Shown piece after piece: positions 1 through 64,000 of a stretch of DNA of 64,000 nt. Numbering within the stretch: the first letter of the stretch is position 1; each line of letters starts with the position of its first letter. Position numbers and translations under genes: made by a program. The notes below the pieces were generated by a model. The model worked only from the letters and a program-made list of their open reading frames with translations. It did not search any database and was not told the DNA's origin. Source of the stretch: Catenuloplanes atrovinosus (lineage in GTDB: Bacteria; Actinomycetota; Actinomycetes; Mycobacteriales; Micromonosporaceae); NCBI RefSeq assembly GCF_031458235.1, contig NZ_JAVDYB010000001.1:1881001-1945000 (forward strand), read 5' to 3'.

Positions 1-83
1 CACCCCTGCCAGATCAGCCACGCCCCGCCGATCTCGGCCAGCGCCGCGAGCCCGAACAACACCAGCGACCGTACGATGTCCAC
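1..83 (-). CDS. YnfA/UPF0060 family membrane protein (N-terminal fragment)
   Basis: Reading the minus strand from a GTG at 83 gives 27 codons that run off the window edge. The peptide begins MDIVRSLVLFGLAALAEIGG and continues AWLIWQG, which matches the first transmembrane helix of the small YnfA/UPF0060 family (about 110 residues, four helices, putative efflux role). The family function is poorly established. The gene is divergent from the dehydrogenase at 121, which is why the alternative upstream ATG at 76 of that neighbour is unlikely to be used. Only the N-terminus is visible. Confidence 0.75.
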   Translation of the reverse strand, partial: MDIVRSLVLFGLAALAEIGGAWLIWQG

Positions 84-120
84 GTTCCGGACCGTACCGG
101 TTCGTCCGTACCATGGTCCG
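84..120. promoter_or_regulatory. Divergent control region with repeated CCGTACC motif
   Basis: This 37-base gap separates two divergent starts. It holds CCGTACC twice (92-98 and 106-112, 14 bases apart) and an inverted GGACC/GGTCC pair (89-93, 115-119). The pattern suggests a regulator site serving both genes. No clear -10/-35 boxes are visible, and no binding protein can be named. Confidence 0.35.
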
Positions 121-1125
121 GTGACCGACCATTCGCCGACCGGCCCGCTGGTGCTGGTGACCGGCGGCTCCGGGTTCCTCGGGGCGCACTGCGTGGACCT
201 GCTGCTGCGGCGCGGCCACCGGGTGCGGACCACCGTGCGGTCGCCGGCCCGCCGCGCCGCGGTGCCGGACCGGGTGGACGCGGTGGTCGCGGACCTGACC
301 TCGGACGACGGCTGGGCGCAGGCCGCCGCCGGCTGCGCCGCGGTGCTGCACGTGGCCTCGCCGTTCCCGCCGCGCGAGCCGCGCCACCCGGACGAGGTGA
401 TCGTGCCCGCGCGCGAGGGGACGCTGCGGGTGCTGCGCGCCGCCCTGGACGCGGGCGTCCGCCGAACCGTGGTGACCTCGTCCTTCGGCGCGATCGGCTA
501 CGGACCCGACCCCGGGCGGCCGTTCACCGAGGCGGACTGGAGCGAGGACCCGTCCGGCGCGTACATCCGGTCCAAAGTGGTCGCCGAGCGCGCGGCCTGG
601 GACTTCGCGGACCGGCACGGCCTCCCGCTGACCGTGGTCAACCCGACCGGCATCCTCGGCCCGCCGCTGACGCCCGACTACTCGCAGTACGTCGTGCTGA
701 TCGAGGAGCTGCTCAACGGCAAGCTGCCCGCGCTGCCCCGGCTCACCTACGGCCTGGTCGACGTGCGCGACGTCGCCGACCTGCACCTGCGCGCCATGAC
801 CCACCCGGACGCGGTGGGGGAGCGGTTCATCGCCACGGCCGGGCTCATGTCCTTTCAGGACATCGCGGCGCTGCTGCGGGCGCGCCTCGGCCCGGCCGCG
901 CGTCGCGTGCCGGCCCGTACCGTGCCGGACCTCGCCGTCCGCCTGGCCGCCCGGGTCAGCCCGCGCCTCGCCATGATCGCGCCGGACGTCGGCGTGGTGC
1001 GGCCGGCCACCGCCGACAAGGCCCGCGCGGTGCTCGGCTGGGCGGCCCGCCCGCTCGAGGAGACCGTCCTGGACACCGCCGCGAGCCTGTCCCGGCTGGG
1101 CCGGCTCCGTAGCCCGATCGCCTGA
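121..1125 (+). CDS. NAD(P)-dependent epimerase/dehydratase (extended SDR, dihydroflavonol-reductase-like)
   Basis: The 334-residue product has an extended-SDR Rossmann fold: the nucleotide motif TGGSGFLG lies near residues 14-21, the catalytic region includes TSSFGAIGY and an active-site Y-x3-K (YIRSK), followed by a proline-rich NPTGILGPPL stretch typical of flavonol/cinnamoyl reductase-like members. It probably reduces a small carbonyl substrate with NAD(P)H in the cytoplasm; the substrate cannot be read from sequence. I chose GTG 121 because the ATG at 76 lies inside the divergent YnfA gene. Its stop touches the convergent YciI gene with no gap. Confidence 0.85.
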   Translation: MTDHSPTGPLVLVTGGSGFLGAHCVDLLLRRGHRVRTTVRSPARRAAVPDRVDAVVADLTSDDGWAQAAAGCAAVLHVASPFPPREPRHPDEVIVPAREGTLRVLRAALDAGVRRTVVTSSFGAIGYGPDPGRPFTEADWSEDPSGAYIRSKVVAERAAWDFADRHGLPLTVVNPTGILGPPLTPDYSQYVVLIEELLNGKLPALPRLTYGLVDVRDVADLHLRAMTHPDAVGERFIATAGLMSFQDIAALLRARLGPAARRVPARTVPDLAVRLAARVSPRLAMIAPDVGVVRPATADKARAVLGWAARPLEETVLDTAASLSRLGRLRSPIA

Positions 1126-1386
1126 TCAGCCGAGGAACGGCGTCCACTCGCGAATCCGCTCCACCGCCACGCCGGGCGTGCCCAGGTACGGGTCCGCCGC
1201 GAGCACGGCCTCGGCCGCCGCCCGATCCGGCACGTCCAGCACGATCACCGCGCCGCTGTCGTCCGCGAGCGGCCCGGCCATCCGTACCACCCCGCTCTCG
1301 TGCAGTTCCGTCAGCCGTTCCCGGTGCGCGGGCCGCGCGGCCATCCGCTCCGGCGTGGGCGAGAGACGCAGTTCGACGATCCACAT
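1126..1386 (-). CDS. YciI-like domain protein
   Basis: An 86-residue single-domain protein. The start MWIVELRLSP, the central GPLADDSGAVIVLDV and the AEAVLAADPYLGTPGV segment match the YciI/YCII fold, a small dimeric alpha-beta (ferredoxin-like) domain with conserved His/Asp suspected to be enzymatic. No specific reaction is established for stand-alone members. It is convergent with the upstream dehydrogenase. The 267 bases between its start and the next gene hold nothing I recognise. Confidence 0.8.
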   Translation of the reverse strand: MWIVELRLSPTPERMAARPAHRERLTELHESGVVRMAGPLADDSGAVIVLDVPDRAAAEAVLAADPYLGTPGVAVERIREWTPFLG

Positions 1387-1653
1387 GCCCGCCAGGCTAT
1401 GCCGGGCGAGTCAACCGGATGTCGTGTGGCGGAGATACCGTCCGTCCGATCCGGACCACGACGTCGGGGGTATGGGCGCCGTGGCCGACCCGCCGCCCTG
1501 AGCACGATCACGCCGGGTGTCGCGACGCGGGTTCGCCCGCCGGTTGCGGAGGGCTGCGAAGGCGGGACCGGCAGGGAGGCCGGCCAGGGCCGAGCGGTGC
1601 CCGCTGCGAGCATGCGGACCGCCACCACGCCGGAAGCGGGTAGAGCAAAGGGG

Positions 1654-2196
1654 TTATCGGCGTAAGCCGTCGAGGAGGAGGTCGAGGAGGCGGCCGGCCT
1701 GGGTGCGCTGGTCGGGTTTGCCGGCGGCGAGGGTGACGCCGGAGAGGGCGACGAGGACGTCGTCGGTGGCCACGTCGGCGCGGATCAGGCCGGCGGCCTG
1801 GGCTGCGGTGAGGAGGCGGTCGAGGGCGGCGAGCATGCGGTCGCGGCTGTGGGCGTAGGGGTTGCCGCCGGAGGCGATGACGGCGCGCAGCGCGTCGGCC
1901 ATGCCGTGTTTGGTGGTCATGTAGTCGAGGAAGCGGTCCATCCAGGCGCGCAGTGCCTTGTCGGGTGGGAGGGTGGCGGCGAGTTCGGGGGCGGCGTCGC
2001 AGAGGCGGGAGAGTTCGTTGCGGTAGGCGGCCTCGACCAGTGCCTCGCGGGTGGGGAAGTGGCGGTAGAGCGTGCCGATGCCGACGCCGGCGGCCTTGGC
2101 GACGGATTCGAGCGTCACGTCGGGGCCCTCCCGGGTGAAGGCGTTGACCGCGGCGTCGAGCAGCCGTTCGCGGTTGCGCTGCGCGTCGGCACGCAT
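1654..2196 (-). CDS. TetR family transcriptional regulator
   Basis: The 180-residue protein has a TetR N-terminal helix-turn-helix: RERLLDAAVNAFTREG, then VTLESVAKAAGVGIGTLYRHF around residues 25-45. The C-terminal ligand domain is generic. A longer frame opens at 2301, but the ATG at 2196 is chosen because it starts just before the conserved HTH helix and has AGGGACGG upstream. It is divergent from the SDR gene at 2349, and a near-perfect palindrome lies between them, so it most likely represses itself and that SDR. The inducer is unknown. Confidence 0.88.
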   Translation of the reverse strand: MRADAQRNRERLLDAAVNAFTREGPDVTLESVAKAAGVGIGTLYRHFPTREALVEAAYRNELSRLCDAAPELAATLPPDKALRAWMDRFLDYMTTKHGMADALRAVIASGGNPYAHSRDRMLAALDRLLTAAQAAGLIRADVATDDVLVALSGVTLAAGKPDQRTQAGRLLDLLLDGLRR

Positions 2197-2302
2197 CGGT
2201 TGAGCACCGTCCCTGGGGTTGTCAAGTGGGGTCTCGAAGGATATCGCGGCAGCGTATTCCCGCCTGTGGCGGATCAGACGGCGCGCTGGCAGCGGAGGCA
2301 CT

Positions 2303-2325
2303 CCTCCGGTTAATCTTACCGGAGG
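2303..2325. promoter_or_regulatory. Palindromic operator between TetR and SDR genes
   Basis: CCTCCGGT (2303-2310), a 7-base spacer, then ACCGGAGG (2318-2325) form a perfect 8-base inverted repeat. The right arm continues into a second, overlapping palindrome GGAGG-TT-CCTCC (2321-2332). The size and the position between the divergent TetR and SDR starts are as expected for a TetR dimer site. It lies 23 bases ahead of the SDR start codon, so binding would block transcription or ribosome access. Confidence 0.7.
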
Positions 2326-2348
2326 TTCCTCCGTTTGAAGGGGAGAAG

Positions 2349-3242
2349 ATGTTCGATCGTGACACCACCGCGGCCGAGATCGTCCGCGACGTCGACCTGA
2401 CCGGGCAGCGGGCGATCGTGACCGGCGGCGCCTCCGGGATCGGGATCGAGACCGCGCGGGCGCTGGCCGGCGCGGGTGCCGAGGTCACGCTGGCGGTCCG
2501 GGACACCGCGGCCGGCGCGCGGGTGGCCGACCGGATCACCCGGGAGACGCGCAACGCCGGCGTGCACGTGGCGTTCCTGGACCTGGCCGATCCGGTCGGC
2601 GTCGGCGCGTTCGCGCAACACTGGGACGGGCCGCTGCACATGCTGATCAACAACGCGGGCGTGATGGCACCGCCGCTGACCCGCACGGGGCCCGGCTGGG
2701 AGCTGCAGTTCGCCACCAACCACCTCGGTCACCTGCGGCTGGCCACCGGGCTGCACCGCGCGCTCGCGTCCGCGGGGGGCGCGCGCGTGGTCTCGGTCAG
2801 CTCCGGCGCGCACCGCCGCTCGCCGGTCGTGTTCGAGGACATCCACTACCGGTGGCGCCGCTACGAGCGGTGGGCCGCCTACGGGCAGTCGAAGACCGCG
2901 AACGTGCTGTTCGCGGTGGAGGCGGCGAAGCGCTGGGCGCGGGACGGCATCGACGTCAACGCGCTCAACCCCGGTGCGATCAGGACCAACCTCCAGCGGT
3001 ACGTGACGGAGGCGGACCTCGGCGGCACGGCTTTCCGGTGGAAGACGCCGGAGCAGGGCGCGGCCACGTCCGTGCTGCTGGCGGCGTCCCCGACCGTGAA
3101 GGGCGTCACCGGCCGCTACTTCGAGGACTGCGCGGAGGCCGGCCCGGCCGAGCCCGGCACCCGGGGCGGCGTGGCGGCGTGGGCGCTGGACGAGGAGGCC
3201 GCGGCCGAGCTGTGGACCGTGTCGGAGCGGACGCTCCGATGA
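2349..3242 (+). CDS. Short-chain dehydrogenase/reductase (retinol-dehydrogenase-like)
   Basis: The 297-residue protein has the classical SDR signature: cofactor motif TGGASGIG near residues 23-30, structural NNAGV near 100, and a catalytic region with VSVSSGAH and the Y-x3-K motif YGQSK. Its length and C-terminus resemble the retinol dehydrogenase/WW-oxidoreductase branch, usually NADP-dependent. The substrate is unknown. Start ATG 2349 has a strong GGGGAG ribosome site. The gene is divergent from the TetR gene at 1654-2196 and shares its operator, suggesting induction by the compound it metabolises. Confidence 0.88.
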   Translation: MFDRDTTAAEIVRDVDLTGQRAIVTGGASGIGIETARALAGAGAEVTLAVRDTAAGARVADRITRETRNAGVHVAFLDLADPVGVGAFAQHWDGPLHMLINNAGVMAPPLTRTGPGWELQFATNHLGHLRLATGLHRALASAGGARVVSVSSGAHRRSPVVFEDIHYRWRRYERWAAYGQSKTANVLFAVEAAKRWARDGIDVNALNPGAIRTNLQRYVTEADLGGTAFRWKTPEQGAATSVLLAASPTVKGVTGRYFEDCAEAGPAEPGTRGGVAAWALDEEAAAELWTVSERTLR

Positions 3243-3288
3243 AAAACGTCACCACGCGGTACGCCCCCGGATCGTTGATCATGAGGGA

Positions 3289-3795
3289 ATGGAGATCTCA
3301 CCGCTGACCGCCGAGGACCACGCCGCCGCCGAGATCGACCTGGCGGAGGTGCTGCTGGAGTGCGTGCTGGGCGGCGCCAGCGTCGGGTTCACGCTCCCGT
3401 TCACGGTGGACGACGCCCGCGCGTACTGGCGGGACGCGCTGGCCGAGGCGGACGCGCGCACCTGGGTCGCCCGCGACCACGACGGCCGCATCCTGGGCGT
3501 GGTGCGGCTGCTGCCGGCCGCGCAGGCGAACGCGCCGCACCGGGCCGAGATCGCCAAACTGCTGGTCCACCCGGACGGCCGCGGGCGCGGGCTCGGCGGC
3601 GCGCTGCTGGTCGCGGCGGAGGAGGGCGCCCGGGCGCTCGGCCGTACGCTGCTGGTGCTGGACACCCAGACCGGCGGCGTGGCCGAGGGGCTGTACGCGC
3701 GGCGCGGCTGGACCCGGGTCGGCGAGATTCCGGAGTTCGCGCTCACCCCGACGGGTGACCGCGCCGCGACCACCATCTTTCGCAAGCACGTGTAA
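3289..3795 (+). CDS. GNAT family N-acetyltransferase
   Basis: A 168-residue protein with the GNAT fold. The acetyl-CoA pyrophosphate loop is visible as HPDGRGRGLGGALL around residues 94-107, followed by LVLDTQTGGVAEGLYARRGW, the typical motif-B region. Members transfer an acetyl group to an amine on a small molecule or protein; the acceptor cannot be told. The ATG at 3289 follows GAGGGA. It starts 46 bases after the SDR stop on the same strand, so co-transcription is possible. Confidence 0.85.
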   Translation: MEISPLTAEDHAAAEIDLAEVLLECVLGGASVGFTLPFTVDDARAYWRDALAEADARTWVARDHDGRILGVVRLLPAAQANAPHRAEIAKLLVHPDGRGRGLGGALLVAAEEGARALGRTLLVLDTQTGGVAEGLYARRGWTRVGEIPEFALTPTGDRAATTIFRKHV

Positions 3796-3838
3796 GAAAG
3801 CAGAAATAGGTTGGTCGGCGCGCGCCCGGCCCCGGATC

Positions 3839-5032
<1,194 letters not shown>

Positions 5033-5491
5033 CCACCGCGGGTTCCCGCCGTCCGTGCCGGCCAGGTACCGCTGCGGCGTGTGGTTCGCCGCCTGGGCGT
5101 CGCTGAGCTGCGGCCGGTCGCCGTTCACGGTGGCGTGGGACTTCCCGCTGCCGTGTCCTGGTTGCCGGGAAACCGCACGTTGCGGTGGACGCCCGGTCGC
5201 CGCTGATGCCGGCCGCGACCGCCTGGCCGTCCCCGCCGTAGTCGTTGAGATGCCGGGTTCGCCACCCGGAAGTCCGGGCCGTTGACGAACATCGTGGCGC
5301 CGCCGGACGTGCCGTAGCCCGCCGGGGCCGAGGAAGAAGCCGCCGTTGCGGATCGCGCCGTTCCGGCCGACCCCGATGATCGTCTTGTGTGATTCGACCG
5401 GGACCTCGTACCCGAACGTCGGCACGGTGACCGTGACGTCGGCCCGGATCACGTACGCCGCGCCGGACGTGGCGCAGGTCAGCCCCGTGAG
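5033..5491 (-). pseudogene. Degraded pectate lyase / pectinesterase gene
   Basis: Minus-strand translations in different frames give recognisable pieces in order. From 5491 to about 5327: a stretch containing AAYVIRADVTVTV and ESHKTIIGVGRNGAIRNGGF, typical of the N-terminal part of actinobacterial PL1 pectate lyases. Then, in another frame, GYGTSGGATMFVNGPDFRVAN, then (frame changed) LNDYGGDGQAVAAGISGDRA and NVRFPGNQDT, the core motifs of CE8 pectinesterases. Finally (frame changed again) VNGDRPQLSDAQAANHTPQR and YLAGTDG, the usual pectinesterase C-terminus. No single frame is open, the catalytic centres are missing, and no stop remains at the end. This is a fossil of a two-domain (or two-gene) plant-cell-wall enzyme, cut by large deletions and several frameshifts. 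Confidence 0.7.
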
Positions 5492-5542
5492 CAAAGGGCG
5501 CGCTTGACCTTGACCCAGGGGCAACGTCGGACGATCGACGGC

Positions 5543-6868
5543 ATGGATGACCTCGCATACCTCACGCACCGGGCCGCCGAGTTCTGCACGGACAACGGCA
5601 TCCCCGGGTACGTCGCCGGCCTGCACCGCGGCGGCGAGCGGCACGTCGTCGCGCACGGCGTCGCGAACACCGCCACCGGCGCGCCGATGCGGCCGGACAC
5701 CGGGTTCCTGTTCGGGTCCGTCACCAAGATCATGACCACCACGCTGGTCATGCGGCAGGCCGAGCGCGGCCTGATCGACCCGGACGCGCCGGTCGGCCGC
5801 TACCTTCCGGCGCTGACCGTGCCGGGCCTGCGCGTCCGGCACCTGATCAACCACACCAGCGGGATCGACGCGGACCTGTTCTTCCCGGACGAGGCCGGCC
5901 GCGACGCGCTGAAGATCTATCTGGAGCGCCTGGTGCGCGAGTGCGGCACGCTGTTCCCGCCGGGGGAGCACGTCAGCTACTCCAACGGCGGCATGATCGT
6001 CGCGGGCCGGCTGCTGGAGGTGGTGACCGGGCTGTCCTACCACGACCTGCTCGCCCGCGACCTCTTCACGCCGGCCGGGATGACGACGGCGTGCACGTCC
6101 GCGGAGCAGGCGATCCTGCGCTCCACCGCGGTCGGCCACATCCCCGGTTCCGGGCCCACCCGCATGTTCATGCTGCCGCCCACCTGGGCGCCGGCCGGCG
6201 CCACCCCGATCGGCACGGTCGAGGACCTGCTCGCGTTCGGCCGCGTCCACCTCGGCGACGGCGCGGGCGTGCTGTCCGCCGAGTCGGTGGCCCGCATGCG
6301 CACGATCACCCACGACGCGGGCCGGCCGGACACCGACCCGGTCGGGCTGGGCTGGCTGGTGCGGTCGCGCGCCGGGACCACGGTGCTGACCATGACCGGT
6401 GCGTCCCCGGGCGGCGTCGCCGTGCTGATCGTGGTGCCGGAGCGGGACCTGGTGTTCGCCGCGTACGGCAACGACCCGCGTGCGCTCACCCTGCACGACG
6501 AGATGCTGGACCGGCTGGTGCCCGCGCCGGCGCCGTCCTACGCCGTGGCGCCGGTGGCCGGCCTGACGCGGTACGCCGGGATCTACCGCTCGAATCAGCT
6601 CCGGGTGGACGTGCGCGCGATCGGCGGCGAGTTGGAGGAGACGGTCACCTACGAGCCGGCCGACGCCGCGCAGGAGCGGATCCTGACCGGCTTCGTGGGC
6701 GGCCCGTTCGCCGCGCCGCCGCAGCGGTACGTACCGGTGGGAGACGACCTGTTCGCCCCGGCCGGCCTGCCGCTCGACGGGCTCCCGCCCTATCATCTGG
6801 TGTCCTACCACGCCGGCGCGGCCTACCGGGCCGCCGGCGGCCGGATGACCCGGCGAGCGCCCGCCTGA
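5543..6868 (+). CDS. Serine hydrolase of the beta-lactamase / class C family
   Basis: The 441-residue protein has the serine-peptidase-like fold of class C beta-lactamases and D-aminopeptidases. The nucleophile motif S-V-T-K is at residues 59-62 and the Y-S-N motif at 146-148. The third motif, usually (H/K)-T-G, appears as MTG in the segment TMTGASPGG, so real lactamase activity is doubtful; esterase or peptidase activity is more likely. No signal peptide is visible, so it probably acts in the cytoplasm. ATG 5543 is preferred over a TTG at 5504. The MerR regulator follows after 4 bases. Confidence 0.85.
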   Translation: MDDLAYLTHRAAEFCTDNGIPGYVAGLHRGGERHVVAHGVANTATGAPMRPDTGFLFGSVTKIMTTTLVMRQAERGLIDPDAPVGRYLPALTVPGLRVRHLINHTSGIDADLFFPDEAGRDALKIYLERLVRECGTLFPPGEHVSYSNGGMIVAGRLLEVVTGLSYHDLLARDLFTPAGMTTACTSAEQAILRSTAVGHIPGSGPTRMFMLPPTWAPAGATPIGTVEDLLAFGRVHLGDGAGVLSAESVARMRTITHDAGRPDTDPVGLGWLVRSRAGTTVLTMTGASPGGVAVLIVVPERDLVFAAYGNDPRALTLHDEMLDRLVPAPAPSYAVAPVAGLTRYAGIYRSNQLRVDVRAIGGELEETVTYEPADAAQERILTGFVGGPFAAPPQRYVPVGDDLFAPAGLPLDGLPPYHLVSYHAGAAYRAAGGRMTRRAPA

Positions 6869-6872
6869 CACC

Positions 6873-7613
6873 ATGCGGCACATGACCGACGCGCGGCATC
6901 CGCTGACGATCGGCCGGCTGGCCGCCTACGCCGGCGTCACGATCAAGGCGGTCCGCGTCTATCACGCGCGCGGGCTGCTGCCGGAGCCGCCGCGGGACGC
7001 CTCCGGATACCGGCGGTACGGCGCGGAGCACGCGATCCAGCTCGTCAAGATCCGGACGCTGGCCGAGGCCGGCGTGCCGCTGGCCCGCATCCGCGACCTG
7101 CTCGACGCCGCACCGGACGCGTTCGCCGCCGCGATCGAGGAGATCGACCGGGCCCTGGTGCGCCGCGCCGAGGAGATCCGCCGCACCCGCCGCCGGATCG
7201 CCGAGCTGCGCACCGGCGACCGCCTCTTCGTCACCGCCGACGTCGCCACCTACCTGGAGCGGCTGCGCGAGATCGGCGTCAGCGACCGCACCGTCACGCT
7301 GGAACGCGACCTCTGGATCATGCTTCAGCCGGTGGCCCCGGACGCGGCCGCCGCCTGGATCGCCGACAAACTCACGGCGATCCAGGACCCGGAGTTCCGC
7401 GCGCTCTGCCTCGCCTACGACGCCGCCTTCGACTGGCCCCCGGACGACCCGCGCATCCCCGCTCTCGCCGACCGCACCCGCCGCTGGTACGCGCGACAGC
7501 CCACGGAGACCGAGCCCGCCTCCACCCCGGACGGCCCGGCCGCCGCGCTGGCCACGATCACCACCGCCACGGCTTCCCCGGCCTGGGCCCGGATCGCCGA
7601 CCTGAGCCGCTGA
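6873..7613 (+). CDS. MerR family transcriptional regulator
   Basis: The 246-residue protein starts with a MerR winged helix: LTIGRLAAYAGVTIKAVRVY, then HARGLLPEPPRDASGYRRYG, followed by a coiled-coil dimerisation helix (residues 85-115, rich in Glu/Arg). The C-terminal 130 residues resemble the effector portion of MerR proteins that carry an organic ligand domain rather than metal cysteines; no Cys cluster is present. It lies four bases after the serine hydrolase and is probably co-transcribed with it. ATG 6873 and 6882 are both possible starts. Confidence 0.85.
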   Translation: MRHMTDARHPLTIGRLAAYAGVTIKAVRVYHARGLLPEPPRDASGYRRYGAEHAIQLVKIRTLAEAGVPLARIRDLLDAAPDAFAAAIEEIDRALVRRAEEIRRTRRRIAELRTGDRLFVTADVATYLERLREIGVSDRTVTLERDLWIMLQPVAPDAAAAWIADKLTAIQDPEFRALCLAYDAAFDWPPDDPRIPALADRTRRWYARQPTETEPASTPDGPAAALATITTATASPAWARIADLSR

Positions 7614-7744
7614 CCGGCTCACCCACGCGCGGCGCCGATCGCGCACACGTCCACCTGCATCGTCACCCAACGACACGTGGTATGACTTTGTTAGAAACTC
7701 TTATTTCACAGGCACTGAGACACGCTCGCACCGCTCGTGGCCCT

Positions 7745-8494
7745 CTACGCCTGCTGCCACGCTACAACGCGATGAGCGGCTTCGTATCTCGGATCTGCCC
7801 CACCCAGCCAGCTTGGCCAACGCAGCCCGCGGTAGCGAAGGTCCGCCTGTATCCCGCACGCGACCTCCAGGCGTCGCATCTCCGCCGGGGCGACCACGAC
7901 TGCCATCAGCAACTTGGCGCCGCGGACCGCATGGCCGGGCGACTCGGAGAAGTCCCAGGACAAGACGTCGGTGTCGTTTCCCGCCGCGCTGATGATGGGT
8001 TCGACGGCCGGGTACTCCACGGTGGCGCCTATCTCGCCGAGCCCCACCTCCACCTCCATCAGGGTCAAGCTCGGTGACAGAGCCACCCGCCGAGTCACCT
8101 TGCGTTCGACTTCGACGCTGTCCGGGTAAAGGTTGACGGCAATGGGGGCGCGCAACCGCTCGTTGTCGCCGATGAGACGGGCGGTAAATCGGGCCCAGAC
8201 GATTTTGACGCGGTCAGACCGAGGCCGAAACGAACAAGCCATCCGGAGCAACAACACGCGCTCATCCTCGTGGATGGCGGGGCTCGTAGCGGCCCAGCCG
8301 TCGCCCGGCGATGGCGGAATGTTGTCGGTGAGCCACGCGCGCGGCCTTCCGATACTGACTATCGGAATCTCGGCGGGTTCCGGCGGGGGACCCTGCTCTG
8401 CTCCGCGCTCGACGACTTCGGTCTTATCGAGCTTAAGCGGCTCCTCGATCAGCGGTGGGGCGAGGGCATCGGCCAGCGTTCCCAAAGAGATCAT
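7745..8494 (-). CDS. Unknown protein coupled to the CHAT protease gene
   Basis: A 249-residue protein that I cannot assign to a family. Residues 1-60 are acidic and proline-rich (for example GPPPEPAEIP) and look disordered. From about residue 60 the pattern of alternating hydrophobics suggests a beta-rich domain (LLLRMACSFRPRSDRVKIVW, later SPSLTLMEVEVGLGEIGATV). No signal peptide or membrane segment. Its ATG overlaps the CHAT gene stop by four bases (8491-8494), so the two are translationally coupled and probably made in fixed ratio. By analogy with other CHAT systems, it could be the protease substrate, an effector or an inhibitor. That role is inference. Confidence 0.7.
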   Translation of the reverse strand: MISLGTLADALAPPLIEEPLKLDKTEVVERGAEQGPPPEPAEIPIVSIGRPRAWLTDNIPPSPGDGWAATSPAIHEDERVLLLRMACSFRPRSDRVKIVWARFTARLIGDNERLRAPIAVNLYPDSVEVERKVTRRVALSPSLTLMEVEVGLGEIGATVEYPAVEPIISAAGNDTDVLSWDFSESPGHAVRGAKLLMAVVVAPAEMRRLEVACGIQADLRYRGLRWPSWLGGADPRYEAAHRVVAWQQA

Positions 8495-11406
8495 TCAAGT
8501 GCTCCTGTCACCACAATGAAGCCGGACCAGTAGTAGGGCTGCTGCCAGCCGGCCGCTCGTATGCGCGTCGTTGCCTCGTGCAAAGCGGAGTCTACTGAGC
8601 AACCACGCGCCAAGGCAGAATGGAACGCTTTCATGAGGTGAGCCGTTGCCTCGTCCGGCACTCGCCACAAGCCCGCGACGACCGCTCCAACGCCGGTGCG
8701 AAGCAGTACCTGCGCCAAACCCAGCACCTCGCCGCCGGCAATGGGCTCGCCGCGTGCACCTTCGCACGCGGACAATACGATGATCCGGGACCTGACGTAC
8801 CCGCCTAGGAGGTCATTGACCGTCAAGTCGCCGTCGGCGAGCTTGACGCGGGAGGCGAGCGGGTCGTCCGTGTCGGTGACAGCGTGCGCAGCCAAGTGAA
8901 CTATGGAAGCCTCGGTCAGCGCATTCCGCACAGCCTCACGGGTCCCGGCACCGCCAAGCAAGGGCTCGACCCCGACCGTCTGAGCCACGGCGATTGCCTC
9001 GTCTTCGGCGGCGGGCAGGTCACCGGTCGGGTTACCCACTACGACGGGTGGACCCTGAGCGGGGCTAGCGTCGATCAGGCGCGGTGCGCTGATGCCCTCA
9101 CCGATACCATCGGGATCGTCGATACCAGAGGCCTCGGCGGCATTGACCGGAACATGCCATCGAAGGCCGCTGGTCGTCGCAGAGTCGACGAGCATGGTAA
9201 GTGAGGGCAGGGTGATGACAGACGGCGAGCCAGCGTTGGTTGAGTGCCACCCGGCCCGCTCGAGCGCCAGGTGCCACGGTAAACCTCTTCCGTATGTCGG
9301 AGGTGACAATACGACTCGATCGATGGGTCCGACCGCCTCGCCAAGACGACGCAGCACGGGCGCCAGCAGCCGCGACCATGTTTCGTCCCTTGCGCCCGCC
9401 CCTCGGTCGGCGGGAACCTCTGCCACGAACCGTCGATACGCGTCGGGCGTTGGATCGTTCCTGAACTCGTCGAGCAACACCGTGCCATTCCGTCCGCGCG
9501 TCCGGACCAGAGTGATCAGCCTGGTCGGTGAAGCCCTCACCTCCACACGGGCGGCTCTAAGAAGCGATACGACCACAATGTCTGAGCGTGCCGCTGCAAT
9601 CGCTGCCCAGCGCGAGTTCGTGCCGCGTCGCAGCGCTACGTAGTCCGCTGCCGCCTCCGAACTCTGGCCCAGTCGCGCCCAAACGTCGTCAAGCTCGCGC
9701 GTGAGTTCCGCGCGCCGCTGCATGCGGTACACCCGTAGGGGGTCGGGGGCCAGCGAGTCGAGATGACGGATCTCCTGGCCTTCCAGGCGTGCAAGCTGTG
9801 CCAACAGCAGCTGTTCGCGCTCGGCGAGGTCCGGGTCAATCTCCCCTGGAGGGTCAACCGCGAGGCGTTGAACCTGCACCGACAGCAGCCGGGACTTGGC
9901 CGACTCTCCGACCTCGAATGCCTGTCTGAGCCACGGTTGGGGGTCGGGAGCAAGTTGCGCCCGCCAAAGCAGAGCGCCAACGTAAACTTCCGGAAGCCGA
10001 CGTTGGGAGATGCCGCCCAAAGCGTACCGGGCGGAGGTGATGTACGGCTGTTCCCAATGAGCACGAACCTGGCTCAGCACCCGCAACGCTCGCTCCAGAG
10101 CGGGCAGCGGTTCGGCAGAGCGGACCGCTAGGTGGAGAAGCGCAGTGGCTTGGACCGCGAGTAGGCGCACCGCCTCTGTCTCATTCAGCCGACTGGCGCT
10201 TCTCGCCGGATCAAATGGCGTTTCCGGCACCGACGCCTCTCGCAGCAAGTCATCTGTTCGGGTCAGGACCTCCTGGATGAGTTCTCCAACTCCTACGTCG
10301 TCCTCGCTAACGCCATCAATCTCACACAAAGTCAGCACACCAGCGGCGAGATTGCGTGTTGCGACGGCCCGCAGGCCCACCTCATCGTCCGGAAGGAGCC
10401 GAAGGGCGGTCTGCGAACACTTGATTGCTTTAAGGATGTCGGTCATGTCGCCGCGTGCGTCAAATCTGGCTGCCAGGCCATTTCCCAAGTTGTCCAGCGC
10501 CTGCGCGCGTGCTAAAATCTCCGCTTCGTCGGTGGCGTCATACGTGGACTGGTAGTTGTCGATAGCTGTGTCGAGATGAGTTGGATCTCTGGTGACCTCG
10601 TACAGCGCCCGGTAGGCGATACCACCGAGATGTGCCACGCTGTCGAACAAGTCCGGACGCTGCATGTCTTGGGCGATTTCGCGAGCATATTGGACCATCG
10701 CTACTGCTGATGTTGCGTCCTCCGGATCGCCAAGCCGCTCGAAGCGCCATGTCGACGCGAGCCCGAATGTCATCGCGCCCCGGTAGCGGTCGATTGACAG
10801 CGCATTTCGGACCCAGCCAATCTGAAGAGCGGCACTGCGACTCGCCTCCAGATCAGTCGGATCCCCGGTCGCCTCGTACCGGTGCAACGAAAGTTCGGCC
10901 GCCGCCGCAGCAGCCGTTCCCTTGATGCCCGAATTGGGCCCGACCGATTTGAATGCTTGATCGATAAGGGGCAACGCTTGATCGATGTCAGCCACATCGT
11001 ATGTCTGGACAGCGCGACCATAATAGAGTCTCGCTCTCGCGAGAAGATAGAGCGGATACCGCCAATCCGACTCGGGCACAAGCGTCAGGAACCGTTCCAC
11101 CGCCTTGACGCCTCGATCCCATGCCCACTCCTCGCCCTTGCCCGCTAGTCTCCCCAGCAGTTCCGCGAGCCTGGACGCATTCACGCCATGGTAGTGGGCG
11201 TCCCGCGGCGACGCCTCGACAACCTGCTCCATGAGACGGACCAGTTCGCGCTGACCCTCGGCGGTCGAGGCCTCCGGCGTCCGCGCGAACTCGTCGAAAG
11301 CCTCACTGCTGCGACGCATGGCCGCAAGTCGATCAGCGCTTGCATCCAACTGGGCCTCTGGCGCGCCAGCTCCATCGCGATTGTTGCGAGAAAATACGAA
11401 CCTCAT
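8491..11406 (-). CDS. TPR-repeat CHAT-domain caspase-like protease
   Basis: The 971-residue protein has a long all-helical N-terminal part (about 1-640) with degenerate tetratricopeptide repeats, and a C-terminal CHAT peptidase (about 650-971). The catalytic dyad is visible: His841 in VHLAAHAV and Cys881 in IIVLSACEGA, each following a hydrophobic beta-strand as in caspases and separases. CHAT proteins act as stress- or phage-triggered proteases, the TPR part sensing or binding a partner. Codon and base composition are visibly less GC-rich than the flanks, suggesting transfer. The start ATG at 11406 has GGGTGA just upstream, lying in a small palindrome. The downstream 249-residue gene overlaps by four bases. 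Confidence 0.88.
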   Translation of the reverse strand: MRFVFSRNNRDGAGAPEAQLDASADRLAAMRRSSEAFDEFARTPEASTAEGQRELVRLMEQVVEASPRDAHYHGVNASRLAELLGRLAGKGEEWAWDRGVKAVERFLTLVPESDWRYPLYLLARARLYYGRAVQTYDVADIDQALPLIDQAFKSVGPNSGIKGTAAAAAAELSLHRYEATGDPTDLEASRSAALQIGWVRNALSIDRYRGAMTFGLASTWRFERLGDPEDATSAVAMVQYAREIAQDMQRPDLFDSVAHLGGIAYRALYEVTRDPTHLDTAIDNYQSTYDATDEAEILARAQALDNLGNGLAARFDARGDMTDILKAIKCSQTALRLLPDDEVGLRAVATRNLAAGVLTLCEIDGVSEDDVGVGELIQEVLTRTDDLLREASVPETPFDPARSASRLNETEAVRLLAVQATALLHLAVRSAEPLPALERALRVLSQVRAHWEQPYITSARYALGGISQRRLPEVYVGALLWRAQLAPDPQPWLRQAFEVGESAKSRLLSVQVQRLAVDPPGEIDPDLAEREQLLLAQLARLEGQEIRHLDSLAPDPLRVYRMQRRAELTRELDDVWARLGQSSEAAADYVALRRGTNSRWAAIAAARSDIVVVSLLRAARVEVRASPTRLITLVRTRGRNGTVLLDEFRNDPTPDAYRRFVAEVPADRGAGARDETWSRLLAPVLRRLGEAVGPIDRVVLSPPTYGRGLPWHLALERAGWHSTNAGSPSVITLPSLTMLVDSATTSGLRWHVPVNAAEASGIDDPDGIGEGISAPRLIDASPAQGPPVVVGNPTGDLPAAEDEAIAVAQTVGVEPLLGGAGTREAVRNALTEASIVHLAAHAVTDTDDPLASRVKLADGDLTVNDLLGGYVRSRIIVLSACEGARGEPIAGGEVLGLAQVLLRTGVGAVVAGLWRVPDEATAHLMKAFHSALARGCSVDSALHEATTRIRAAGWQQPYYWSGFIVVTGALE

Positions 11407-11422
11407 TTGATCACCCGATCAA
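11407..11422. promoter_or_regulatory. Palindrome covering the CHAT gene ribosome site
   Basis: TTGATC-N4-GATCAA (11407-11412 and 11417-11422) abuts the CHAT start codon. On the coding (minus) strand the loop and right arm contain GGGTGA, the only plausible ribosome site. The element could be a regulator operator or a weak hairpin limiting translation. Confidence 0.4.
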
Positions 11423-12229
11423 GATTCGGTGTGTCTACGGCAAGGTTCCCTATGCAGTATTGAGCCTCAACCCCTGGGCCGAGGGACGCAAGGGCTCTGC
11501 TTCAAACGAGTCACACGTCGTGGTGGACGAGCCAAGGCGCCCTCCGGCAACCCCAGGCCGATTCAGATGTCGCCGGCCTGCTCGGCAAGGGTCCAGCCGT
11601 TCTTACGGTCCAAGCCCGCAACTAGCCCAGACAGGTACTGCCGAGCCCGCCGCCGAGGCTCGGACCGCGTAAACGATGAGCGGACCGGCCATGCAACCGG
11701 TCCAGCTCCGCCGACGACTCCGCCACATCGACGTCCACCATGACCGACCCAACGAATCGATCATCGACCCGTCGCGCCCGCCGACGCCGTTGCAGTACTA
11801 GGCGTGTTCGGGGGATGGTGTGGGACTATGCCCCGGGCTTCCGCCCCGCGATTGGAAGTATTTGTTATCCTATATCGAGCAGTGCATCCTGCTGGAAGAG
11901 GAGCTAGAGTTCCCTGATCTAGACCTTTTCCTTATCGAACAGCTAGAAAATGAAGAGGTGGACGGCGGCGATGTTGCGAGCGTAATCGGAGCGGGTCGAC
12001 CTTATCACGCGACAATTCCCTGAGATGTGGGCGGCTAACGAGCGGCAGCAATAGAATCTGCCAGGCAGTAAAGGCCCGGTGGGCTGGTGAAAGGCGGTCC
12101 AGCGAACCTCCGTCAAACGGCTTATTTGACTGGTGGTGCTCGAGGCGAGTCCAAGCCCGTCGCTCACAAGCGGTAGGTTGAGCCGCAGGCTTCCGTCGCA
12201 GTTGCCGAAGATGTCTGCCCGATCGAGAG
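11423..12229. other. AT-richer, largely non-coding island segment
   Basis: About 800 bases between the CHAT gene and PPK2. Base composition falls noticeably, most strongly around 11830-11960, compared with the very GC-rich neighbours. Apart from one possible 67-codon ORF (listed separately) I see no gene, no transposase motif that I can defend, no terminal inverted repeats and no tRNA. It probably marks an insertion junction of the accessory island. Confidence 0.5.
11820..12023 (+). CDS. Possible small acidic protein, unrecognised
   Basis: A GTG-started frame of 67 codons that opens directly after an in-frame TAG at 11799. The middle is strikingly acidic and leucine-rich (SYIEQCILLEEELEFPDLDL), unlike random high-GC translation, and the DNA here is AT-richer than anywhere nearby. 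It may be a real small protein (an immunity or antitoxin-like size and charge) or the tail of a destroyed gene. There is no convincing close ribosome site; GGGGGA lies 7 bases or more upstream. Confidence 0.3.
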   Translation: MGLCPGLPPRDWKYLLSYIEQCILLEEELEFPDLDLFLIEQLENEEVDGGDVASVIGAGRPYHATIP

Positions 12230-12991
12230 TCAGTCGGCCTCGCGGAGGTCATATCCGCGGTCGACGAGGGTGGTTTCGATGGTGCGGCAGGTCTGTTCGA
12301 GGACGGCGACGCGGGCGTAGGCCTTGTTGTCGCCGGCGATGACGTGCCAGCGGGCGCGCTTCTTGTCGGTCTTGTCGAGCATCTCCTCGACCGCGGCCTC
12401 GTAGTCGGCGCGGCGGTCGCGGTTGCGCCAGTCCTCGTCCGTGAGCTTCCAGGCGCGCAAGGGGTCGTTCGCACGGTCGGAGAAACGGCGCAACTGCTCC
12501 TCGGGGGACACGTGCATCCAGAACTTGATCAGAATCATGCCCTCGGCGGCCAGGGTGCGCTCGAACTCGACGATCTCCTGGTACGCGCGGCTCCACTGCT
12601 CCTCGGTCGCGAAGCCCTCCACCCGTTCGACCAGGACGCGGCCGTACCAGGAGCGGTCCAGCACTGTCATGCCGCCCCAGCCGGGCAGGACGGCCCAGAA
12701 CCTTCTCAGGAAATGGTGCCTCTTCTCGTCGAACGTCGGGGCGGCGAACTGGGAGACGCGCACGTGCCGGGGATCGAGCGGCGCGACGAGGCGTTTGATC
12801 GCGCCGCCCTTCCCGGAGGCGTCCCAGCCCTCGAAGACGATGCAGAGCGGCGGCCCGAGTTCGCCCTCGCCGAGCTGCCCGCCGAGCAGTAACCGCAGCC
12901 GCAGGAGCCGCTGCTGGGCGGCCTCGAGCCGCTCCAGCCCCTCCTTCTTCGAGAGGCGGGCGGACAGGTCGACCTTCGACAGCCGGGTCAT
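12230..12991 (-). CDS. Polyphosphate kinase 2 family protein
   Basis: A 253-residue PPK2-family kinase. The P-loop GWDASGKGG is at residues 55-63, and the lid/Walker B region LDRSWYGRVLVERVEGF starts near 111. Family members move phosphate between polyphosphate and nucleotides (NDP to NTP, or AMP to ADP, depending on class); the class cannot be fixed here. ATG 12991 is chosen because the fold begins right after it and because it overlaps the stop of a short upstream ORF in an ATGA. A longer frame from 13138 lacks family similarity at its N-terminus. Confidence 0.88.
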   Translation of the reverse strand: MTRLSKVDLSARLSKKEGLERLEAAQQRLLRLRLLLGGQLGEGELGPPLCIVFEGWDASGKGGAIKRLVAPLDPRHVRVSQFAAPTFDEKRHHFLRRFWAVLPGWGGMTVLDRSWYGRVLVERVEGFATEEQWSRAYQEIVEFERTLAAEGMILIKFWMHVSPEEQLRRFSDRANDPLRAWKLTDEDWRNRDRRADYEAAVEEMLDKTDKKRARWHVIAGDNKAYARVAVLEQTCRTIETTLVDRGYDLREAD

Positions 12992-13122
12992 GCCGTCACC
13001 GCCGTCACCCGCGCGGCCCGGCCGGAGATCGGCCGCGGTGCGGGCTCGCCCGCGGCACGGTGGCCGTCGGTGGGGCCGGCGAACCGGGACACCACGACAT
13101 GCGTCGCCAGGCGTGTCGTCAT
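12988..13122 (-). CDS. Short ORF coupled to PPK2 (44 codons)
   Basis: An ATG at 13122, preceded by GAGGA about 8 bases upstream, opens 44 codons that end in a TGA overlapping the PPK2 ATG by four bases (12988-12991). The peptide begins MTTRLATHVVVSRFAGPTDG and has no recognised domain. It could be a leader that delivers ribosomes to PPK2, or a small protein. In such GC-rich DNA an open frame this long is not rare, so the ribosome site and the exact overlap are the only support. Confidence 0.4.
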   Translation of the reverse strand: MTTRLATHVVVSRFAGPTDGHRAAGEPAPRPISGRAARVTAVTA

Positions 13123-13184
13123 AGCGCCATCCTCGCACTCGATCACGCCGCCGGGGTGGTCGGCGCGTGATCAGCGGCGGTGCG

Positions 13185-15785
13185 TCACCCGGTGTGTGCC
13201 TCGGTGAGCAGCACGCCGAGGCGGCGCAGTTCCGCGCGGGTGTTGATGCCGAACTTGCGGTACACGCGGTGCAGGTGGTTCTCCACGGTACGCACCGAGA
13301 CGACCAGGCGGACGCCGATCTCCTTGCTGGACAGCCCGTGGCAGGCGAGGCTGGCCACCTCGGCCTCGCGGCGGGTGATCTGCGGGGTCTCCAGGCGCCC
13401 GAGCGCGGTGCCCGGCGGGGTGGCGCCGCAGCGGCGGGCGAGGACGAGCGCGCGGGCGGTGGCGGCGGAGGCGAGCGCGAGGCGGCCGGCGGCGCGGTGC
13501 CGGACGGACTCCTCGGCCGCGGCCTCGGCGGCCGGCAGCGGGGTGCCCAGTTCCTCGAACGCGGCCGACACCGTGGCGAGTGCGCCGGCGTCGCCGTCCG
13601 CGGACGCGCGGGCGTGCGCGGCGTAGAGCGTGACGAGCGGGCTGCCCGCGGTCCCGGCCAGCGCGGCCAGCCGGTCGGTGGCGTGGCCGGGCGCGCCCAG
13701 GCGTACCAGCGCGTGCAGGATCATCGCCTCGGGGCCGGGGGTGCCGCGGTCGGCGGCGCGCTGCCAGGCGGCGTGGGCGACGGGGATCGGGTCCCGGCGG
13801 GTGGCCGTGGTGACCCACAGCCGGGCCAGGTCGGTCCAGGGTCGCAGCATGCCCGTCGACGGGCCGGCCAGGCGGTCGGCCTCGGCCAGCGTGCGCGGTG
13901 CCTCGTGGGCGTCGCCGGCCAGCGCCTGGCCGTGCGCGAGCAGGCCGAGCAGCGCGCCGAGCAGGCCGTCGGGGCCGTGCCGGCGGGCGATCGCGATGCC
14001 CTCCCGGCAGCGGTGCAGCTGCTCGCCGGTGAGGCCGCGGGTGTGCGCCACGACCGCGCGCAGCAGGCAGGAGACGGCGCGCGCGTACGCCCACCGCTGC
14101 TCCAGCGCGTGCTCGTAGGCGGTGCGGGCCGCCGCGTCCGCCTCGGCGATCCGGCCGCTCCACAGCAGACCGTGGACGATCCCGACGCCGGCCAGGACGG
14201 GCAGCCACGGCGCGTCGTCCGGCCAGTCGCGGCGCAGCGCCTCGATGCCCTCGGCGGGCCGGCCGGTGAAGACCTGGGCCAGGCCGTGTGCCAGCCGGGC
14301 CTCGGGCTCGTCCGGCACGCCGGCGGCCAGCCGCAGCGCGCCGTGGTGGTCGCCGGCGCAGGCGCGCAGCAGGGCGCGGCGGGCCGGCAGCCGGGTCCGC
14401 CACCGGCCTTCGGGTGCCTCGGCCTCGGCGGTGCGCAGCAGCGCGTCCGCCGCGCCGTCGCGGCCGAGGCCGAAGAAGAGCGTGAACGCGCGGACCGCGG
14501 CGAGCCGGGCGCGGTCCGCGGGGTCGTCCGGGCGGCCGAGCGCGGCCAGCGAGCGCTCCGCCTCGGCCGCGCGGCCGGTGTAGAGCAGCCCGTAGCCGAG
14601 CGGTTCCGCGGCGGCGGTCCCGGTGCCGGCGGCGGCGGCCCGCCCGGCCAGGTCGGCGGCGAGCCGGAGGTCGCGGAGGACCAGCGCGCCGCGGGCCGCG
14701 GCGGCCGTGGTGGCCGGGTCCGGCGCGCGGTGGTCGGCGAGCCGCCAGGCGGCGGCCCGGGCGAGTTCGGCGGGGGCGGCGCCGTGCCGTTCCAGCAGCG
14801 CCGCGGTCTCCGCGCGCCAGCGGCGGGCGCGCAGCCGCGGGGTGGTGGCGCGCAGCACGTCGCCGTGCACCGGATAGGTGAGCCGGACCGTCTCCCGCTC
14901 GACCCGGATCAGCGCGTGCGCCTCGGCCGCCTCCAGCGCCGCGGCGGGCACCAGCTCGCCGAGCACCTCCGGGCGCATCGGCTCGACGTGGGCGAGCAGT
15001 TCCAGCGCGGTACGGGCGTCGGCCGGCAGCGCCGCCATCCGCTCCTCGACCAGCGCGGCCAACCACGGCGGGACGGCGAAGTCGCCGGTCATCCGCCACA
15101 TGCCGTCCCGGGTGCGCAGCCGCCCGGCCGCCAGCTGGGCGGTGATCAGCTCGCGGAGCAGCAGCGCGTTGCCGGCGGTCGCCTCCCAGAACCGCTGGAC
15201 CAGCAGGCCGTCCAGCGCGCCGGGCAGGGTGTCGGCGAGAACCCGCTCGACCGCCTCCCGGTCCAGCGGGCCGACCTCCATCCACTCGGCGTGCCCGAGC
15301 GTCCACGGCTCGGCCAGCGGGTGCGGCAGCCGGCGCCCCCGGTCCACGGTGGTGAGCAGGAAGGCCTCGCCGCGCCGGGCCATCCGCAGGGCCAGCGCCG
15401 CGGAGGCCTCGTCGAGCCGGCCGGCGTCGTCGACGGCCAGCACCAGGCGGCGCCGGCCGGCCGCGGCGAGCAGCGCGTCCGCGGCCAGCCGCAGCGTGTC
15501 GCCGTCGAACGGCGCGGTGAGCAGGCTGGGCGGCAGGTGCTCGGCGAACGCGCCGAGCCGTACCCCCGGGGTGGCCGTGGCCCGCACGACCAGGTGCGTG
15601 GCGGGGTCGGCGGCGTCGGCGGCCTCCGCGAGCAGCCGGCTCTTGCCGGTACCCCGGTCGCCGGTGAGCGCCAGGCCGGCGCACCAGCTCTGCGACATGG
15701 CGGTGGCGATGCGTCGTAACTCGTCCTCCCGGCCGGCGAAGGACTGCCGCAGCCGGTGCTTGGAACTTCTCTCGGTGGGAGTCAC
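13185..15785 (-). CDS. LAL-type LuxR family regulator (ATPase + LuxR HTH)
   Basis: About 866 residues, arranged as an N-terminal AAA/STAND-like ATPase (P-loop GDRGTGKS near residue 42, Walker B LVLAVDDAGR), a long helical repeat middle region, and a C-terminal LuxR helix-turn-helix (ITRREAEVASLACHGLSSKE, then SVRTVENHLHRVYRKFGI). Large LuxR (LAL) proteins are ATP-dependent activators, often of sugar or secondary-metabolite genes. GTG 15785 is preferred to a TTG at 15833. It is divergent from the SARP gene at 16010, with two palindromes between them, so the pair may cross-regulate. Confidence 0.88.
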   Translation of the reverse strand: MTPTERSSKHRLRQSFAGREDELRRIATAMSQSWCAGLALTGDRGTGKSRLLAEAADAADPATHLVVRATATPGVRLGAFAEHLPPSLLTAPFDGDTLRLAADALLAAAGRRRLVLAVDDAGRLDEASAALALRMARRGEAFLLTTVDRGRRLPHPLAEPWTLGHAEWMEVGPLDREAVERVLADTLPGALDGLLVQRFWEATAGNALLLRELITAQLAAGRLRTRDGMWRMTGDFAVPPWLAALVEERMAALPADARTALELLAHVEPMRPEVLGELVPAAALEAAEAHALIRVERETVRLTYPVHGDVLRATTPRLRARRWRAETAALLERHGAAPAELARAAAWRLADHRAPDPATTAAAARGALVLRDLRLAADLAGRAAAAGTGTAAAEPLGYGLLYTGRAAEAERSLAALGRPDDPADRARLAAVRAFTLFFGLGRDGAADALLRTAEAEAPEGRWRTRLPARRALLRACAGDHHGALRLAAGVPDEPEARLAHGLAQVFTGRPAEGIEALRRDWPDDAPWLPVLAGVGIVHGLLWSGRIAEADAAARTAYEHALEQRWAYARAVSCLLRAVVAHTRGLTGEQLHRCREGIAIARRHGPDGLLGALLGLLAHGQALAGDAHEAPRTLAEADRLAGPSTGMLRPWTDLARLWVTTATRRDPIPVAHAAWQRAADRGTPGPEAMILHALVRLGAPGHATDRLAALAGTAGSPLVTLYAAHARASADGDAGALATVSAAFEELGTPLPAAEAAAEESVRHRAAGRLALASAATARALVLARRCGATPPGTALGRLETPQITRREAEVASLACHGLSSKEIGVRLVVSVRTVENHLHRVYRKFGINTRAELRRLGVLLTEAHTG

Positions 15786-15856
15786 GGGCCCACCGTCGGG
15801 CCGGCCGCTATCGATTCGCTTTTGCCCCGCCAAACGCGACCGGCGCGTGTCTCGAT

Positions 15857-15915
15857 TTCGACGTCCGTCGAATGTCGTGGCGATGAGCCGTATGGCAGAC
15901 CATGTCGAACTTCGA
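15857..15915. promoter_or_regulatory. Two TTCGA palindromes between LAL and SARP genes
   Basis: TTCGACG-TC-CGTCGAA (15857-15872) is a perfect 7-base inverted repeat, and TCGAA-C-TTCGA (15905-15915) is a second palindrome built from the same half-site. They lie in the 224-base divergent gap. Shared half-sites at about 45-base spacing suggest one regulator binding twice. Confidence 0.45.
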
Positions 15916-16009
15916 TACGCTGCAGCGGTTGCCTATACGGGGATCAGGTCTGCACGAACGGCCAGTCAGCCGAGGATGACCGGCCGATTCCGTGTGACGG
16001 GGAGGCAAT

Positions 16010-17854
16010 GTGTACGTGTTTCGTGTCTTCGGATCGCTCGGTGTGCGGGGCGCGCGGATCACCGCGGCGCGGCAGCGGATCGTGCTGGCGATGCTCCTCC
16101 TGGAGGCCGGCCGCCCGGTGCACCCGAGCAGGCTGATCGACGCGGTGTGGGAGGACGCGCCGCCGTCCACCGCCAAGGCACAGATCCAGATCTGCATCTC
16201 CACGCTGCGCCGCGCGCTGGCCGACGCGGGCCTGCCCGGCCGGATCGTCACCGGCCCGGCCGGCTACCAGATCGCCACCGCACCGGGCGAGCTGGACCTC
16301 CAGGTCTTCAACGACCTGCTGGCCGACGGCCGCGCCGCGGTCCGGGACCAGCGTCCGGCGGACGCGGTGCTGGCGTACCGGCGGGCCGTCGCGCTCAGTC
16401 AGAACCCGCCGCTGTCCGGGGTGGAGAGCCGGGTGATCGAGGCGGCCGCGGCCCGGCTGGCCGAGCGGCGGATCAGCGCGGTCGAGGAGTTCTTCGAGGT
16501 GCAGTTGAGCCTCGGCCGGCACGACGACATCGTGGACGAGCTGACCGTGCTGGCCGCGGAGCATCCGCTGCGGGAGCGGCTGTGGCGGCAGCTCATCACC
16601 GCGCTCTACCGGGCCGGGCGGCGCGCGGAGGCGCTGGCGGCGTACCGGTCGGCGCGGCAGGCGTCTGTCGACGGTCTCGGCCTGGAACCGAGCCGGTCGC
16701 TGCGCCTGCTGGAGCGGATCGTGCTCAACGGCGACAGCATGCCCGGCCCGCCGGTGCACCCGGCGCCCGCCGCCGTGGCGGACCCGGACGTGTCGGTGCC
16801 GCGGATGACCCCGGCCGACATCCCGGACTTCACCGGCCACGCCGCGCTGATCCACCGGCTGCGCGACGCGCTGTGCGGCCGGGACGCCGCGCCGGAGGGC
16901 GGGTCCGCGCCGGTCGTGATCGTGACCGGCCGCGGCGGGATCGGCAAGACCACGCTCGCCGTGCACCTGGCCCACCAGCTCGCGGAGCACTTTCCGGACG
17001 GGCAGCTCTTCGCGCGGCTCGGCGACGGCGGCTCCACCGGTGCCGTGGTCGTCCAGGTGCTGGAGCGCTTCCTGCGCGCGCTCGGCGTGCCCGGACCGGC
17101 GATCCCGGACGATCTGGAGGCGCGCGCGGCCATGTTCCGCAGCGTCGTCGCGCGCCGCCGGGTGCTGGTGATCCTGGACGACGCGGCCGGTGAGCACCAG
17201 GTGCAGGCGCTGCTGCCGGCCAGCCCGGAGAGCGGGGTGATCGTGACCAGCCGCCGCCGGCTGGCCGGCATACCCGGGTCGCGGCTGGTGGACATCGGCG
17301 CGTTCAGCCCGGCGGACGGGCTGGAGCTGCTGGCCAAGACGATGGGCCGGCAGCGGGTCGACGCCGAGCCGGCCGAGGCCCGGCGCCTGGTGGAGCAGTG
17401 CGGGCGGCTGCCGCTGGCGCTGCGCATCGCCGCCTACCGGCTGAACGCGCGCCCGCACTGGCGCATCGCGCAGCTGGTCGAGCGGCTCACCGACGACAGC
17501 CGCATGCTGGACGAGCTGGTGCACGGCGGGATGGGCGTGCGGGCCAGCATCGCGCCCAGCTACCGCGGGGTGGGCCGGTCCGCGCAGCGGCTGCTGAGCC
17601 GGCTGTCCATCCTGGAGAGCGCGGACTTCCCGGGCCGGGTCGCCGCGCCGCTGCTGGAGGAGGACCCGGCGACCGCCGCCGAGGCGCTGGACGCGCTGGT
17701 CGACGCGCGCCTGGTCGACGTGGTGGCGCTGCCCGGCGCGGAGCCGCGCTACCGGCTGCACGAGCTGGTCAAGGCGTACGCGCGGGAATTGCTGGTCTCC
17801 GATGAGGAGTCGGCCGCGCGCATCGGCGCGCTGAAACGCCGGCTCTCCGCGTAA
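16010..17854 (+). CDS. AfsR-like SARP family regulator with NB-ARC ATPase
   Basis: 614 residues. Residues 1-90 form an OmpR-like winged helix (LIDAVWEDAPPSTAKAQIQI with CISTLRRAL), 95-240 the bacterial transcriptional activation domain (BTAD), and 265-600 an NB-ARC/AP-ATPase with P-loop GRGGIGKTT and Walker B VLVILDDA. It lacks the C-terminal TPR region of full-length AfsR, ending soon after the ARC region. SARPs activate biosynthetic genes by binding direct repeats near -35. GTG 16010 follows GGGGAGG. The sugar-nucleotide genes downstream are plausible targets. Confidence 0.87.
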   Translation: MYVFRVFGSLGVRGARITAARQRIVLAMLLLEAGRPVHPSRLIDAVWEDAPPSTAKAQIQICISTLRRALADAGLPGRIVTGPAGYQIATAPGELDLQVFNDLLADGRAAVRDQRPADAVLAYRRAVALSQNPPLSGVESRVIEAAAARLAERRISAVEEFFEVQLSLGRHDDIVDELTVLAAEHPLRERLWRQLITALYRAGRRAEALAAYRSARQASVDGLGLEPSRSLRLLERIVLNGDSMPGPPVHPAPAAVADPDVSVPRMTPADIPDFTGHAALIHRLRDALCGRDAAPEGGSAPVVIVTGRGGIGKTTLAVHLAHQLAEHFPDGQLFARLGDGGSTGAVVVQVLERFLRALGVPGPAIPDDLEARAAMFRSVVARRRVLVILDDAAGEHQVQALLPASPESGVIVTSRRRLAGIPGSRLVDIGAFSPADGLELLAKTMGRQRVDAEPAEARRLVEQCGRLPLALRIAAYRLNARPHWRIAQLVERLTDDSRMLDELVHGGMGVRASIAPSYRGVGRSAQRLLSRLSILESADFPGRVAAPLLEEDPATAAEALDALVDARLVDVVALPGAEPRYRLHELVKAYARELLVSDEESAARIGALKRRLSA

Positions 17855-17873
17855 CCGCTTACATCACTCGATC

Positions 17874-17886
17874 ACGACAATGTCGT
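17874..17886. promoter_or_regulatory. Palindrome upstream of the sugar-nucleotide genes
   Basis: ACGACA-A-TGTCGT is a perfect 6-base inverted repeat in the 183-base gap before the UXS-like gene. A GATCACG motif occurs on both sides (17870-17876 and 17911-17917 approximately). It may be an operator for the following two genes. Confidence 0.3.
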
Positions 17887-18037
17887 AGGTCGATGCGAAT
17901 AGGCATGTGATCACGCGTTTTTGAGTAGTGCGGAGAAACCAGCAGAGTACCGCTCCCGGAGTACGTTCATGCGCGGCGGCCGGGCCGGAGGGGCTCCTGC
18001 GCGGCCGCGGCCCGTCCGAGACCGAGGGAGCATCGCC

Positions 18038-19015
18038 GTGTCAGATAACAGCCAGCGCCGGTTCCGCCGGGCCGTCGTCACCGGGGGAGGGGGCTTCCTC
18101 GGTTCGTACACCTGCGAGATGCTGCTCGACCGCGGCACCGAGGTGATCTGCGTCGACAACTTCTCCAGCGGTCATCCGTCCTACATCGCCCACCTGCGCG
18201 ACCGGCCCGGCTTCACGTTCCTGCGCGCGGACGTGACCGAGGGGCTGGACGTGCCGTCCGGCGTGGACCTGGTGATGCACCTGGCCTCGCCGGCCTCGAT
18301 CCCCGAGTTCTACCGGCTGTCCATCGAGACGATGCTGGTCGGCAGCGCCGGCACGCACAACGCGCTGCGGCTGGCGCACCGGGAGAACGCGCGGTTCGTG
18401 CTGGCGTCCACATCGGAGGTCTACGGCGACCCGCTGCGGCACCCGCAGGACGAGGAGTACTGGGGCAACGTCAACCCGATCGGGCCGCGCGCCGTCTACG
18501 ACGAGGCCAAACGGTACGCGGAGGCGCTGACCACCGCGTACGCGAAGCGGCACGGCGTGAGCGTGGGCATCGCCCGGATCTTCAACAGCTACGGCCCGCG
18601 CATGCGCCCGGACGGCCGGGTGATCGCCGGGTTCGTGGCGCAGGCGCTGGCCGGCGCCCCGCTGACCGTGCACGGCGACGGCGCCCAGACCCGGTCGCCC
18701 TGCTACGCCGGGGACACCGTGCGCGGCCTGCTCGCGATCGCCGACAGCGACTATCCGCTGCCGGTCAACCTCGGCAACGTCCACGAGGTCACGGTCCTGG
18801 AGCTGGCGCTGCTGATCCGCGAGCTGGCCGGCAGCTCCTCGCCGATCGAGCACCGGCCGGCGGACGCGGACGACCCCCGGCAGCGGCGACCCGACATCGG
18901 CCGGGCGAAACGGGAGCTGGGCTGGGAGCCGCTGGTCGGGCTGGAGGAGGGGCTGCGGCGCACGGTCGAGGCGGCGCGGCGGGAACGGTCGGACAACCTG
19001 AGCGAGGTGGGGTAG
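18038..19015 (+). CDS. UDP-glucuronate decarboxylase-like NAD-dependent epimerase
   Basis: 325 residues of the extended SDR type. Cofactor motif TGGGGFLGS is at 15-23, STSEVYGDP at 124-132 and the catalytic YDEAK with Tyr154 and Lys158. Segments such as NPIGPRAVYDEAKRYAE and IARIFNSYGPRM are characteristic of UDP-glucuronic acid decarboxylase, which makes UDP-xylose and CO2; dTDP-glucose dehydratase is the main alternative. GTG 18038 follows GAGGGAG. The stop abuts the ATG of the UDP-glucose dehydrogenase gene, which would make its substrate, so the pair forms a UDP-glucose to UDP-xylose route. Confidence 0.82.
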   Translation: MSDNSQRRFRRAVVTGGGGFLGSYTCEMLLDRGTEVICVDNFSSGHPSYIAHLRDRPGFTFLRADVTEGLDVPSGVDLVMHLASPASIPEFYRLSIETMLVGSAGTHNALRLAHRENARFVLASTSEVYGDPLRHPQDEEYWGNVNPIGPRAVYDEAKRYAEALTTAYAKRHGVSVGIARIFNSYGPRMRPDGRVIAGFVAQALAGAPLTVHGDGAQTRSPCYAGDTVRGLLAIADSDYPLPVNLGNVHEVTVLELALLIRELAGSSSPIEHRPADADDPRQRRPDIGRAKRELGWEPLVGLEEGLRRTVEAARRERSDNLSEVG

Positions 19016-20344
19016 ATGTACGAGGTCTCCGTGGTCGGATGTGGCTACCTGGGCGTCACGCACGCGGCCGGCATCGCCGAGATGGGGCACCGCGTGATCG
19101 CGGTCGACATCGACGAGGCGAAGATCGCGGCGCTGGCGGACGGGCGGGTGCCGTTCTTCGAGCCGGGCCTGGAGGAGCTGGTGCGACGGCACCTGGCCAC
19201 CGGGCGCCTGGCGTTCACCACGTCGTACGAGGCGGCCGCGACCGCGGACGTGCACTTCGTCTGCGTGGGCACGCCGCAGCGCCCGGACGGCGCCGCCGAC
19301 CTCAGTCACCTGGACTCGGTGGCGGACCGGCTCGGGCCGTACCTGGTGAAGGAATGCCTGGTGGTGGGGAAGTCGACGGTCCCGTCCGGCACCGCGGCGC
19401 GGCTGGCCGAGATGCTGGCCGGCGTGGCGCCGGCCGGGAACCGCGTCACGGTGGCGTGGAACCCCGAGTTCCTGGCCGAGGGTACGGCCGTGGCCGACAC
19501 GCTGCGGCCGGACCGGCTGGTGCTGGGCGTGCCGGACGAGCGCGCCGAGCGGGTGCTGCGCGAGATCTACGCGCCGCTGATCGAGGCGGGCGTGCCGGTG
19601 GTGGTCTCGGACATCCCCACGGCCGAGGTGATCAAGTACGCGGCGAACTCGTTCATGGCCACCAAGCTGTCGTTCATCAACGCGGTCGCGGAGTTCTGCG
19701 AGGCGACCGGCGCGGACGTCCGGGTGGTCAGCGAGGCGCTCTCCTACGACCCGCGGATCGGCGGCCGGTTCCTCACCTCCGGGCTGGGGTTCGGCGGCGG
19801 CTGCGTGTCCAAGGACATCCGGGCGCTGCAGGCGCGCGCCCACGAGCTCGGCGTCGGGCACGCGTTCGCGTTGCTGGCCGAGGTCGACGCGATCAACCGG
19901 CGGTGCCGGGACCGGGTCCTCGAACTGCTGCGTAAGCAGTGCGGCGGCTCGTTCGCCGGTCGGCGGGTGGCGGTCCTCGGCGCCGCCTTCAAGCCGGGCA
20001 CCGACGACATCCGCGACTCGCCGGCGCTGCACGTGGCGGACGCGGTGCGCCGCGCGGACGGCGACGTGGTGGTCTACGACCCGCGGGCGATGGAGAACGC
20101 GCGCCGGGTGTACCCGGAGCTGAGCTACGCGCCGACCCTGCTGGACGCGGTGCGCGGCGCGGACACGGTCGCGGTGCTCACCGACTGGCCGGAGTTCGCC
20201 GCCGCCGACCCGGCGGTGCTCGGCGCCGAGGTGCGGCAGCGGAACATGGTGGACGGGCGGCAACTGCTCAACGCGGACCGGTGGCTCGCGGCGGGCTGGT
20301 CGTTCGCGGCACCGGGCCGGCCGGCGCTGCAGCCGGCGGCGTGA
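19016..20344 (+). CDS. UDP-glucose/GDP-mannose dehydrogenase family protein (UDP-glucose 6-dehydrogenase likely)
   Basis: 442 residues with the three-part nucleotide-sugar dehydrogenase layout: N-terminal NAD domain (VVGCGYLGV at 7-15), central domain with Lys207 and Asn211 (EVIKYAANSFMATKLSF), and C-terminal UDP-binding domain (LGAAFKPGTDD). The catalytic cysteine is Cys263 in GFGGGCVSKD; the canonical motif reads GFGGSCFPKD, so S, F and P are replaced by G, V and S. The enzyme oxidises a UDP-sugar to the uronate with two NAD+. It starts directly after the stop of the UXS-like gene. Confidence 0.87.
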   Translation: MYEVSVVGCGYLGVTHAAGIAEMGHRVIAVDIDEAKIAALADGRVPFFEPGLEELVRRHLATGRLAFTTSYEAAATADVHFVCVGTPQRPDGAADLSHLDSVADRLGPYLVKECLVVGKSTVPSGTAARLAEMLAGVAPAGNRVTVAWNPEFLAEGTAVADTLRPDRLVLGVPDERAERVLREIYAPLIEAGVPVVVSDIPTAEVIKYAANSFMATKLSFINAVAEFCEATGADVRVVSEALSYDPRIGGRFLTSGLGFGGGCVSKDIRALQARAHELGVGHAFALLAEVDAINRRCRDRVLELLRKQCGGSFAGRRVAVLGAAFKPGTDDIRDSPALHVADAVRRADGDVVVYDPRAMENARRVYPELSYAPTLLDAVRGADTVAVLTDWPEFAAADPAVLGAEVRQRNMVDGRQLLNADRWLAAGWSFAAPGRPALQPAA

Positions 20345-20649
20345 GCGCCCGGAACCGGCCGGCGACGGGGTGGCCGGTTCCGTCAGGGACTTTCCGGAAA
20401 GTGGACCGGAGCCGGCGCCCCTCCGGCCCGGTCCACCCCGGCACACCACCGACGCACGACCCCGTTCCCCCAGCCGTTCCCGCCAACCGGAATTTTCGCG
20501 GTTGCACCGGTAATGCCGCGCTTACCTCCTGAAACTTCCGGCAAAGTGGAATAACGTGTCGCATCCGGGACAATCCCGCGGCCGTCCGACCCCGGCGCGG
20601 CAGGGGATTGTCTATGGTCGATCCGCATCCGTGCTGACGAGGGGACACG
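20345..20649. promoter_or_regulatory. Regulatory gap before the aldo/keto reductase with paired motifs
   Basis: This 305-base gap has no gene but is structured. ACTTTCC-GGAAAGT (20389-20402) is a perfect 14-base palindrome followed by GGA; a second related copy, ACTTCCGGCAAAGTGGA, lies at 20534-20550. Nearer the gene, GACAATCCC (20569-20577) and GGGATTGTC (20604-20612) are a perfect 9-base inverted repeat 26 bases apart. Two different regulators, or one forming a loop, could act here. Confidence 0.5.
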
Positions 20650-21651
20650 ATGGACTACACGACGCTGGGCCGGACCGGATTGCAGGTCAGCCGCCTCTGC
20701 CTGGGGACCATGACGTTCGGGCGGGAGATCGGCGAGGAGGCCAGTCACCGCCTGATCGAGCGCTTCGTGGACGCGGGCGGCACGTTCATCGACACGGCCG
20801 ACGGCTACAGCGACGGCCGCTCCGAGGAGATCGTGGGAAGCTGGCTGCGCGGCGCGTCGCGGCACGACGTCGTGCTGGCCACCAAGGTCCGCTTCGGCAG
20901 CGGCCTCAACCGCCGGGGCCTGGGCCGCAAGCACATCCTGCACGCCATCGACGAGAGCCTGCGCCGGCTCGGCACCGACTACGTGGACCTCTACCAGGTG
21001 CACATGTGGGACTACGGCACGCCGCTGGAGGAGACCATCGCGGCGCTGCGCACGGTCGTGGACGCGGGCAAGGTGCGCTACCTGGGGATCAGCAACGTCT
21101 GTGGCTGGCAGTTGCAGCGCGTGGTGGACGCCTGCCGCGCCACCGGCACCGCCCCGCTGGTGTCGTTGCAGCCGCTCTACAACCTGCTCGACCGGGACGC
21201 GGAGTGGGAACTGCTGCCGGTCTGCGTCAACGAGGGGCTGGGCGTGCTGCCGTACAGCCCGTTGCGCGGCGGCTGGCTGACCGGCAAGTTCCGGCGCGGC
21301 CCGCGCCCGGACGGGGAGGACACCCGGATCGCCGCCACACCCCCCGGGCCCAACTGGACCGAGACCTGGGAGAACTACGACAACGAGCGCACCTGGAACG
21401 TGGTCGACGCGCTGCTCGCGGTGGCGGACAAGGCCGGCCGCACGCCGGCGCAGACCGCGCTGAACTGGTTGCTGAGCCGTCCGGAGGTCACCGCGCCGAT
21501 CCTGGGCGCGCGCACGCCCGAGCAGTTGGACGACAACCTCGGCGCGCTCGGCTGGAGCCTGGGGCCGGAGGAACTGGCCCGGCTGGACGACGCGAGCACG
21601 CGGCCGGCGCCGTACCCGTACGCGCTTCTGGACGATCTCCGGGACGCCTAA
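20650..21651 (+). CDS. Aldo/keto reductase
   Basis: 333 residues with the AKR TIM-barrel pattern: start [37 protein letters not shown] containing catalytic Asp and Tyr, Lys in LATKVRFGS, and His in YQVHMWD complete the D-Y-K-H tetrad. The C-terminal cofactor region ([15 protein letters not shown]) indicates NADPH use. Such enzymes reduce aldehydes or sugar ketones. ATG 20650 follows GAGGGG. The complex upstream region suggests independent regulation from the sugar-nucleotide pair. Confidence 0.88.
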
Positions 21652-21739
21652 TTACTCATTGACAGCTATTGGTTCCCCGAACACCATTGACGCTGATCTT
21701 AAGGGCACGGGGGATCAACGCGCTGAAGGTCTGAACCGT

Positions 21740-21762
21740 TATCCGTAATTCCATTACGGATA
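21740..21762. promoter_or_regulatory. Perfect 10-base inverted repeat upstream of the sugar-binding lipoprotein
   Basis: TATCCGTAAT (21740-21749), a TCC spacer, and ATTACGGATA (21753-21762). It is AT-rich in a GC-rich setting, 69 bases before the start codon, with no T-run, so it reads as an operator rather than a terminator. LacI, GntR or TetR binding is possible. Confidence 0.6.
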
Positions 21763-21831
21763 CGTCGTCGTGCGGCTCCCGGCCCGTCTTCCATCCGTTT
21801 CTGGACGTCGCCCGCAGAGGAGAGCAGAACG

Positions 21832-23100
21832 ATGACGCGTACCCGGAAAGGCGGTCTTCTCGCCGGTGTGCTGGCCGTGAGCCTGGCTCTCGGCGGATGT
21901 GGATCGGCGGGAGCGACCGCCCCGGAGTCGATCACGCTGACGGTGGCGCTGTTCACCGACTTCGGCTACGGCCCGCTCTACGAGAAGTACGAGGCCGAGC
22001 ACCCGGGCATCGAGATCGAGGAGCGCGTGGTGGAGTACACCACGCACCACCACAACCTCCGCGATCGGCTGGCCGCCGGGTCCGGCGCCGCCGACATCGA
22101 GGCGGTCGAGACCGGCTTCATCAACCAGTTCAAGAACGAGCCGGACAAGTTCACCGACCTCAACCAGCACGGTGCCGGTGCGCTCAAGGACCGCTGGCTG
22201 GAGTGGAAGTGGCAGGCGTCGATGGCGCGCACCGGCGAGCAGATCGGCTACGGCACGGACGTCGGCGGCCTGGCCGTCTGCTACCGGCGCGACCTGTTCG
22301 AGAAGGCCGGCCTGCCCACCGGCCGGGACGAGGTCACCGCGAGCTGGACCACCTGGCAGGAGTACATCGAGGTCGGCCGCGAGTACATGCGGAACGCGCC
22401 GGAGGGCACCGCGTTCTACGACGGCGGCATCCACCTGTTCAACGCGATCCTGGGCCAGGCGGAGACCGGCTACTACGACACCTCGGACACCGTGATCGTG
22501 GCGTCCAACCCGGCCGTGAAGCAGGCGTGGGACCTGGTGGCCGAGTCCATCGAGGCGGGTCAGTCGGCCAACCTGATGGCCAACGACGAGGTCTGGAACG
22601 AGGGGTTCACCAAGGGCACGTTCGCCACGATCACCTGCCCGGCCTGGATGATGGGCAAGATCCAGAACGAGGCGCCCGACTCGGCCGGCAAGTGGGACGT
22701 GGCGCTGGTGCCCGGCCGCGGCGGCAACTGGGGCGGCTCCTTCCTGACCGTGCCGAAGCAGGGCGCGCACGCACGGGCCGCGGCCGACCTGGCCGCCTGG
22801 CTCACCGCGCCGGAGCAGCAGGCCGCCGTCTTCACCAGCCACGGCAGCCTGCCGTCGATCCCGGCGCTCTACGACGACCCGCAGATCGTCGGCTACTCCA
22901 GCGAGTTCTTCAACGACGCGCCGGTCGGGCAGATCTTCACCAGCGGCGCGAAGTCGCTCACGCCGCAGTACCAGGGACCGCGCTCCGGCGAGATCCAGAT
23001 CATGATGCGGGACGCGCTGATGCTGGTGGAGAACGGCACCCACACGTCGGAGCAGGCCTGGCAGAAGGTGCTGGCGGACGTCGCGGCACTCGGCGGCTGA
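21832..23100 (+). CDS. Sugar ABC transporter substrate-binding lipoprotein (orphan)
   Basis: 422 residues. The N-terminus is a lipoprotein signal peptide with lipobox LGGC (Cys23 lipidated). The body follows the CUT1-type extracellular solute-binding pattern (TLTVALFTDFGYGPLYEKYE, GTDVGGLAVCYRRDLFEKAG, WAYLT-like AWLTAPEQQAAVF). It would capture an oligosaccharide outside the membrane. No permease or ATPase genes adjoin it: an aldo/keto reductase precedes and a SARP regulator follows. It therefore uses a transporter elsewhere, or serves as a sensor. A strong palindrome lies upstream. Confidence 0.87.
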   Translation: MTRTRKGGLLAGVLAVSLALGGCGSAGATAPESITLTVALFTDFGYGPLYEKYEAEHPGIEIEERVVEYTTHHHNLRDRLAAGSGAADIEAVETGFINQFKNEPDKFTDLNQHGAGALKDRWLEWKWQASMARTGEQIGYGTDVGGLAVCYRRDLFEKAGLPTGRDEVTASWTTWQEYIEVGREYMRNAPEGTAFYDGGIHLFNAILGQAETGYYDTSDTVIVASNPAVKQAWDLVAESIEAGQSANLMANDEVWNEGFTKGTFATITCPAWMMGKIQNEAPDSAGKWDVALVPGRGGNWGGSFLTVPKQGAHARAAADLAAWLTAPEQQAAVFTSHGSLPSIPALYDDPQIVGYSSEFFNDAPVGQIFTSGAKSLTPQYQGPRSGEIQIMMRDALMLVENGTHTSEQAWQKVLADVAALGG

Positions 23101-23145
23101 CCGCCACCGTGCCCGCGCGCCGTACCGACGACAGGGAGAGATGGC

Positions 23146-23979
23146 ATGTCGGAACTCGAGATGGAGGTCGGCCTGCTCGGGCCGATCAAGGTCTGGAGCG
23201 CCGGTTCGGAGCGGTACGCCGGCCCGCCCCGGCAGCGGGAGGTGCTGGCCGTGCTGGCGCTGCACCGCGGCCGGGAGATGTCGGTCGGGCAGATCACCGC
23301 GGCGGTCTGGGGCGCCCGCGCACCGAGTAGCGCGGAGAACCTGGTGCACACGTACGTCGGGCGCCTCCGCCGCGCGCTGGCCGGAGTCCGGGGTGACCCG
23401 GGCTCCGGCACCCCGCTGCGCTCGCACCGGCCGGGCTACGAACTGGTCCTGGACCCGGCCGGGCTGGACGTGGCCCGGTTCGAGGAGCGGGCGCGGCGCG
23501 CGCAGGCCGCGTTCGCCCGGGCGGACCTGCCCGCCGCCCGGGCCGCGCTCCAGGAGGGGCTGGCCGAGTGGCGCGGCCCGGCGCTGTACGAGGCGTGCGG
23601 GCCGCTGGCCGAGGCGGAGCGCGCCCGGCTGGAGGAGATGCACCGGGAGATGGCCGAGGAGTTGGTGTACGCGCGGCTGGTGATGGGCGACCACCACGGC
23701 CTGGTGCCGGATCTGAGGCGGATGACCGTGGAGGACCCGCTGCGCGAGCGGCTGTGGGCGCTGCTGCTGGTGGCGCTGGACCGCGCGTCCCGGCGCGCCG
23801 AGGCGCTGCACGCGTACGACGAGGCCCGGAAGGCGCTGGTCAGCCGGCTCGGCGTGGAGCCGGGACCGGAGCTGCAGGCGCTGCACCGCGACCTGCTGCG
23901 CGCGGTCCCGGCCGTGGTCTCCCCGGCCGCCCGCCCCTACCCGGGCTGGACGCCGATCGGCGCGCCCACCTCGTCGTAG
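23146..23979 (+). CDS. SARP family regulator (short form)
   Basis: 277 residues: an N-terminal OmpR/PhoB-type winged helix (QITAAVWGARAPSSAENLVH, then TYVGRLRRAL) and a C-terminal BTAD (from about 105; EDPLRERLWALLLVALDRAS, RAEALHAYDEARKALVSRLG). No ATPase domain, so this is the ActII-ORF4 size class that activates a neighbouring biosynthetic cluster. ATG 23146 follows GGGAGAG. Its 3' end overlaps the convergent GT2 gene by 43 bases, so its last residues (PYPGWTPIGAPTSS) are read on the opposite strand of that gene. Confidence 0.87.
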   Translation: MSELEMEVGLLGPIKVWSAGSERYAGPPRQREVLAVLALHRGREMSVGQITAAVWGARAPSSAENLVHTYVGRLRRALAGVRGDPGSGTPLRSHRPGYELVLDPAGLDVARFEERARRAQAAFARADLPAARAALQEGLAEWRGPALYEACGPLAEAERARLEEMHREMAEELVYARLVMGDHHGLVPDLRRMTVEDPLRERLWALLLVALDRASRRAEALHAYDEARKALVSRLGVEPGPELQALHRDLLRAVPAVVSPAARPYPGWTPIGAPTSS

Positions 23980-24956
23980 GCGCGGCGGAACCGGCGGGAC
24001 AGCAGCCACTTCGCCAGCCCGTACGCCGCGCCCAGCGCCACCGCGAGGTTCACCACGAGCTGGACGCCCGTGAAGTACAGCCAGAACGCGACGCCGCGCC
24101 GGCGGCGCACCCACCGGTAGAGCGCCCGGTCGCACGCGTACGACGCGGCCAGCAGCGCCGCCGGCAGCGCCAGCCACCAGGGCCCGGCCGCCACCGGCGC
24201 GGCGATCGCGAGCACGCCGCCGAGTGCCAGCACCGCGCCGGCCGCGCGCGGGCCGGTGGCGAACCCGCCGGGCAGGCCCCGCCGGCGGATGAACAGCGGC
24301 ACGCCGTCCCGGGTGCGGCGGAACACCTTGCGCAGGATCAGCCGGAGCGAGTCGTCGTGGTCGTGGTCGCCGCTGACCCGCGACGTGCTCCACACCCGCC
24401 ACCGCCGGGTGATCCGCAGCCCGTAGTCGTGGTCCTCGATGTCGCGCAGCGCCGCGTTGAACGGGCCGACCTCGGCGAACACCCGTGCCCGGAGCACGCA
24501 GATCGCGGTGTTCATCGCGTGGATCGGGCCCTCGCTCTCCGCGAACCAGAAGTGCTGGTGCAGGCAGCGGTACTCCTCGACGCGGCTGTCCCGGATCAGC
24601 GGGGTGTCGGTGTAGGTGCCGCAGACCGCGCCCAGCGCGGGGTCCGCGCGCAGCAGCTCCACCGCGTTCGCGATCGCGTCCGGGCGCAGCGCCACGTCCG
24701 AGTCGAGGAAGCAGATGAGCTCGCCGGCCGCGGCCGCCGCGCCGACGTTGCGGGCCACGGCCGCGCCGCCGTTCGACGGCGTGCTCAGCACCCGGGCGCC
24801 GTGCGCCTCGGCCACGGCGACGGAGTCGTCGGTGCTGTGGTCGTCGACGACCAGGACCTCGATCGGCCGGTACGTCTGGGCCCGCAGCGCGCCCAGGCAC
24901 AGCGGCAGGGTCCGTGCGTAGTTGTAATTCGGAATGACGACGGATACCAGAGTCAC
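23937..24956 (-). CDS. Family 2 glycosyltransferase with C-terminal membrane helices
   Basis: 339 residues. The GT-A fold begins VSVVIPNYNYARTLPLCLGA, with nucleotide-sugar DDHSTDDS near 38-45 and the metal-binding DSD in CFLDSDVALRP. A later IEDHDYGLRI carries the probable acid/base ED. Residues 240-310 contain two or three hydrophobic helices, so the enzyme is membrane-attached and likely uses a polyprenyl or lipid acceptor. It is a diverged paralogue of the protein at 25086, from which it is transcribed divergently. Confidence 0.87.
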   Translation of the reverse strand: MTLVSVVIPNYNYARTLPLCLGALRAQTYRPIEVLVVDDHSTDDSVAVAEAHGARVLSTPSNGGAAVARNVGAAAAAGELICFLDSDVALRPDAIANAVELLRADPALGAVCGTYTDTPLIRDSRVEEYRCLHQHFWFAESEGPIHAMNTAICVLRARVFAEVGPFNAALRDIEDHDYGLRITRRWRVWSTSRVSGDHDHDDSLRLILRKVFRRTRDGVPLFIRRRGLPGGFATGPRAAGAVLALGGVLAIAAPVAAGPWWLALPAALLAASYACDRALYRWVRRRRGVAFWLYFTGVQLVVNLAVALGAAYGLAKWLLSRRFRRAYDEVGAPIGVQPG

Positions 24957-25085
24957 GCGCTCAGCCTAATTGTCCGCCCTGAATGGGGCCTGGACTACCC
25001 AGCGTTGCTTTCCGGAGAATGTCGCGCTCCGTAATAGAGGTCCAATCCAGGTCGACTCCAGTGCGGGCCAATAACCTTTCCGGTC

Positions 25086-26066
25086 ATGAGCGGAACGCGC
25101 GAGACGGTGTCCGTCGTCATTCCCAACTTCAACCAGTCGCGGACGCTCGCCGCCTGTGTCGAGGCGGCGCTGGCGCAGACGTACCAGCCGATCGAGGTGA
25201 TCGTCGCGGACGACCGCAGCACGGACGACTCCCGGCGGATCGCCCGGGCGCTGCCGTGCACGCTCGTCGAGCTGCCGGTCAACCGCGGCGCGGCGGCCGC
25301 CCGCAACGCCGGGGTGGCGGCGAGCCGCGGCGACGTGGTGTTCTTCGTGGACTCCGACATCGTGCTGCGCCCGGACGCGGTGGCCCAGGCGATGCGGGTG
25401 CTGCGCGAGGACCCGGCGTGCGGGCTGGTGCAGGGCATCTACGACAAGCAGCCGCTGTACGGCGACGGCGTGGTCGAGACGTACAAGACGCTGCACGAGT
25501 ACTTCTGGCGGCGCCGCTCGGCGGGCGTCGTCCGGATGACGCTGTTCGCGCTGGGCGCGATGCCGCGCGAGGTCTTCGACGAGACCGGCGGCTTCGACGA
25601 GCGGGTCCGGGAGATCGAGGACGTGGTCTTCGGCACCCGGATGTCGGACCGGTGGACGATCCGGCTCACCGACACCGTGGTCGGCCGGCACGACGACGTC
25701 GACCGGCTGCTGCCGATGCTGCGCACCCAGTTCCGGCGCGCCCGCATGCTCACCAGCGCGGTGGCCGGCGGCGGCCGCAACCGGGTCCGCGCGTTCTCCC
25801 CGACCGGCCTGCTGGCCTCGGTCGCGGCGCTGGCCACGCTGCCGCTGGCGCTGCTGTCGCCGTGGCTGCTGCTGGTCCCGGCCGGGCTGCTGGCGATCTT
25901 CCTGGCCAGCGAGCGCGGGCTGCTGGCGTTCGTCGGGCGGGAACGCGGGCCGGTCTACACGATCTCGTTCGCGGCGCTGCACTACGCGGTGTACGTGATG
26001 ACCGTGGCCGGGGCCGCGGCCGGCGTGCCCGGGCTGGCCCTGCGCGCGGTCGGCGGGTCGCGGTGA
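25086..26066 (+). CDS. Family 2 glycosyltransferase with C-terminal membrane helices
   Basis: 326 residues, same layout as its divergent neighbour: VSVVIPNFNQSRTLAACVEA, DDRSTDDS, VFFVDSDIVLRP, and IEDVVFGTRM, then hydrophobic helices near 235-320. The sugar donor is unknown. Its stop overlaps the GTG of the next gene (TGA within GTGA at 26063-26066), so it heads a coupled operon of membrane-glycan genes running to at least 32686. The 129-base divergent gap upstream has no palindrome I would trust. Confidence 0.87.
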   Translation: MSGTRETVSVVIPNFNQSRTLAACVEAALAQTYQPIEVIVADDRSTDDSRRIARALPCTLVELPVNRGAAAARNAGVAASRGDVVFFVDSDIVLRPDAVAQAMRVLREDPACGLVQGIYDKQPLYGDGVVETYKTLHEYFWRRRSAGVVRMTLFALGAMPREVFDETGGFDERVREIEDVVFGTRMSDRWTIRLTDTVVGRHDDVDRLLPMLRTQFRRARMLTSAVAGGGRNRVRAFSPTGLLASVAALATLPLALLSPWLLLVPAGLLAIFLASERGLLAFVGRERGPVYTISFAALHYAVYVMTVAGAAAGVPGLALRAVGGSR

Positions 26067-27004
26067 GCGACCGGTGGCGGGCCGTGCTGCGCGCCGCGGC
26101 CGTGCTGGTGTTCGCGGTCGCGGTCACGGCCGGCCTGGTCACCGCGCTGCGCGGCCAGGACTGGTCGGTCGCGGCCCGGATTCTCACGCCCGGCAGCGTG
26201 GGCCTGGTCGCCGCCGCGTTCGCGGTGAACTCGGTGGCGATGGTCTTCTCCTGGCTGTCCTGGCGGGTGCTGCTGGTCGACCTGGGCGGCCCGGTGGACA
26301 CCGTCACGTCCGCGCGGATCTTCTTCGTCGGCTTCCTGGCCAAGTTCGCGCCCGGCCGGGTGTGGACGCTGCTGGCCAACATCAGGATGGGCGCCTCGGC
26401 CGGGGTCGGCGCGGCCCGGATGGCGGCCGTCTACGCCCTCACCGTCGTGATCAGCACGCTCACCGGGCTCGCGCTCGGCACCGTCGCCGGGCTGGCCGTC
26501 CTGGGCCGGACCGCGCTGGTGCTGGCGCTGGCCGCCGTGCCGGTGGTGGTCTGCCTGGCCCGGCCGGACCTGGTCAACCGCGGCGCCGGCCGGCTGGCCC
26601 GGCTGCTGCGCCGCCCGCCGCCGGTGATGTCCGCGTCCGGCCGCGGCGTGCGGTGGTCGATCGTCGCGCAGACCGTCTGCTGGGTGGTGGCCGGCGTCCA
26701 GTTGTGGCTGCTCGCCGTCGCCCAGGGCGCGCCGCCGCTGCGCACGCTGCCGATCAGCATCGGCGCGTTCGCGCTCGGCACGGTCGCGGGCGTGGCCGTG
26801 GTGCTGCTGCCGGACGGGCTCGGCGTGCGCGAGGGCGTGCTGCTGGTCGCGCTCGCCACGGTTCTGCCGCTGCCGGCCGCCGGGGTCGTCACGGTGGCCA
26901 GCCGGCTGCTCTGCACGCTCAGTGAGATCGCCGTCGCCGGCGTGGCGGTGCTCGTCTCCGAGGTGGTCAAACGCCGGCAACCCCACTACGCGAACGCGAG
27001 GTGA
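26063..27004 (+). CDS. Flippase-like membrane protein (LPG synthase TM / UPF0104 family)
   Basis: 313 residues with about seven to eight hydrophobic helices. The segment FFVGFLAKFAPGRVWTLLAN matches the conserved (F/Y)xxxPG(R/K) region of the lysylphosphatidylglycerol synthase transmembrane family, which in glycan clusters is annotated as a flippase-like protein; PDGLGVREGVLL near the end fits the second signature. It may move a lipid-linked sugar across the membrane. The start is GTG 26063, overlapping the previous stop by four bases. Confidence 0.82.
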   Translation: MSDRWRAVLRAAAVLVFAVAVTAGLVTALRGQDWSVAARILTPGSVGLVAAAFAVNSVAMVFSWLSWRVLLVDLGGPVDTVTSARIFFVGFLAKFAPGRVWTLLANIRMGASAGVGAARMAAVYALTVVISTLTGLALGTVAGLAVLGRTALVLALAAVPVVVCLARPDLVNRGAGRLARLLRRPPPVMSASGRGVRWSIVAQTVCWVVAGVQLWLLAVAQGAPPLRTLPISIGAFALGTVAGVAVVLLPDGLGVREGVLLVALATVLPLPAAGVVTVASRLLCTLSEIAVAGVAVLVSEVVKRRQPHYANAR

Positions 27005-27006
27005 CC

Positions 27007-28428
27007 ATGTCCGAACTCATCAGCATCGAGGAGTGCGAGCAGCTGACCGCGAAGCAGGTGCACGACCTGTATCGCACGTACGTCAGCCGCAGCCAGGTCT
27101 CCCTGATGACGTCCTTCGGCTTCGGCCGCGAGCTCGTCGACCGGGCCGAGGGCTGCTGGGTGCACATGCGCGACGGCCGCCGGATTCTGGACTTCTCCGG
27201 CGGGGTCGGCGTGCTCAACCACGGGCACAACCACCCGCGGATCCTCGCCGCCCGGCAGCGCTTCGGCCAGGAGCGGCGGATGGAGGTGCACAAGGCGTTC
27301 TTCTCGCCCTACCTGGCCGCGCTGAGCCACAACGTGGCCGCGGTGCTGCCCGGTGACCTGAACATCTCGTACTTCCCGAACTCCGGTGCGGAGGCGAACG
27401 AGGGCGCCATCAAGATGGCGTACAAGTACCACGGCGGCAAGCGGAACACGATCATGCGGGCCGACATCAGCTTCCACGGCAAGACGCTGGGGGCGGGCAG
27501 CCTGACCGGCTCGGCGGAGAACCACTTCCGGTTCCCCGGCCTGCCCGGCATCGTGATCTACCCGTACGGTGACCTGGACGGGCTGCGCGCGGCGGTGGCC
27601 CGGGCGCGGACCGCGGACGGCGGGTGCGACGTCTACGCGATCCTGGTGGAGCCGTTCAGCGCGTCCAGCCTGCGGCACTGGTCCGAGGCGGCGCTGCGCG
27701 AGCTGCGGGCGTTCTGCACGGCCGAGGACATCGTGCTGATCTTCGACGAGATCTACACCGGGTGGGGCAAGACCGGCAGCCTCTTCTACTTCATGCGGCA
27801 CGAGGGGCTGGTGCCGGACATCCTCACCTACTCGAAGTCGCTCGGCGGCGGCAAGGCGTCGATCTCCGGCTACACCGCGCGCGAACCGGTGTTCCGCAAG
27901 GCCTACGACCGGCTCAACGACGTAATCCTGCACAGCACCACGTACTACGGCTTCGGCGAGGAGACCGCGACCGCGATCGAGGCGGTCAACGTGGTGGTGG
28001 AGGAGGACTTCCCGGGCCGGGCGCGGGAGATCGAGCGGGTGCTGGCGCCCGGGCTGGAGCGGCTGCGCCGGGCCCACCCGGACGCGATCGACCGGGTGGC
28101 GGGCACCGGCGCGCTGCACGGCGTCTTCCTGGCCGGCGGGCCGCGCCTGTTCAACCTGGCCGGCAAGCTGGTGCCCGGCTTCGCGCACGACCCGCAGTTC
28201 AACACCAAGCTGGTCACCCTGTCGGTGATCGCGCACCTGTACCGCGAGCACAACATCATGACCTACTACAGCCCGAACGTGGAGAACCCGCTGATGGTGG
28301 CGCCGACGCTCGCGGCCGGGCCGGCCGAGGTCAAACTCTTCCTGGACGCGCTGGACGCCACGCTGTCCAAGGGGCTGACCCGGCTGCTGACCGGCTTCGT
28401 CCGGGAGAAGGTGTCCTCGGCATGGTGA
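27007..28428 (+). CDS. Class III pyridoxal-phosphate aminotransferase
   Basis: 473 residues of the fold-type I class III family (ornithine, putrescine or diaminobutyrate aminotransferase group). PLP-binding features: SGAEANEGAIKMA, the aspartate in LIFDEIYTGWG, and the Schiff-base lysine (Lys277) in TYSKSLGGGK. It would transfer an amino group to an aldehyde or keto carbon, here perhaps a sugar or a lipid-bound aldehyde. ATG 27007 follows GAGG; a GTG at 27001 overlaps the upstream stop. The next gene starts inside this one (7-base overlap), confirming operon membership. Confidence 0.88.
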   Translation: MSELISIEECEQLTAKQVHDLYRTYVSRSQVSLMTSFGFGRELVDRAEGCWVHMRDGRRILDFSGGVGVLNHGHNHPRILAARQRFGQERRMEVHKAFFSPYLAALSHNVAAVLPGDLNISYFPNSGAEANEGAIKMAYKYHGGKRNTIMRADISFHGKTLGAGSLTGSAENHFRFPGLPGIVIYPYGDLDGLRAAVARARTADGGCDVYAILVEPFSASSLRHWSEAALRELRAFCTAEDIVLIFDEIYTGWGKTGSLFYFMRHEGLVPDILTYSKSLGGGKASISGYTAREPVFRKAYDRLNDVILHSTTYYGFGEETATAIEAVNVVVEEDFPGRAREIERVLAPGLERLRRAHPDAIDRVAGTGALHGVFLAGGPRLFNLAGKLVPGFAHDPQFNTKLVTLSVIAHLYREHNIMTYYSPNVENPLMVAPTLAAGPAEVKLFLDALDATLSKGLTRLLTGFVREKVSSAW

Positions 28429-29465
28429 CCTCGGTGCTGGTCACCGGCGGCAGCGGCGTGCTCGGCGGCGCGCTGGTCGCCCGGTTCGCCGCGGCCGGGC
28501 TCGAGGTGTCCAGCGTGGACCTGCGGCCACCGGCGAACCCGGTCCCGGGCGTGCGGTACGAGACCGCGGACATCCGGGACCGGGCGGCGGTGCGGCGCGC
28601 CATGGCGGGCGTCCGGACGGCCGTCCACTGTGCCGCCGCGCTGCCCAGCTACCCGGCCGCGGACATCCGGTCGATCATCGTCGACGGCACCGGGACGGTG
28701 CTGGGCGCGGCGCGCGAGGCGGGGCTGTCCCGGGTCGTGCACATCTCCTCCACGGCCGTCTACGGGCTGCCGGACACGGTGCCGACCACGGAGGAGTACC
28801 CGCACCGGCCGGTCGACGCGTACACCGCGGCGAAGGCGGAGGCCGAGCGCGTGGTGGACCGGTTCCGCGCGGACGGCCTGCCGGTGCCGGTGCTGCGCCC
28901 GAAGACGTTCGTCGGGCCGGGCCGGATGGGCCTGTTCGCGATGCTGTTCGAGTGGGCCGACGAGGGCCGCCACTTCCCGGTGCTCGGCCGCGGCGACGTG
29001 CGCATCCAGATGTGCGCGATGGACGACCTGGTCGACGCGGTGAGCACGGTGCTGACCGCGGACGAGGCGGTCGCGAACGACACGTACAACATCGCCGCGG
29101 AGCGGTTCGGCACCATCCGGGAGGACTTCCAGGCCGTGCTGGACGCGGCCGGGCACGGACGGCGCGTGGTCTCGGTGCCGGCCCGGCCCGCGGTGGCGCT
29201 GCTCGGGCTGCTGCGCCGCACGGGCGCGTCGCCGGTGTACGACCGCCTGCTCCACAAGCTGCTGGCCGACTCGTACGTGAGCATCGAGAAGGCGAAGCGG
29301 CGGCTGGGCTTCGCGCCCCGCTACTCCAACCGCGACGCGCTGCTGCGCACGTACGCCTGGTGGCGTGAGAACCGGGACGCGGCCGTCGCCCCCGCGTCCG
29401 CCGGGCGCACCAGCAACCGGCCGTGGCGGCAGGGCGCGCTGAGCGCCGCCAAGGTCTTCTTCTGA
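28422..29465 (+). CDS. NAD-dependent epimerase/dehydratase (extended SDR)
   Basis: 347 residues: TGGSGVLGGAL cofactor loop at 8-18, ISSTAVYGLP near 110 and the active-site Y-x3-K in YTAAK. The C-terminal half contains YNIAAERFGTIREDFQAV, as in sugar-nucleotide and hopanoid/steroid-type epimerases. It likely oxidises or epimerises the sugar or aglycone made by this operon, acting with the aminotransferase before it (a keto intermediate followed by transamination is an attractive but unproven pairing). Its ATG overlaps the aminotransferase stop. Confidence 0.85.
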   Translation: MVTSVLVTGGSGVLGGALVARFAAAGLEVSSVDLRPPANPVPGVRYETADIRDRAAVRRAMAGVRTAVHCAAALPSYPAADIRSIIVDGTGTVLGAAREAGLSRVVHISSTAVYGLPDTVPTTEEYPHRPVDAYTAAKAEAERVVDRFRADGLPVPVLRPKTFVGPGRMGLFAMLFEWADEGRHFPVLGRGDVRIQMCAMDDLVDAVSTVLTADEAVANDTYNIAAERFGTIREDFQAVLDAAGHGRRVVSVPARPAVALLGLLRRTGASPVYDRLLHKLLADSYVSIEKAKRRLGFAPRYSNRDALLRTYAWWRENRDAAVAPASAGRTSNRPWRQGALSAAKVFF

Positions 29466-29484
29466 CTCGCCGGAGGTGCACGAC

Positions 29485-30435
29485 GTGTACGCCGACACCA
29501 CTACCCCGACCGTGACCGGGCCGGACCCCGCACCGACGCGGGAACGCACCCGGCTCCGCGACCTCCTCCGACTGCTGCGCCCCGGGCAGTGGGCCAAGAA
29601 CCTGCTCGTCGTCTCGGTGCCGCTGCTGGACACCCGGGCCTGGAGCGCCGGTGGCGCGGCCCGGCTCGCGCTGGCCGTGGTGGCGTTCACCGTCGCCTCC
29701 GGCCTGGTCTACATCGTCAACGACATCGCCGACCGGCACCGCGACCGGGTCCATCCGGTGAAGCGGTCCCGGCCGATCGCCTCCGGCCGCGTCTCGGTAC
29801 GGGCGGCGCTGCTGCTCGCCGCCGCGCAGGCCGCGCTGCTGGCCGGCATCCTGGCCGGTCAGGGCTGGGGGTCGTCCTGGCCGGTGCTGGCCTACCTGGT
29901 GCTCAGCGCGGCCTACAGCGGCAAGCTCAAACACCTGCCGATCCTGGACGTGTTCTCGGTCGCGGCCGGGTTCGTGCTGCGGCTGCTGCAGGGCTACCTG
30001 GCGCTCGGCGAGGAGGTCTCCGGCTGGCTGGTCACCGTCGTGTTCACGCTCTGCCTGCTGCTGACCACCGGTAAGCGGCGGCACGAGCTGCAGGTGTCGA
30101 GCGCGGCGCACCGGCCGGCGCTGGGCGGCTACAGCGTCCAGCTCACCGAGCACCTGATGCTGCTCAGCGCGGTCATCACGATCGGCTCGTACCTGCTCTA
30201 CGTGCGCACCGAGGCGCCGCTGGGCCCGTACGCGCTGGCGGCGTCCGTGGCCTCGCTGCCGTTCGCGCTGTTCGGCGTGTTCCGGTACCTGCAACTGGTG
30301 ATGATCCAACAGGTCGGCGGCAGCCCGGTCCGGCTGCTGCTCCGCGACCCGGCAATCATGATCAACGCCGGGTTGTGGTGCGGCCTGTCCGCCGCGTTCC
30401 TGCTGGCGGCCGCGCGGACGGCGGGACCGGCATGA
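29485..30435 (+). CDS. UbiA family prenyltransferase (decaprenyl-phosphate phosphoribosyltransferase-like)
   Basis: 316 residues with eight or nine membrane helices. The first aspartate-rich motif reads NDIADRHRDRVHPVKRSRPI, the second region YSGKLKHLPILDVF. These are the features of the actinobacterial UbiA branch that attaches phosphoribose to decaprenyl phosphate (as in arabinan synthesis). Here the acceptor may be polyprenyl phosphate too, giving a lipid-linked sugar. GTG 29485 is preferred because GGAGG ends 8 bases before it; the GTG at 29476 overlaps that ribosome site. Its stop overlaps the next ATG in ATGA. Confidence 0.85.
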   Translation: MYADTTTPTVTGPDPAPTRERTRLRDLLRLLRPGQWAKNLLVVSVPLLDTRAWSAGGAARLALAVVAFTVASGLVYIVNDIADRHRDRVHPVKRSRPIASGRVSVRAALLLAAAQAALLAGILAGQGWGSSWPVLAYLVLSAAYSGKLKHLPILDVFSVAAGFVLRLLQGYLALGEEVSGWLVTVVFTLCLLLTTGKRRHELQVSSAAHRPALGGYSVQLTEHLMLLSAVITIGSYLLYVRTEAPLGPYALAASVASLPFALFGVFRYLQLVMIQQVGGSPVRLLLRDPAIMINAGLWCGLSAAFLLAAARTAGPA

Positions 30436-31571
30436 CCACCGGCCCGCTGACGTCCGAGCGCACCGAGGCGCCCGCGGCCCGCGCCGGCCGCTGGTGCTGG
30501 GGCACCCGGCTGGTCGTGGCGGCCGGCGTGCTGTGGCTGGCGTTCACGCTCGCGCACCGGCTGCTGTCCGGCCGCACCTGGCTGTGGACCGCGGCCGACC
30601 TGGTGCCGCCGATCGCGTTCCTGCTGGTGCCGGCCGGGCTGCTGGCGGTCGCCCGGCTCGCCCGCCCGGCCTGGAAGCTGGTGGTGCTGCTGGCCGTGAC
30701 CGCGCTGCTGCTCGGCGCCGGGCTCAGCGGCGTGTCACCCACCGCGCCCTGGCGGGACGCGCCGGACGCGCCGGCCGGCGCGATCCGCGTGGTCTCCTGG
30801 AACACCGAGTTCTGGCACCAGGAGGACGACCCCGGCGAGTTCTACCGGTACCTGCGGGCCCAGGACGCGGACGTCTACCTGCTCCAGGAGTACGTGTTCC
30901 TGGCGGACCGCCAGCCGCGCCGGATCGACGACCTGGCCCGGCTGCGCACCGAGTTCCCCGGCTACCAGATCTTCGCGGAGAGCGAGCTGGTCACGCTCTC
31001 CCGGCTGCCGGTCGTCTCGTCCCGGACCATCGACGCGCTGCCGTGGATGTCCGCGGCCACGCACAGCCTGCCGCCCGGGGACACCGACTTCCCGCCGTAC
31101 TGGTCGGTCAAGACGCTCCGCACCGACGTGCGGGCAGGCGACCGCACCGTCTCGCTCTACAACACCCACCTGCCGGTGCCGCTGGCGATCGACCGCAACC
31201 CGTTCGGCGGCGAGTTCCACCGCATCATCCGCGAGCAGCACGGGCGGCGGCAGGCGAACATGCGGGCGCTCGAGGCGGACCTGGACCGCAACGCCGGGCC
31301 GGTGGTGGTGGCCGGGGACCTGAACGCGACCCGCGCGATGGCGCTGCTGCGGCCGCTGACCGACCGGCTCACCGACGCCGGCGCGGAGACGCTCCGCTCG
31401 CCGTACCCGGTCACCTGGGGTTTCGGCGGGGTGCCGCTGTGGCGGCTGGACTGGGCGTTCGCCTCGGACGGCGTGCGCGTCCACGAGTACCGCTTCGACG
31501 ACGCGGCCGGGCTCTCCGACCACCCGGCGCAGAACATGCTGATCTCCCTGTCCGGAAAGGACCCCGCATGA
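30432..31571 (+). CDS. Membrane-anchored endonuclease/exonuclease/phosphatase family protein
   Basis: 379 residues. Three hydrophobic helices occupy roughly 30-105, then an EEP (DNase I-like) catalytic domain: VVSWNTEFW with metal Asn/Glu, LLQEYVF with catalytic Glu, YNTHLPVP with His, VAGDLNATR with the Asp-x-Asn pair, and the final SDHPAQNM His. The active site is complete. With its anchor it most likely acts as a phosphodiesterase or phosphatase on a lipid-linked or extracytoplasmic substrate rather than DNA. ATG 30432 overlaps the UbiA stop; the following GT4 also starts in an ATGA overlap. Confidence 0.85.
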   Translation: MTTGPLTSERTEAPAARAGRWCWGTRLVVAAGVLWLAFTLAHRLLSGRTWLWTAADLVPPIAFLLVPAGLLAVARLARPAWKLVVLLAVTALLLGAGLSGVSPTAPWRDAPDAPAGAIRVVSWNTEFWHQEDDPGEFYRYLRAQDADVYLLQEYVFLADRQPRRIDDLARLRTEFPGYQIFAESELVTLSRLPVVSSRTIDALPWMSAATHSLPPGDTDFPPYWSVKTLRTDVRAGDRTVSLYNTHLPVPLAIDRNPFGGEFHRIIREQHGRRQANMRALEADLDRNAGPVVVAGDLNATRAMALLRPLTDRLTDAGAETLRSPYPVTWGFGGVPLWRLDWAFASDGVRVHEYRFDDAAGLSDHPAQNMLISLSGKDPA

Positions 31572-32686
31572 TCCCGCAGTACGACCTCACCGTGGCGCTG
31601 ACCTACTACCTGCCGTACGTGAGCGGCCTCACCGAGACGGCGCGCAACGTGGCCGAGGGGATGGCCGCGCGCGGCTGGCGGGTCGCCGTGCTGGCCGCGC
31701 AGCACGACGCGAAGCTGCCGCGCCAGGAGCGGATCGCCGGCGTGGACGTCTACCGCGCGCCGGTGCTGGCGAACCTGCACCGGGCGTTCCTCAGCCCCGC
31801 GTACCCGCTGCTGGCCCGCCGGCTGGCCCGGCGCTCCCGGCTGCTGCACCTCAACGTGCCGATGGCCGAGGCCGCGCTGGTCTCCCGGGTGGCCGGTGAC
31901 ACGCCGATCGTGACCATGGTGCACATCGACCTCTACCTGCCGCCCGGGCTGCTCGGCCGGGCCGCGGTGTTCGCCTCCGACCAGACCACCCGGGCCGCGA
32001 TCAAGCGCTCCGCCGCGGTGGTGGCCTACAGCGACGATCAGGCGTCCGCGTCGAAGTTCTGGCCGCTGATGCGCCGCCACAACTTCACGCCGATCGCGGC
32101 GCCGTGCACCGACCGGCGCGGCGGCCGGCCGGTCTACCGCCAGGGCGAGGGCCTGCACGTCGGATTCCTCGGCCGGATCGTCGAGGACAAGGGCATCGAA
32201 TACCTGGTGCAGGCGTTCCAGCGGATCACCGACCCGTCGGCGCGGCTGCTGATCGCCGGCAACTACAAGACCGTGGCCGGCGGCAGCAACGTCGCCCAGG
32301 TGCGGGCCGCGATGCGCGGCGACTCCCGCATCCGGCTGCTCGGCGAGCTGCGCGGCCAGGAGATCGACGACTTCTACGCGTCGATCGACGTGTTCGCGTT
32401 GCCGTCGGTCGCCGAGTCGTTCGGCATCGTGCAGGCGGAGGCGATGATGGCCGGCGTGCCCTCGGTCACCACCGATCTGCCCGGCGGGCGCTACCCGGTG
32501 ACGTCCACCGAGTTCGGCCGCGTGGTGCCGCCGCGGGACGTGCCCGCGCTGGAGAAGGCGATCCTGGAGCTGGCCGACGCGCCGGCGCAGTGGCGGGAGG
32601 AGAAGGCGGCCGAGGCCCGGCGCCGCTTCTCCGTCGAGACCTGCCTGGACGCCCACGAGAAGCTGTTCAACTCCCTGCTGGACTGA
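31568..32686 (+). CDS. Family 4 glycosyltransferase
   Basis: 372 residues of GT-B fold. The N-terminal acceptor domain contains the loop YYLPYVSGLTETARNVAEGM; the C-terminal donor domain has VGFLGRIVEDKGIEYLVQAF and the EX7E motif ESFGIVQAE. It is a retaining enzyme using a nucleotide-sugar (UDP or GDP). It probably extends the lipid-linked glycan started by the GT2 enzymes, and could use UDP-xylose or UDP-glucuronate from the 18-20 kb genes. ATG 31568 overlaps the EEP stop by four bases. Confidence 0.88.
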   Translation: MIPQYDLTVALTYYLPYVSGLTETARNVAEGMAARGWRVAVLAAQHDAKLPRQERIAGVDVYRAPVLANLHRAFLSPAYPLLARRLARRSRLLHLNVPMAEAALVSRVAGDTPIVTMVHIDLYLPPGLLGRAAVFASDQTTRAAIKRSAAVVAYSDDQASASKFWPLMRRHNFTPIAAPCTDRRGGRPVYRQGEGLHVGFLGRIVEDKGIEYLVQAFQRITDPSARLLIAGNYKTVAGGSNVAQVRAAMRGDSRIRLLGELRGQEIDDFYASIDVFALPSVAESFGIVQAEAMMAGVPSVTTDLPGGRYPVTSTEFGRVVPPRDVPALEKAILELADAPAQWREEKAAEARRRFSVETCLDAHEKLFNSLLD

Positions 32687-32724
32687 GCGGGCACCCGCCC
32701 GCCCGCACGAACGGAGGAACCGTC

Positions 32725-33090
32725 ATGAAGATCCGCTCCATCCTGCTCGCGCTGCCGATCGCGGCCGCGCTCACGCTGGCGCCCGGCCTGGCCGCCCCGG
32801 CCTCGGCCGCCAGCACCTGCGAGTTCACCCGCACGCTCTGCCTCTGGGAGAATCCGAGTTACGGCGGCGCGCGCTTCACCGTGCAGGCGCTCAACCCGTC
32901 CGTCGGCACTTGCGTCGACCTGGCCTGGCACGGATGGGGGTCCGGCCGCGCGGAGTCGGCCCGCAACACCGCGAGCACCGCCGCGACGCTCTACACCGGC
33001 ACCGCGTGCACCGGCACGGCGTACCAGATCCCGCCGGGCGCATCGATCCCGTCGATCGCCTTCAACTCCAACAGCGTCTACGTGTACTGA
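32725..33090 (+). CDS. Secreted peptidase inhibitor family I36-like protein
   Basis: 121 residues. A clear Sec signal peptide (MKIRSILLALPIAAALTLAP, cleavage after ASA near 30) leads into a small Cys-containing beta domain (CEFTRTLCLWENPSYGGARF) of the I36/beta-gamma-crystallin-like type found in Streptomyces metalloproteinase inhibitors. Four cysteines remain in the mature part (CEF, LCL, TCV, ACT), enough for two disulfides. ATG 32725 follows ACGGAGGA. It closes the glycan gene run, just before a strong hairpin, and may be exported alongside the product. Inhibitor activity is inferred from the fold only. Confidence 0.75.
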   Translation: MKIRSILLALPIAAALTLAPGLAAPASAASTCEFTRTLCLWENPSYGGARFTVQALNPSVGTCVDLAWHGWGSGRAESARNTASTAATLYTGTACTGTAYQIPPGASIPSIAFNSNSVYVY

Positions 33091-33101
33091 CCCGCCCCCC
33101 G

Positions 33102-33144
33102 GACGGCCCCGCCGTCGCCCCGCGCGGGCGGCGGCGGGGCCGTC
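33102..33144 (+). terminator. Strong hairpin after the glycan operon
   Basis: GACGGCCCCGCCG (33102-33114) pairs perfectly with CGGCGGGGCCGTC (33132-33144), a 13-base GC stem with a 17-base loop, starting 12 bases after the I36-like stop. No T-run follows, which is common for actinobacterial terminators. Confidence 0.75.
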
Positions 33145-33185
33145 GTCATCGGTTAGCGCGCGGTCCGGAAGGGGCATCACCGATC

Positions 33186-34067
33186 ATGACCTTCATCAGC
33201 CGGTACGTGCGGGTGGCCGGACGGCGGCTGCACGTGCGGTCGCGCGCGCTGCCCGGCACGCCGTGGGTGCTGCTGCACGGGCTCGCCGTCTCGCACCGCT
33301 ACCTGATGCCGACAGCCACCGCGCTGCCCGGCCCGGTCTACGCGCCCGACCTGCCCGGCTTCGGCCGGTCCGGCGCCCCGCGGCGAGCGCTGGACCCGCG
33401 TGAGCACGCCGCCGTGATCGCGGCCTGGATGGACGCGGACGGGCTGCGCGGCGCACGGGTGCTGGGCGGCTCGTACGGCTGCCAGGTCGCGGTGGAGCTG
33501 GCGATCTCCCGGCCCGACCTGGCCGGCCTGCTGGTGCTGGCCGGGCCGACCGCGGACCCGGCGGCCGGCATGGTCGCGCACGCGCTCCGGCTGGCGCGCG
33601 ACCTGCCGCGCGAGGATCTGCGCCACATGCCGGCCGTGGTCGCCGGCACGCTGGCGGCCGGGCCCCGCCGGATCGTCGCCACCCTGCGCACCGCGGTCCG
33701 GCACCGGATCGAACGCCGGTTGCCGCTGGTCACCGCGCCCGTGCTGGTGCTGCGCGGCGAGCACGACCCGATCGCGCCGGACGCCTGGACGTCGTTCCTG
33801 GCCGGCGTCGCGTCGTGCCGGACGCTGACCGTGCCGGGCGCCGGGCACAACGTCGTCACCACCGCAGGTCCGCGCGTCGCGGCCGCGGCGACCGCGTTCG
33901 CGTACGATATGGAAGCCCGCCCCGTTTCGGAGGCCCCATGCCGAGCGCCCGCCCCCGCGCCGACAAGCAGCGCAACCGAGACCTTCTCCTCGCCGCGGCC
34001 GCCCGCGTCTTCGACCGCGACGGCGCCGGAGCCTCGCTCGAGGAGATCGCCCGCGAGGCCGGAGTAG
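33186..34067 (+). CDS. Alpha/beta hydrolase overlapping the next gene
   Basis: The frame encodes 293 residues. An alpha/beta hydrolase fold is clear: oxyanion region VLLHGLAVSHRY, nucleophile elbow GGSYGCQ with Ser, a later GEHDPIAPD acid region and GAGHNVV with the catalytic His. The fold is complete by about residue 245 (AFAYDME). The remaining 45-50 residues are proline/serine-rich and read through 130 bases of the TetR gene at 33938 in another frame. The original stop may have been lost by mutation, leaving a fused nonsense tail. Substrate unknown. Confidence 0.78.
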   Translation: MTFISRYVRVAGRRLHVRSRALPGTPWVLLHGLAVSHRYLMPTATALPGPVYAPDLPGFGRSGAPRRALDPREHAAVIAAWMDADGLRGARVLGGSYGCQVAVELAISRPDLAGLLVLAGPTADPAAGMVAHALRLARDLPREDLRHMPAVVAGTLAAGPRRIVATLRTAVRHRIERRLPLVTAPVLVLRGEHDPIAPDAWTSFLAGVASCRTLTVPGAGHNVVTTAGPRVAAAATAFAYDMEARPVSEAPCRAPAPAPTSSATETFSSPRPPASSTATAPEPRSRRSPARPE

Positions 34068-34495
34068 GGTCCGCCACGCTCCACCGCCACTTCGCCGGCC
34101 GCCAGGAGTTGCTCGCCGCCGTGTTCCGCGACCGGCTGGAGGCGCTCGCCCGCCGCGGCCCCGTGCTCGCCGCCGCGCATCCGCCGCGCGAGGCGCTGGT
34201 CGCCTGGCTCGGCGAGATCGCCGCCTACGTGGCCGCCCAGCGCGGCATCGCGGTCGCGCTGTTCGCCTACGACGACTGCGCCGACGCCACCGACCCGTGC
34301 GTGATGCTCGTGCTCGACACCGCCCGCACGCTGGTGGCCGCCGCGGTCGAGGCCGGCACCGTCGACCCCACGGTCAGCGCCGTCGACCTCTTCACGCTGG
34401 CCAACGGCGTCGCCGCGGTCACCGAGGGGGACCCGGACGCCGCGGTCCGCCTGATCACGCTCGCCACCACCGGCATCGGCCCGGGAGGTCGTTGA
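33938..34495 (+). CDS. TetR family transcriptional regulator
   Basis: 185 residues. The N-terminal HTH is typical: RNRDLLLAAAARVFDRDG followed by ASLEEIAREAGVGSATLHRH and F. The C-terminal half matches the small SBP-like TetR_C group (VAAYVAAQRGIAVALFAYDD). ATG 33938 follows GGAGG. A -10-like TACGAT lies at 33903-33908 inside the tail of the hydrolase frame, so the gene may have its own promoter. The hydrolase frame overlaps its first 130 bases. Confidence 0.85.
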   Translation: MPSARPRADKQRNRDLLLAAAARVFDRDGAGASLEEIAREAGVGSATLHRHFAGRQELLAAVFRDRLEALARRGPVLAAAHPPREALVAWLGEIAAYVAAQRGIAVALFAYDDCADATDPCVMLVLDTARTLVAAAVEAGTVDPTVSAVDLFTLANGVAAVTEGDPDAAVRLITLATTGIGPGGR

Positions 34496-34528
34496 GGTGT
34501 CATGCGCGTGATGGAAGGGTCTGTGTCC

Positions 34529-35056
34529 ATGACGGTCGCGTGGAGCCGGGTGCTGTCCGATCAGCTCACCTGGCACTGGGAGCAACAGCTGCGCCCGCGC
34601 CTGGCGGGGCTCAGTGACGAGGAGTACTTCTGGGAGCCGGTCGACGGCTGCTGGAACGTGCGGCGCCGGGGGAGGGGCGGGCGGTTCACCATCGACTTCG
34701 CGTTCCCGGCGCCGGAGCCGCCGCCGGTGACCACGATCGCGTGGCGGCTGGCGCACGTCATCGTGGGCGTGTTCGGCATGCGGGTGGCGACGCACTTCGG
34801 CGGGCCGGCCGTGGACTACGACACCTTCGACTACGCGGGTACGGCGGAGCGGGCGCTCGCGCAGCTCGACGCGGCGTACGCGGCGTGGGTCGCGGGCGTG
34901 GCCGCGCTGGACGACGACGCGCTGGCGCGGCCGTGCGGGCCACCGGAGGCGTACCCGGACCTGCCGATGGCGGCGCTGGTGCTGCACATCCACCGTGAGG
35001 TGATCCACCACGGCGCGGAGATCGCGTTGCTCCGCGACCTCTTCCGGGACCGATAG
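34529..35056 (+). CDS. DinB/YfiT-like protein
   Basis: 175 residues with the four-helix DinB-like pattern: LSDQLTWHWEQQLRPRLAGL, WEPVDGCWNVR, IAWRLAHVIVGVFG with a metal-binding His, and a second HIHREVIHHGAEIALL with two more His. Members of this superfamily include metal-dependent thiol transferases (mycothiol or bacillithiol), which would suit an actinobacterium. ATG 34529 is favoured because GGAAGGG lies 9 bases upstream; an earlier ATG at 34502 is possible. Confidence 0.83.
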   Translation: MTVAWSRVLSDQLTWHWEQQLRPRLAGLSDEEYFWEPVDGCWNVRRRGRGGRFTIDFAFPAPEPPPVTTIAWRLAHVIVGVFGMRVATHFGGPAVDYDTFDYAGTAERALAQLDAAYAAWVAGVAALDDDALARPCGPPEAYPDLPMAALVLHIHREVIHHGAEIALLRDLFRDR

Positions 35057-35089
35057 GCTGGGGAGCACAACCGCAAGGGAGGCCCAGAG

Positions 35090-35455
35090 GTGAAGATCCC
35101 CGGGCCGGACCACCCGATCACGGTGGAGCCGGCGAAGGCGCGCGTGGTGGTACGCGCGGGCGAGAAGATCATCGCGGACACGACCTCGGCGCTGGCGCTG
35201 AAAGAGGCGTCGTACCCGGTCGTCTACTACGTGCCGCAGGCCGACGCGGACGAGTCCGTGCTGGTCCCGACGGATACGCACACCACCTGTCCGTACAAGG
35301 GGCAGGCGTCCTACTACACCATCCGCACCGAGGACGGCGAGCTGCCGGACGCGGTGTGGTACTACCCGGAGCCGTACGACGCGGTCGCCCCGATCGCGGG
35401 CCACCTCGCGTTCTACCCGGACAAGGTCGAGATCGTCGCGATCGAAGAGGGCTGA
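35090..35455 (+). CDS. DUF427 domain protein
   Basis: 121 residues matching the DUF427 beta-barrel: KIPGPDHPITVEPAKARVVV, VYYVPQADADESVLVPTDTH, then THTTCPYKGQASYYTI and IAGHLAFYPDKVEIV. Function is not established, although the conserved Cys-Pro-Tyr-Lys-Gly motif is intact. GTG 35090 follows AAGGGAGG by 7 bases. It sits 33 bases after the DinB-like gene and 4 bases before the acyl-CoA dehydrogenase, so these three are probably one transcription unit. Confidence 0.85.
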   Translation: MKIPGPDHPITVEPAKARVVVRAGEKIIADTTSALALKEASYPVVYYVPQADADESVLVPTDTHTTCPYKGQASYYTIRTEDGELPDAVWYYPEPYDAVAPIAGHLAFYPDKVEIVAIEEG

Positions 35456-35459
35456 TCGG

Positions 35460-36620
35460 ATGCGGGACCCGCTGGAGCTGCTGGACGTCGCCGGCCTGCT
35501 GACCGACGAGGAGCGCCAGATCCAGGAGACGGTGGCGCGTTTCCTGGCCGGCCGGGTCCGCCCGCACCTGGCCGAGTGGTTCGAGGCCGGCACGTTCCCG
35601 CGCGAGCTCGCGCCGGAGCTGGGCCGCCTCGGACTGCTCGGCATGCACCTCGACGGGTACGGGTGCGCCGGCACGTCCGCCACCGCGTACGGCCTGGCCT
35701 GCCTGGAGCTGGAGGCGGCCGACTCCGGCCTGCGCTCCTTCGTCTCCGTGCAGGGTTCGCTCGCCATGTACTCCATCCACCGGTACGGGTCGCAGGAGCA
35801 GCGACAGCACTGGCTGCCCCGGATGGCCGCGGGCGAGGCGATCGGCTGCTTCGGCCTGACCGAGCCCGACTTCGGCAGCGACCCGGCGCACATGCGCACC
35901 CGCGCGGTCCGTGACGGCGGCGACTGGATCCTCGACGGCACCAAGATGTGGATCACCAACGGCAGCATCGCGGACGTGGCCACGGTCTGGGCCGCGACCG
36001 AGGACGGCATCCGTGGCTTCCTGGTCCCGGCCGGCACGCCCGGCTTCACCGCCCGCACGATCAAGGGCAAGCTGTCGCTGCGCGCCTCGATCACCGCGGA
36101 GCTCACGTTCGAGGGCGTGCGGCTGCCGGACAGCGCTCGGCTGCCCGAGGCCAAGGGGTTGCGCGCGCCGCTGAGCTGCCTGAACGAGGCCCGCTTCGGC
36201 ATCTGCTTCGGCGCGGTCGGCGCGGCCCGCGACTGCCTGGCCGTGGCGCTGGACTACGCGCGGGAGCGGGTGCAGTTCGGCAGGCCGATCGCCGCCTTCC
36301 AGCTCACCCAGCGGAAACTGGCGGACATGGGCGTCACCCTCGGCACCGCCGCGCTGCTCGCGATCCACCTGGGCCGGCTCAAGGACGGCGGCCGGCTCCA
36401 GCCGCACCAGGTCAGCGCCGGCAAGCTCAACAACGTGCGGGAGGCGCTGGCCATCGCGCGCGAGTGCCGGACCATCCTCGGCGGCAGCGGCATCACGCTG
36501 GAGTACTCGCCGCTGCGCCACGCCAACAACCTGGAGTCCGTGCTCACCTACGAGGGCACCTCGGAGATCCACACGCTGGTCATCGGCGAGGCGCTGACCG
36601 GGCACGCCGCCTACCGCTGA
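35460..36620 (+). CDS. Acyl-CoA dehydrogenase (glutaryl-CoA-dehydrogenase-like)
   Basis: 386 residues of the acyl-CoA dehydrogenase fold. FAD and substrate motifs: CFGLTEPDFGSDPAHMRTRA, WITNGSIADVATVWA, and LGGSGITLEYSPLRHANNLE. The catalytic base is Glu365 in TYEGTSE. The motifs SVQGSLAMYSIHRYGSQEQR and NNLESVLTYEGT are those of glutaryl-CoA dehydrogenase (oxidative decarboxylation to crotonyl-CoA in lysine/tryptophan breakdown). Other members with the same signature exist, so this substrate is likely but not certain. It follows DUF427 by four bases. Confidence 0.85.
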   Translation: MRDPLELLDVAGLLTDEERQIQETVARFLAGRVRPHLAEWFEAGTFPRELAPELGRLGLLGMHLDGYGCAGTSATAYGLACLELEAADSGLRSFVSVQGSLAMYSIHRYGSQEQRQHWLPRMAAGEAIGCFGLTEPDFGSDPAHMRTRAVRDGGDWILDGTKMWITNGSIADVATVWAATEDGIRGFLVPAGTPGFTARTIKGKLSLRASITAELTFEGVRLPDSARLPEAKGLRAPLSCLNEARFGICFGAVGAARDCLAVALDYARERVQFGRPIAAFQLTQRKLADMGVTLGTAALLAIHLGRLKDGGRLQPHQVSAGKLNNVREALAIARECRTILGGSGITLEYSPLRHANNLESVLTYEGTSEIHTLVIGEALTGHAAYR

Positions 36621-36695
36621 CCCCGGCACCTCCGGTGGAATGGCTCCCGCCGGACCGGGTACCACGTTCGTCCGACCCCGGAGGTGGCCGAGCCC

Positions 36696-38672
36696 ATGCA
36701 CGGTGAACAAGCCGATGACCTCGACGGTACGACCGGTGACGCGGAGACCGTCCGGCGCGCCTTCGAGGCGATGCCGGTGATCATGATCGAGTACGCGGGC
36801 CGTGACCACACGGTCGCCGCGATCAACGCGGCGTTCCGCCGGATCTCCGGCCATGAACACGACGCGCTGGTCGGTAAGCCGGTGCGCGAAGCGCTCCCGG
36901 AACTGGCGGGCCAGCAGGTCTACGAGATGTTTGACGAGGTCTACGCGACCGGGCGCGAACAGGTGGCCCGGGAATGGCGGCTGCAGATCCCGCCCGGCCC
37001 GGACGGTGAGCAGCGGGAGATCTTCCTCGATTTCCACCTGTTCCCGGTCCGGGACGCCAACGGTGCCGTGGTCGGACAGCGGGCGTTCGCCACCGATGTG
37101 ACGAGCCGGGTGATTGAGCGGCAGGCCGCACGGGAGCGTGCGGCGGCGGCCGAGCGCCGCTACGAGCAGGCACGTGATGTGATCAACGCGCTGCAACGGC
37201 AGCTGCTGCCACCGGGGCTTCCGGTGCTGCCCGCGGTGCGGATCGCCGGCACCTACCTGCTGGCCGACACGGAGACCGCCGCGGGCGGCGACTGGTTCGA
37301 CGCGGTGCCGCTACCGGATGGCCGGGTCGCGCTCGTCGTCGGTGACGTGGTCGGTCACGGCGTCGCCGCGTCCGCCACGATGGGGCAGTTGCGCGCGGTG
37401 CTGCAGGACCGGCTCGACGAGACGGGCGACATCCTCGCCGCGATCGGTGCGGCCGACCGGATGACCGGCCGCACGCCGGCCGCGCACGCCGCGACCGTCT
37501 GCGTCGCCGTGCTCGACCCGGTCGACGGCACACTGACCTGGTGCTCCGCCGGGCATCCGCCGCCGCTGGTGGTCGACGCCGACACCGCCCGGTTCCTCAC
37601 GGCCCCGCCGACCGGGCCGCTGGGCACCGGTGCCCGCTACGCCCTCGCGACCGACCGGCTGAAGCCCGCGGAGATGGTGCTGCTCTACAGCGACGGCATC
37701 ATCGAACGCCCCGGCCGGGAACCGGCCGCCGCCACGGTCGAGCTGTCGCGGGTCGCCATGGACGCCGTCGCCGGACGGGGACCGGACGCCGGCGAACTGT
37801 CCGCGGTCGAGCGCGCCTGCACCCACGTTCTCGAACTGCTGGTCCGCCGGACCGGCCACACCGACGACATCACCCTGCTCGCCGCGCAGCGCCGCACCCC
37901 GCCGGCCCCGCTGCACGTCACCGGCCCGGCGGCACCGGACACCGCCCGCGCGGCCCGCGCCGCGACCCGGCGATGGCTGGCCGCGCACGAGACCGGCGAG
38001 CGGGACCGGGTCGCGCTGGCCCACGCGGTGACGGAGTTGGTGACCAACGCGTTCGAGCACGCCCGGCCCGATACCGGCGACGCGACGGTGACCGTCACGG
38101 CCGAGCTCCGCGACGACGGCGAGGCGACCGTGTGCGTCGCCGACGACGGCCGCTGGCGGACGCGCGCCCGCCCCGGCGACGAGCGGTTCCGCGCCGACCA
38201 CGGCCTCGGCCTGGCCATGACCGCCCGCTTCGCCGACCACCTCGACGTCGACCGCGGCGAGCGCGGCACCACCGTCACGCTGCGCCGGCGACTGTCCCGG
38301 CCGGCCCGGCTGCTCACCACCGACGAGATCAACCACGGCCGTCCCGGCGATGCCGAGCCGCCCGCGGAGGTGATGGTCATCGTCGACCAGCCGCACGCCG
38401 CGCGCAGCCGCGTCGCCGTCCACGGCCCGCTGGACACCGACACCGTCTCGGCCCTGGGTGCGGAGCTGGACCGGCTCACCCTGGGCGGCACGCACGAGCT
38501 GACCGTCGACCTGACCGGCGTCACGCACCTCGCCAGCGCCGCCATCGCGCGGCTGTACCGGGGCGGGCGGCAGGCCCACCCGCTGCGGCTGTACGCCCCG
38601 GCGGGCAGCGTCGCCCACCACGTACTGAGCCTGGTCGACCTGCCGCACGCGACCACCGACCCCGACGCGTAG
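36696..38672 (+). CDS. PAS-SpoIIE phosphatase-HATPase-STAS switch protein
   Basis: About 658 residues with four modules in order: PAS sensor (about 20-130), SpoIIE/PP2C phosphatase (165-375, motifs GGDWFDAVPLPDGRVALVVG and GHPPPLVV), HATPase_c anti-sigma-kinase-like domain (400-515, ELVTNAFEHA), and a STAS anti-sigma-antagonist domain (545-655). These are the separate parts of a partner-switching pathway joined in one chain, so it could phosphorylate and dephosphorylate its own or another STAS protein. ATG 36696 lies 11 bases after GGAGG; GTG 36684 overlaps that site. Confidence 0.85.
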   Translation: MHGEQADDLDGTTGDAETVRRAFEAMPVIMIEYAGRDHTVAAINAAFRRISGHEHDALVGKPVREALPELAGQQVYEMFDEVYATGREQVAREWRLQIPPGPDGEQREIFLDFHLFPVRDANGAVVGQRAFATDVTSRVIERQAARERAAAAERRYEQARDVINALQRQLLPPGLPVLPAVRIAGTYLLADTETAAGGDWFDAVPLPDGRVALVVGDVVGHGVAASATMGQLRAVLQDRLDETGDILAAIGAADRMTGRTPAAHAATVCVAVLDPVDGTLTWCSAGHPPPLVVDADTARFLTAPPTGPLGTGARYALATDRLKPAEMVLLYSDGIIERPGREPAAATVELSRVAMDAVAGRGPDAGELSAVERACTHVLELLVRRTGHTDDITLLAAQRRTPPAPLHVTGPAAPDTARAARAATRRWLAAHETGERDRVALAHAVTELVTNAFEHARPDTGDATVTVTAELRDDGEATVCVADDGRWRTRARPGDERFRADHGLGLAMTARFADHLDVDRGERGTTVTLRRRLSRPARLLTTDEINHGRPGDAEPPAEVMVIVDQPHAARSRVAVHGPLDTDTVSALGAELDRLTLGGTHELTVDLTGVTHLASAAIARLYRGGRQAHPLRLYAPAGSVAHHVLSLVDLPHATTDPDA

Positions 38673-38680
38673 GCACCCGG

Positions 38681-38904
38681 CTACGGTCGTCGGTACGTGC
38701 CGACCACCGCGCCGGACTCGAAGGTGCGGCTGGTCACCAGCGTGAACGGCGTCGGCGTGAAGCCGGTGCCGAACATCGGCGGGCCGCCGCCCGCGACCAC
38801 CGGGTACCGCTCGACGATCAGCTCGTCGATCTCCGGCAGGAGCTGCCCGGCCGGATTCGCGAGCCGAACTCGCCGGTGGCGATGAAGTAGGTCAGTCGTG
38901 TCAT
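38681..38904 (-). pseudogene. Dihydrofolate-reductase-like (RibD C-terminal) gene relic
   Basis: An ATG at 38904 gives MTRLTYFIATGEFGSR, the usual N-terminus of small RibD-C/DHFR-like proteins, then the frame shifts. In the other frame the C-terminus reads GQLLPEIDELIVERYPVVAG, GPPMFGTGF, LVTSRTFESGAVVGTY, ending at TAG 38681. Complete homologues have about 180-200 residues, so roughly 110 residues are missing from the middle. It is an internally deleted, frameshifted remnant. Confidence 0.7.
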
Positions 38905-38953
38905 GCGTCCACATCCTGGCAGTGCTGTGGCCCGGCACACGTCCACCATCGGA

Positions 38954-38974
38954 ATTGAGCGTGGGTCGCTCAAG
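38954..38974. promoter_or_regulatory. HAIR element (HspR operator) of the hsp20 gene
   Basis: ATTGAGC-N7-GCTCAAG matches the HAIR consensus CTTGAGT-N7-ACTCAAG in its core TTGAG-N9-CTCAA. It lies 37 bases before the Hsp20 start codon, overlapping a TTATCT -10-like box. HspR represses chaperone genes through this element in actinobacteria, including an hsp20 in Mycobacterium tuberculosis. Confidence 0.8.
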
Positions 38975-39010
38975 TTATCTCCATCGGAAGCAACAACAAG
39001 GGAGATGACG

Positions 39011-39496
39011 ATGAGCAACACTCTCTGGACCCGCCGGGACCCGTTCGCGGAGTTCGACGCGCTGGTGCGCAACGCTTTCAGCCCCGTCGCCACGAGCCGC
39101 CCGGCCGGATTCACGCCGGCCGCCGAGGTGCTCCGCGACGGTGACGACGCGGTCGTCCGGCTCGAGCTGCCGGGCGTCGACGCGGAGAACGACGTCGCGG
39201 TCGAGGTCGACGGTGGACGCCTGACGGTCCGCGGCGAGCGGCGCGACGAGCGCGCCGAGCAGCGCGACGGCCGCAGCCTCCGCGAGGTCCGGTACGGCGC
39301 GTTCCGCCGCAGCTTCGGCCTTCCCGCCCACGTCACGTCCGAGGCGGTCTCCGCCACCTACGACGCGGGCGTGCTGAGCGTCCGGGTCGCGGGCGCCTAC
39401 GCCGGCCGCGAGGCCCGGCGCATCCCGGTCACGGCGGGCGCGGCGGCCACCCCGGTCGCGGCCGTCGAGGCCGCCCCGGAGGACCGGGCGGCCTGA
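39011..39496 (+). CDS. Hsp20/alpha-crystallin small heat shock protein
   Basis: 161 residues: N-terminal arm (MSNTLWTRRDPFAEFDALVR), central alpha-crystallin domain (about 33-125, with VVRLELPGVDAENDVAVEVD, LTVRGER, YGAFRRSFGLP, SATYDAGVLSVRV) and an Ala-rich tail; the IPV-like C-terminal motif is ARRIPVTAG. It is an ATP-independent holdase that binds unfolding proteins. ATG 39011 follows AGGGAG by 7 bases. The HAIR element upstream indicates HspR control; tandem hairpins follow the stop. Confidence 0.9.
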   Translation: MSNTLWTRRDPFAEFDALVRNAFSPVATSRPAGFTPAAEVLRDGDDAVVRLELPGVDAENDVAVEVDGGRLTVRGERRDERAEQRDGRSLREVRYGAFRRSFGLPAHVTSEAVSATYDAGVLSVRVAGAYAGREARRIPVTAGAAATPVAAVEAAPEDRAA

Positions 39497-39510
39497 CCCC
39501 GCCGCCCGGA

Positions 39511-39614
39511 ATGATCGCCCGGCCCGGCAGCCCGGCGCCAACCGCTGCCGGGCCGGTGCCGGAGAAACCATGATCGCCCCGGCTCGGCAGACCGGCCCGA
39601 TCCACTGCCGAGCC
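39511..39614. repeat. Tandem pair of covarying hairpins after hsp20
   Basis: Two copies of a roughly 60-base unit, each beginning ATGATCGCCC (39511 and 39570). Copy one: GGCCCGGCAG (39521-39530), 14-base loop, CTGCCGGGCC (39545-39554). Copy two: GGCTCGGCAG (39581-39590), 14-base loop, CTGCCGAGCC (39605-39614). The C-to-T change in the left arm is matched by G-to-A in the right arm, preserving pairing, while loops differ. This covariation indicates that the RNA or cruciform structure is under selection. Confidence 0.7.
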
Positions 39615-39630
39615 GGCCGGCACCACGCGA

Positions 39631-39661
39631 ACGGCCGCGGAGCAGTGGGCTCCGCGGCCGT
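39631..39661. terminator. Perfect hairpin between hsp20 and the Flp pilin gene
   Basis: ACGGCCGCGGAGC (39631-39643), 5-base loop, GCTCCGCGGCCGT (39649-39661). It lies between convergent genes (hsp20 on plus, pilin on minus) and can act on both. No T-run. Confidence 0.75.
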
Positions 39662-39682
39662 GTCCCGTTCACCGGGGCCGGG

Positions 39683-39841
39683 TCACGGCGTCGGCGACAG
39701 CGGCGTCGTCACCTGGTGGAACGTGCCGGCCAGGTTGCCGCCGACCAGCGTCACCGCGCCGATGATCACTACGGCGATCAGCGCCGCCAGCAGGCCGTAC
39801 TCGACGGCGCTGGCGCCACGGTCGGAACGGATCGGGATCAT
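39683..39841 (-). CDS. Flp family type IVb pilin (orphan)
   Basis: A 52-residue prepilin: short basic leader (MIPIRSDRG), then the processing site G/ASAVEYGLL with Glu at +5 of the mature protein, one hydrophobic helix (LAALIAVVIIGAVTLVGG), and a short polar end. These are the defining features of Flp/TadA-system pilins. No tad assembly genes, prepilin peptidase or TadE-like genes are near. ATG 39841 is chosen; a GTG at 39880 would add 13 residues. Confidence 0.83.
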   Translation of the reverse strand: MIPIRSDRGASAVEYGLLAALIAVVIIGAVTLVGGNLAGTFHQVTTPLSPTP

Positions 39842-39934
39842 CGGGGGCCTGCTTCCGCGTCGGGGGGAGATGCGCTGCACCTCCCCATCGGCGGCCGGGC
39901 CGCGCCGCGCACCGCCGGGGCGGTTGCGATTCGG

Positions 39935-40714
39935 TTAGTCCGCGGACCGCAGCATCGCGCGGATGCCGACGAACAGGCCGATCGCGGCCGTCGCACCCGC
40001 GGCCACGGCGCCCCACAGCGCGGCCGTGCTCCCGACGTCGCCGGCGAACAGCGCGCGTTCCGCGTCCACCACGTAGGCGAGCGGGTTCGCCGCGGCGGCG
40101 GCGCGCATCCAGGCCGGGCCGGACTCCAGCGGCAGCAGCATGCCGGAGAGGATCATCAGGGGGAACAGCAGCGTCTGCTGGACCAGCCAGAACATCCACT
40201 CGTTCTTGCGTACCGCGATGGCCAGCGCATAGCTCAGCGAGCCCAGCCCGACGCCGAAGACGGCCAGCAGCAGCATGCCGAGCAGCGCGCCGGCCGGGTG
40301 CAGCGCGAAGCCGAACGGGACCATCACGGCCACGATCAGGACCGCCTGCCCGGCGAGCGGCACCATCTCCTTCAACGACCGCCCGATCAGCAGCGACGAC
40401 CGGGACAGCGGCGTGACCATCATCCGCTCGTGCGCGCCGGTCTGAAACTCGTAGAGCAGGTTCGACCCGACCGCTGACGTGCCGAACAGCGCGGTCATGA
40501 CCAGGATCGACGGTACGAACCACTGCCACACCGAGCCGCCCGAGGTGACCGGCCCGGCCGCGCCGACCGAGCCGGCCAGCAGCGGCCCGAACAGCGCCAG
40601 GAACACCAGCGGCTGGACCAGCCCGAACACCACGGAGAACGGGTCCCGGATCATCGGCTTCAGCTCACGCACGAACACGATCCCGGTGTCACGAACCAGG
40701 GGCACGGCGGTCAT
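39935..40714 (-). CDS. ABC-2 type exporter permease (DrrB-like)
   Basis: 259 residues with six hydrophobic helices and the ABC-2 conserved region (ERMMVTPLSRSSLLIGRSLK; MLLPLESGPAWMRAAAAANPL). It forms the membrane part of a two-gene exporter with the ATPase at 40711, whose stop overlaps this start by four bases. Daunorubicin-type permeases export drugs, lipids or antibiotics; the substrate is unknown. Confidence 0.87.
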   Translation of the reverse strand: MTAVPLVRDTGIVFVRELKPMIRDPFSVVFGLVQPLVFLALFGPLLAGSVGAAGPVTSGGSVWQWFVPSILVMTALFGTSAVGSNLLYEFQTGAHERMMVTPLSRSSLLIGRSLKEMVPLAGQAVLIVAVMVPFGFALHPAGALLGMLLLAVFGVGLGSLSYALAIAVRKNEWMFWLVQQTLLFPLMILSGMLLPLESGPAWMRAAAAANPLAYVVDAERALFAGDVGSTAALWGAVAAGATAAIGLFVGIRAMLRSAD

Positions 40715-41649
40715 TTGGCGTTCTCCTCACGCAGGCTGCGGCCGGTCAGGGACAGGAACACGTCGTCGAGCGTCGGGCGGAACGTCTGCGCGCCCGCGAC
40801 CGTGAGGCCCTTCTCGAAGGCGGCGCGCAGCACCTCGGCCACGGCGGCCGGCCCGTCCGCGACCCGGGCCGACACGTCGGTGCCGGTGACCGTCACGTCG
40901 GCCGCGCCCGGCGCCTGCGACACCAGCGCGGCGAGGTCGGACGGTGCCGCGCAGCCGAACGAGACGCGGTCACCGGCCAGCCGGGTCTTCAGCGCGGCGG
41001 CGGTGTCGTCCGCGATCACCTCGCCGTGGTCCACGATCACCACCCGTTCCGCCATCGAGTCCGCCTCGTCCAGGTAGTGCGTGGTCAGCACGATCGTCAT
41101 GTCGTGCTCGGCCCGCATGCGCAGGATGTGCTCCCACAGGTTGGCCCGGTTCTGCGGGTCCAGCCCGGTGGACGGCTCGTCCAGGAACAGCAGCTTCGGC
41201 GCGTGCACCAGGCCCATCGCCACGTCCAGCCGCCGCCGCTGCCCGCCGGACAGCTCGGACACCTTGCGCCGCAGCAGGTCGCCCAGGTCGAGCGCGTCGG
41301 CCAGCGCGGCCACCCGGGCGCGGGCCGCGGCGCGCCTCAGCCCGTAGATCGCGGCCTGGCTGTGCAGTTCGTCCGTCACCCGGTGCTGGTGTCCGGCGCC
41401 GTTGCCCTGCCCGACGTACCCGATGCGCCGCCGCACCTCGCCGGGTGCGCGCCGCACGTCGTGGCCGGCCACCTCCGCGCTGCCGGACGTCGGCGCGATC
41501 AGCGTGGTCAGCATGCGCATGGTGGTGGTCTTCCCGGCGCCGTTCGGCCCGAGCACGGCCACCAGCTCACCCGGCTCGATATCCAGCGTGATGCCCCGGA
41601 CCGCGTGCACCGGCCCGAAGTCCTTGGTCAGGTCCCTCGTTCTGATCAT
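40711..41649 (-). CDS. ABC transporter ATP-binding protein (DrrA-like)
   Basis: 312 residues: Walker A GPNGAGKTT near 37-45, signature LSGGQRRRLD, Walker B LLFLDEPSTGLD, and the H-loop VLTTHYLDEAD. The C-terminal extension of about 90 residues (after 220) and VFLSLTGRSL at the end are typical of the DrrA subfamily. ATG 41649 follows GGGAG. It is divergent from the WYL regulator, with a palindrome between the genes, which suggests control by that regulator. Confidence 0.9.
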   Translation of the reverse strand: MIRTRDLTKDFGPVHAVRGITLDIEPGELVAVLGPNGAGKTTTMRMLTTLIAPTSGSAEVAGHDVRRAPGEVRRRIGYVGQGNGAGHQHRVTDELHSQAAIYGLRRAAARARVAALADALDLGDLLRRKVSELSGGQRRRLDVAMGLVHAPKLLFLDEPSTGLDPQNRANLWEHILRMRAEHDMTIVLTTHYLDEADSMAERVVIVDHGEVIADDTAAALKTRLAGDRVSFGCAAPSDLAALVSQAPGAADVTVTGTDVSARVADGPAAVAEVLRAAFEKGLTVAGAQTFRPTLDDVFLSLTGRSLREENAK

Positions 41650-41692
41650 GAACGCTCGCTCCCTTCGTCGTGGACAGGTTGTCAGCCACAGC

Positions 41693-41707
41693 GGACAGCA
41701 TCTGTCC
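41693..41707. promoter_or_regulatory. Palindrome between the ABC exporter and the WYL regulator
   Basis: GGACAG-CAT-CTGTCC is a perfect inverted repeat in the 82-base divergent gap. A second GACAG half-site precedes it (41673-41677). Candidate operator for the WYL regulator. Confidence 0.5.
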
Positions 41708-41731
41708 TCTGAGCCGTGCGATCGTGGGTGA

Positions 41732-42661
41732 ATGCTGGAGACCTCGGGACGGTTGCTGAAACTGCTGTCGCTGCTGCAGGCCCGCCGGGACTGGCCGGGC
41801 GGCACGCTCGCGGACCGGCTCGGCGTCAGCCCGCGGACCGTCCGCCGCGACGTGGACCGGCTGCGCGAGCTGGGCTACCCGGTGCGGGCGACGAAGGGCC
41901 GGGAGGGCGGCTACCGGCTGGGCGCGGGGGCGGACCTGCCGCCGCTGCTGTTCGACGCGGACCAGGCCGTGGCCGTGGCGGTCGCGCTCCAGACCGCCAC
42001 CACCAGCGTCGACGGCATCGAGGAGGCGGCGCTGCGCGCGCTCGCCACGGTCCGCCAGGTGATGCCGGCCCGGCTGCGGCACCGGGTGGACGCGCTGGAG
42101 GTCACGTCCGTGCGCCGCGGTGCCGACCGGCCGCGGGTGGACGCGGGCGTGCTGCTCACGGTCGGTGCCGCGGTCCGCGCGCGGGAGGTGCTGCGCTTCG
42201 ACTACCGGGACGAGCCGCGCCGCTGCGAGCCGCACCACCTGGTCATGTGGGGCGGCCGGTGGTACCTGGTCGGCTGGGACCCGGACCGGGACGACTGGCG
42301 CACCTACCGGGTGGACCGGATCTCGCCGCGCACGCCGAACGGCCCGCGCTTCACGCCGCGCGAGCTGCCCGCGCCGGACGTCTCCGCCTACATCGCGGAG
42401 CGGTTCGCCGCGCCGGAGATGCCGTGCACCGGCACCGCGGTCCTGCACGCGCCCGCACCGCAGATCGCTCCCTGGGTACGGTCGACCGACCTGGTCGAGC
42501 CGCTCGGCGACGACCGCTGCCGGGTCACGATGAGCTCCTGGTCCTGGGTGGGCCTGGCCGCGACCATGGGCATGTTCGACGTACCGCTGGAGATCACCGG
42601 CCCGCCGGAGCTGCGCGAGGCGGCGACCCGCCTCGCGCGGCGGTACACCGGCGGCGACTAG
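41732..42661 (+). CDS. HTH and WYL domain transcriptional regulator (YafY/DeoR-type)
   Basis: 309 residues. An N-terminal winged helix (LADRLGVSPRTVRRDVDRLR) is followed by a WYL sensing domain (VLRFDYRDE, RWYLVGWDPDRDDWRTYRVD) and a C-terminal WCX-like region. WYL proteins bind nucleic acids or small ligands and control stress and export genes. It is divergent from the ABC exporter and convergent with the UvrA-like gene, whose stop codon overlaps its own (42658-42661). Confidence 0.87.
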   Translation: MLETSGRLLKLLSLLQARRDWPGGTLADRLGVSPRTVRRDVDRLRELGYPVRATKGREGGYRLGAGADLPPLLFDADQAVAVAVALQTATTSVDGIEEAALRALATVRQVMPARLRHRVDALEVTSVRRGADRPRVDAGVLLTVGAAVRAREVLRFDYRDEPRRCEPHHLVMWGGRWYLVGWDPDRDDWRTYRVDRISPRTPNGPRFTPRELPAPDVSAYIAERFAAPEMPCTGTAVLHAPAPQIAPWVRSTDLVEPLGDDRCRVTMSSWSWVGLAATMGMFDVPLEITGPPELREAATRLARRYTGGD

Positions 42662-44934
42662 CATCCGAGGTGCCGGCGGAGGAACTCGCCGGTGACCGAG
42701 CGCGGCTCGTCCAGCAGCGCGGCGGGCGGCCCGGCGAAGACCAGCTCGCCGCCCTCGTGGCCGGCGCCCGGGCCGAGGTCGACGATCCAGTCCGCGCGGC
42801 AGATCACGTCCAGGTGGTGCTCGATCACGATCACCGTGTTGCCCGCGTCGGCCAGCCGGTCGAGCAGCCCGTTGAGCTGCGCCACGTCCCGCAGGTGCAG
42901 GCCGGTGGTGGGCTCGTCCAGCACGTACAGCTGCGAGGTCCTGGCTCCCGAGGCCAGTTTGATGGCGAGCCGAAGCCGCTGGCGCTCGCCGCCGGAGAGC
43001 GTGTCCAGCGACTGGCCGAGCGTCAGGTAGCCGAGCCCGGTGTCGACCATCGCGGCCAGGACCGGTCTCGCGGCCTTCTCCGTGACGAACTCGACCGCCT
43101 CCGCGACCGGCATCGCCAGCACCTCGGCGATGTTCTTCCCGCGCAGCGTGTACTCCAGCACGGACGGGATGAACCGCTTGCCCGCGCACTCCTCGCACAC
43201 CGTGGCGACCTGGTCCATGAACGCCAGGTCCGTGTAGATCAGGCCGACGCCGCCGCAGCGCGGGCAGGCACCGGCCGAGTTCGCGCTGAACAGGGCCGCG
43301 TTGACGCCGTTGGCCCTGGCGAACGCCTTGCGCAGCGGGTCCAGCACGCCGGTGTAGGTCGCGGGCGTCGACCGGCGCGAGCCCTTGATCGCGCTCTGGT
43401 CCAGGAACACCGCGTCCGGGTACAGCCGGGGGAGTGAGCCGCGGATCAGCGAGCTCTTGCCGGACCCGGCCACGCCGGTGACCACGGTCAGCGCGCCGGT
43501 GGGCAGCTCCACCGTGACGTTCTTGAGGTTGTGCGTGGTCGCGTTCTCGATGCGCAGCCGGCCCGTACCGGCGCGGGGGGCGTCCTTCAGCGTGGCGCGG
43601 CGGCGCAGCGCCTCCCCGGTGTGCGTGCCGGAGGAGCGCAGGCCGTCGAGCGAGCCCTGGTAGACCACGGTGCCGCCGCCGCTGCCCGCGTCCGGCCCCA
43701 TGTCGATCACGTGGTCGGCGATCTCGATCACCGCGGCCTTGTGCTCCACCACCAGCACCGTGTTGCCCTTGTCGCGCAGCCGGATCAGCAGTTCGTTCAG
43801 CCGGTGGATGTCGTGCGGGTGCAGGCCCACCGACGGCTCGTCGAACACGTAGGTGATGTCGGTCAGGCTGGACCCGAGGTGGCGCACCATCTTGACCCGC
43901 TGCGACTCGCCGCCGGAGAGCGTGGCCGAGCGCCGGTCCAGGCTCAGGTAGCCGAGGCCGATGTGGGCGAGGTTGCCCAGCCGGTCCGCCAGCGCGGTGA
44001 CCAGCGGCGTGACCGTGCCGTCGTCGGCCTTGCGGACGAACTCGGCCAGGTCGGTGACCTCCATGGCGGCGCAGTCCGCGATGTTCCGCTCCGCGATCCG
44101 GCAGGCGCGGGCCGCCTCGTTGAGCCGGGTGCCGCCGCAGTCCGGGCACGCGGACCGGGTCGCGACGCGCTCCACGATCGCGCGCGCGGCCGGCTGCATC
44201 GAGTCCAGGTCCTTGGTCAGGAACAGCCGGCGGAACTTGGGCAGCAGTCCCTCGTACGTCGAGTTCATCGTGCTGCCGCCCGGCATCCGGAGCTTGACCT
44301 TGGCCTCCGGCAGGTGCAGCAGCTTCTCCCACTCCTGCTCGGTGTAGTCGCGCAGCCGCTTGTCCGGGTCGAAGAAGCCGGACTGGGCGAAGATGCTCCA
44401 GTACCACTGCCCGACCGCGAACTGCGGCAGCAGCAGCGCGCCCTCGTTGAGCGACCGGTCCCGGTCCACCAGCTGATCGACGTCGAGCGCGGAGACGTCG
44501 CCGAGCCCTTCGCAGGACGGGCACATGCCGGCCGGGTCGTTGAACGACAGCGCGATCGGGTGCGGCACCGGCGGCGTGCCCAGGCGCGCGAAGAGCAGGC
44601 GCAACATCGTGTACGCATCGGTGGCGGTGCCGACGGTGGAGCGCGAGTTGCCGCCCATCCGCTTCTGGTCCACCACGATCGCGGCGGAGAGGTTGTCCAG
44701 CGAGTCGGCGTCGGGCTGCCCGTACCCCGTCATCAGGCTCTGCACGAACGCCGGGTAGGTCTCGTTGATCAGCCGCTGTGACTCGGCCGCGATGGTGTCG
44801 AACACCAGCGACGACTTGCCCGATCCGGAGACGCCGGTGAAGACCGTGATCCGCCGTTTGGGGATGTCGACGGAGACGTTCCTCAGATTGTTCTCCCGGG
44901 CGCCGCGTACCTCGATGTTCCCGTAGTCAGTCAC
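42658..44934 (-). CDS. UvrA-like ABC ATPase (drug-resistance DrrC type)
   Basis: About 758 residues, a shorter paralogue of UvrA (about 950). It has two ABC modules: Walker A GVSGSGKSS near 33-41 and GVAGSGKSS near 450, with two LSGGE signatures (LSGGESQRVKM, LSGGERQRLRL), each followed by a DEP(S/T)xGL. Two Cys-pair zinc motifs remain (CPSCEGLG; CPRCGGVG and CEECAGKRF). Because much of the UvrB-binding region is reduced, a self-resistance role (removing an intercalator from DNA) is more likely than general excision repair. GTG 44934 is the start. Divergent from a TetR gene with a shared palindrome. Confidence 0.85.
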   Translation of the reverse strand: MTDYGNIEVRGARENNLRNVSVDIPKRRITVFTGVSGSGKSSLVFDTIAAESQRLINETYPAFVQSLMTGYGQPDADSLDNLSAAIVVDQKRMGGNSRSTVGTATDAYTMLRLLFARLGTPPVPHPIALSFNDPAGMCPSCEGLGDVSALDVDQLVDRDRSLNEGALLLPQFAVGQWYWSIFAQSGFFDPDKRLRDYTEQEWEKLLHLPEAKVKLRMPGGSTMNSTYEGLLPKFRRLFLTKDLDSMQPAARAIVERVATRSACPDCGGTRLNEAARACRIAERNIADCAAMEVTDLAEFVRKADDGTVTPLVTALADRLGNLAHIGLGYLSLDRRSATLSGGESQRVKMVRHLGSSLTDITYVFDEPSVGLHPHDIHRLNELLIRLRDKGNTVLVVEHKAAVIEIADHVIDMGPDAGSGGGTVVYQGSLDGLRSSGTHTGEALRRRATLKDAPRAGTGRLRIENATTHNLKNVTVELPTGALTVVTGVAGSGKSSLIRGSLPRLYPDAVFLDQSAIKGSRRSTPATYTGVLDPLRKAFARANGVNAALFSANSAGACPRCGGVGLIYTDLAFMDQVATVCEECAGKRFIPSVLEYTLRGKNIAEVLAMPVAEAVEFVTEKAARPVLAAMVDTGLGYLTLGQSLDTLSGGERQRLRLAIKLASGARTSQLYVLDEPTTGLHLRDVAQLNGLLDRLADAGNTVIVIEHHLDVICRADWIVDLGPGAGHEGGELVFAGPPAALLDEPRSVTGEFLRRHLGC

Positions 44935-44948
44935 GGCACCACCGTAGC

Positions 44949-44961
44949 ATGTACCGTACAT
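44949..44961. promoter_or_regulatory. Operator between UvrA-like and TetR genes
   Basis: ATGTAC-C-GTACAT is a perfect inverted repeat only 15 bases upstream of the UvrA-like start and 44 bases upstream of the TetR start. A third half-site, AGTAC, follows at 44963-44967, and the TACTAT on the minus strand could be a -10 box of the UvrA-like gene. It is a likely TetR-dimer site. Confidence 0.6.
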
Positions 44962-45004
44962 AGTACGTTTGGCTGTCCGTCCACGATCTTGGAGAATGGC
45001 TGTC

Positions 45005-45748
45005 GTGACCCGCCGCGCCCCGGACCCCGCCCGCACGCTCGCGCTGCTCTGGGGCACGCACCGCCACGAGGGGCGCAGCGGCCTCAGCGTGCGCACGATC
45101 GTGGCCGCCGCCATCGAGATCGCGGACGCGGAGGGCCTGGAGGCGGCCGTGATGCGCCGCGTCGCCGAGCACCTCGGCGCCGGCACCATGTCGCTCTACA
45201 CGCACGTGCCCGGCAAGGCGGAGCTGACCGCGCTGATGGCCGACACCGTGCTCGGCTCGCTGTACCAGACCGAGCCGCCCGGCGCGGCCGGCGACTGGCG
45301 GGACGGGGTGCGGCTGATCGCGCGGGAGAACTGGGCGCTGTACGAGCGGCACCCGTGGCTGCCCGCCGCGATGGACGGCCGCGAGCTCGGCCCGAACATC
45401 ATGCGCAAGTACGAACTGGAGCTGGCGCCGCTGGACGGCATCGGCCTCACCGACGTGGAGATGGACTCCGCGCTCACCATGATCCTGGTCTACGTCGAGG
45501 GCGTGTGGCGCAAACGCCGCTCACTGCGCGGCACCCAGGAGCGGACCGGCCAGTCCGACGCGGAGTGGTGGCAGACCACCGGCCCGGTCCTCGACCAGGT
45601 GATGGGCGGCGGCGGTCAGTTCCCGCTCGGCGGCCGGGTCGGCACCGCGGCCGGAACGCAGCACAACGCCACGCTCGACCCGGTGCACGCGCTCGAGTTC
45701 GGCCTCGACCGCATCATCGACGGGATCGCGGCACTCATCTCCCGTTGA
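45005..45748 (+). CDS. TetR family transcriptional regulator (TetR/tetracyclin-type C domain)
   Basis: 247 residues. HTH: GLSVRTIVAAAIEIADAEGL followed by AVMRRVAEHLGAGTMSLYTH, the classical TetR arrangement. The C-terminal region ends LEFGLDRIIDGIAALI, the TetR_C_1 class used by tetracycline-type repressors. GTG 45005 is favoured because GGAGA is 9 bases upstream. It likely represses the divergent UvrA-like gene, and its stop overlaps the convergent glcF stop by 14 bases. Confidence 0.85.
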   Translation: MTRRAPDPARTLALLWGTHRHEGRSGLSVRTIVAAAIEIADAEGLEAAVMRRVAEHLGAGTMSLYTHVPGKAELTALMADTVLGSLYQTEPPGAAGDWRDGVRLIARENWALYERHPWLPAAMDGRELGPNIMRKYELELAPLDGIGLTDVEMDSALTMILVYVEGVWRKRRSLRGTQERTGQSDAEWWQTTGPVLDQVMGGGGQFPLGGRVGTAAGTQHNATLDPVHALEFGLDRIIDGIAALISR

Positions 45749-47024
45749 TCGACTCGTCCAGGATCTCGACCGTGTGCGCCAGGCGCGGCGCCGCGGTGCC
45801 GCCGCCGCGCCGCCGGAACGCGTCCGCGATCTGGAGCAGGCAGCCCGGGTTCGCGGTGACCAGCACGTCCGCGCCGGTCCGCGCGATCGCGTCGGCCTTG
45901 CGGTCGCCCAGCTCCATCGCGGGCGCCGGGTTCAGCACGTTGTAGACGCCGGCGCTGCCGCAGCACATGGCACCGTCGTTGATCTCCCGCAGCGTCAGCC
46001 CGGGGATCTGCCGCAGCAGCGTGCGCGGCGCGTGGCGGATGCCCTGCGCGTTCGCCAGGTGGCAGGCGTCGTGATAGGCCACGGTGATCGGCAGCGGGCG
46101 GCGCTCGGCCACCGGGCCCAGCTCGTGCAGCAACTCCGCCACGTCCACCACCCGGAACGGCGGCTCCTCGCCGAGGATCTCCCGGTACTCCTTCAGCGCC
46201 GACCCGCACCCGGCCGCGTTCGCCACCACGACGTCCACGCCCTTGAACGCCCGCAGGACTCTCTTCGCGTACTCCCTGGCCTCCGCGTCGCGGCCGGTGT
46301 GCAGGGAGAGCGCGCCGCAGCAGCCCTGACCCTTCGGCGCGATCACCTCGACGCCCTCGGCCGCGAGCACGCGCGCGGTGGCCGCGTTGACGCCGGGGAA
46401 GAACTCGCGCTGCACGCAGCCGGTCAGCATGCCGACCCGCGCGCGCGTCCGGCCGATCGCGGGCGTCCGCTCCGGGACCCGCGCGCGGCCGGGCCGCTCC
46501 GGCGCCAGCCGCGCCAGCATCGCCAGCCGCGGGGCCATCCGTCCCAGCGGCGCGTCCGGTCTCATCAGCCTTTCCAGACCCATCCATCGGTACGCGGCGA
46601 GGGGCGCCCGCAGCAGCCGGAGCCGCCCGGGACGGGGGAACAGCGCGAAGATCATGGCGCGCAGCAGCCGCTCGCCGGCCGTCCGCCGGTGCTCGTCCTC
46701 CACCTGCGCCCGGGCCGCCCCGAGCAGCAGGTCGTACCGCACCCCCGACGGGCAGGCCGGCACGCACGCCAGGCACCCCAGGCACGCGTCCAGATGCCCG
46801 GCGATCGTCCCGTCGACCGGCGCACCGTTGATCAGCTGATCGATCAGGTGGATCCGCCCGCGCGGCGAGTCCATCTCCTCGCCCCACAGCTCATAGGTCG
46901 GGCACGCCGGCAGACAGAACCCGCAGTGCACACAGTCCGCCACCAGCCCCGGATCCGGCCTCCGCACCCCCGGCCCGTGCGGCGGGTGTGCCCGGGCCGC
47001 CGATTCCTCCACACGCTCGCTCAT
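45735..47024 (-). CDS. glcF: Glycolate oxidase iron-sulfur subunit GlcF
   Basis: 429 residues. Two ferredoxin-like [4Fe-4S] motifs lie near the N-terminus (CVHCGFCLPACPTYELWGEE and CLGCLACVPACPSG), followed by two CCG domains (GCCGALSLHTG and MCCGSAGVYN with preceding Cys). This is the electron-transfer subunit of the three-part glycolate oxidase, which oxidises glycolate to glyoxylate with GlcD and GlcE. ATG 47024 overlaps the stop of a small coupled ORF. The gene is the last of the minus-strand glc operon. Confidence 0.9.
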   Translation of the reverse strand: MSERVEESAARAHPPHGPGVRRPDPGLVADCVHCGFCLPACPTYELWGEEMDSPRGRIHLIDQLINGAPVDGTIAGHLDACLGCLACVPACPSGVRYDLLLGAARAQVEDEHRRTAGERLLRAMIFALFPRPGRLRLLRAPLAAYRWMGLERLMRPDAPLGRMAPRLAMLARLAPERPGRARVPERTPAIGRTRARVGMLTGCVQREFFPGVNAATARVLAAEGVEVIAPKGQGCCGALSLHTGRDAEAREYAKRVLRAFKGVDVVVANAAGCGSALKEYREILGEEPPFRVVDVAELLHELGPVAERRPLPITVAYHDACHLANAQGIRHAPRTLLRQIPGLTLREINDGAMCCGSAGVYNVLNPAPAMELGDRKADAIARTGADVLVTANPGCLLQIADAFRRRGGGTAAPRLAHTVEILDESINGR

Positions 47025-47176
47025 ACCCGGCTCCTCTCCGTACCGCGGTGTCGCCGTGGTGGGCCCTGGGTGGTCGTCTCGTCCCCGCGCCCGCTCATGC
47101 CGGCTCGCCGTGGCGCGCGCCGGGTGGTGCGGTCAGGCGCGGCTTCGCGGTCGCGCGGCGGTGTCGCGGGGCGCAT
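47021..47176 (-). CDS. Small ORF bridging glcE and glcF (51 codons)
   Basis: Its ATG at 47176 comes 2 bases after the glcE stop, and its TGA overlaps the glcF ATG in ATGA (47021-47024). The product is arginine/proline-rich (MRPATPPRDREAAPDRTTRR...), with no fold visible. Reading frames this long are common by chance in this DNA, but the exact junctions on both sides suggest that ribosomes pass through it to glcF. A shorter version begins at an internal ATG (MSGRGDETTT). Confidence 0.4.
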   Translation of the reverse strand: MRPATPPRDREAAPDRTTRRAPRRAGMSGRGDETTTQGPPRRHRGTERSRV

Positions 47177-47178
47177 GG

Positions 47179-48465
47179 TCAGAGACCGCCGACGAAGCGG
47201 CCGGGGGAGAGTCGGTGGCCGGGGTCGAACTGGGTCTTGACCCGCCGCATCAGGTCGAGCGCGGGGACCGGGCCCCAGACGTCGACAGCGCTCAGCACCG
47301 GCGGGGGCGCCTCTAGCACGATCGCGGTGCCGCCGTGGCGGGTGCAGACGGTGCGCAGCGCGGTCAGCGCGGAGGCGACGCGGTCGGGGGAGTCGGAGGG
47401 GAGCGCGGCGGTGAGCACGCCGGCGGCGGCCGAGCCGGAGACGGCGGCGCCCGCGTCGCGGGCCGCGGAGAGCACGGCGGGCAGCCCGGAGCGGACGAAC
47501 GTCACGCGCAGCAGCGTCTGGCCGCCGGTCATCGGCGGCGTGCCCCACCAGGACGGCGGCTCGGCGCGCACGTGCACGTCCGCGGCGCCGGTCTGCCGCA
47601 GCAGCTCGCGCACGGCGGCGGCGCGCGCGGCCACGCCGGCCGGCGAGCCCTCCACCAGCACCACGACCGCGCCGGCGGGCGGGCGGCCGTCCGGGCTCCG
47701 CCCGCGTCCGCCGGCCGACGCGCCGTTCGGGGAGGGCGGCGGGGCGGGGAGGTCGAGCTCGATGGCGGACGGGGCGAGCTGCGCGGTGGCGACGGCCTCG
47801 ACCACCGGGGCGGCCAGGGACGGGCCGAGCACGGGCGCGGCGACGAACGCGCGGGCGGCCGGGAGCGGGCGCAGCCGGAAGATCAGCCGGGTGAAGACCG
47901 CGAGCGTGCCGTACGAGCCGCACATCAGGCGGCCCAGGTCGTAGCCGGCCACGTTCTTGACGACCCGGCCGCCGGCGGTCGCGGGCGTGCCGTCCGGGCG
48001 GACCACGGAGATGCCGATCAGCTGGTCCTTGATCGGGCCGGCGAGCAGCCTGGACGGCCCGGAGTGGCCGGTGGCGACCGTGCCGCCGAGCGTCGCGCCG
48101 GGCGCGGGGGCGTCCACGGCCAGGCGCTGGCCGGCGGCGGCGAGGTGGCGCTGCACCTCGGCCAGGCGAGCGCCGGCCTCGGCGACCAGCACCAGGTCAC
48201 CGGCGGCGTGGTCGATGATCCGGTCCATCGCCGAGAGGTCCAGGACCAGGTCCGCGCGGGTGGGCGGGAGCCCCCAGTTCAGCCGGGTGCCGCCGCCGCG
48301 CGGGATCACCGCGAGATCGTGCGCGGCCGCGGCCCGCAGCACCTCAGCGGCCTGCGCGGCGTCGCCGGGACGGGCCACGTAGGCGGGCCGCACGCCGGAG
48401 ACGGCGTCGGCCGGGCCGGCGCGCTCGCAGACGTCGCCCAGCGCGTCCAGCACGTCGCGGGTCAT
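47179..48465 (-). CDS. glcE: Glycolate oxidase FAD-binding subunit GlcE
   Basis: 428 residues of the FAD_binding_4 (PCMH) fold: VIPRGGGTRLNWGLPP, LVLVAEAGARLAEVQRHLAA, and DAPAPGATLGGTVATGHSGP, then GRVVKNVAGYDLGRLMCGSY. It lacks the long C-terminal oxidase region of GlcD, as expected of GlcE. Together with GlcD and GlcF it forms the membrane-associated glycolate dehydrogenase. Its ATG overlaps the stop of a small proline-rich ORF (48462-48465). Confidence 0.88.
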   Translation of the reverse strand: MTRDVLDALGDVCERAGPADAVSGVRPAYVARPGDAAQAAEVLRAAAAHDLAVIPRGGGTRLNWGLPPTRADLVLDLSAMDRIIDHAAGDLVLVAEAGARLAEVQRHLAAAGQRLAVDAPAPGATLGGTVATGHSGPSRLLAGPIKDQLIGISVVRPDGTPATAGGRVVKNVAGYDLGRLMCGSYGTLAVFTRLIFRLRPLPAARAFVAAPVLGPSLAAPVVEAVATAQLAPSAIELDLPAPPPSPNGASAGGRGRSPDGRPPAGAVVVLVEGSPAGVAARAAAVRELLRQTGAADVHVRAEPPSWWGTPPMTGGQTLLRVTFVRSGLPAVLSAARDAGAAVSGSAAAGVLTAALPSDSPDRVASALTALRTVCTRHGGTAIVLEAPPPVLSAVDVWGPVPALDLMRRVKTQFDPGHRLSPGRFVGGL

Positions 48466-48767
48466 CGCCGGCCACCACGGACGACGACCGCGGACCGCCG
48501 CGCGGATCCACCCGGCGGCGTCGCGCGACCGGGCGCCGGTGCCGGATGCGGCGCGCCGGCGGATCGTCCCGGCGTCGCGCGACCCGGCGCCGCGGCAGCG
48601 CCCAACGCGGATCCACCCGGCGGCGTCGCGCGACCGGGCGCCGGTGCCGGGTGCGGCGCGGTAGCGCCCCGGGGCCGGGACGGCGCCGGGGGGACGGGGA
48701 CGGCGACGGATTCCGGCGGAGTGTCGCGCGGGTCGACCGTACCGTTGGATGGGCGTGGGTAACTCAT
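48462..48767 (-). CDS. Small proline/alanine-rich repeat protein between glcD and glcE
   Basis: A 101-codon ORF whose ATG overlaps the glcD stop by one base (TGATG at 48765-48769) and whose TGA overlaps the glcE ATG by four (ATGA). The product starts MSYPRPSNGTVDPRDTPPES and contains a repeated block, PHPAPAPGRATPPGGSA, twice, with a shorter variant between (GAAAAPGRATPGRSAG). It looks disordered and has no recognised domain. The double coupling supports real translation; a protein function or a spacer role are both possible. Confidence 0.5.
   Translation of the reverse strand: MSYPRPSNGTVDPRDTPPESVAVPVPPAPSRPRGATAPHPAPAPGRATPPGGSALGAAAAPGRATPGRSAGAPHPAPAPGRATPPGGSARRSAVVVRGGRR
48501..48660. 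repeat. Imperfect tandem repeat within the small glc ORF
   Basis: A 55-base unit occurs at 48501-48555 and 48606-48660 with a single difference that I can see (A versus G), separated by a partial, diverged copy (about 48559-48593). The period is 105 bases. It encodes the PAPAPGRATPPGG block on the minus strand. Confidence 0.75.
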
Positions 48768-50227
48768 CAGAAGATCTCCGCGCCGGCCGGGAAGGCCGGC
48801 CCGTCGGCGGCGCGGTGCTTGCGCGGGATCTCGCCGCACAGGCGCGGCGTCGGGAAGATCTTGCCGGGGTTGGCGATGCCGTCCGGGTCGAAGGCGCAGC
48901 GGACCAGTTGCATCGTGTCCAGGTCGGCGTCGGTGAACATGCGCGGCAGATATCGCGCCTTGTCGGAGCCGACGCCGTGCTCGCCGGTGATCGAGCCGCC
49001 GTGGGCGACGCACAGGTCGAGGATGGCGCCGCTGACCTCCTCCGCGCGGTCCTCCTGCCCGGGCACGGCGGAGTCGAACAGGACCAGCGGGTGCAGGTTG
49101 CCGTCGCCGGCGTGGAACACGTTCGCCACCCGGACGCCGGTGTCGGCGGAGAGCTCGGCGATCGCGCGCAGCACCTCGGGGAGCGCGGTCCGCGGGATCA
49201 CACCGTCCTGCACGATGTAGTCCGGGCTGATCCGGCCGACGGCGGCGAACCCGGACCGGCGGCCCTTCCAGATCAGCTCGCGCTCGGTGTCGTCCGCGGC
49301 CACCCGCAGCACGAACGCGCCGGAGCGCTCGCAGAGCCGGGTAACCACGGCCAGCTCCGCGTGCACGTCCGCGGCCGGGCCGTCCAGCTCGACGATCAGC
49401 ACCGCGCCCGCACCGGCCGGGTAACCGCAGGCCGTGGCCGCCTCCGCGGCCTCGATGGCGAGCGCGTCCATCATCTCGATCGCGGCCGGCACGATCCCGG
49501 CCGCGAGGATCGCGGAGGTGGCGGCGCCCGCGTCGTCGGTGCCGGTGAACGCGGCCAGCAGCGTGGTCACCGCCTCCGGATCGCGGGTCAGCCGGACCGT
49601 CACGGCGGTGACGACGCCGAGCGTGCCCTCCGCGCCGATCACGGTGCCGAGCAGGTCGTAGCCGGGCGCGTCCGGCGCCTCGGTGCCGAGCGTGACCTGC
49701 CCGCCGTCCGGCGTGACCAGGTCGACGGCCATCACGTGCCCGGCCGTGAACCCGTACTTCAGGCAGTGCGCACCGCCGGAGTTCTCCGCCACGTTTCCGC
49801 CGATCGAGCAGATCTGGCGGCTCGACGGGTCCGGCGCGTAGTGGTAGCCGTACGGCGCGGCGGCCCTGGTCACGTCGAGGTTGATCACGCCGGGCTCGAC
49901 CACCACGCGCTCGTCCTCCGGGCGGACGGCCAGGATGCGGCGCAGCCGCGAGGTGACGATCAGGACGCCCTCCGCGTGCGGGAGCGCGCCGCCGGACAGG
50001 CCGGTGCCGGAGCCGCGGGCCACGAACGGCACGCGATGCCGGGCGCACTCGGCCACGATCGCGGCGATCTGCTCCACGGTGTCGGGCAGGACGACCAGCC
50101 CGGGCACGACCCGGTGGTGGGCGAGGCCGTCGCACTCGTACGTCCGCAGCCGGGCCCGGTCCGTGATCACGGACCGCTCCGGCAACAGGGCGCGGACCCG
50201 ATCGGTGACGGCCGCGAGCGCATCCAT
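48767..50227 (-). CDS. glcD: Glycolate oxidase FAD-linked subunit GlcD
   Basis: About 486 residues: PCMH-type FAD-binding domain (VPFVARGSGTGLSGGALPHA, PDPSSRQICSIGGNVAENSG, GYDLLGTVIGAEGTLGVVT) and C-terminal oxidase domain (HAGDGNLHPLVLFD, HGGSITGEHGVGSDKARYLP, with the metal-binding His motif). This is the catalytic subunit oxidising glycolate (or D-lactate). ATG 50227 is taken; a GTG at 50236 would add three residues. Its stop overlaps the start of the proline-rich ORF. Confidence 0.9.
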   Translation of the reverse strand: MDALAAVTDRVRALLPERSVITDRARLRTYECDGLAHHRVVPGLVVLPDTVEQIAAIVAECARHRVPFVARGSGTGLSGGALPHAEGVLIVTSRLRRILAVRPEDERVVVEPGVINLDVTRAAAPYGYHYAPDPSSRQICSIGGNVAENSGGAHCLKYGFTAGHVMAVDLVTPDGGQVTLGTEAPDAPGYDLLGTVIGAEGTLGVVTAVTVRLTRDPEAVTTLLAAFTGTDDAGAATSAILAAGIVPAAIEMMDALAIEAAEAATACGYPAGAGAVLIVELDGPAADVHAELAVVTRLCERSGAFVLRVAADDTERELIWKGRRSGFAAVGRISPDYIVQDGVIPRTALPEVLRAIAELSADTGVRVANVFHAGDGNLHPLVLFDSAVPGQEDRAEEVSGAILDLCVAHGGSITGEHGVGSDKARYLPRMFTDADLDTMQLVRCAFDPDGIANPGKIFPTPRLCGEIPRKHRAADGPAFPAGAEIF

Positions 50228-50302
50228 ACCCGTCACGGTACCCGCTCATTGCGATCATGGTCACGAATCGAGCACAGTGGATTCCCATCCCGGGGAGGTT
50301 CC

Positions 50303-50409
50303 ATGAACGCACGGTGGGAAGCGGGCTCGGCATGAGGGAGCTTGCGAGCGAATCATCGACTCGGCGCCGGCCACGGCGAGACCGCGGCGGGAGAGTGAAT
50401 CCGGCATGA
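50303..50409 (+). CDS. Chain of two leader ORFs before the Nramp-like transporter
   Basis: First ORF: ATG 50303 to TGA 50335, 10 residues (MNARWEAGSA), with a strong GGGGAGG upstream. Second ORF: ATG 50332 to TGA 50409, 25 residues (begins MRELASESSTRRRPRR), overlapping the first by ATGA and overlapping the transporter ATG at 50406 by another ATGA. The best ribosome site in the region belongs to the first ORF; the transporter itself has only GGGAGAG at a poorer distance. This is a plausible translational relay or attenuator. The phrase GAGGGAGCTTGCGAGCGAAT in the second ORF should be checked as a dispersed repeat. Confidence 0.4.
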
Positions 50410-51887
50410 GCGAATATCAGTTGGGTGTGAGCAGGCCTCCGCTGGGCGTGCGGGACCTGCCCGAGCCGGAGCAGGTGTTCGGGGTGCCGCGGCTGGGTCC
50501 GTGGCAGATCGTGCAGTTCGCGGTCGGGCCGAGCCTGATCGCGCTCGGCATCTCGATCGGCAGCGGCGAGTGGCTGCTCGGGCCGCAGGCGGTCGGCCAG
50601 TTCGGGTTCGTCGGCGTCGGCTGGGTCATCCTGGTCTCCGCCATCCTCCAGACGTTCTACAACGTCGAGTGCGCCCGCACGATCATGGCCACCGGCGAGG
50701 CGCCCGTGGTGGCGTGGGGCCGCGTACCCCCGGGGGTCTGGCTCTGGGTCCCGCTCTCCGTCGCCGTGGTGATCTTCGCGTTCATCGCCGGCGGGTGGGC
50801 CGCCTCCGCCGGTCAGGGGGTCTACGCGCTGGTGCACGGCGCGCCGCCGCCGGCCGGCGCCGAGGAGCCGCGCCTCTGGGCGATCGCGCTGCTGGTGCTG
50901 GTCTTCCTGCTCACCGCGTTCGCCAAGCGGATCAGCCGCACGCTGGAACTGGCCAACTGGATCATGGTCGGCACCATCCTGGTGGCGCTGCTGATCGTCG
51001 ACCTGATCGTGGTGCCCTGGGACATCTGGTGGGAGGGCATCCGCGGCCTGGTCACGCCCGCGGCGCCGCCGGCCGGCATCACCGCCACGCAACTCGGCGG
51101 GCTGGCCGGGTTCACCGCCATGGTCAGCGGCCTCAACTGGTACGTGATGGGCCACTACCGCGACAAAGGGTACGGAATGGGGTACCACACCGGCTTCATC
51201 GCGGGCCTGCGCGGCGGCGGCACCGCGCTGCGCGACGTCGGCATGACGTTCCCGGACGACCCCGCCAACCGTGCCCGCTGGAAGCGCTGGTACCGCCTGC
51301 TCCTGCTGGACATGTGGGGCGTCTTCTTCGTCGGCGCGGTGCTCGGCATGCTGCTGCCCACGATCCTGATGGCGCACGCCGTCCAGGTCACCGGCGAGCG
51401 CCCGACCGCGGCCAACGTGCCCACGTTCGTCGCCGCCGCGCTCGACGTGCAGTACGGCCGGGCCGCGTTCTACGTGGCGCTGGCGGTCGGCGTGCTGGTC
51501 ATGTTCAGCACGCAGCTCGGCATCTTCGAGGGCATGGTCCGCGTCGCCACCGACGCCGCGCACGGCACCAGCCCGCGCCTGCGCCGGCTGGTCGAGGGCG
51601 ACCCGCGGCGCTTCTACTACCCGTTCATGCTGACGCTGCTGGTCATCATCGCGATCGTGCTGCACCTGGCGATCCCGGTCAGCCTGGTCCAGTGGTCGGC
51701 GAACATGTCGAACCTGGGCGCGCTGGTCTACCCGTTCCTGCTGATCTACCTCAACAGCAGGCTGCCGCGCCCGGCCCGCCCCCGTCCCTGGCACTACGTG
51801 CTGCTGATCGCCAACGTGCTCTTCTTCGGCTTCTTCTTCGTCAACTTCGTCGCCGACCTGGTCGGCGACCCGCTGGTGACGTTCTGA
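50406..51887 (+). CDS. Nramp-like multi-pass membrane transporter
   Basis: 493 residues with about eleven helices. The start of the membrane region (GPSLIALGISIGSGEWLLGP) has the shape of Nramp helix 1, whose metal-binding DPGN is absent and replaced by SIGSGE, so the substrate is probably not a typical divalent metal. Several aromatic and charged pairs lie within helices (for example LNWYVMGHYRDKGYG). It is divergent from the glc operon; a carboxylate or other organic substrate is a possible alternative. Family assignment is by layout only. Confidence 0.65.
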   Translation: MSEYQLGVSRPPLGVRDLPEPEQVFGVPRLGPWQIVQFAVGPSLIALGISIGSGEWLLGPQAVGQFGFVGVGWVILVSAILQTFYNVECARTIMATGEAPVVAWGRVPPGVWLWVPLSVAVVIFAFIAGGWAASAGQGVYALVHGAPPPAGAEEPRLWAIALLVLVFLLTAFAKRISRTLELANWIMVGTILVALLIVDLIVVPWDIWWEGIRGLVTPAAPPAGITATQLGGLAGFTAMVSGLNWYVMGHYRDKGYGMGYHTGFIAGLRGGGTALRDVGMTFPDDPANRARWKRWYRLLLLDMWGVFFVGAVLGMLLPTILMAHAVQVTGERPTAANVPTFVAAALDVQYGRAAFYVALAVGVLVMFSTQLGIFEGMVRVATDAAHGTSPRLRRLVEGDPRRFYYPFMLTLLVIIAIVLHLAIPVSLVQWSANMSNLGALVYPFLLIYLNSRLPRPARPRPWHYVLLIANVLFFGFFFVNFVADLVGDPLVTF

Positions 51888-51928
51888 CCGCCCGGGCCGG
51901 CCGGGCCACTCCGGCCGGCCGGGACGGC

Positions 51929-52354
51929 TCAGCCCTCGGCCGGGTTCGCGGCGAACGGCTGCGCGAGGACCAGCCAGTTGCCGGTGTTGTCCCGCATCAC
52001 CGCCTCGATGCCGTACGGGCGCTCGGACGGCTCCTGGATGAACGTCACGCCCGCGGCGCTCAGCTCCTCGTAGGTGGCGCGGCAGTCGTCCACCCGCAGC
52101 CCGAGGCCGCCCATCTTGCCGGCCTCCAGTTGCCGCCGGACGAACCCGGCCGCGTCCGCGTCCAGCGGCGGGCCGGGCGTCATCAGCGTGACCTGGAGCT
52201 CCGGCTGCTTCGGGTGCACGATGGTCACCCAGCGGAAGCCGGGACCCATCGGCACGTCCACGCACGGCGTGAAACCGAGGTGCTTGACGTAGAAGTCACG
52301 GGTCGCGTCCTGGTCCAGGCAGTACACCGTGACCAGCGAGATGTTCGAGATCAT
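51929..52354 (-). CDS. VOC family protein (glyoxalase/bleomycin-resistance fold)
   Basis: 141 residues made of two beta-alpha-beta modules: LVTVYCLDQDATRDFYVKHL, then GFRWVTIVHPKQPELQVTLM, and a second set (GLGLRVDDCRATYEELSAAG, YGIEAVMRDNTGNWLVLAQP). Metal-ligand positions include Glu/His as expected, but the substrate (fosfomycin, methylglyoxal, aromatic) is unknown. Its ATG overlaps the stop of the AraC gene in ATGA, so it is the last gene of a DUF1304-AraC-VOC unit. Confidence 0.87.
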   Translation of the reverse strand: MISNISLVTVYCLDQDATRDFYVKHLGFTPCVDVPMGPGFRWVTIVHPKQPELQVTLMTPGPPLDADAAGFVRRQLEAGKMGGLGLRVDDCRATYEELSAAGVTFIQEPSERPYGIEAVMRDNTGNWLVLAQPFAANPAEG

Positions 52355-52803
52355 GCCCTGACGGTACGGCCGGCGTCCGGACCCGGGCTTCTCTCAGATT
52401 GCTTTTCATCCGTGGCCAGCACGCCGGCCATGAACAGATAGCAGCCCGGCACGTGCGGCGCGCCGCGGCGGGCCCAGCGGCGCTGGTAGGCGACCGGGCT
52501 CTCGCCCACCAGGTCGTGGAACCGGGACGAGAACGAGCCGAGGCTGGCGAAGCCGACCAGCATGCAGACCTCGGTGACGGTCAGGTTCGCGGCGCGCAGC
52601 AGGTCCTGCGCCCGCTCGATCCGGCGCCGGGTGACGTACCGGATCGGAGTCTGTCCGTAGATCTCCTGGAAGCAGCGGGCGAAGTGGTACTTGGAGACGC
52701 CGGCCACCCGCGCCACGCCGTCCAGGTCCAGCGGCTCCGCGAAGTGCCGGTCGATGTGGTCCCGCGCGCGGCGCAGGTGCGCCAGCAGGCCGGTGGTAAC
52801 CAT
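52351..52803 (-). CDS. AraC family transcriptional regulator (HTH only)
   Basis: 150 residues consisting almost only of the paired AraC/XylS helix-turn-helix: LDLDGVARVAGVSKYHFARC and VTEVCMLVGFASLGSFSSRF. No ligand-binding N-terminal domain is present, so it resembles the short MarA/SoxS-type group. It sits between DUF1304 (3 bases upstream) and the VOC gene. It may regulate this small operon and others. Confidence 0.86.
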   Translation of the reverse strand: MVTTGLLAHLRRARDHIDRHFAEPLDLDGVARVAGVSKYHFARCFQEIYGQTPIRYVTRRRIERAQDLLRAANLTVTEVCMLVGFASLGSFSSRFHDLVGESPVAYQRRWARRGAPHVPGCYLFMAGVLATDEKQSERSPGPDAGRTVRA

Positions 52804-52805
52804 GA

Positions 52806-53168
52806 TCAGCCGGCCACCAGCACCAGGGCCAGCCCGATCGCGGCCGGCAGCGCCTGCACGAGCAGGATGCGCCGGCTGACCGTGGCCGCGCCGAACAGTC
52901 CGGCGACGAGCACACACCCCAGGAAGAACAGCTTCGCCTGGTACGCCGTGCCGCCGTCGGCCAGCAGCGCCCAGACCAGCCCGGCCGCGAGGAATCCGTT
53001 GTAGAGCCCCTGGTTCGCCGCGAGCGTCCTGGACGCCTCCGCGAACTCCGGCGTGGTCCCGAAGGCCGCCATCCCGCGCGGCGTGGTCCACAGCACCATC
53101 TCCAGCACCACGATGTACACGTGAATGACGACGACCAGCCCGACGACGACGTTCGCTGCGATCCCCAC
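52806..53168 (-). CDS. DUF1304 family membrane protein
   Basis: 120 residues with four hydrophobic helices. The conserved pattern VVVIHVYIVVLEMVLWTTPR, NQGLYNGFLAAGLVWALL and AATVSRRILLVQALPAAIGL is that of DUF1304 (YqhR-like small membrane proteins); function unknown. It heads the DUF1304-AraC-VOC unit. Confidence 0.85.
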   Translation of the reverse strand: MGIAANVVVGLVVVIHVYIVVLEMVLWTTPRGMAAFGTTPEFAEASRTLAANQGLYNGFLAAGLVWALLADGGTAYQAKLFFLGCVLVAGLFGAATVSRRILLVQALPAAIGLALVLVAG

Positions 53169-53370
53169 GCCCCCGAACTGTACTGTTCCCCGCCCCGGAC
53201 CCCACGCCCCCTCGGTCCCGACCCTCCCGCCGAAGGACCGACCGTCCTTCCTCCACCGGGCTCAGCGATCGCGCCGCGCGGCCTCGCGCATCGCCTCCGG
53301 GCATCCTCCTCGTGCCGGTCGACCCGCGAGACGAACGAGCTGTTCGGCGGCTGGCGGGGGCACCGAGCAG

Positions 53371-53538
53371 GAGTTCGGGTCGACGATGTCCGCGCTGGTC
53401 GGCGCGCGGGCGGGGCGCTTCCCGGCGCTCGCCGCCGCGCCGGCCGACGTGGCCGCGTCCGGCGGGCAGGATCAGGCGCTCGACTTCGGGCCGGCCCGTG
53501 TCCTGGACGGTGTGGCGGCGTTGATCGAGGGCCGGTGA
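53371..53538 (+). pseudogene. C-terminal fragment of a TetR family regulator
   Basis: In one frame the sequence reads FPALAAAPADVAASGGQDQA then LDFGPARVLDGVAALIEGR and stops. The segment resembles the end of TetR_C_1-type proteins such as the one at 45005 (LEFGLDRIIDGIAALI). The HTH and most of the ligand domain are missing, and no start with a ribosome site exists. The 200 bases before it (53169-53370) show no gene. Confidence 0.6.
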
Positions 53539-53545
53539 CGCGCGC

Positions 53546-53977
53546 TCAGTCCAGGCAGAACTCGTTGCCCTCGACGTCCCGCATGTTCTGGCAGGACTCG
53601 TTCTCCTCGTCGGCGAGCAGCAACTGGCCGCGCGTCGCGCCGAGCGCCTCCAGTCTCGTGCACTCCGCCTCCAGCGCGGCCAGGCGCTCGGCGCCCACCA
53701 GGCCGGTGCCGACCCGCACGTCCAGGTGCACCCGGTTCTTGACGACCTTTCCCTCCGGTACGCGCTGGAAGAACAGCCGCGGGCCCACGCCGGTCGGGTC
53801 GGCGCACGCGAACCACTCGCCCCGGCGCTCCGGCGGCAGCGCCTCGTCCGCCTCCTCCCAGGTGGCGAACCCCCGCGGCGGCGGCGCGACGTATCCGAGC
53901 GCCTCGCACCAGAACCGGCCGACCCGCACCGGTTCCTCGCAGTCGAACGTGACCTGGAACTGTTTGACCGACGTCAT
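53546..53977 (-). CDS. VOC family protein
   Basis: 143 residues, a glyoxalase-fold protein of the type beginning VKQFQVTFDCEEPVRVGRFW, with CEALGYVAPPPRGFATWEEA, FFQRVPEGKVVKNRVHLDVR (the His-x-Asp ligand) and a C-terminal MRDVEGNEFCLD with the second acid. Such proteins are often annotated as glyoxalase superfamily with unknown substrate. ATG 53977 is used; AGGG lies 8 bases upstream. Convergent with the TetR relic. Confidence 0.86.
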   Translation of the reverse strand: MTSVKQFQVTFDCEEPVRVGRFWCEALGYVAPPPRGFATWEEADEALPPERRGEWFACADPTGVGPRLFFQRVPEGKVVKNRVHLDVRVGTGLVGAERLAALEAECTRLEALGATRGQLLLADEENESCQNMRDVEGNEFCLD

Positions 53978-54289
53978 GGGCACACCCTAGACGCGCGATT
54001 CCCGCGCCCGCACCGGACTTTCACCGCACCGCGCCCGCGCGTGCCCGCAGCGGCGCGTCGGCCGTCAGCCCGGCGGTGACCGGCAGCGCCTCCGGGGCCG
54101 GCACGCCGGAGCGGGCTCGCACGACCGAGGGCACGGCGAGCACCCTCGGCATTCCGCCGCATCGAGGCCGCCGCGTCCGGGTCCGTGCCGTCGTGCGAGC
54201 CCTCCAACGGATCCGGGACGTCGGTCATGACGTGCCGGGCGAGCACCTCGTCCCGGCCGGCGTCGCGTCCATCGTCCATCCGGAGGTGG
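53978..54289. other. Gap with no recognised gene
   Basis: About 310 bases of high-GC sequence. Open frames exist on both strands but none shows a known domain or a good ribosome site. I saw no palindrome or terminator worth naming. Confidence 0.5.
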
Positions 54290-55081
54290 TCAGAAGCGGG
54301 AGCGGCGGCGGGAGCGGCCGCGGGCCGGGGAGGCCATGGATCGGTAGGCGAGGAAGGCGCCGCCGGCCAGCAGGAGGACGACCACGCCGACGATCAGGTT
54401 CTGGTTGGTCTGGAGCGACTGGGTGTCGGCGACCTGGTCGAGCGCCTGGCCGCCGCCGCTGGTCTTGGACGGGGCGGCGGACGGGTTCGGGGCGGTGGGC
54501 AGGGCCTCGAAGTCGACGAGGTCGCTGGACTCGAGCAGCGTCAGGTGGGTGGCCACGAACTGGTTCGCCTGCTGGGCCAGCCGCCGTACGGTGTCGTTGC
54601 GGGTGCTGGCCCGGATCGTGGCGATCGCCGGGAAGATCTTGCCGTGGGCCGCGCGGAGCCGGTCGATGTAGATCTTGTCGAACTCCTCGCCCTCGGCCGC
54701 CTCCATCTCGTCCAGCCAGCCCTGCTGATCCTCGTTCGGCTTGTTCGGCAGCTTGATGTCGAGCTTCTTGGCGGCCGCGCGGGCCAGCTTGTCCAACTCC
54801 TCGTGCTGCGCCGCGATATCCTGGCCGATCTCCTTAATGCGCGGATTGTCCGACTTCTCCTGCGCCATCTCGCCGGCCGGGATCTCCCACAGCCCGGCCA
54901 GGCGCACCTTGACCACCAGGTCGATGTCGGCGTCGGTGACCTCACCGGTGGCCGTGTCCGGGATCAGCTCTCCGGGCGGGACCGGAACGCCGGGCTCGGC
55001 TGCCTGGGCCACGGCCGGCTGTACGAGCACCAGGCCGGCCGACACGATCAACGGGCCCCACACACGCCGCCACGACAACAC
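54290..55081 (-). CDS. DUF4142 domain protein, secreted with a C-terminal anchor
   Basis: 263 residues. A signal peptide (VLSWRRVWGPLIVSAGLVLV, cleavage near AQA at 27) precedes a DUF4142 helical domain (about 45-190, VKVRLAGLWEIPAGEMAQEK; KIYIDRLRAAHGKIFPAIAT). A Ser/Pro linker leads to one C-terminal helix (LIVGVVVLLLAGGAFLAY) and an Arg-rich tail, so the protein is membrane-anchored on the outside. Function unknown; ferritin-like and stress roles have been suggested for the family. GTG 55081 has AGGAGG 6 bases upstream. Confidence 0.86.
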   Translation of the reverse strand: MLSWRRVWGPLIVSAGLVLVQPAVAQAAEPGVPVPPGELIPDTATGEVTDADIDLVVKVRLAGLWEIPAGEMAQEKSDNPRIKEIGQDIAAQHEELDKLARAAAKKLDIKLPNKPNEDQQGWLDEMEAAEGEEFDKIYIDRLRAAHGKIFPAIATIRASTRNDTVRRLAQQANQFVATHLTLLESSDLVDFEALPTAPNPSAAPSKTSGGGQALDQVADTQSLQTNQNLIVGVVVLLLAGGAFLAYRSMASPARGRSRRRSRF

Positions 55082-55276
55082 GGGTTCCTCCTCGGCATAC
55101 CGACACACACTGGTGGCCATGAGTACGCACAGGAACCTCAAAGGGATCACTCCACGGCGGAAAAACAAGAGTCTTTGGTCCCGAACGTGTGACCGGCGGC
55201 TTTCCCGCGCGACGTCGAGAAGTCCGCGGCGGCTCCGTCCCAGGGGCGACACGACACCGACGAAGGGACGATCGCC

Positions 55277-55792
55277 ATGGAACGGCACGAGATCACCGAG
55301 GTCCTGCACCGGCCGATCAGCCAGGAGCTGCTGGCACGCGACCTGCTGCGGATGGCCTACGTCGCCAAGGACGGCACGCCGCGCACCGTCCCGGTCGGCT
55401 TCACCTGGAACGGCGCGGAGATCGTGGTCTGCACCGCCACCAACGCGCCGAAGCTTCCGGCGCTGCGGCACCGCCCGGACGTCGCGCTGACCATCGACAC
55501 CGAGGTGCACCCGCCGAAGATCCTGCTGATCCGTGGCCGGGCCGAGCTGGACGTGGTCGACGGCATCCCGGACGAGTATCTCAGCATGAACGGCACCTAC
55601 TCCATGACCCCGGAGCAGCGCGCCGAGTGGGAGGCCGGCGTGCGCGCGCTCTACGACGGCATGGTCCGCATCGTGATCACCCCGACCTGGGCCAAGCTCA
55701 TCGACTTCGAGACCACGCTGCCCACCGCCGTCGAGGAACTGGTCCGGCGCAAGGCCGCCCGCGAGCGGGCGTCGGCGGGCCAGGGGAGTTAG
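55277..55792 (+). CDS. Pyridoxamine 5'-phosphate oxidase-like split-barrel protein
   Basis: 171 residues with the FMN/F420 split-barrel pattern: LLARDLLRMAYVAKDGTPRT, VPVGFTWNGAEIVVCTATNA, PKLPALRHRPDVALTID. It probably binds FMN or F420 and reduces a small substrate. ATG 55277 follows GACGAAGGGA. It is divergent from the DUF4142 gene across 195 bases and convergent with the GGDEF gene. Exact cofactor and substrate cannot be read from sequence. Confidence 0.83.
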   Translation: MERHEITEVLHRPISQELLARDLLRMAYVAKDGTPRTVPVGFTWNGAEIVVCTATNAPKLPALRHRPDVALTIDTEVHPPKILLIRGRAELDVVDGIPDEYLSMNGTYSMTPEQRAEWEAGVRALYDGMVRIVITPTWAKLIDFETTLPTAVEELVRRKAARERASAGQGS

Positions 55793-55818
55793 CGCCTGTA
55801 TCGACGTGGGATGCCGGT

Positions 55819-57675
55819 TCAGCTCGCCGCGAGCGCGTCCTTGCCGCGCCGCTTCGCCCGGTACATGGCCGCGTCCGCGGTGCGCAGCAGCCCGTCCGTG
55901 GAGGTGCGGGTGCCGATGGCGACGCCCACGCTGGCGCCGATCTGCAGGTGGTGGCCGTCGACCGCGGCGGGCTGGGTGAGCGCGGCCCGGATCCGGTCCG
56001 CGGTCGCGTCGGCGTACTCCTCCGTGGTGGGGGAGAGGATCACCGCGAACTCGTCGCCGCCGAGGCGGGCCACGGTGTCGTACGGGCGCACGCACCGGCG
56101 CAGCCGCTCCGCGACCAGGGTGAGCACCTCGTCGCCGACGTGGTGGCCGAGCGAGTCGTTGATCGCCTTGAAGCCGTCGAGGTCGATGGCGAGCACGCCG
56201 ACCAGTCCGTCCGGGTCGCCCGGCCGCGCGGGGCCGCCGAGCCGGCGGTGGAACAGCAGCCGGTTGGCCAGGCCGGTGAGCGCGTCGTGGGTGGCGTCGA
56301 AGCGCAGCTGGTCCTGGAACGCGCGCGCGTCCGTGACGTCCCGGGCGTTGCAGATGTAGCCGCGCACGTTCTCGTCGTGCAGCCGGTTCGTGCGGGTCAC
56401 CTCCAGCCAGCGCCAGCCGCCGTCCGCGTGCCGTACCCGCAGCTGGGTGGTCTCCACGTCGTCCGGCCCGGCGGGCAGCGTGAGCGAGGCGAGGTCGTCC
56501 GGGTGGACCAGCGCGTTCAGGGCCTGGCCGGTCAGCTCCTCGGGCGCGATGCCGAGCACGCGCCGGGTGGCCGGGCTGGCGTAGGTGATGACCGCGTCCT
56601 CGCCGGCGACCACGGTGATGTCGGAGGCGTGCTGGACCAGCGCGCGGAACCGGGCCTCCTGCTGCGCGATCCGGTGCAGCAGCGCGTGGTTCTCGGCCAG
56701 CGCGGCGAGCTGCCGGACCACGACCAGCGTGCTGATCAGGATGGCGCCGGCCACGATGCCCCAGGCGCGCGGCGACAGCCCCGCGCTCCAGAGCACGGAG
56801 ACCAGCAACGCGTACGTGGCGGCGACCGCGACGTACGGCAGGACGCTCACCCGGCCCGCGCGGCGCGCGATCCCGGACGCGGCGCCGTGCCGCATGCCCA
56901 GCTCCTGCACCTTGGGCGTGAGCGCCATCAGCACGCACGGCACGAAGCTGGCCGCCATCGAGAGGTGGTAGTGGCCGGTCTCGGTGAGTGCGCCGCCGAC
57001 CGCGATGCCGGCGCCGGTCATGGTGACGCCGACGATGCCGACCGCGGCCGCGGTGCGGGTGAACGGCGGGTTCCGGCCGAGCGCGAGCTTGAGCACGCCG
57101 AGCGCGCAGATGAGCATGCCGGCCGCGCCCGCGACGGTCAGCACCAGCCGGGGCAGGCCGTCGCCGCCGGCGTAGCTGACCGAGTAGACCCAGATGAACG
57201 CGGCGACCGCGGCCAGGATGATGATCGCGTCGAGCCAGAAGCGGATGCGTTCGCCGCGGGTGACCGCGCCGATCGGGTGGGTGATCATGGTATAGAGCGG
57301 GATGCAGACCCCCGTGGCCAGGAACGCGAGCTGCACCGCGCCGCCGGTGATCGCGGCCTCGGGCGTGGCCGCGGTGGCGGCGACGAACGCCTGGTGGCAG
57401 TCGCCGATCGCGAACAGCGCGGTGGCCTGCGCCATCGACCGCCAGAACCGGCGTGTGCTGGGCTCGGCGCCGGGCATCGCCCAGATCTGCCACGAGGTGA
57501 GGCAGATGATCAGGTCGAGCACCACCTGGGTGGGCCAGAACAGCCGGATCGCGCCGTCCAGGCGGGCCAGCGGCACCACGTACCAGACCAGGCCGAGGAG
57601 GGCGAAGACGACCAGGCCGGCGAAGAGCGGATCGCCCAGGGCGGCGCGGCGTGCCGACCGCTGCCCTGTAGCCAT
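55819..57675 (-). CDS. Membrane PAS-GGDEF diguanylate cyclase
   Basis: 618 residues. N-terminal third has eight or nine helices (a MASE-like sensor). A PAS domain follows (about 345-450, HASDITVVAGEDAVITYASP; YICNARDVTDARAF), then a GGDEF domain (about 455-615) with an intact LGGDEF signature and an RPYD inhibitory I-site five residues before it. It should make c-di-GMP and be feedback-inhibited. No EAL domain is present. ATG 57675 is preferred to GTG 57684 by the position of GGAGGGT. Confidence 0.87.
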   Translation of the reverse strand: MATGQRSARRAALGDPLFAGLVVFALLGLVWYVVPLARLDGAIRLFWPTQVVLDLIICLTSWQIWAMPGAEPSTRRFWRSMAQATALFAIGDCHQAFVAATAATPEAAITGGAVQLAFLATGVCIPLYTMITHPIGAVTRGERIRFWLDAIIILAAVAAFIWVYSVSYAGGDGLPRLVLTVAGAAGMLICALGVLKLALGRNPPFTRTAAAVGIVGVTMTGAGIAVGGALTETGHYHLSMAASFVPCVLMALTPKVQELGMRHGAASGIARRAGRVSVLPYVAVAATYALLVSVLWSAGLSPRAWGIVAGAILISTLVVVRQLAALAENHALLHRIAQQEARFRALVQHASDITVVAGEDAVITYASPATRRVLGIAPEELTGQALNALVHPDDLASLTLPAGPDDVETTQLRVRHADGGWRWLEVTRTNRLHDENVRGYICNARDVTDARAFQDQLRFDATHDALTGLANRLLFHRRLGGPARPGDPDGLVGVLAIDLDGFKAINDSLGHHVGDEVLTLVAERLRRCVRPYDTVARLGGDEFAVILSPTTEEYADATADRIRAALTQPAAVDGHHLQIGASVGVAIGTRTSTDGLLRTADAAMYRAKRRGKDALAAS

Positions 57676-57955
57676 GACCGTCACCCTCCGGGAAGCGTTG
57701 CAACTGTAGTGGCATCATCGCGCGCCGTGAGCCTGACCTGAGGGCTGTCGCACTCCCGATTCTCGAGGACCGCCGGGGGTACGGCCGATCGGTCCCGGCA
57801 TGACGGGGAGGACGCACCCCGCCGCGTCCCGTGCGCGCGGCATCCACGCTGCCCGGTGCGCTGCTGGCCGTCCAGTTCGTCACGATCGTCCCATCGGTGC
57901 GTGCCGGACCGGGCGACGCGGCCCGGACCACGGCCTGGCTGCGCACACACCCGCG
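57676..57955. other. Gap before the FhuF-like gene
   Basis: No gene is evident in these 280 bases. The frame of the FhuF-like protein stays open back to about 57831, but that N-terminal extension does not resemble the family. Confidence 0.5.
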
Positions 57956-57985
57956 TGGACACGCCCGCCACCTGACGCCTAGTCT
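57956..57985 (+). promoter_or_regulatory. Promoter of the FhuF-like gene, leaderless type
   Basis: TGGACA (57956-57961), an 18-base spacer, and TAGTCT (57980-57985). The start codon at 57996 is 10 bases after the -10 box, so transcription would begin at or next to the ATG, and no ribosome site is present. Leaderless mRNAs are common in actinobacteria. Confidence 0.5.
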
Positions 57986-57995
57986 CCGTGCTGAC

Positions 57996-58664
57996 ATGGA
58001 GACGGTCGGGGCGGAGCAGATCGCGGCGGCGGTCGCCCGCGTCGCCGGCGACAACCCGTTCTTCGGCATCGGGCTCGGCCCGCTGCCCGCCGCACTGCCG
58101 ATCGAGGACGCGGTCGCGGCGGTCGGTGCGTGGGCGCGCACGGACGAGCCGCGGGTGGCCGCGTCGCTGACCGTGCTCGGCTACTCGGCGCGCCTGGCCG
58201 GTCCGGTGCTGGCGCTGTTGGTCCGCGCCCACGTGCTGCTCGACCTGTCCGCGGTGAGCTGCGCCTACGCGCCCGGGGCCGGCTTCCGCCTGTCGCTGCC
58301 GGCCGCGTCGGGGCTGCGCGGCGCCGGTCTCGCGGACGCCTGCGGCCCCGCGCTGGTCACCCACCTCTCGGAGATCATCGCCAGGGTACGCGTGGTGGCC
58401 CCCGCCGCTCCCGCTCTGCTCTGGGGCAACGTGGCGTCCGGGATCGTCGGCACCGTGCGCCAACTGGCCCGCGTGGCGCCGCCGGCCGAGTGCCGCCGGG
58501 TCCGGGACGCGGTGCTGGCCACGCCGCCGCTGGACACGGCCGGCGCGTTCGGGGCGCACGACGCGTACACCCGGCGCAGTTGCTGCCTCTACTACCGTCT
58601 CGGCGGCGGCACCTGCGGCGACTGCCCGCTGCCCGCCGGCCTCACCCGGCACCGCCGCGGCTGA
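57996..58664 (+). CDS. FhuF-like (2Fe-2S) ferric siderophore reductase
   Basis: 222 residues. The C-terminus carries the FhuF-type cluster RRSCCLYYRLGGGTCGDCPL, with Cys196, Cys197, Cys207 and Cys210 (spacing CC-x9-C-x2-C, one residue shorter than the classic CC-x10-C-x2-C). The rest is alpha-helical with ALLWGNVASGIVGTVRQLAR. Such proteins reduce ferric siderophores in the cytoplasm to free the iron. No siderophore transporter adjoins. ATG 57996 is used; see the leaderless promoter upstream. Confidence 0.83.
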   Translation: METVGAEQIAAAVARVAGDNPFFGIGLGPLPAALPIEDAVAAVGAWARTDEPRVAASLTVLGYSARLAGPVLALLVRAHVLLDLSAVSCAYAPGAGFRLSLPAASGLRGAGLADACGPALVTHLSEIIARVRVVAPAAPALLWGNVASGIVGTVRQLARVAPPAECRRVRDAVLATPPLDTAGAFGAHDAYTRRSCCLYYRLGGGTCGDCPLPAGLTRHRRG

Positions 58665-58697
58665 GCCCGGGGCCCGGCCGCGACGATGCCGCGCGGA

Positions 58698-59396
58698 TCA
58701 GATCGGCATGCTGATGAACGTGCGCCCCGCGGTGTTGACCACCTCGATCGCGGCCACGTCCGCGGGCGCGATGGACGCGCTGCCGTCCAGCGTGGTGCCG
58801 GCCGTCTCGGCCGCCGCGGAGACCACCCAGCCGCCGGCGATCTGCCGGTCGCCGTCCGCGGACACGACGATCAGGCGGCAGTCCTCGCCCGGCGGGATGC
58901 CGGCCACGGCCGCGTTGATCCGCACCCAGCCGGCCGCGGGGATGACCGAGGCGGTCATCCGCACGTCGGTGGACGGGTCCACCGCGGACGCCACCCGCGT
59001 CCCGGCCGGTGCGCTCTGCGCGACCCGCGGGTCCTGCGTCCCGGCCGGCTCGCCGGTGCCGCGGCCGACCAGCACGCCGCCGCCGATCGCCGCGACCAGC
59101 ACCACGGCCGCCGCCGCGATCGTGAATCCGCGCTGCCAGCGGGCGCCGCTGGACTTCTCCTCACGGATCTGGCGCAGCGTGCGCTGGAGCACCAGGTCCG
59201 CGTCCGGCGGGCCGTGCAGCAGCGCCTCCGGCGGGACCTCGCCGAGCGCCTCCTTCAGCGCCTCGAGCTCGGCGAGCTCGTTCCGGCACGTTTCGCACTC
59301 CGCCACGTGGGCGTCCACTTCGCTGCGCTCAGCGGGTTCGAGCGTGTTCAAGACGTACGCTCCGATCAGCTGGCTGTGCTCGACCTCGGCACTCAT
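58698..59396 (-). CDS. Anti-sigma factor with zinc-finger (RskA-like)
   Basis: 232 residues. N-terminal ZAS motif H30-x3-C34-x2-C37 (HVAECETCRNEL), one transmembrane helix (FTIAAAAVVLVAAIGGGVLV, near 92-113), and an extracytoplasmic RskA-like domain (ASVIPAAGWVRINAAVAGIP). It should hold the upstream ECF sigma factor at the membrane until an envelope signal triggers its proteolysis. Its ATG overlaps the sigma stop by four bases (59393-59396), so the pair is translated together. Confidence 0.88.
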   Translation of the reverse strand: MSAEVEHSQLIGAYVLNTLEPAERSEVDAHVAECETCRNELAELEALKEALGEVPPEALLHGPPDADLVLQRTLRQIREEKSSGARWQRGFTIAAAAVVLVAAIGGGVLVGRGTGEPAGTQDPRVAQSAPAGTRVASAVDPSTDVRMTASVIPAAGWVRINAAVAGIPPGEDCRLIVVSADGDRQIAGGWVVSAAAETAGTTLDGSASIAPADVAAIEVVNTAGRTFISMPI

Positions 59397-59968
59397 CGGG
59401 TCACCTCCGCCACTCGCGCGACGGACGAGCCCGGCGCCTTTGCGTTCCTGCCGATGACGTGCTCCCTGAGCGACTTCATGGCGTTGTGTGATCGGGACTT
59501 CACCGTACCGGGTGGGATTCCCAGATGTTCCGCCGTCTCGGTGACGGTGCGCCCCCGGAAGTAGATCTCCACGAGCACGCTGCGGTGCTCCTCGGAGAGG
59601 CGTTCCAGCGCGTCCAGCGCGACGATCGAGTCCACCACCTGGTCCGAGTGGTCGCGGGAGACCGGCACGGTCACCGGCGACTCGGCCACCTCGGCCGGGC
59701 GCACCGCCTTCGCCCGCGCGCGGTCCGTGATGATGTTGCGCGCCACGGTGAACAGCCAGCCGCGGATCGAGCCGGTCGACTCGGACAGCTCGTGCGCGTG
59801 CCGCCACGCTCGCAACAGCGTCTCCTGGAGCACGTCCTCGGCGGCGCTGCGGTCCCCGGTCAGCCGGGTCGCGTAGGCGATCAGAGCGCCGCCGTGCTCC
59901 TCGTACAACGACCTGATCAACGCCTCGTCGCTCGACGTCTGGCGTTTGCGCGGCCGTAGAATCGCCAT
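59393..59968 (-). CDS. ECF RNA polymerase sigma factor
   Basis: 191 residues with sigma region 2 (LIRSLYEEHGGALIAYATRL, AEDVLQETLLRAWRH, GWLFTVARNIITDRAR) and region 4 (LERLSEEHRSVLVEIYFRGR, TETAEHLGIPPGTVKSRSHN). ATG 59968 follows AAGGGG by 7 bases. It is released by the anti-sigma factor encoded next. Its own promoter at 60029-60055 resembles one upstream of the small membrane protein at 61101, so it is probably autoregulated and controls that gene. Confidence 0.9.
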   Translation of the reverse strand: MAILRPRKRQTSSDEALIRSLYEEHGGALIAYATRLTGDRSAAEDVLQETLLRAWRHAHELSESTGSIRGWLFTVARNIITDRARAKAVRPAEVAESPVTVPVSRDHSDQVVDSIVALDALERLSEEHRSVLVEIYFRGRTVTETAEHLGIPPGTVKSRSHNAMKSLREHVIGRNAKAPGSSVARVAEVTR

Positions 59969-60028
59969 CGCGTCGCCCCTTCGATGTCGGTGGTGGCGAG
60001 GACCCACCGGCCCGCACCACCGCGAGCT

Positions 60029-60055
60029 ACGACGGTCCTCTCGGAATGGTTCACA
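60029..60055 (-). promoter_or_regulatory. ECF-type promoter of the sigma gene
   Basis: On the minus strand: TGTGAACC (60055-60048), 13 bases, CGTCGT (60034-60029). This fits ECF promoters (GAAC -35 and GTC -10 with 15 bases between). It starts about 60 bases before the sigma start codon and is nearly the same as 61039-61065. Confidence 0.65.
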
Positions 60056-60074
60056 GGTTTCTCGGTGCGGCACG

Positions 60075-60974
60075 TCAGGCGGTGCAGGCGCGGCCCTGGT
60101 TCAGGCACGCGACGATGTCCGCCATCAGCCGGCCGGGCGCCAAATTGATCATGATGCCGTGGTCGGTGCGCGGACTGCGGCGCTGCTCCGCGAACGCGTC
60201 CACGGTGAAGGCGCCGGACACACGGTAGCCGACCGTGACACGCAGCCGCGGTACCGCGAACGTGCCCCGCGCGCACGCCCCGTCCGGCCCCGGGAAGGTC
60301 AGGTGCCGGCGGTGCCCGGCGCTGTCCGCGTGCAGGCCGTCCCAGCAGCTGGGGAACTCGAAGACGCGGCGCAGCTCGCGGCCGGCCGGGCAGCGGGGAT
60401 AGCGGTCGGTGCGCCGGTCCTCGGCGCCCTCGCAGGTCCAGGCGCGGATGCCGGCGGTGCCACCGGTCGCGGCGCGCGCGTCGCCGGTCATCGCGCGCAG
60501 CCCGGACGGCGGCGCCACCACCGGGCCGGCCGCGCTGGAGAGGTACTCCATCCGTACCGACGAGGGGGTGAGGATCTCCGAGTGCTCGTCGCCGGCGCGC
60601 AGCACCGGCCAGTAGAACGTGGACCGGTCGCCGTTGCCGCAGCTGGTCGCCGCGCCGCGGAGCGATTCGTCGGTGGAGTGCGGGCCGGTGGAGAGGTTGC
60701 CGACGTAGTCGTGCACGTGGTGCGCCGGGCCGAGCACGCCGGGCGTGACCACCACGTTCGCCGTGTTGCGGTGGCCCGCCGCGTTGGTGCCGCAGTCGAA
60801 GTCGTACCGCCCGGGGCCGGCCGGGACGACGACGGCGCGCTCCGCGTCGGCGATGTCCACCCGGTCGCCGCCCCGCGCGTGCGCCCAGCCGCCCGCGGTC
60901 AGCGCCCCGGCCAGCAGTGTCACCGCCGCCGCCAGCGCGGCGGTGAGCGGCGGCGTACGCGAGCGCCGGGCCAT
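60075..60974 (-). CDS. DUF1996 domain secreted protein
   Basis: 299 residues: basic start and hydrophobic signal segment (TPPLTAALAAAVTLLAGALT), then a DUF1996 domain, recognisable by HHVHDYVGN, the YWPVLRAGDEHSEILTPSSV stretch, AWTCEGAEDRRTDRYPRCPA, and CWDGLHADSAGHRRHLTFPG. The His- and Cys-rich conserved pattern suggests a metal or disulfide-stabilised extracellular domain of unknown role. It is transcribed toward the sigma gene but separated by the ECF promoter, and divergent from the membrane protein at 61101. Confidence 0.85.
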   Translation of the reverse strand: MARRSRTPPLTAALAAAVTLLAGALTAGGWAHARGGDRVDIADAERAVVVPAGPGRYDFDCGTNAAGHRNTANVVVTPGVLGPAHHVHDYVGNLSTGPHSTDESLRGAATSCGNGDRSTFYWPVLRAGDEHSEILTPSSVRMEYLSSAAGPVVAPPSGLRAMTGDARAATGGTAGIRAWTCEGAEDRRTDRYPRCPAGRELRRVFEFPSCWDGLHADSAGHRRHLTFPGPDGACARGTFAVPRLRVTVGYRVSGAFTVDAFAEQRRSPRTDHGIMINLAPGRLMADIVACLNQGRACTA

Positions 60975-61038
60975 AGTCGTCACTTTATGAGGCGCCGTCC
61001 GGTACGGCACGTGAGCGTCGCGGGCCCGATCGAAAAGA

Positions 61039-61065
61039 TGTGAACCGGTCCGGTGTGACCGTCGT
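61039..61065 (+). promoter_or_regulatory. ECF-type promoter of the small membrane protein gene
   Basis: TGTGAACC (61039-61046), 13 bases, CGTCGT (61060-61065). It shares TGTGAACC, an internal TCCG and GACCGTCGT with the sigma gene promoter at 60029-60055, in the same spacing. It is 36 bases upstream of the start at 61101. Confidence 0.65.
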
Positions 61066-61100
61066 TATAGCGGCAAGCGTCGAAACACCGGAGGCCGATG

Positions 61101-61397
61101 ATGACCGTTCCGCAGCAGGCAGTCCGAGACCCGCGCACCGCACCCGGGCTCGTCGTGCCCGTCGCCGGGCCGATCCGTCACGCACGGCGCCGGGCCGTCA
61201 AGCTCGCCGGGTTCGCGCTGCTCGGGGCGGGGGCGCTGGCGCTGCTGGTGGCGCTGCCCTGGCTGGGCATGGGGCCGGGCGTGGCGGCCGAGCAGCCGGG
61301 CCTGGTGGAGGTGCGGCACCCGCTGCTGTTCGCGATCGGCGGAGTCGTGGCCGTGGCGTGCGCGGCCGTGGTCATCTGGCGCACGCGCCGCTCCTGA
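61101..61397 (+). CDS. Small two-helix membrane protein, probable ECF target
   Basis: 98 residues, no recognised family. A polar N-terminus (MTVPQQAVRDPRTAPGLVVP) and an Arg-rich patch lead to two hydrophobic helices: AGFALLGAGALALLVALPWL and LLFAIGGVVAVACAAVVIW, ending in RTRRS. The charge pattern suggests both ends are cytoplasmic. ATG 61101 is taken since GGAGG lies 6 bases upstream (ATG 61098 is closer). Its promoter matches the ECF sigma promoter. Confidence 0.65.
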   Translation: MTVPQQAVRDPRTAPGLVVPVAGPIRHARRRAVKLAGFALLGAGALALLVALPWLGMGPGVAAEQPGLVEVRHPLLFAIGGVVAVACAAVVIWRTRRS

Positions 61398-61450
61398 GAC
61401 GGCACCGGCGGGGATACGACGTACCCCCGCCGGTCCGGTGTTTCCGGGGG

Positions 61451-63085
61451 TTATGCCCGGCCGCGCTGGGCGCGGTAGCGGGCGATCAGCGCGTTCGTCG
61501 ACGAGTCCTGGTCCCCGGCCGGCGCCTCCTCCTGCGTGAGCAGCGGCGCGAACTGGTTGGCCATGACCTTGCCGAGCTCGACGCCCCACTGGTCGAACGG
61601 GTTGATGTCCCAGATCGCGCCCTCGGTGAAGACGATGTGCTCGTAGAGCGCGACCAACTGGCCCAGCGTGGACGGCGTCAGCTTCTCGCCGAGGATCGTG
61701 GTGGTCGGGTGGTTGCCCGGCATGATCTTGTGCGGCACCACGGCCGCGTCCACGCCCTCGGCCTCGACCTGCTCGCGGGTCCGGCCGAACGCCAGCGCCG
61801 CGGTCTGGGCCAGGAAGTTCGACATGAACAGGTCGTGCATCTCGGCGGTGTCGTGGTTCGGCACGCTGAAGCCGATGAAGTCCGCCGGGATCATCTTCGT
61901 GCCCTGGTGGATCAGCTGGTAGAACGCGTGCTGGCCGTTCGTGCCCGGCTCGCCCCAGAAGATCTCGCCGGTCTGGAAGCCGGTCTCGGTGCCGTCCCGG
62001 GTGACGGACTTGCCGAGGGACTCCATGGTGAGCTGCTGGAGGTAGGCGGCGAAGCGGTGCAGGTACTGCGAGTACGGCAGCACCGCGTGCGTCTGGACGC
62101 CGAAGAAGTTGTTGTACCAGACGTTGAGCAGGCCCAGGATCGCCGGGATGTTCCGCTCCAGCGGCGCGGTCCGGAAGTGCTCGTCCACCGCGTGGTAGCC
62201 GGCCAGCATCTCGCGGAACCGGTCCGGCCCGATCGCGATCATGACGGAGAGGCCGACCGCGGACGGCAGCGAGTACCGGCCGCCCACCCAGTCCCAGAAG
62301 CCGAACATGTTCGCCGGGTCGATGCCGAAGTCGACGACCCGCTTCTCGTTCGTGCTGACCGCCACGAAGTGCTTCGCCACCGCGCTGTCGTCCACGCCCA
62401 GCTTGCCGAGCAGCCAGGTGCGGGCCTCGCGCGCGTTGGTCAGCGTCTCCTGCGTGCCGAACGTCTTCGACACCACCACGAACAGCGTGGTCGCCGGGTC
62501 CAGGTCCTGCGTCTTCACCGCGAGGTCGGTCGGGTCGATGTTGGACACGAACCGGGCCGTGATGTTCTTGTCGCGGTAGTCGCCGAGCGCCTCGTAGGCC
62601 ATCACCGGGCCGAGGTCGGAGCCGCCGATGCCGATGTTGACGATCGTGGTGATCTTCTCACCGGTGGCGCCGCGCCACTCGCCGCCGCGCACCCGGTCCG
62701 CGAACGTGGCCATCTTGTCCAGCGTGGCGTGCACGTCCGCGACCACGTCCTGGCCGTCCACGGTCAGCGTCGCGTCGCGCGGCAGGCGCAGCGCGGTGTG
62801 CAGGACCGCGCGGTCCTCCGAGGTGTTGATGTGGTCGCCGCGGAACATCGCCGCGATCTTGCCCTCCAGGTCCTGCTGCCGCGCCAGCGCGCGGAGCAGC
62901 TCCAGCGTCTCGTCCGTGACGAGGTGCTTGCTGTAGTCGACGTAGAGGTCCGCCGCCTGGCCGGTCAGCCGCTGCCCGCGACCGGGGTCGCCGGCGAAGA
63001 GGTCGCGCAGATGCGTCCGGCGGAGCTTCTCCGCGTGCGCCTGCAGCGCCTGCCACTGCGACGTGCCCGTGACCGTTTCACTCAT
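61451..63085 (-). CDS. pgi: Glucose-6-phosphate isomerase
   Basis: 544 residues, full length for the bacterial/eukaryotic-type enzyme. Signatures: [40 protein letters not shown], and near the C-terminus [16 protein letters not shown]. It interconverts glucose-6-phosphate and fructose-6-phosphate in glycolysis and supplies glucose-6-phosphate for UDP-glucose. ATG 63085 is the start. It appears to be a single-gene unit. Confidence 0.95.
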
Positions 63086-63182
63086 GAGCTCGACCTACCC
63101 GTGTAGCCGTTGTCCTGTCGATTCATCCTTACGTACTCCGGCCCCGGACGGTTGACAACGTGCCGAGCCTTACCCGGCACCG

Positions 63183-63202
63183 AGCGCATTTCGAGATGCG
63201 CT
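63183..63202. promoter_or_regulatory. Palindrome between pgi and the STAS-HATPase gene
   Basis: AGCGCAT-N6-ATGCGCT is a perfect 7-base inverted repeat in the divergent gap, about 100 bases from both starts. It may be an operator. A TTTCATAAC sequence (63218-63226) could be a -10 region for the plus-strand gene. Confidence 0.4.
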
Positions 63203-63300
63203 TGCGAATCTGAAAGTTTCATAACCGTGGACGGGAGTAAGTGCACCGTCGCGCGGGCACATGGAGGGCGCCGAGCCGGGTGGTATGGAGGTGAGCCGCG

Positions 63301-64000
63301 ATGGTGGGCAGCGTTCGAGCGCATGTGGAGAGTGGCGCACTCGTCGTGTCGCTGGGTGAGCGGACCGGGCTGCTCTCCGCGGAACGGCTGAGGCGGACGC
63401 TGGTGCGCTGCACCGCGCACCACCCGCCGTACCTGGTGGTCGACTGCGCGCGGGCCGGGCGGTCCAAGCGGCTGGCGTCGCTGCTGTCCGCGATCGTGAT
63501 GTTCTGCAACGCGCGGCGGCCCGGGATAACGATGGTGGTGACCGCGCCGAACGCGGCGGTGCGGCGGGTGCTGCGCGGGCGCGTCCGGACGTTCCGGACG
63601 CTGGCCACCGCGCTGGCCTCGCTCCCGTCCCGTCCCGCGCACCCGGCCCGCGAGCACGTGCGGCTGGAGCCGGTGCCGGCGAGCGCGGCGGTGGCCCGCG
63701 CGCTGGTCCGGTCGTTCGGCGAGCGCCGGTCGCTCGGCGGCGAGGTCGTCGAGGCCGGCGAGTTGATCGTGTCCGAGCTGGTGTCCAACGCGGTGCAGCA
63801 CGCCGGGACCGCGCTCGACGTGCGGGTCAGCCACTACCGCGGCCACCTGCGGATCGCGGTGGCGGACCGGTCGGCGGACCTGCCCCGGTTCGGCGGCGCC
63901 GGTGACGACGGCTCCGGGCTGTCGGTACGCGGGCGCGGGCTGGACCTGGTGGCGCGCTCGGCGGCCCGCTGCGGCGTGCTGCTCGCCCCGGACGGCAAGG
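63301..64000 (+). CDS. STAS-like and HATPase_c regulatory protein (cut by window end)
   Basis: At least 233 residues, open at the window end. The start is ATG 63301 after GGAGGTGA. Residues 1-110 follow the STAS outline (HPPYLVVDCARAGRSKRLAS). From about 125 there is an HATPase_c anti-sigma kinase domain with N box ELIVSELVSNAVQHAG and G2 box GRGLDLVA. It belongs to the RsbW/SpoIIAB-like family found in many copies in this bacterial group and may act in partner switching. Target unknown. Confidence 0.78.
   Translation, partial: MVGSVRAHVESGALVVSLGERTGLLSAERLRRTLVRCTAHHPPYLVVDCARAGRSKRLASLLSAIVMFCNARRPGITMVVTAPNAAVRRVLRGRVRTFRTLATALASLPSRPAHPAREHVRLEPVPASAAVARALVRSFGERRSLGGEVVEAGELIVSELVSNAVQHAGTALDVRVSHYRGHLRIAVADRSADLPRFGGAGDDGSGLSVRGRGLDLVARSAARCGVLLAPDGK

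Follow-up and report, generated by a model that had tools for sequence, protein, structure and literature searches.

On a 64,000-nucleotide stretch of the Catenuloplanes atrovinosus genome (hereafter the window), seven same-strand genes at 25086-32686 are part of a recurring gene set. By sequence comparison, we favor, a little beyond an even judgment, that the product of this cluster is a pentofuranose carried on a lipid, probably aminated, with a short glycan built on it. The closest known system is the three-component pentofuranose pathway with an SDR epimerase described in 2024, by which microbes decorate their surfaces.

Gene content and organization

The seven genes are tightly coupled (ORFs, domains and junctions were checked). 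The first is a GT2 glycosyltransferase (25086..26066, +; PF00535, E 1e-30) with two C-terminal hydrophobic segments, followed by an LPG_synthase_TM membrane protein, a candidate flippase with 8 hydrophobic segments (26063..27004, +; PF03706, E 1.7e-10), and by a class III PLP aminotransferase (AT) forming its own subfamily (27001..28428, +; PF00202, E 8.5e-58). Next come an extended SDR of the NAD epimerase/dehydratase type (28422..29465, +; PF01370, E 7.9e-35), a UbiA-fold enzyme resembling polyprenyl-phosphate phosphoribosyltransferases (29476..30435, +; PF01040, E 1.4e-23), a membrane-anchored EEP hydrolase with three N-terminal helices preceding the EEP domain (30432..31571, +) and a GT4 glycosyltransferase (31568..32686, +; PF13692, E 2e-27). 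The junctions, in this order, are -4, -4, -7, +10, -4 and -4 bp, so the coupling by 4-7-base overlaps or very short gaps proposed in the first-pass annotation is confirmed, with overlaps of 4-7 bp and one gap of 10 bp. According to our own gene caller, gaps of at most 10 bp occur at all six operon junctions versus 7 of the 25 other same-strand neighbors in the window.

The idea that these seven genes form a unit did not hold, since the order and the outer members vary and clusters devoid of the AT exist. The strict seven-gene order was found in only one of 90 other loci, and what is conserved is the gene set rather than the exact order. The recurring set is also larger than seven genes. It adds a second, divergent GT2 that belongs to family 2 like the first one, located just upstream of the operon and outside the span first delimited (23937..24956, -; PF00535, E 1.3e-29), as well as SARP regulators and an aldo/keto reductase. 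In the window, the regulators are a SARP (BTAD) protein (23146..23979, +; PF03704, E 1.6e-34) and a larger SARP/NB-ARC protein with BTAD and NB-ARC domains (16010..17854, +), whose family 7 recurs at homologous clusters. The aldo/keto reductase (20650..21651, +; PF00248, E 2.5e-77; family 6) is probably an optional member.

Distribution among genomes

Excluding L049 and L053, which are copies of L058 and L076 (further duplicates may remain), we compared 91 loci containing the AT. The gene following the AT is the SDR in 87 of them, at a distance of 29 bp or less in 83 of these 87. The GT2 family is found in 85 loci, in 1-4 copies, and LPG_synthase_TM in 72 when fragments are included (67 by the main family alone). 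Less frequent are the aldo/keto reductase family 6 (45 loci), SARP families 7, 9 or 32 (43 loci) and the GT4 family (18 loci); in 20 of the 91 loci a flank is shorter than 7 kb, and absences there mean little. SDR and UbiA are both present in 71 of the 80 named AT loci.

In 61 related genomes, UbiA (E <=1e-56), SDR and EEP (both E <=1e-40) are common to the same 11 genomes. An AT with at least 60% identity is found in 9 of these 11 and in none of the remaining 50. In 394 genomes of the class, the AT was detected in 6 (E <=1e-100) and the SDR in 6 (E <=1e-40), with both in 5. This actinobacterial gene set is mobile. Because of the SARP genes and the patchy distribution, we suggest a specialized product under SARP control and not a housekeeping wall polymer.

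The UbiA enzyme

The window UbiA matches PDB 8j8j (Rv3806c) with an E of 9.6e-24. Active-site residues of Rv3806c were taken from the accessible part of PMC10994848, with D74 and D81 added from the motif, and 11 of the 14 positions checked are identical. The differing positions are Q135S, Y157F and K208P, the last one at a point where the alignment is less certain. Y70, N73, D74, D77, D81, R90 and Y138 are invariant in all 75 aligned UbiA sequences, R22 (70/70) and K28 (73/73) in the ungapped ones, and K87 and K143 are present in 73 and 74 of the 75, respectively. Most residues of the PRPP, Mg2+ and pyrophosphate sites of Rv3806c are thus kept. However, the protein scores below the NCBIfam equivalog cut-offs for decaprenyl-phosphate phosphoribosyltransferase (183.0 vs 234 bits for NF008977; 176.9 vs 207 for NF008978), which is why we call it DPPRS-like and not DPPRS. 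On these residues, the enzyme very probably performs the step from PRPP to polyprenyl-P-ribose.

In the tree, the UbiA sequences of the cluster form a clade apart from canonical synthases. In three loci with no UbiA (L079, L085 and L100), the host genomes carry a canonical DPPR synthase, as do 5 of 11 other loci (14 of the 80 named loci compared; chance 0.15), which weakly suggests that the canonical enzyme supplies the ribose lipid there. The UbiA of L093 and the SDR of L079 are split sequences, and the L079 piece entered one tree unchanged.

The SDR and the aminotransferase

The window SDR has the motifs TGGSGVLG (TGxxGxxG) and YTAAK (YxxxK), and across 85 sequences conservation reaches 90% or more at 157 positions, Y134 and K138 among them. 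Relatives of SDR and UbiA are neighbors on three annotated haloarchaeal plasmids, with a PHP phosphatase, LPG_synthase_TM and a DolP-mannosyltransferase-like protein (Pfam on L151). They are also near each other on two rhizobial plasmids and in G217, with a GMC oxidoreductase; a distant SDR of Azospirillum lies in a 15 kb stretch with no UbiA match. In the trees of both proteins, the haloarchaeal genes are the nearest to those of the actinobacterial clusters. The partners of the haloarchaeal and rhizobial pairs differ from those of the window cluster, and this recurrence of the pair in other company points to polyprenyl-phosphate-ribose for the SDR. A Citrobacter youngae SDR epimerase works in a polyprenyl-P-ribose pathway according to mutant and NMR data (accessible part of PMC11127046). 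We consider it probable that the window SDR acts on polyprenyl-P-ribose. By analogy with the C. youngae enzyme, which converts Ribf to Xylf, the oxidized ring carbon could tentatively be C3, for which our confidence falls somewhat short of even; C2 is possible.

The AT is a clear member of its family (196.4 bits with PF00202, cut-off 30.5), and its PLP lysine region S-K-x-x-G-G-G, with K279, is invariant in 11 sequences. Its orthologs are 60-81% identical, and the next sequences among the matches listed reach at most 38%. Two loci contain an AT that is sister to those of the clusters: in L157 it lies beside an ArnC/PgfS-like GT2, a flavin oxidoreductase and a GMC oxidoreductase, and L047 has the same arrangement by Pfam and gene order. 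A Neorhizobium row contains HAD-UbiA, a DprE1-like oxidase (348.7, below the NCBIfam cut-off of 500), EamA, SDR and a class III AT, the last being 33% identical and pairing with a paralog of its own genome in a small midpoint-rooted tree. We are slightly inclined, by its position and relatives, to see the keto form of polyprenyl-P-ribose as the substrate of the window AT.

The AT may, however, act on something else. Two clusters (L162 and L163) have UbiA, SDR, GT2, EEP and GT4 with no AT, this AT subfamily is missing from the cluster on the SAT1 plasmid, and the haloarchaeal SDR and UbiA also occur with no AT. ORF13 of C. youngae is an epimerase (available text of PMC11127046). These cases would agree with a three-component-type pentofuranose system, where the SDR would only epimerize polyprenyl-P-ribose to xylose or arabinose, the AT would supply an amino sugar or substituent by another route, and a GT-C enzyme encoded elsewhere in the genome, where candidates do exist, would transfer the pentose outside. 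We regard this as unlikely, given the overlap or near contact between AT and SDR in most loci, the presence of the AT in 9 of the 11 related genomes bearing the core, and an operon with no recognized GT-C in a window with no PMT_2 or GT87 match.

The best-scoring class III relatives of the AT are PigE and putrescine AT, whose substrates are other amines and aldehydes and which act at chain ends. By this likeness a terminal aldehyde (C5) is a possible target: after dephosphorylation, the primary alcohol would be oxidized to an aldehyde and converted by the AT into a 5-amino-5-deoxy-pentose on the lipid. The GMC oxidoreductase beside the L047/L157 pair would suit such a reaction, since this family includes primary-alcohol oxidases. 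Nevertheless, the partner of the window AT is an extended epimerase-type SDR whose analog acts on a ring hydroxyl, and an EEP facing outward cannot easily remove a 5-phosphate inside the cell, which makes amination at C5 quite improbable.

The EEP hydrolase and the membrane proteins

The EEP hydrolase has a predicted EEP fold with N, E, H, D/N and D-H at the catalytic positions, which we take to be the superfamily sites. Its profile retrieved only weak EEP matches (best E 3.7e-5), and the window protein had no match by phmmer at E up to 1. Reading the substrate from the structure, for which a single one of the two predictions served, was discarded, since sphingomyelinase, AP endonuclease, TDP2 and other proteins stand side by side in the PDB matches at similar Z values. 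Helix predictions for 131 EEP sequences gave three helices in 53, two in 59, one in 13, four in 5 and none in 1. An N-in/C-out orientation is predicted for 43 of the 53 three-helix sequences, with 2 ties and 8 in the opposite sense.

Since PHP, HAD or other phosphatases are part of other systems, a role of the EEP as 5-phosphatase of polyprenyl-P-ribose was an attractive option. We demoted it, since the domain is predicted outside and the gene follows GT2 (79 times) and seldom UbiA (6 times). No 5-phosphatase is then evident for the pathway. Recycling of the carrier by the EEP would fit the predicted outside topology. Cleavage of a phosphoester on the outside, releasing the glycan and/or the carrier, is the least certain step of the model and seems doubtful. 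We lowered our estimate of it slightly because the genome has GT-C candidates, with 5 matches to PMT_2 and 7 to GT87 above the cut-off, all of them beyond the window, and the transfer outside may be made by an ordinary GT-C. None of the eight glycan genes between 23937 and 32686 encodes a recognized GT-C, and in other loci families 18, 19, 24, 25, 35 and 37 are not GT-C.

The operon has no MATE/SMR-type flippase, and its sole transporter-like gene is the LPG_synthase_TM one. An arabinose pathway of the DprE1/E2 type within the operon was ruled out by the lack of a FAD oxidase among its proteins; a PF04030 search of the genome gave two matches. GT2, UbiA, LPG_synthase_TM and EEP all have predicted membrane segments. 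These segments, together with the PRPP-site residues conserved in UbiA and the DolP-mannosyltransferase-like neighbor of the haloarchaeal pair, make it very improbable that UbiA uses another acceptor or donor for a soluble natural product with no polyprenyl carrier (e.g. a glycosylated amino sugar), as the SARP genes, the patchy distribution and the UbiA scores under the NCBIfam cut-offs could suggest.

Proposed pathway

From what was computed (gene set, co-inheritance, UbiA active-site residues and predicted EEP fold), we infer all the reactions, the aminated carbon and the product. UbiA would transfer phosphoribose from PRPP to polyprenyl phosphate, and the 5-phosphate would be taken off. 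The extended SDR would oxidize a ring hydroxyl of polyprenyl-P-ribose, most likely at C3, and the keto-sugar would be intercepted by the class III AT to give an amino-deoxy-pentofuranose; AT-less clusters would deliver the plain epimer instead. GT2 and GT4 would extend the lipid-linked sugar in the cell interior, the LPG_synthase_TM protein would flip it, and the outward-facing EEP would cut a phosphoester outside, freeing the glycan and/or the carrier.

A polyprenyl-linked sugar that is oxidized, aminated, extended and flipped was already the guess of the first-pass annotation, and it is also the best reading here, considering the PRPP-site residues, the SDR-AT tandem and the usual presence of LPG_synthase_TM. 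The relatives agree, with the SDR near UbiA in haloarchaea and rhizobia and the AT beside an ArnC/PgfS-like GT2. A more specific version, where the pentofuranose oxidized and aminated on polyprenyl phosphate would prime a SARP-controlled secreted amino-oligosaccharide freed by the outward EEP, appears rather unlikely, and the GT-C candidates in the genome made us lower it a little.

If the favored model is true, amino-pentofuranoses are made at the lipid-carrier stage starting from PRPP, and no such route was found among the literature matches listed. Dozens of actinobacteria would then probably have genes for an aminated glycan or glycolipid that awaits description, and the 2024 pathway would gain new auxiliary enzymes and a link to both actinobacteria and haloarchaea. 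The defined AT-SDR-UbiA set can be assayed with farnesyl phosphate.

Comparison with known systems

No published description of this gene set appears among the literature matches listed, which cover few subscription journals. The set had been presented as unrecognized, a view to be refuted by matching it whole to a known pathway. This view holds only in part, and such a match is partly there: polyprenyl phosphoribose synthase, SDR epimerase and transporter form the core of a characterized pathway, exemplified by ORF12-15 of C. youngae O1/O2 (accessible part of PMC11127046). To judge from that source, both systems have a PPPRS-like UbiA, an SDR that acts, or in the window would act, on the pentose before export (likened to the ORF13 type by its TGxxGxxG and YxxxK motifs) and a membrane transporter, in the window a candidate one. 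The window operon differs by adding the class III AT, EEP, several GT2 and GT4, by having LPG_synthase_TM in place of the MATE/SMR transporter, and by lacking a HAD phosphatase domain and a recognized GT-C, for which the genome has candidates elsewhere.

With the mycobacterial decaprenyl-P-arabinose pathway (Rv3806c, Rv3807c, DprE1/DprE2; available portions of PMC10994848 and PMC11127046), the window cluster shares the active-site residues of an Rv3806c-like UbiA. On the other hand, the operon has no FAD oxidase or PAP2-type phosphatase, and it has a single extended SDR and an AT.

The haloarchaeal loci L151, L152 and L161 share an SDR 44-45% identical and a UbiA 36-37% identical by tblastn (33% for UbiA in the full alignment), in addition to a flippase-like gene, but they have a PHP phosphatase and a DolP-mannosyltransferase-like protein, with no EEP and no AT.

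In the Arn (4-amino-4-deoxy-L-arabinose) pathway, a UDP-sugar is aminated by a DegT-type AT. Both this pathway and the window cluster would yield a flipped, lipid-phosphate-linked amino-pentose, whereas the window cluster would start from PRPP and use a class III AT to aminate the sugar while it is on the lipid.

Operon organization and surroundings

Seven plus-strand genes follow each other at 25086-32686, encoding a GT2 glycosyltransferase (25086-26066), a flippase-like LPG_synthase_TM protein (26063-27004), a class III aminotransferase (AT, 27001-28428), an extended SDR (28422-29465), a UbiA enzyme (29476-30435), an EEP protein (30432-31571) and a GT4 glycosyltransferase (31568-32686). The tight coupling described in the first-pass annotation was borne out, none of the 6 junctions exceeding 10 bp, compared with 7 of 25 other same-strand neighbors in the window that lie as close. 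A second GT2 gene (23937-24956, minus strand) is divergent to the operon. The genome is a single contig of 8.9 Mb. The gene directly 3' of GT4 (32725-33090) codes for a small protein that looks secreted and has a peptidase inhibitor I36 domain. Upstream of the cluster, genes for an epimerase/dehydratase and a UDP-glucose/GDP-mannose dehydrogenase lie side by side in that order (18038-20344) and may provide a nucleotide sugar. A large CHAT-domain ORF (8491-11406, minus strand) lies in a region whose G+C drops to 0.62-0.66, with mostly 0.71-0.78 elsewhere.

Distribution and co-inheritance

The cluster is a real accessory pathway, widespread and patchily inherited. In a single scan of 84,980 species, relatives of the AT were found in 212 stretches (E <=1e-3), and the best 80 of these were compared together with the window, 3 loci from a plasmid collection and 7 from other genomes; two recognized copies were left out of this set of 91 loci, every one selected through the AT. 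The neighborhood comparison proposed earlier for the UbiA-AT-EEP trio found UbiA and EEP in 81 of the 91 loci each, along with SDR (88), GT2 (85), LPG_synthase_TM (72, or 67 excluding fragments), aldo/keto reductase (45), SARP (43) and GT4 (18). In the 71 loci having at least 7 kb on both flanks, the counts were 69 for SDR, GT2 and EEP, 67 for UbiA, 59 for LPG_synthase_TM, 37 for aldo/keto reductase, 36 for SARP and 15 for GT4. Among the best 80 of the 212, SDR and UbiA are both present in 71, and in 65 they are joined by EEP and GT2. The SDR comes directly after the AT in 87 of the 91 loci; gene order is variable, the exact seven-gene order being found in only one other locus, from the same genus (L052). 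In one genome, a double cluster surrounds two copies of the AT that are separated by about 13 kb (L050, L051). A sulfotransferase occurs in 7 loci (e.g. L046:22787-23485) and a polysaccharide deacetylase in 4 (e.g. L131:8093-8794), possibly for further tailoring; two haloarchaeal loci also have sulfotransferases nearby.

Within 61 related genomes, SDR (E <=1e-40), EEP (E <=1e-40) and cluster-type UbiA (E <=1e-56, identity >=41%) share one common set of 11, weaker UbiA matches (E 1.6e-35 or worse) being found in 8 more. The EEP gene has an internal stop codon in one of the 11 (G002) and lies on a different contig in two others (G022, G036). AT orthologs are 60-81% identical, against at most 38% for the other matches listed, and an AT at least 60% identical is present in 9 of the 11 genomes and in none of the rest. 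The two lacking it (G005, G012) keep UbiA, SDR, GT2, EEP and GT4 together. Since such AT-less versions exist (L162 and L163, from two related genomes), tailoring by the AT may be optional. At class level (394 genomes), AT (E <=1e-100) and SDR (E <=1e-40) were found in 6 each, 5 having both. Chance estimates for the co-occurrence take no account of relatedness among the genomes and serve as a rough guide.

Predicted enzymes

The best solved relative of UbiA is Mycobacterium tuberculosis Rv3806c (8j8j, E 9.6e-24), to which it is identical at 11 of 14 checked positions, differing at Q135, Y157 and K208; residue roles follow PMC10994848. Among 75 aligned UbiAs from the clusters, seven of the 11 never vary and the remaining four are the same in nearly all. 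The protein misses the NCBIfam cut-offs for decaprenyl-phosphate phosphoribosyltransferase, the cluster UbiAs form a clade separate from eight canonical synthases, and a search of its own genome at E <=1e-10 returned only itself. UbiA is missing from L085, L100 and L079 (the last having little upstream flank), three loci whose genomes encode a canonical synthase over the cut-off; this is a weak hint because 5 of the 11 UbiA-bearing genomes checked also have one. The remaining UbiA-less loci have short flanks (L066, L081, L089, L104, L122), a split gene (L093) or another operon type (L047).

For the SDR, relatives of 44-45% identity occur near UbiA genes on haloarchaeal plasmids (L151, L152, L161, and L160 by tblastn). 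In the three with annotation, the neighbors also include a PHP phosphatase, an LPG_synthase_TM protein and a DolP-mannosyltransferase-like protein (Pfam run on L151 alone), perhaps an archaeal pentose pathway. In midpoint-rooted FastTree trees of 30 sequences each, haloarchaeal genes come out as the closest relatives of both the cluster SDRs and UbiAs. More distant SDRs lie <7 kb from UbiA in two rhizobial plasmids and adjoin it in an actinobacterium (G217), accompanied by a GMC oxidoreductase; near a distant Azospirillum SDR, no UbiA match was found within the stretch examined.

The top-scoring characterized relatives of the AT are PigE and putrescine aminotransferase. A second operon type without UbiA and SDR (L047:12696-18295, L157:7772-13439) contains GT2, flavin oxidoreductase, AT, a small protein and GMC oxidoreductase; both ATs branch together (support 0.964), and the GT2 of L157 is ArnC/PgfS-like. 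A Neorhizobium plasmid consecutively encodes HAD-UbiA, a DprE1-like oxidase (E 1.3e-45 to DprE1, scoring under the NCBIfam threshold), EamA, SDR and a class III AT, but the identity of this AT is only 33% and it pairs with a paralogue from its own genome in a small tree. These gene settings point to an oxidized sugar linked to lipid phosphate as the probable AT substrate.

The EEP protein has three N-terminal helices followed by the EEP domain (structure model pLDDT 92, with an EEP fold), with catalytic positions conserved for the most part; it may be a phosphatase or a phosphodiesterase. Of 53 sequences in which three helices are predicted, 43 have positive charges that favor an N-in, C-out topology. 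Since its gene is preceded by GT2 79 times and by UbiA 6 times, the predicted substrate is more likely the extended product than that of UbiA.

Comparison with known pathways

The operon had been proposed to make an unrecognized lipid-linked glycan. Its core belongs to a recently recognized kind, with the chemistry predicted from sequence, so it is unrecognized only in part; as for the full set, no published description was found among the open-access papers listed. According to PMC11127046 (2024), the three-component system comprises a polyprenyl phosphoribose synthase, a flippase and a GT-C, with optional epimerases, and in Citrobacter youngae O2 one SDR, ORF13, determines ribofuranose or xylofuranose addition; a text search of its main text found neither "aminotransferase" nor "Streptomyces". 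Whereas that system has a GT-C, the operon has none. Candidates over the cut-off are encoded elsewhere in the genome, all outside the window (5 PMT_2 and 7 GT87 matches), so one of these could possibly perform the transfer step. What is new relative to the known kind is the AT, the EEP enzymes, several Leloir-type glycosyltransferases and an operon without its own GT-C.
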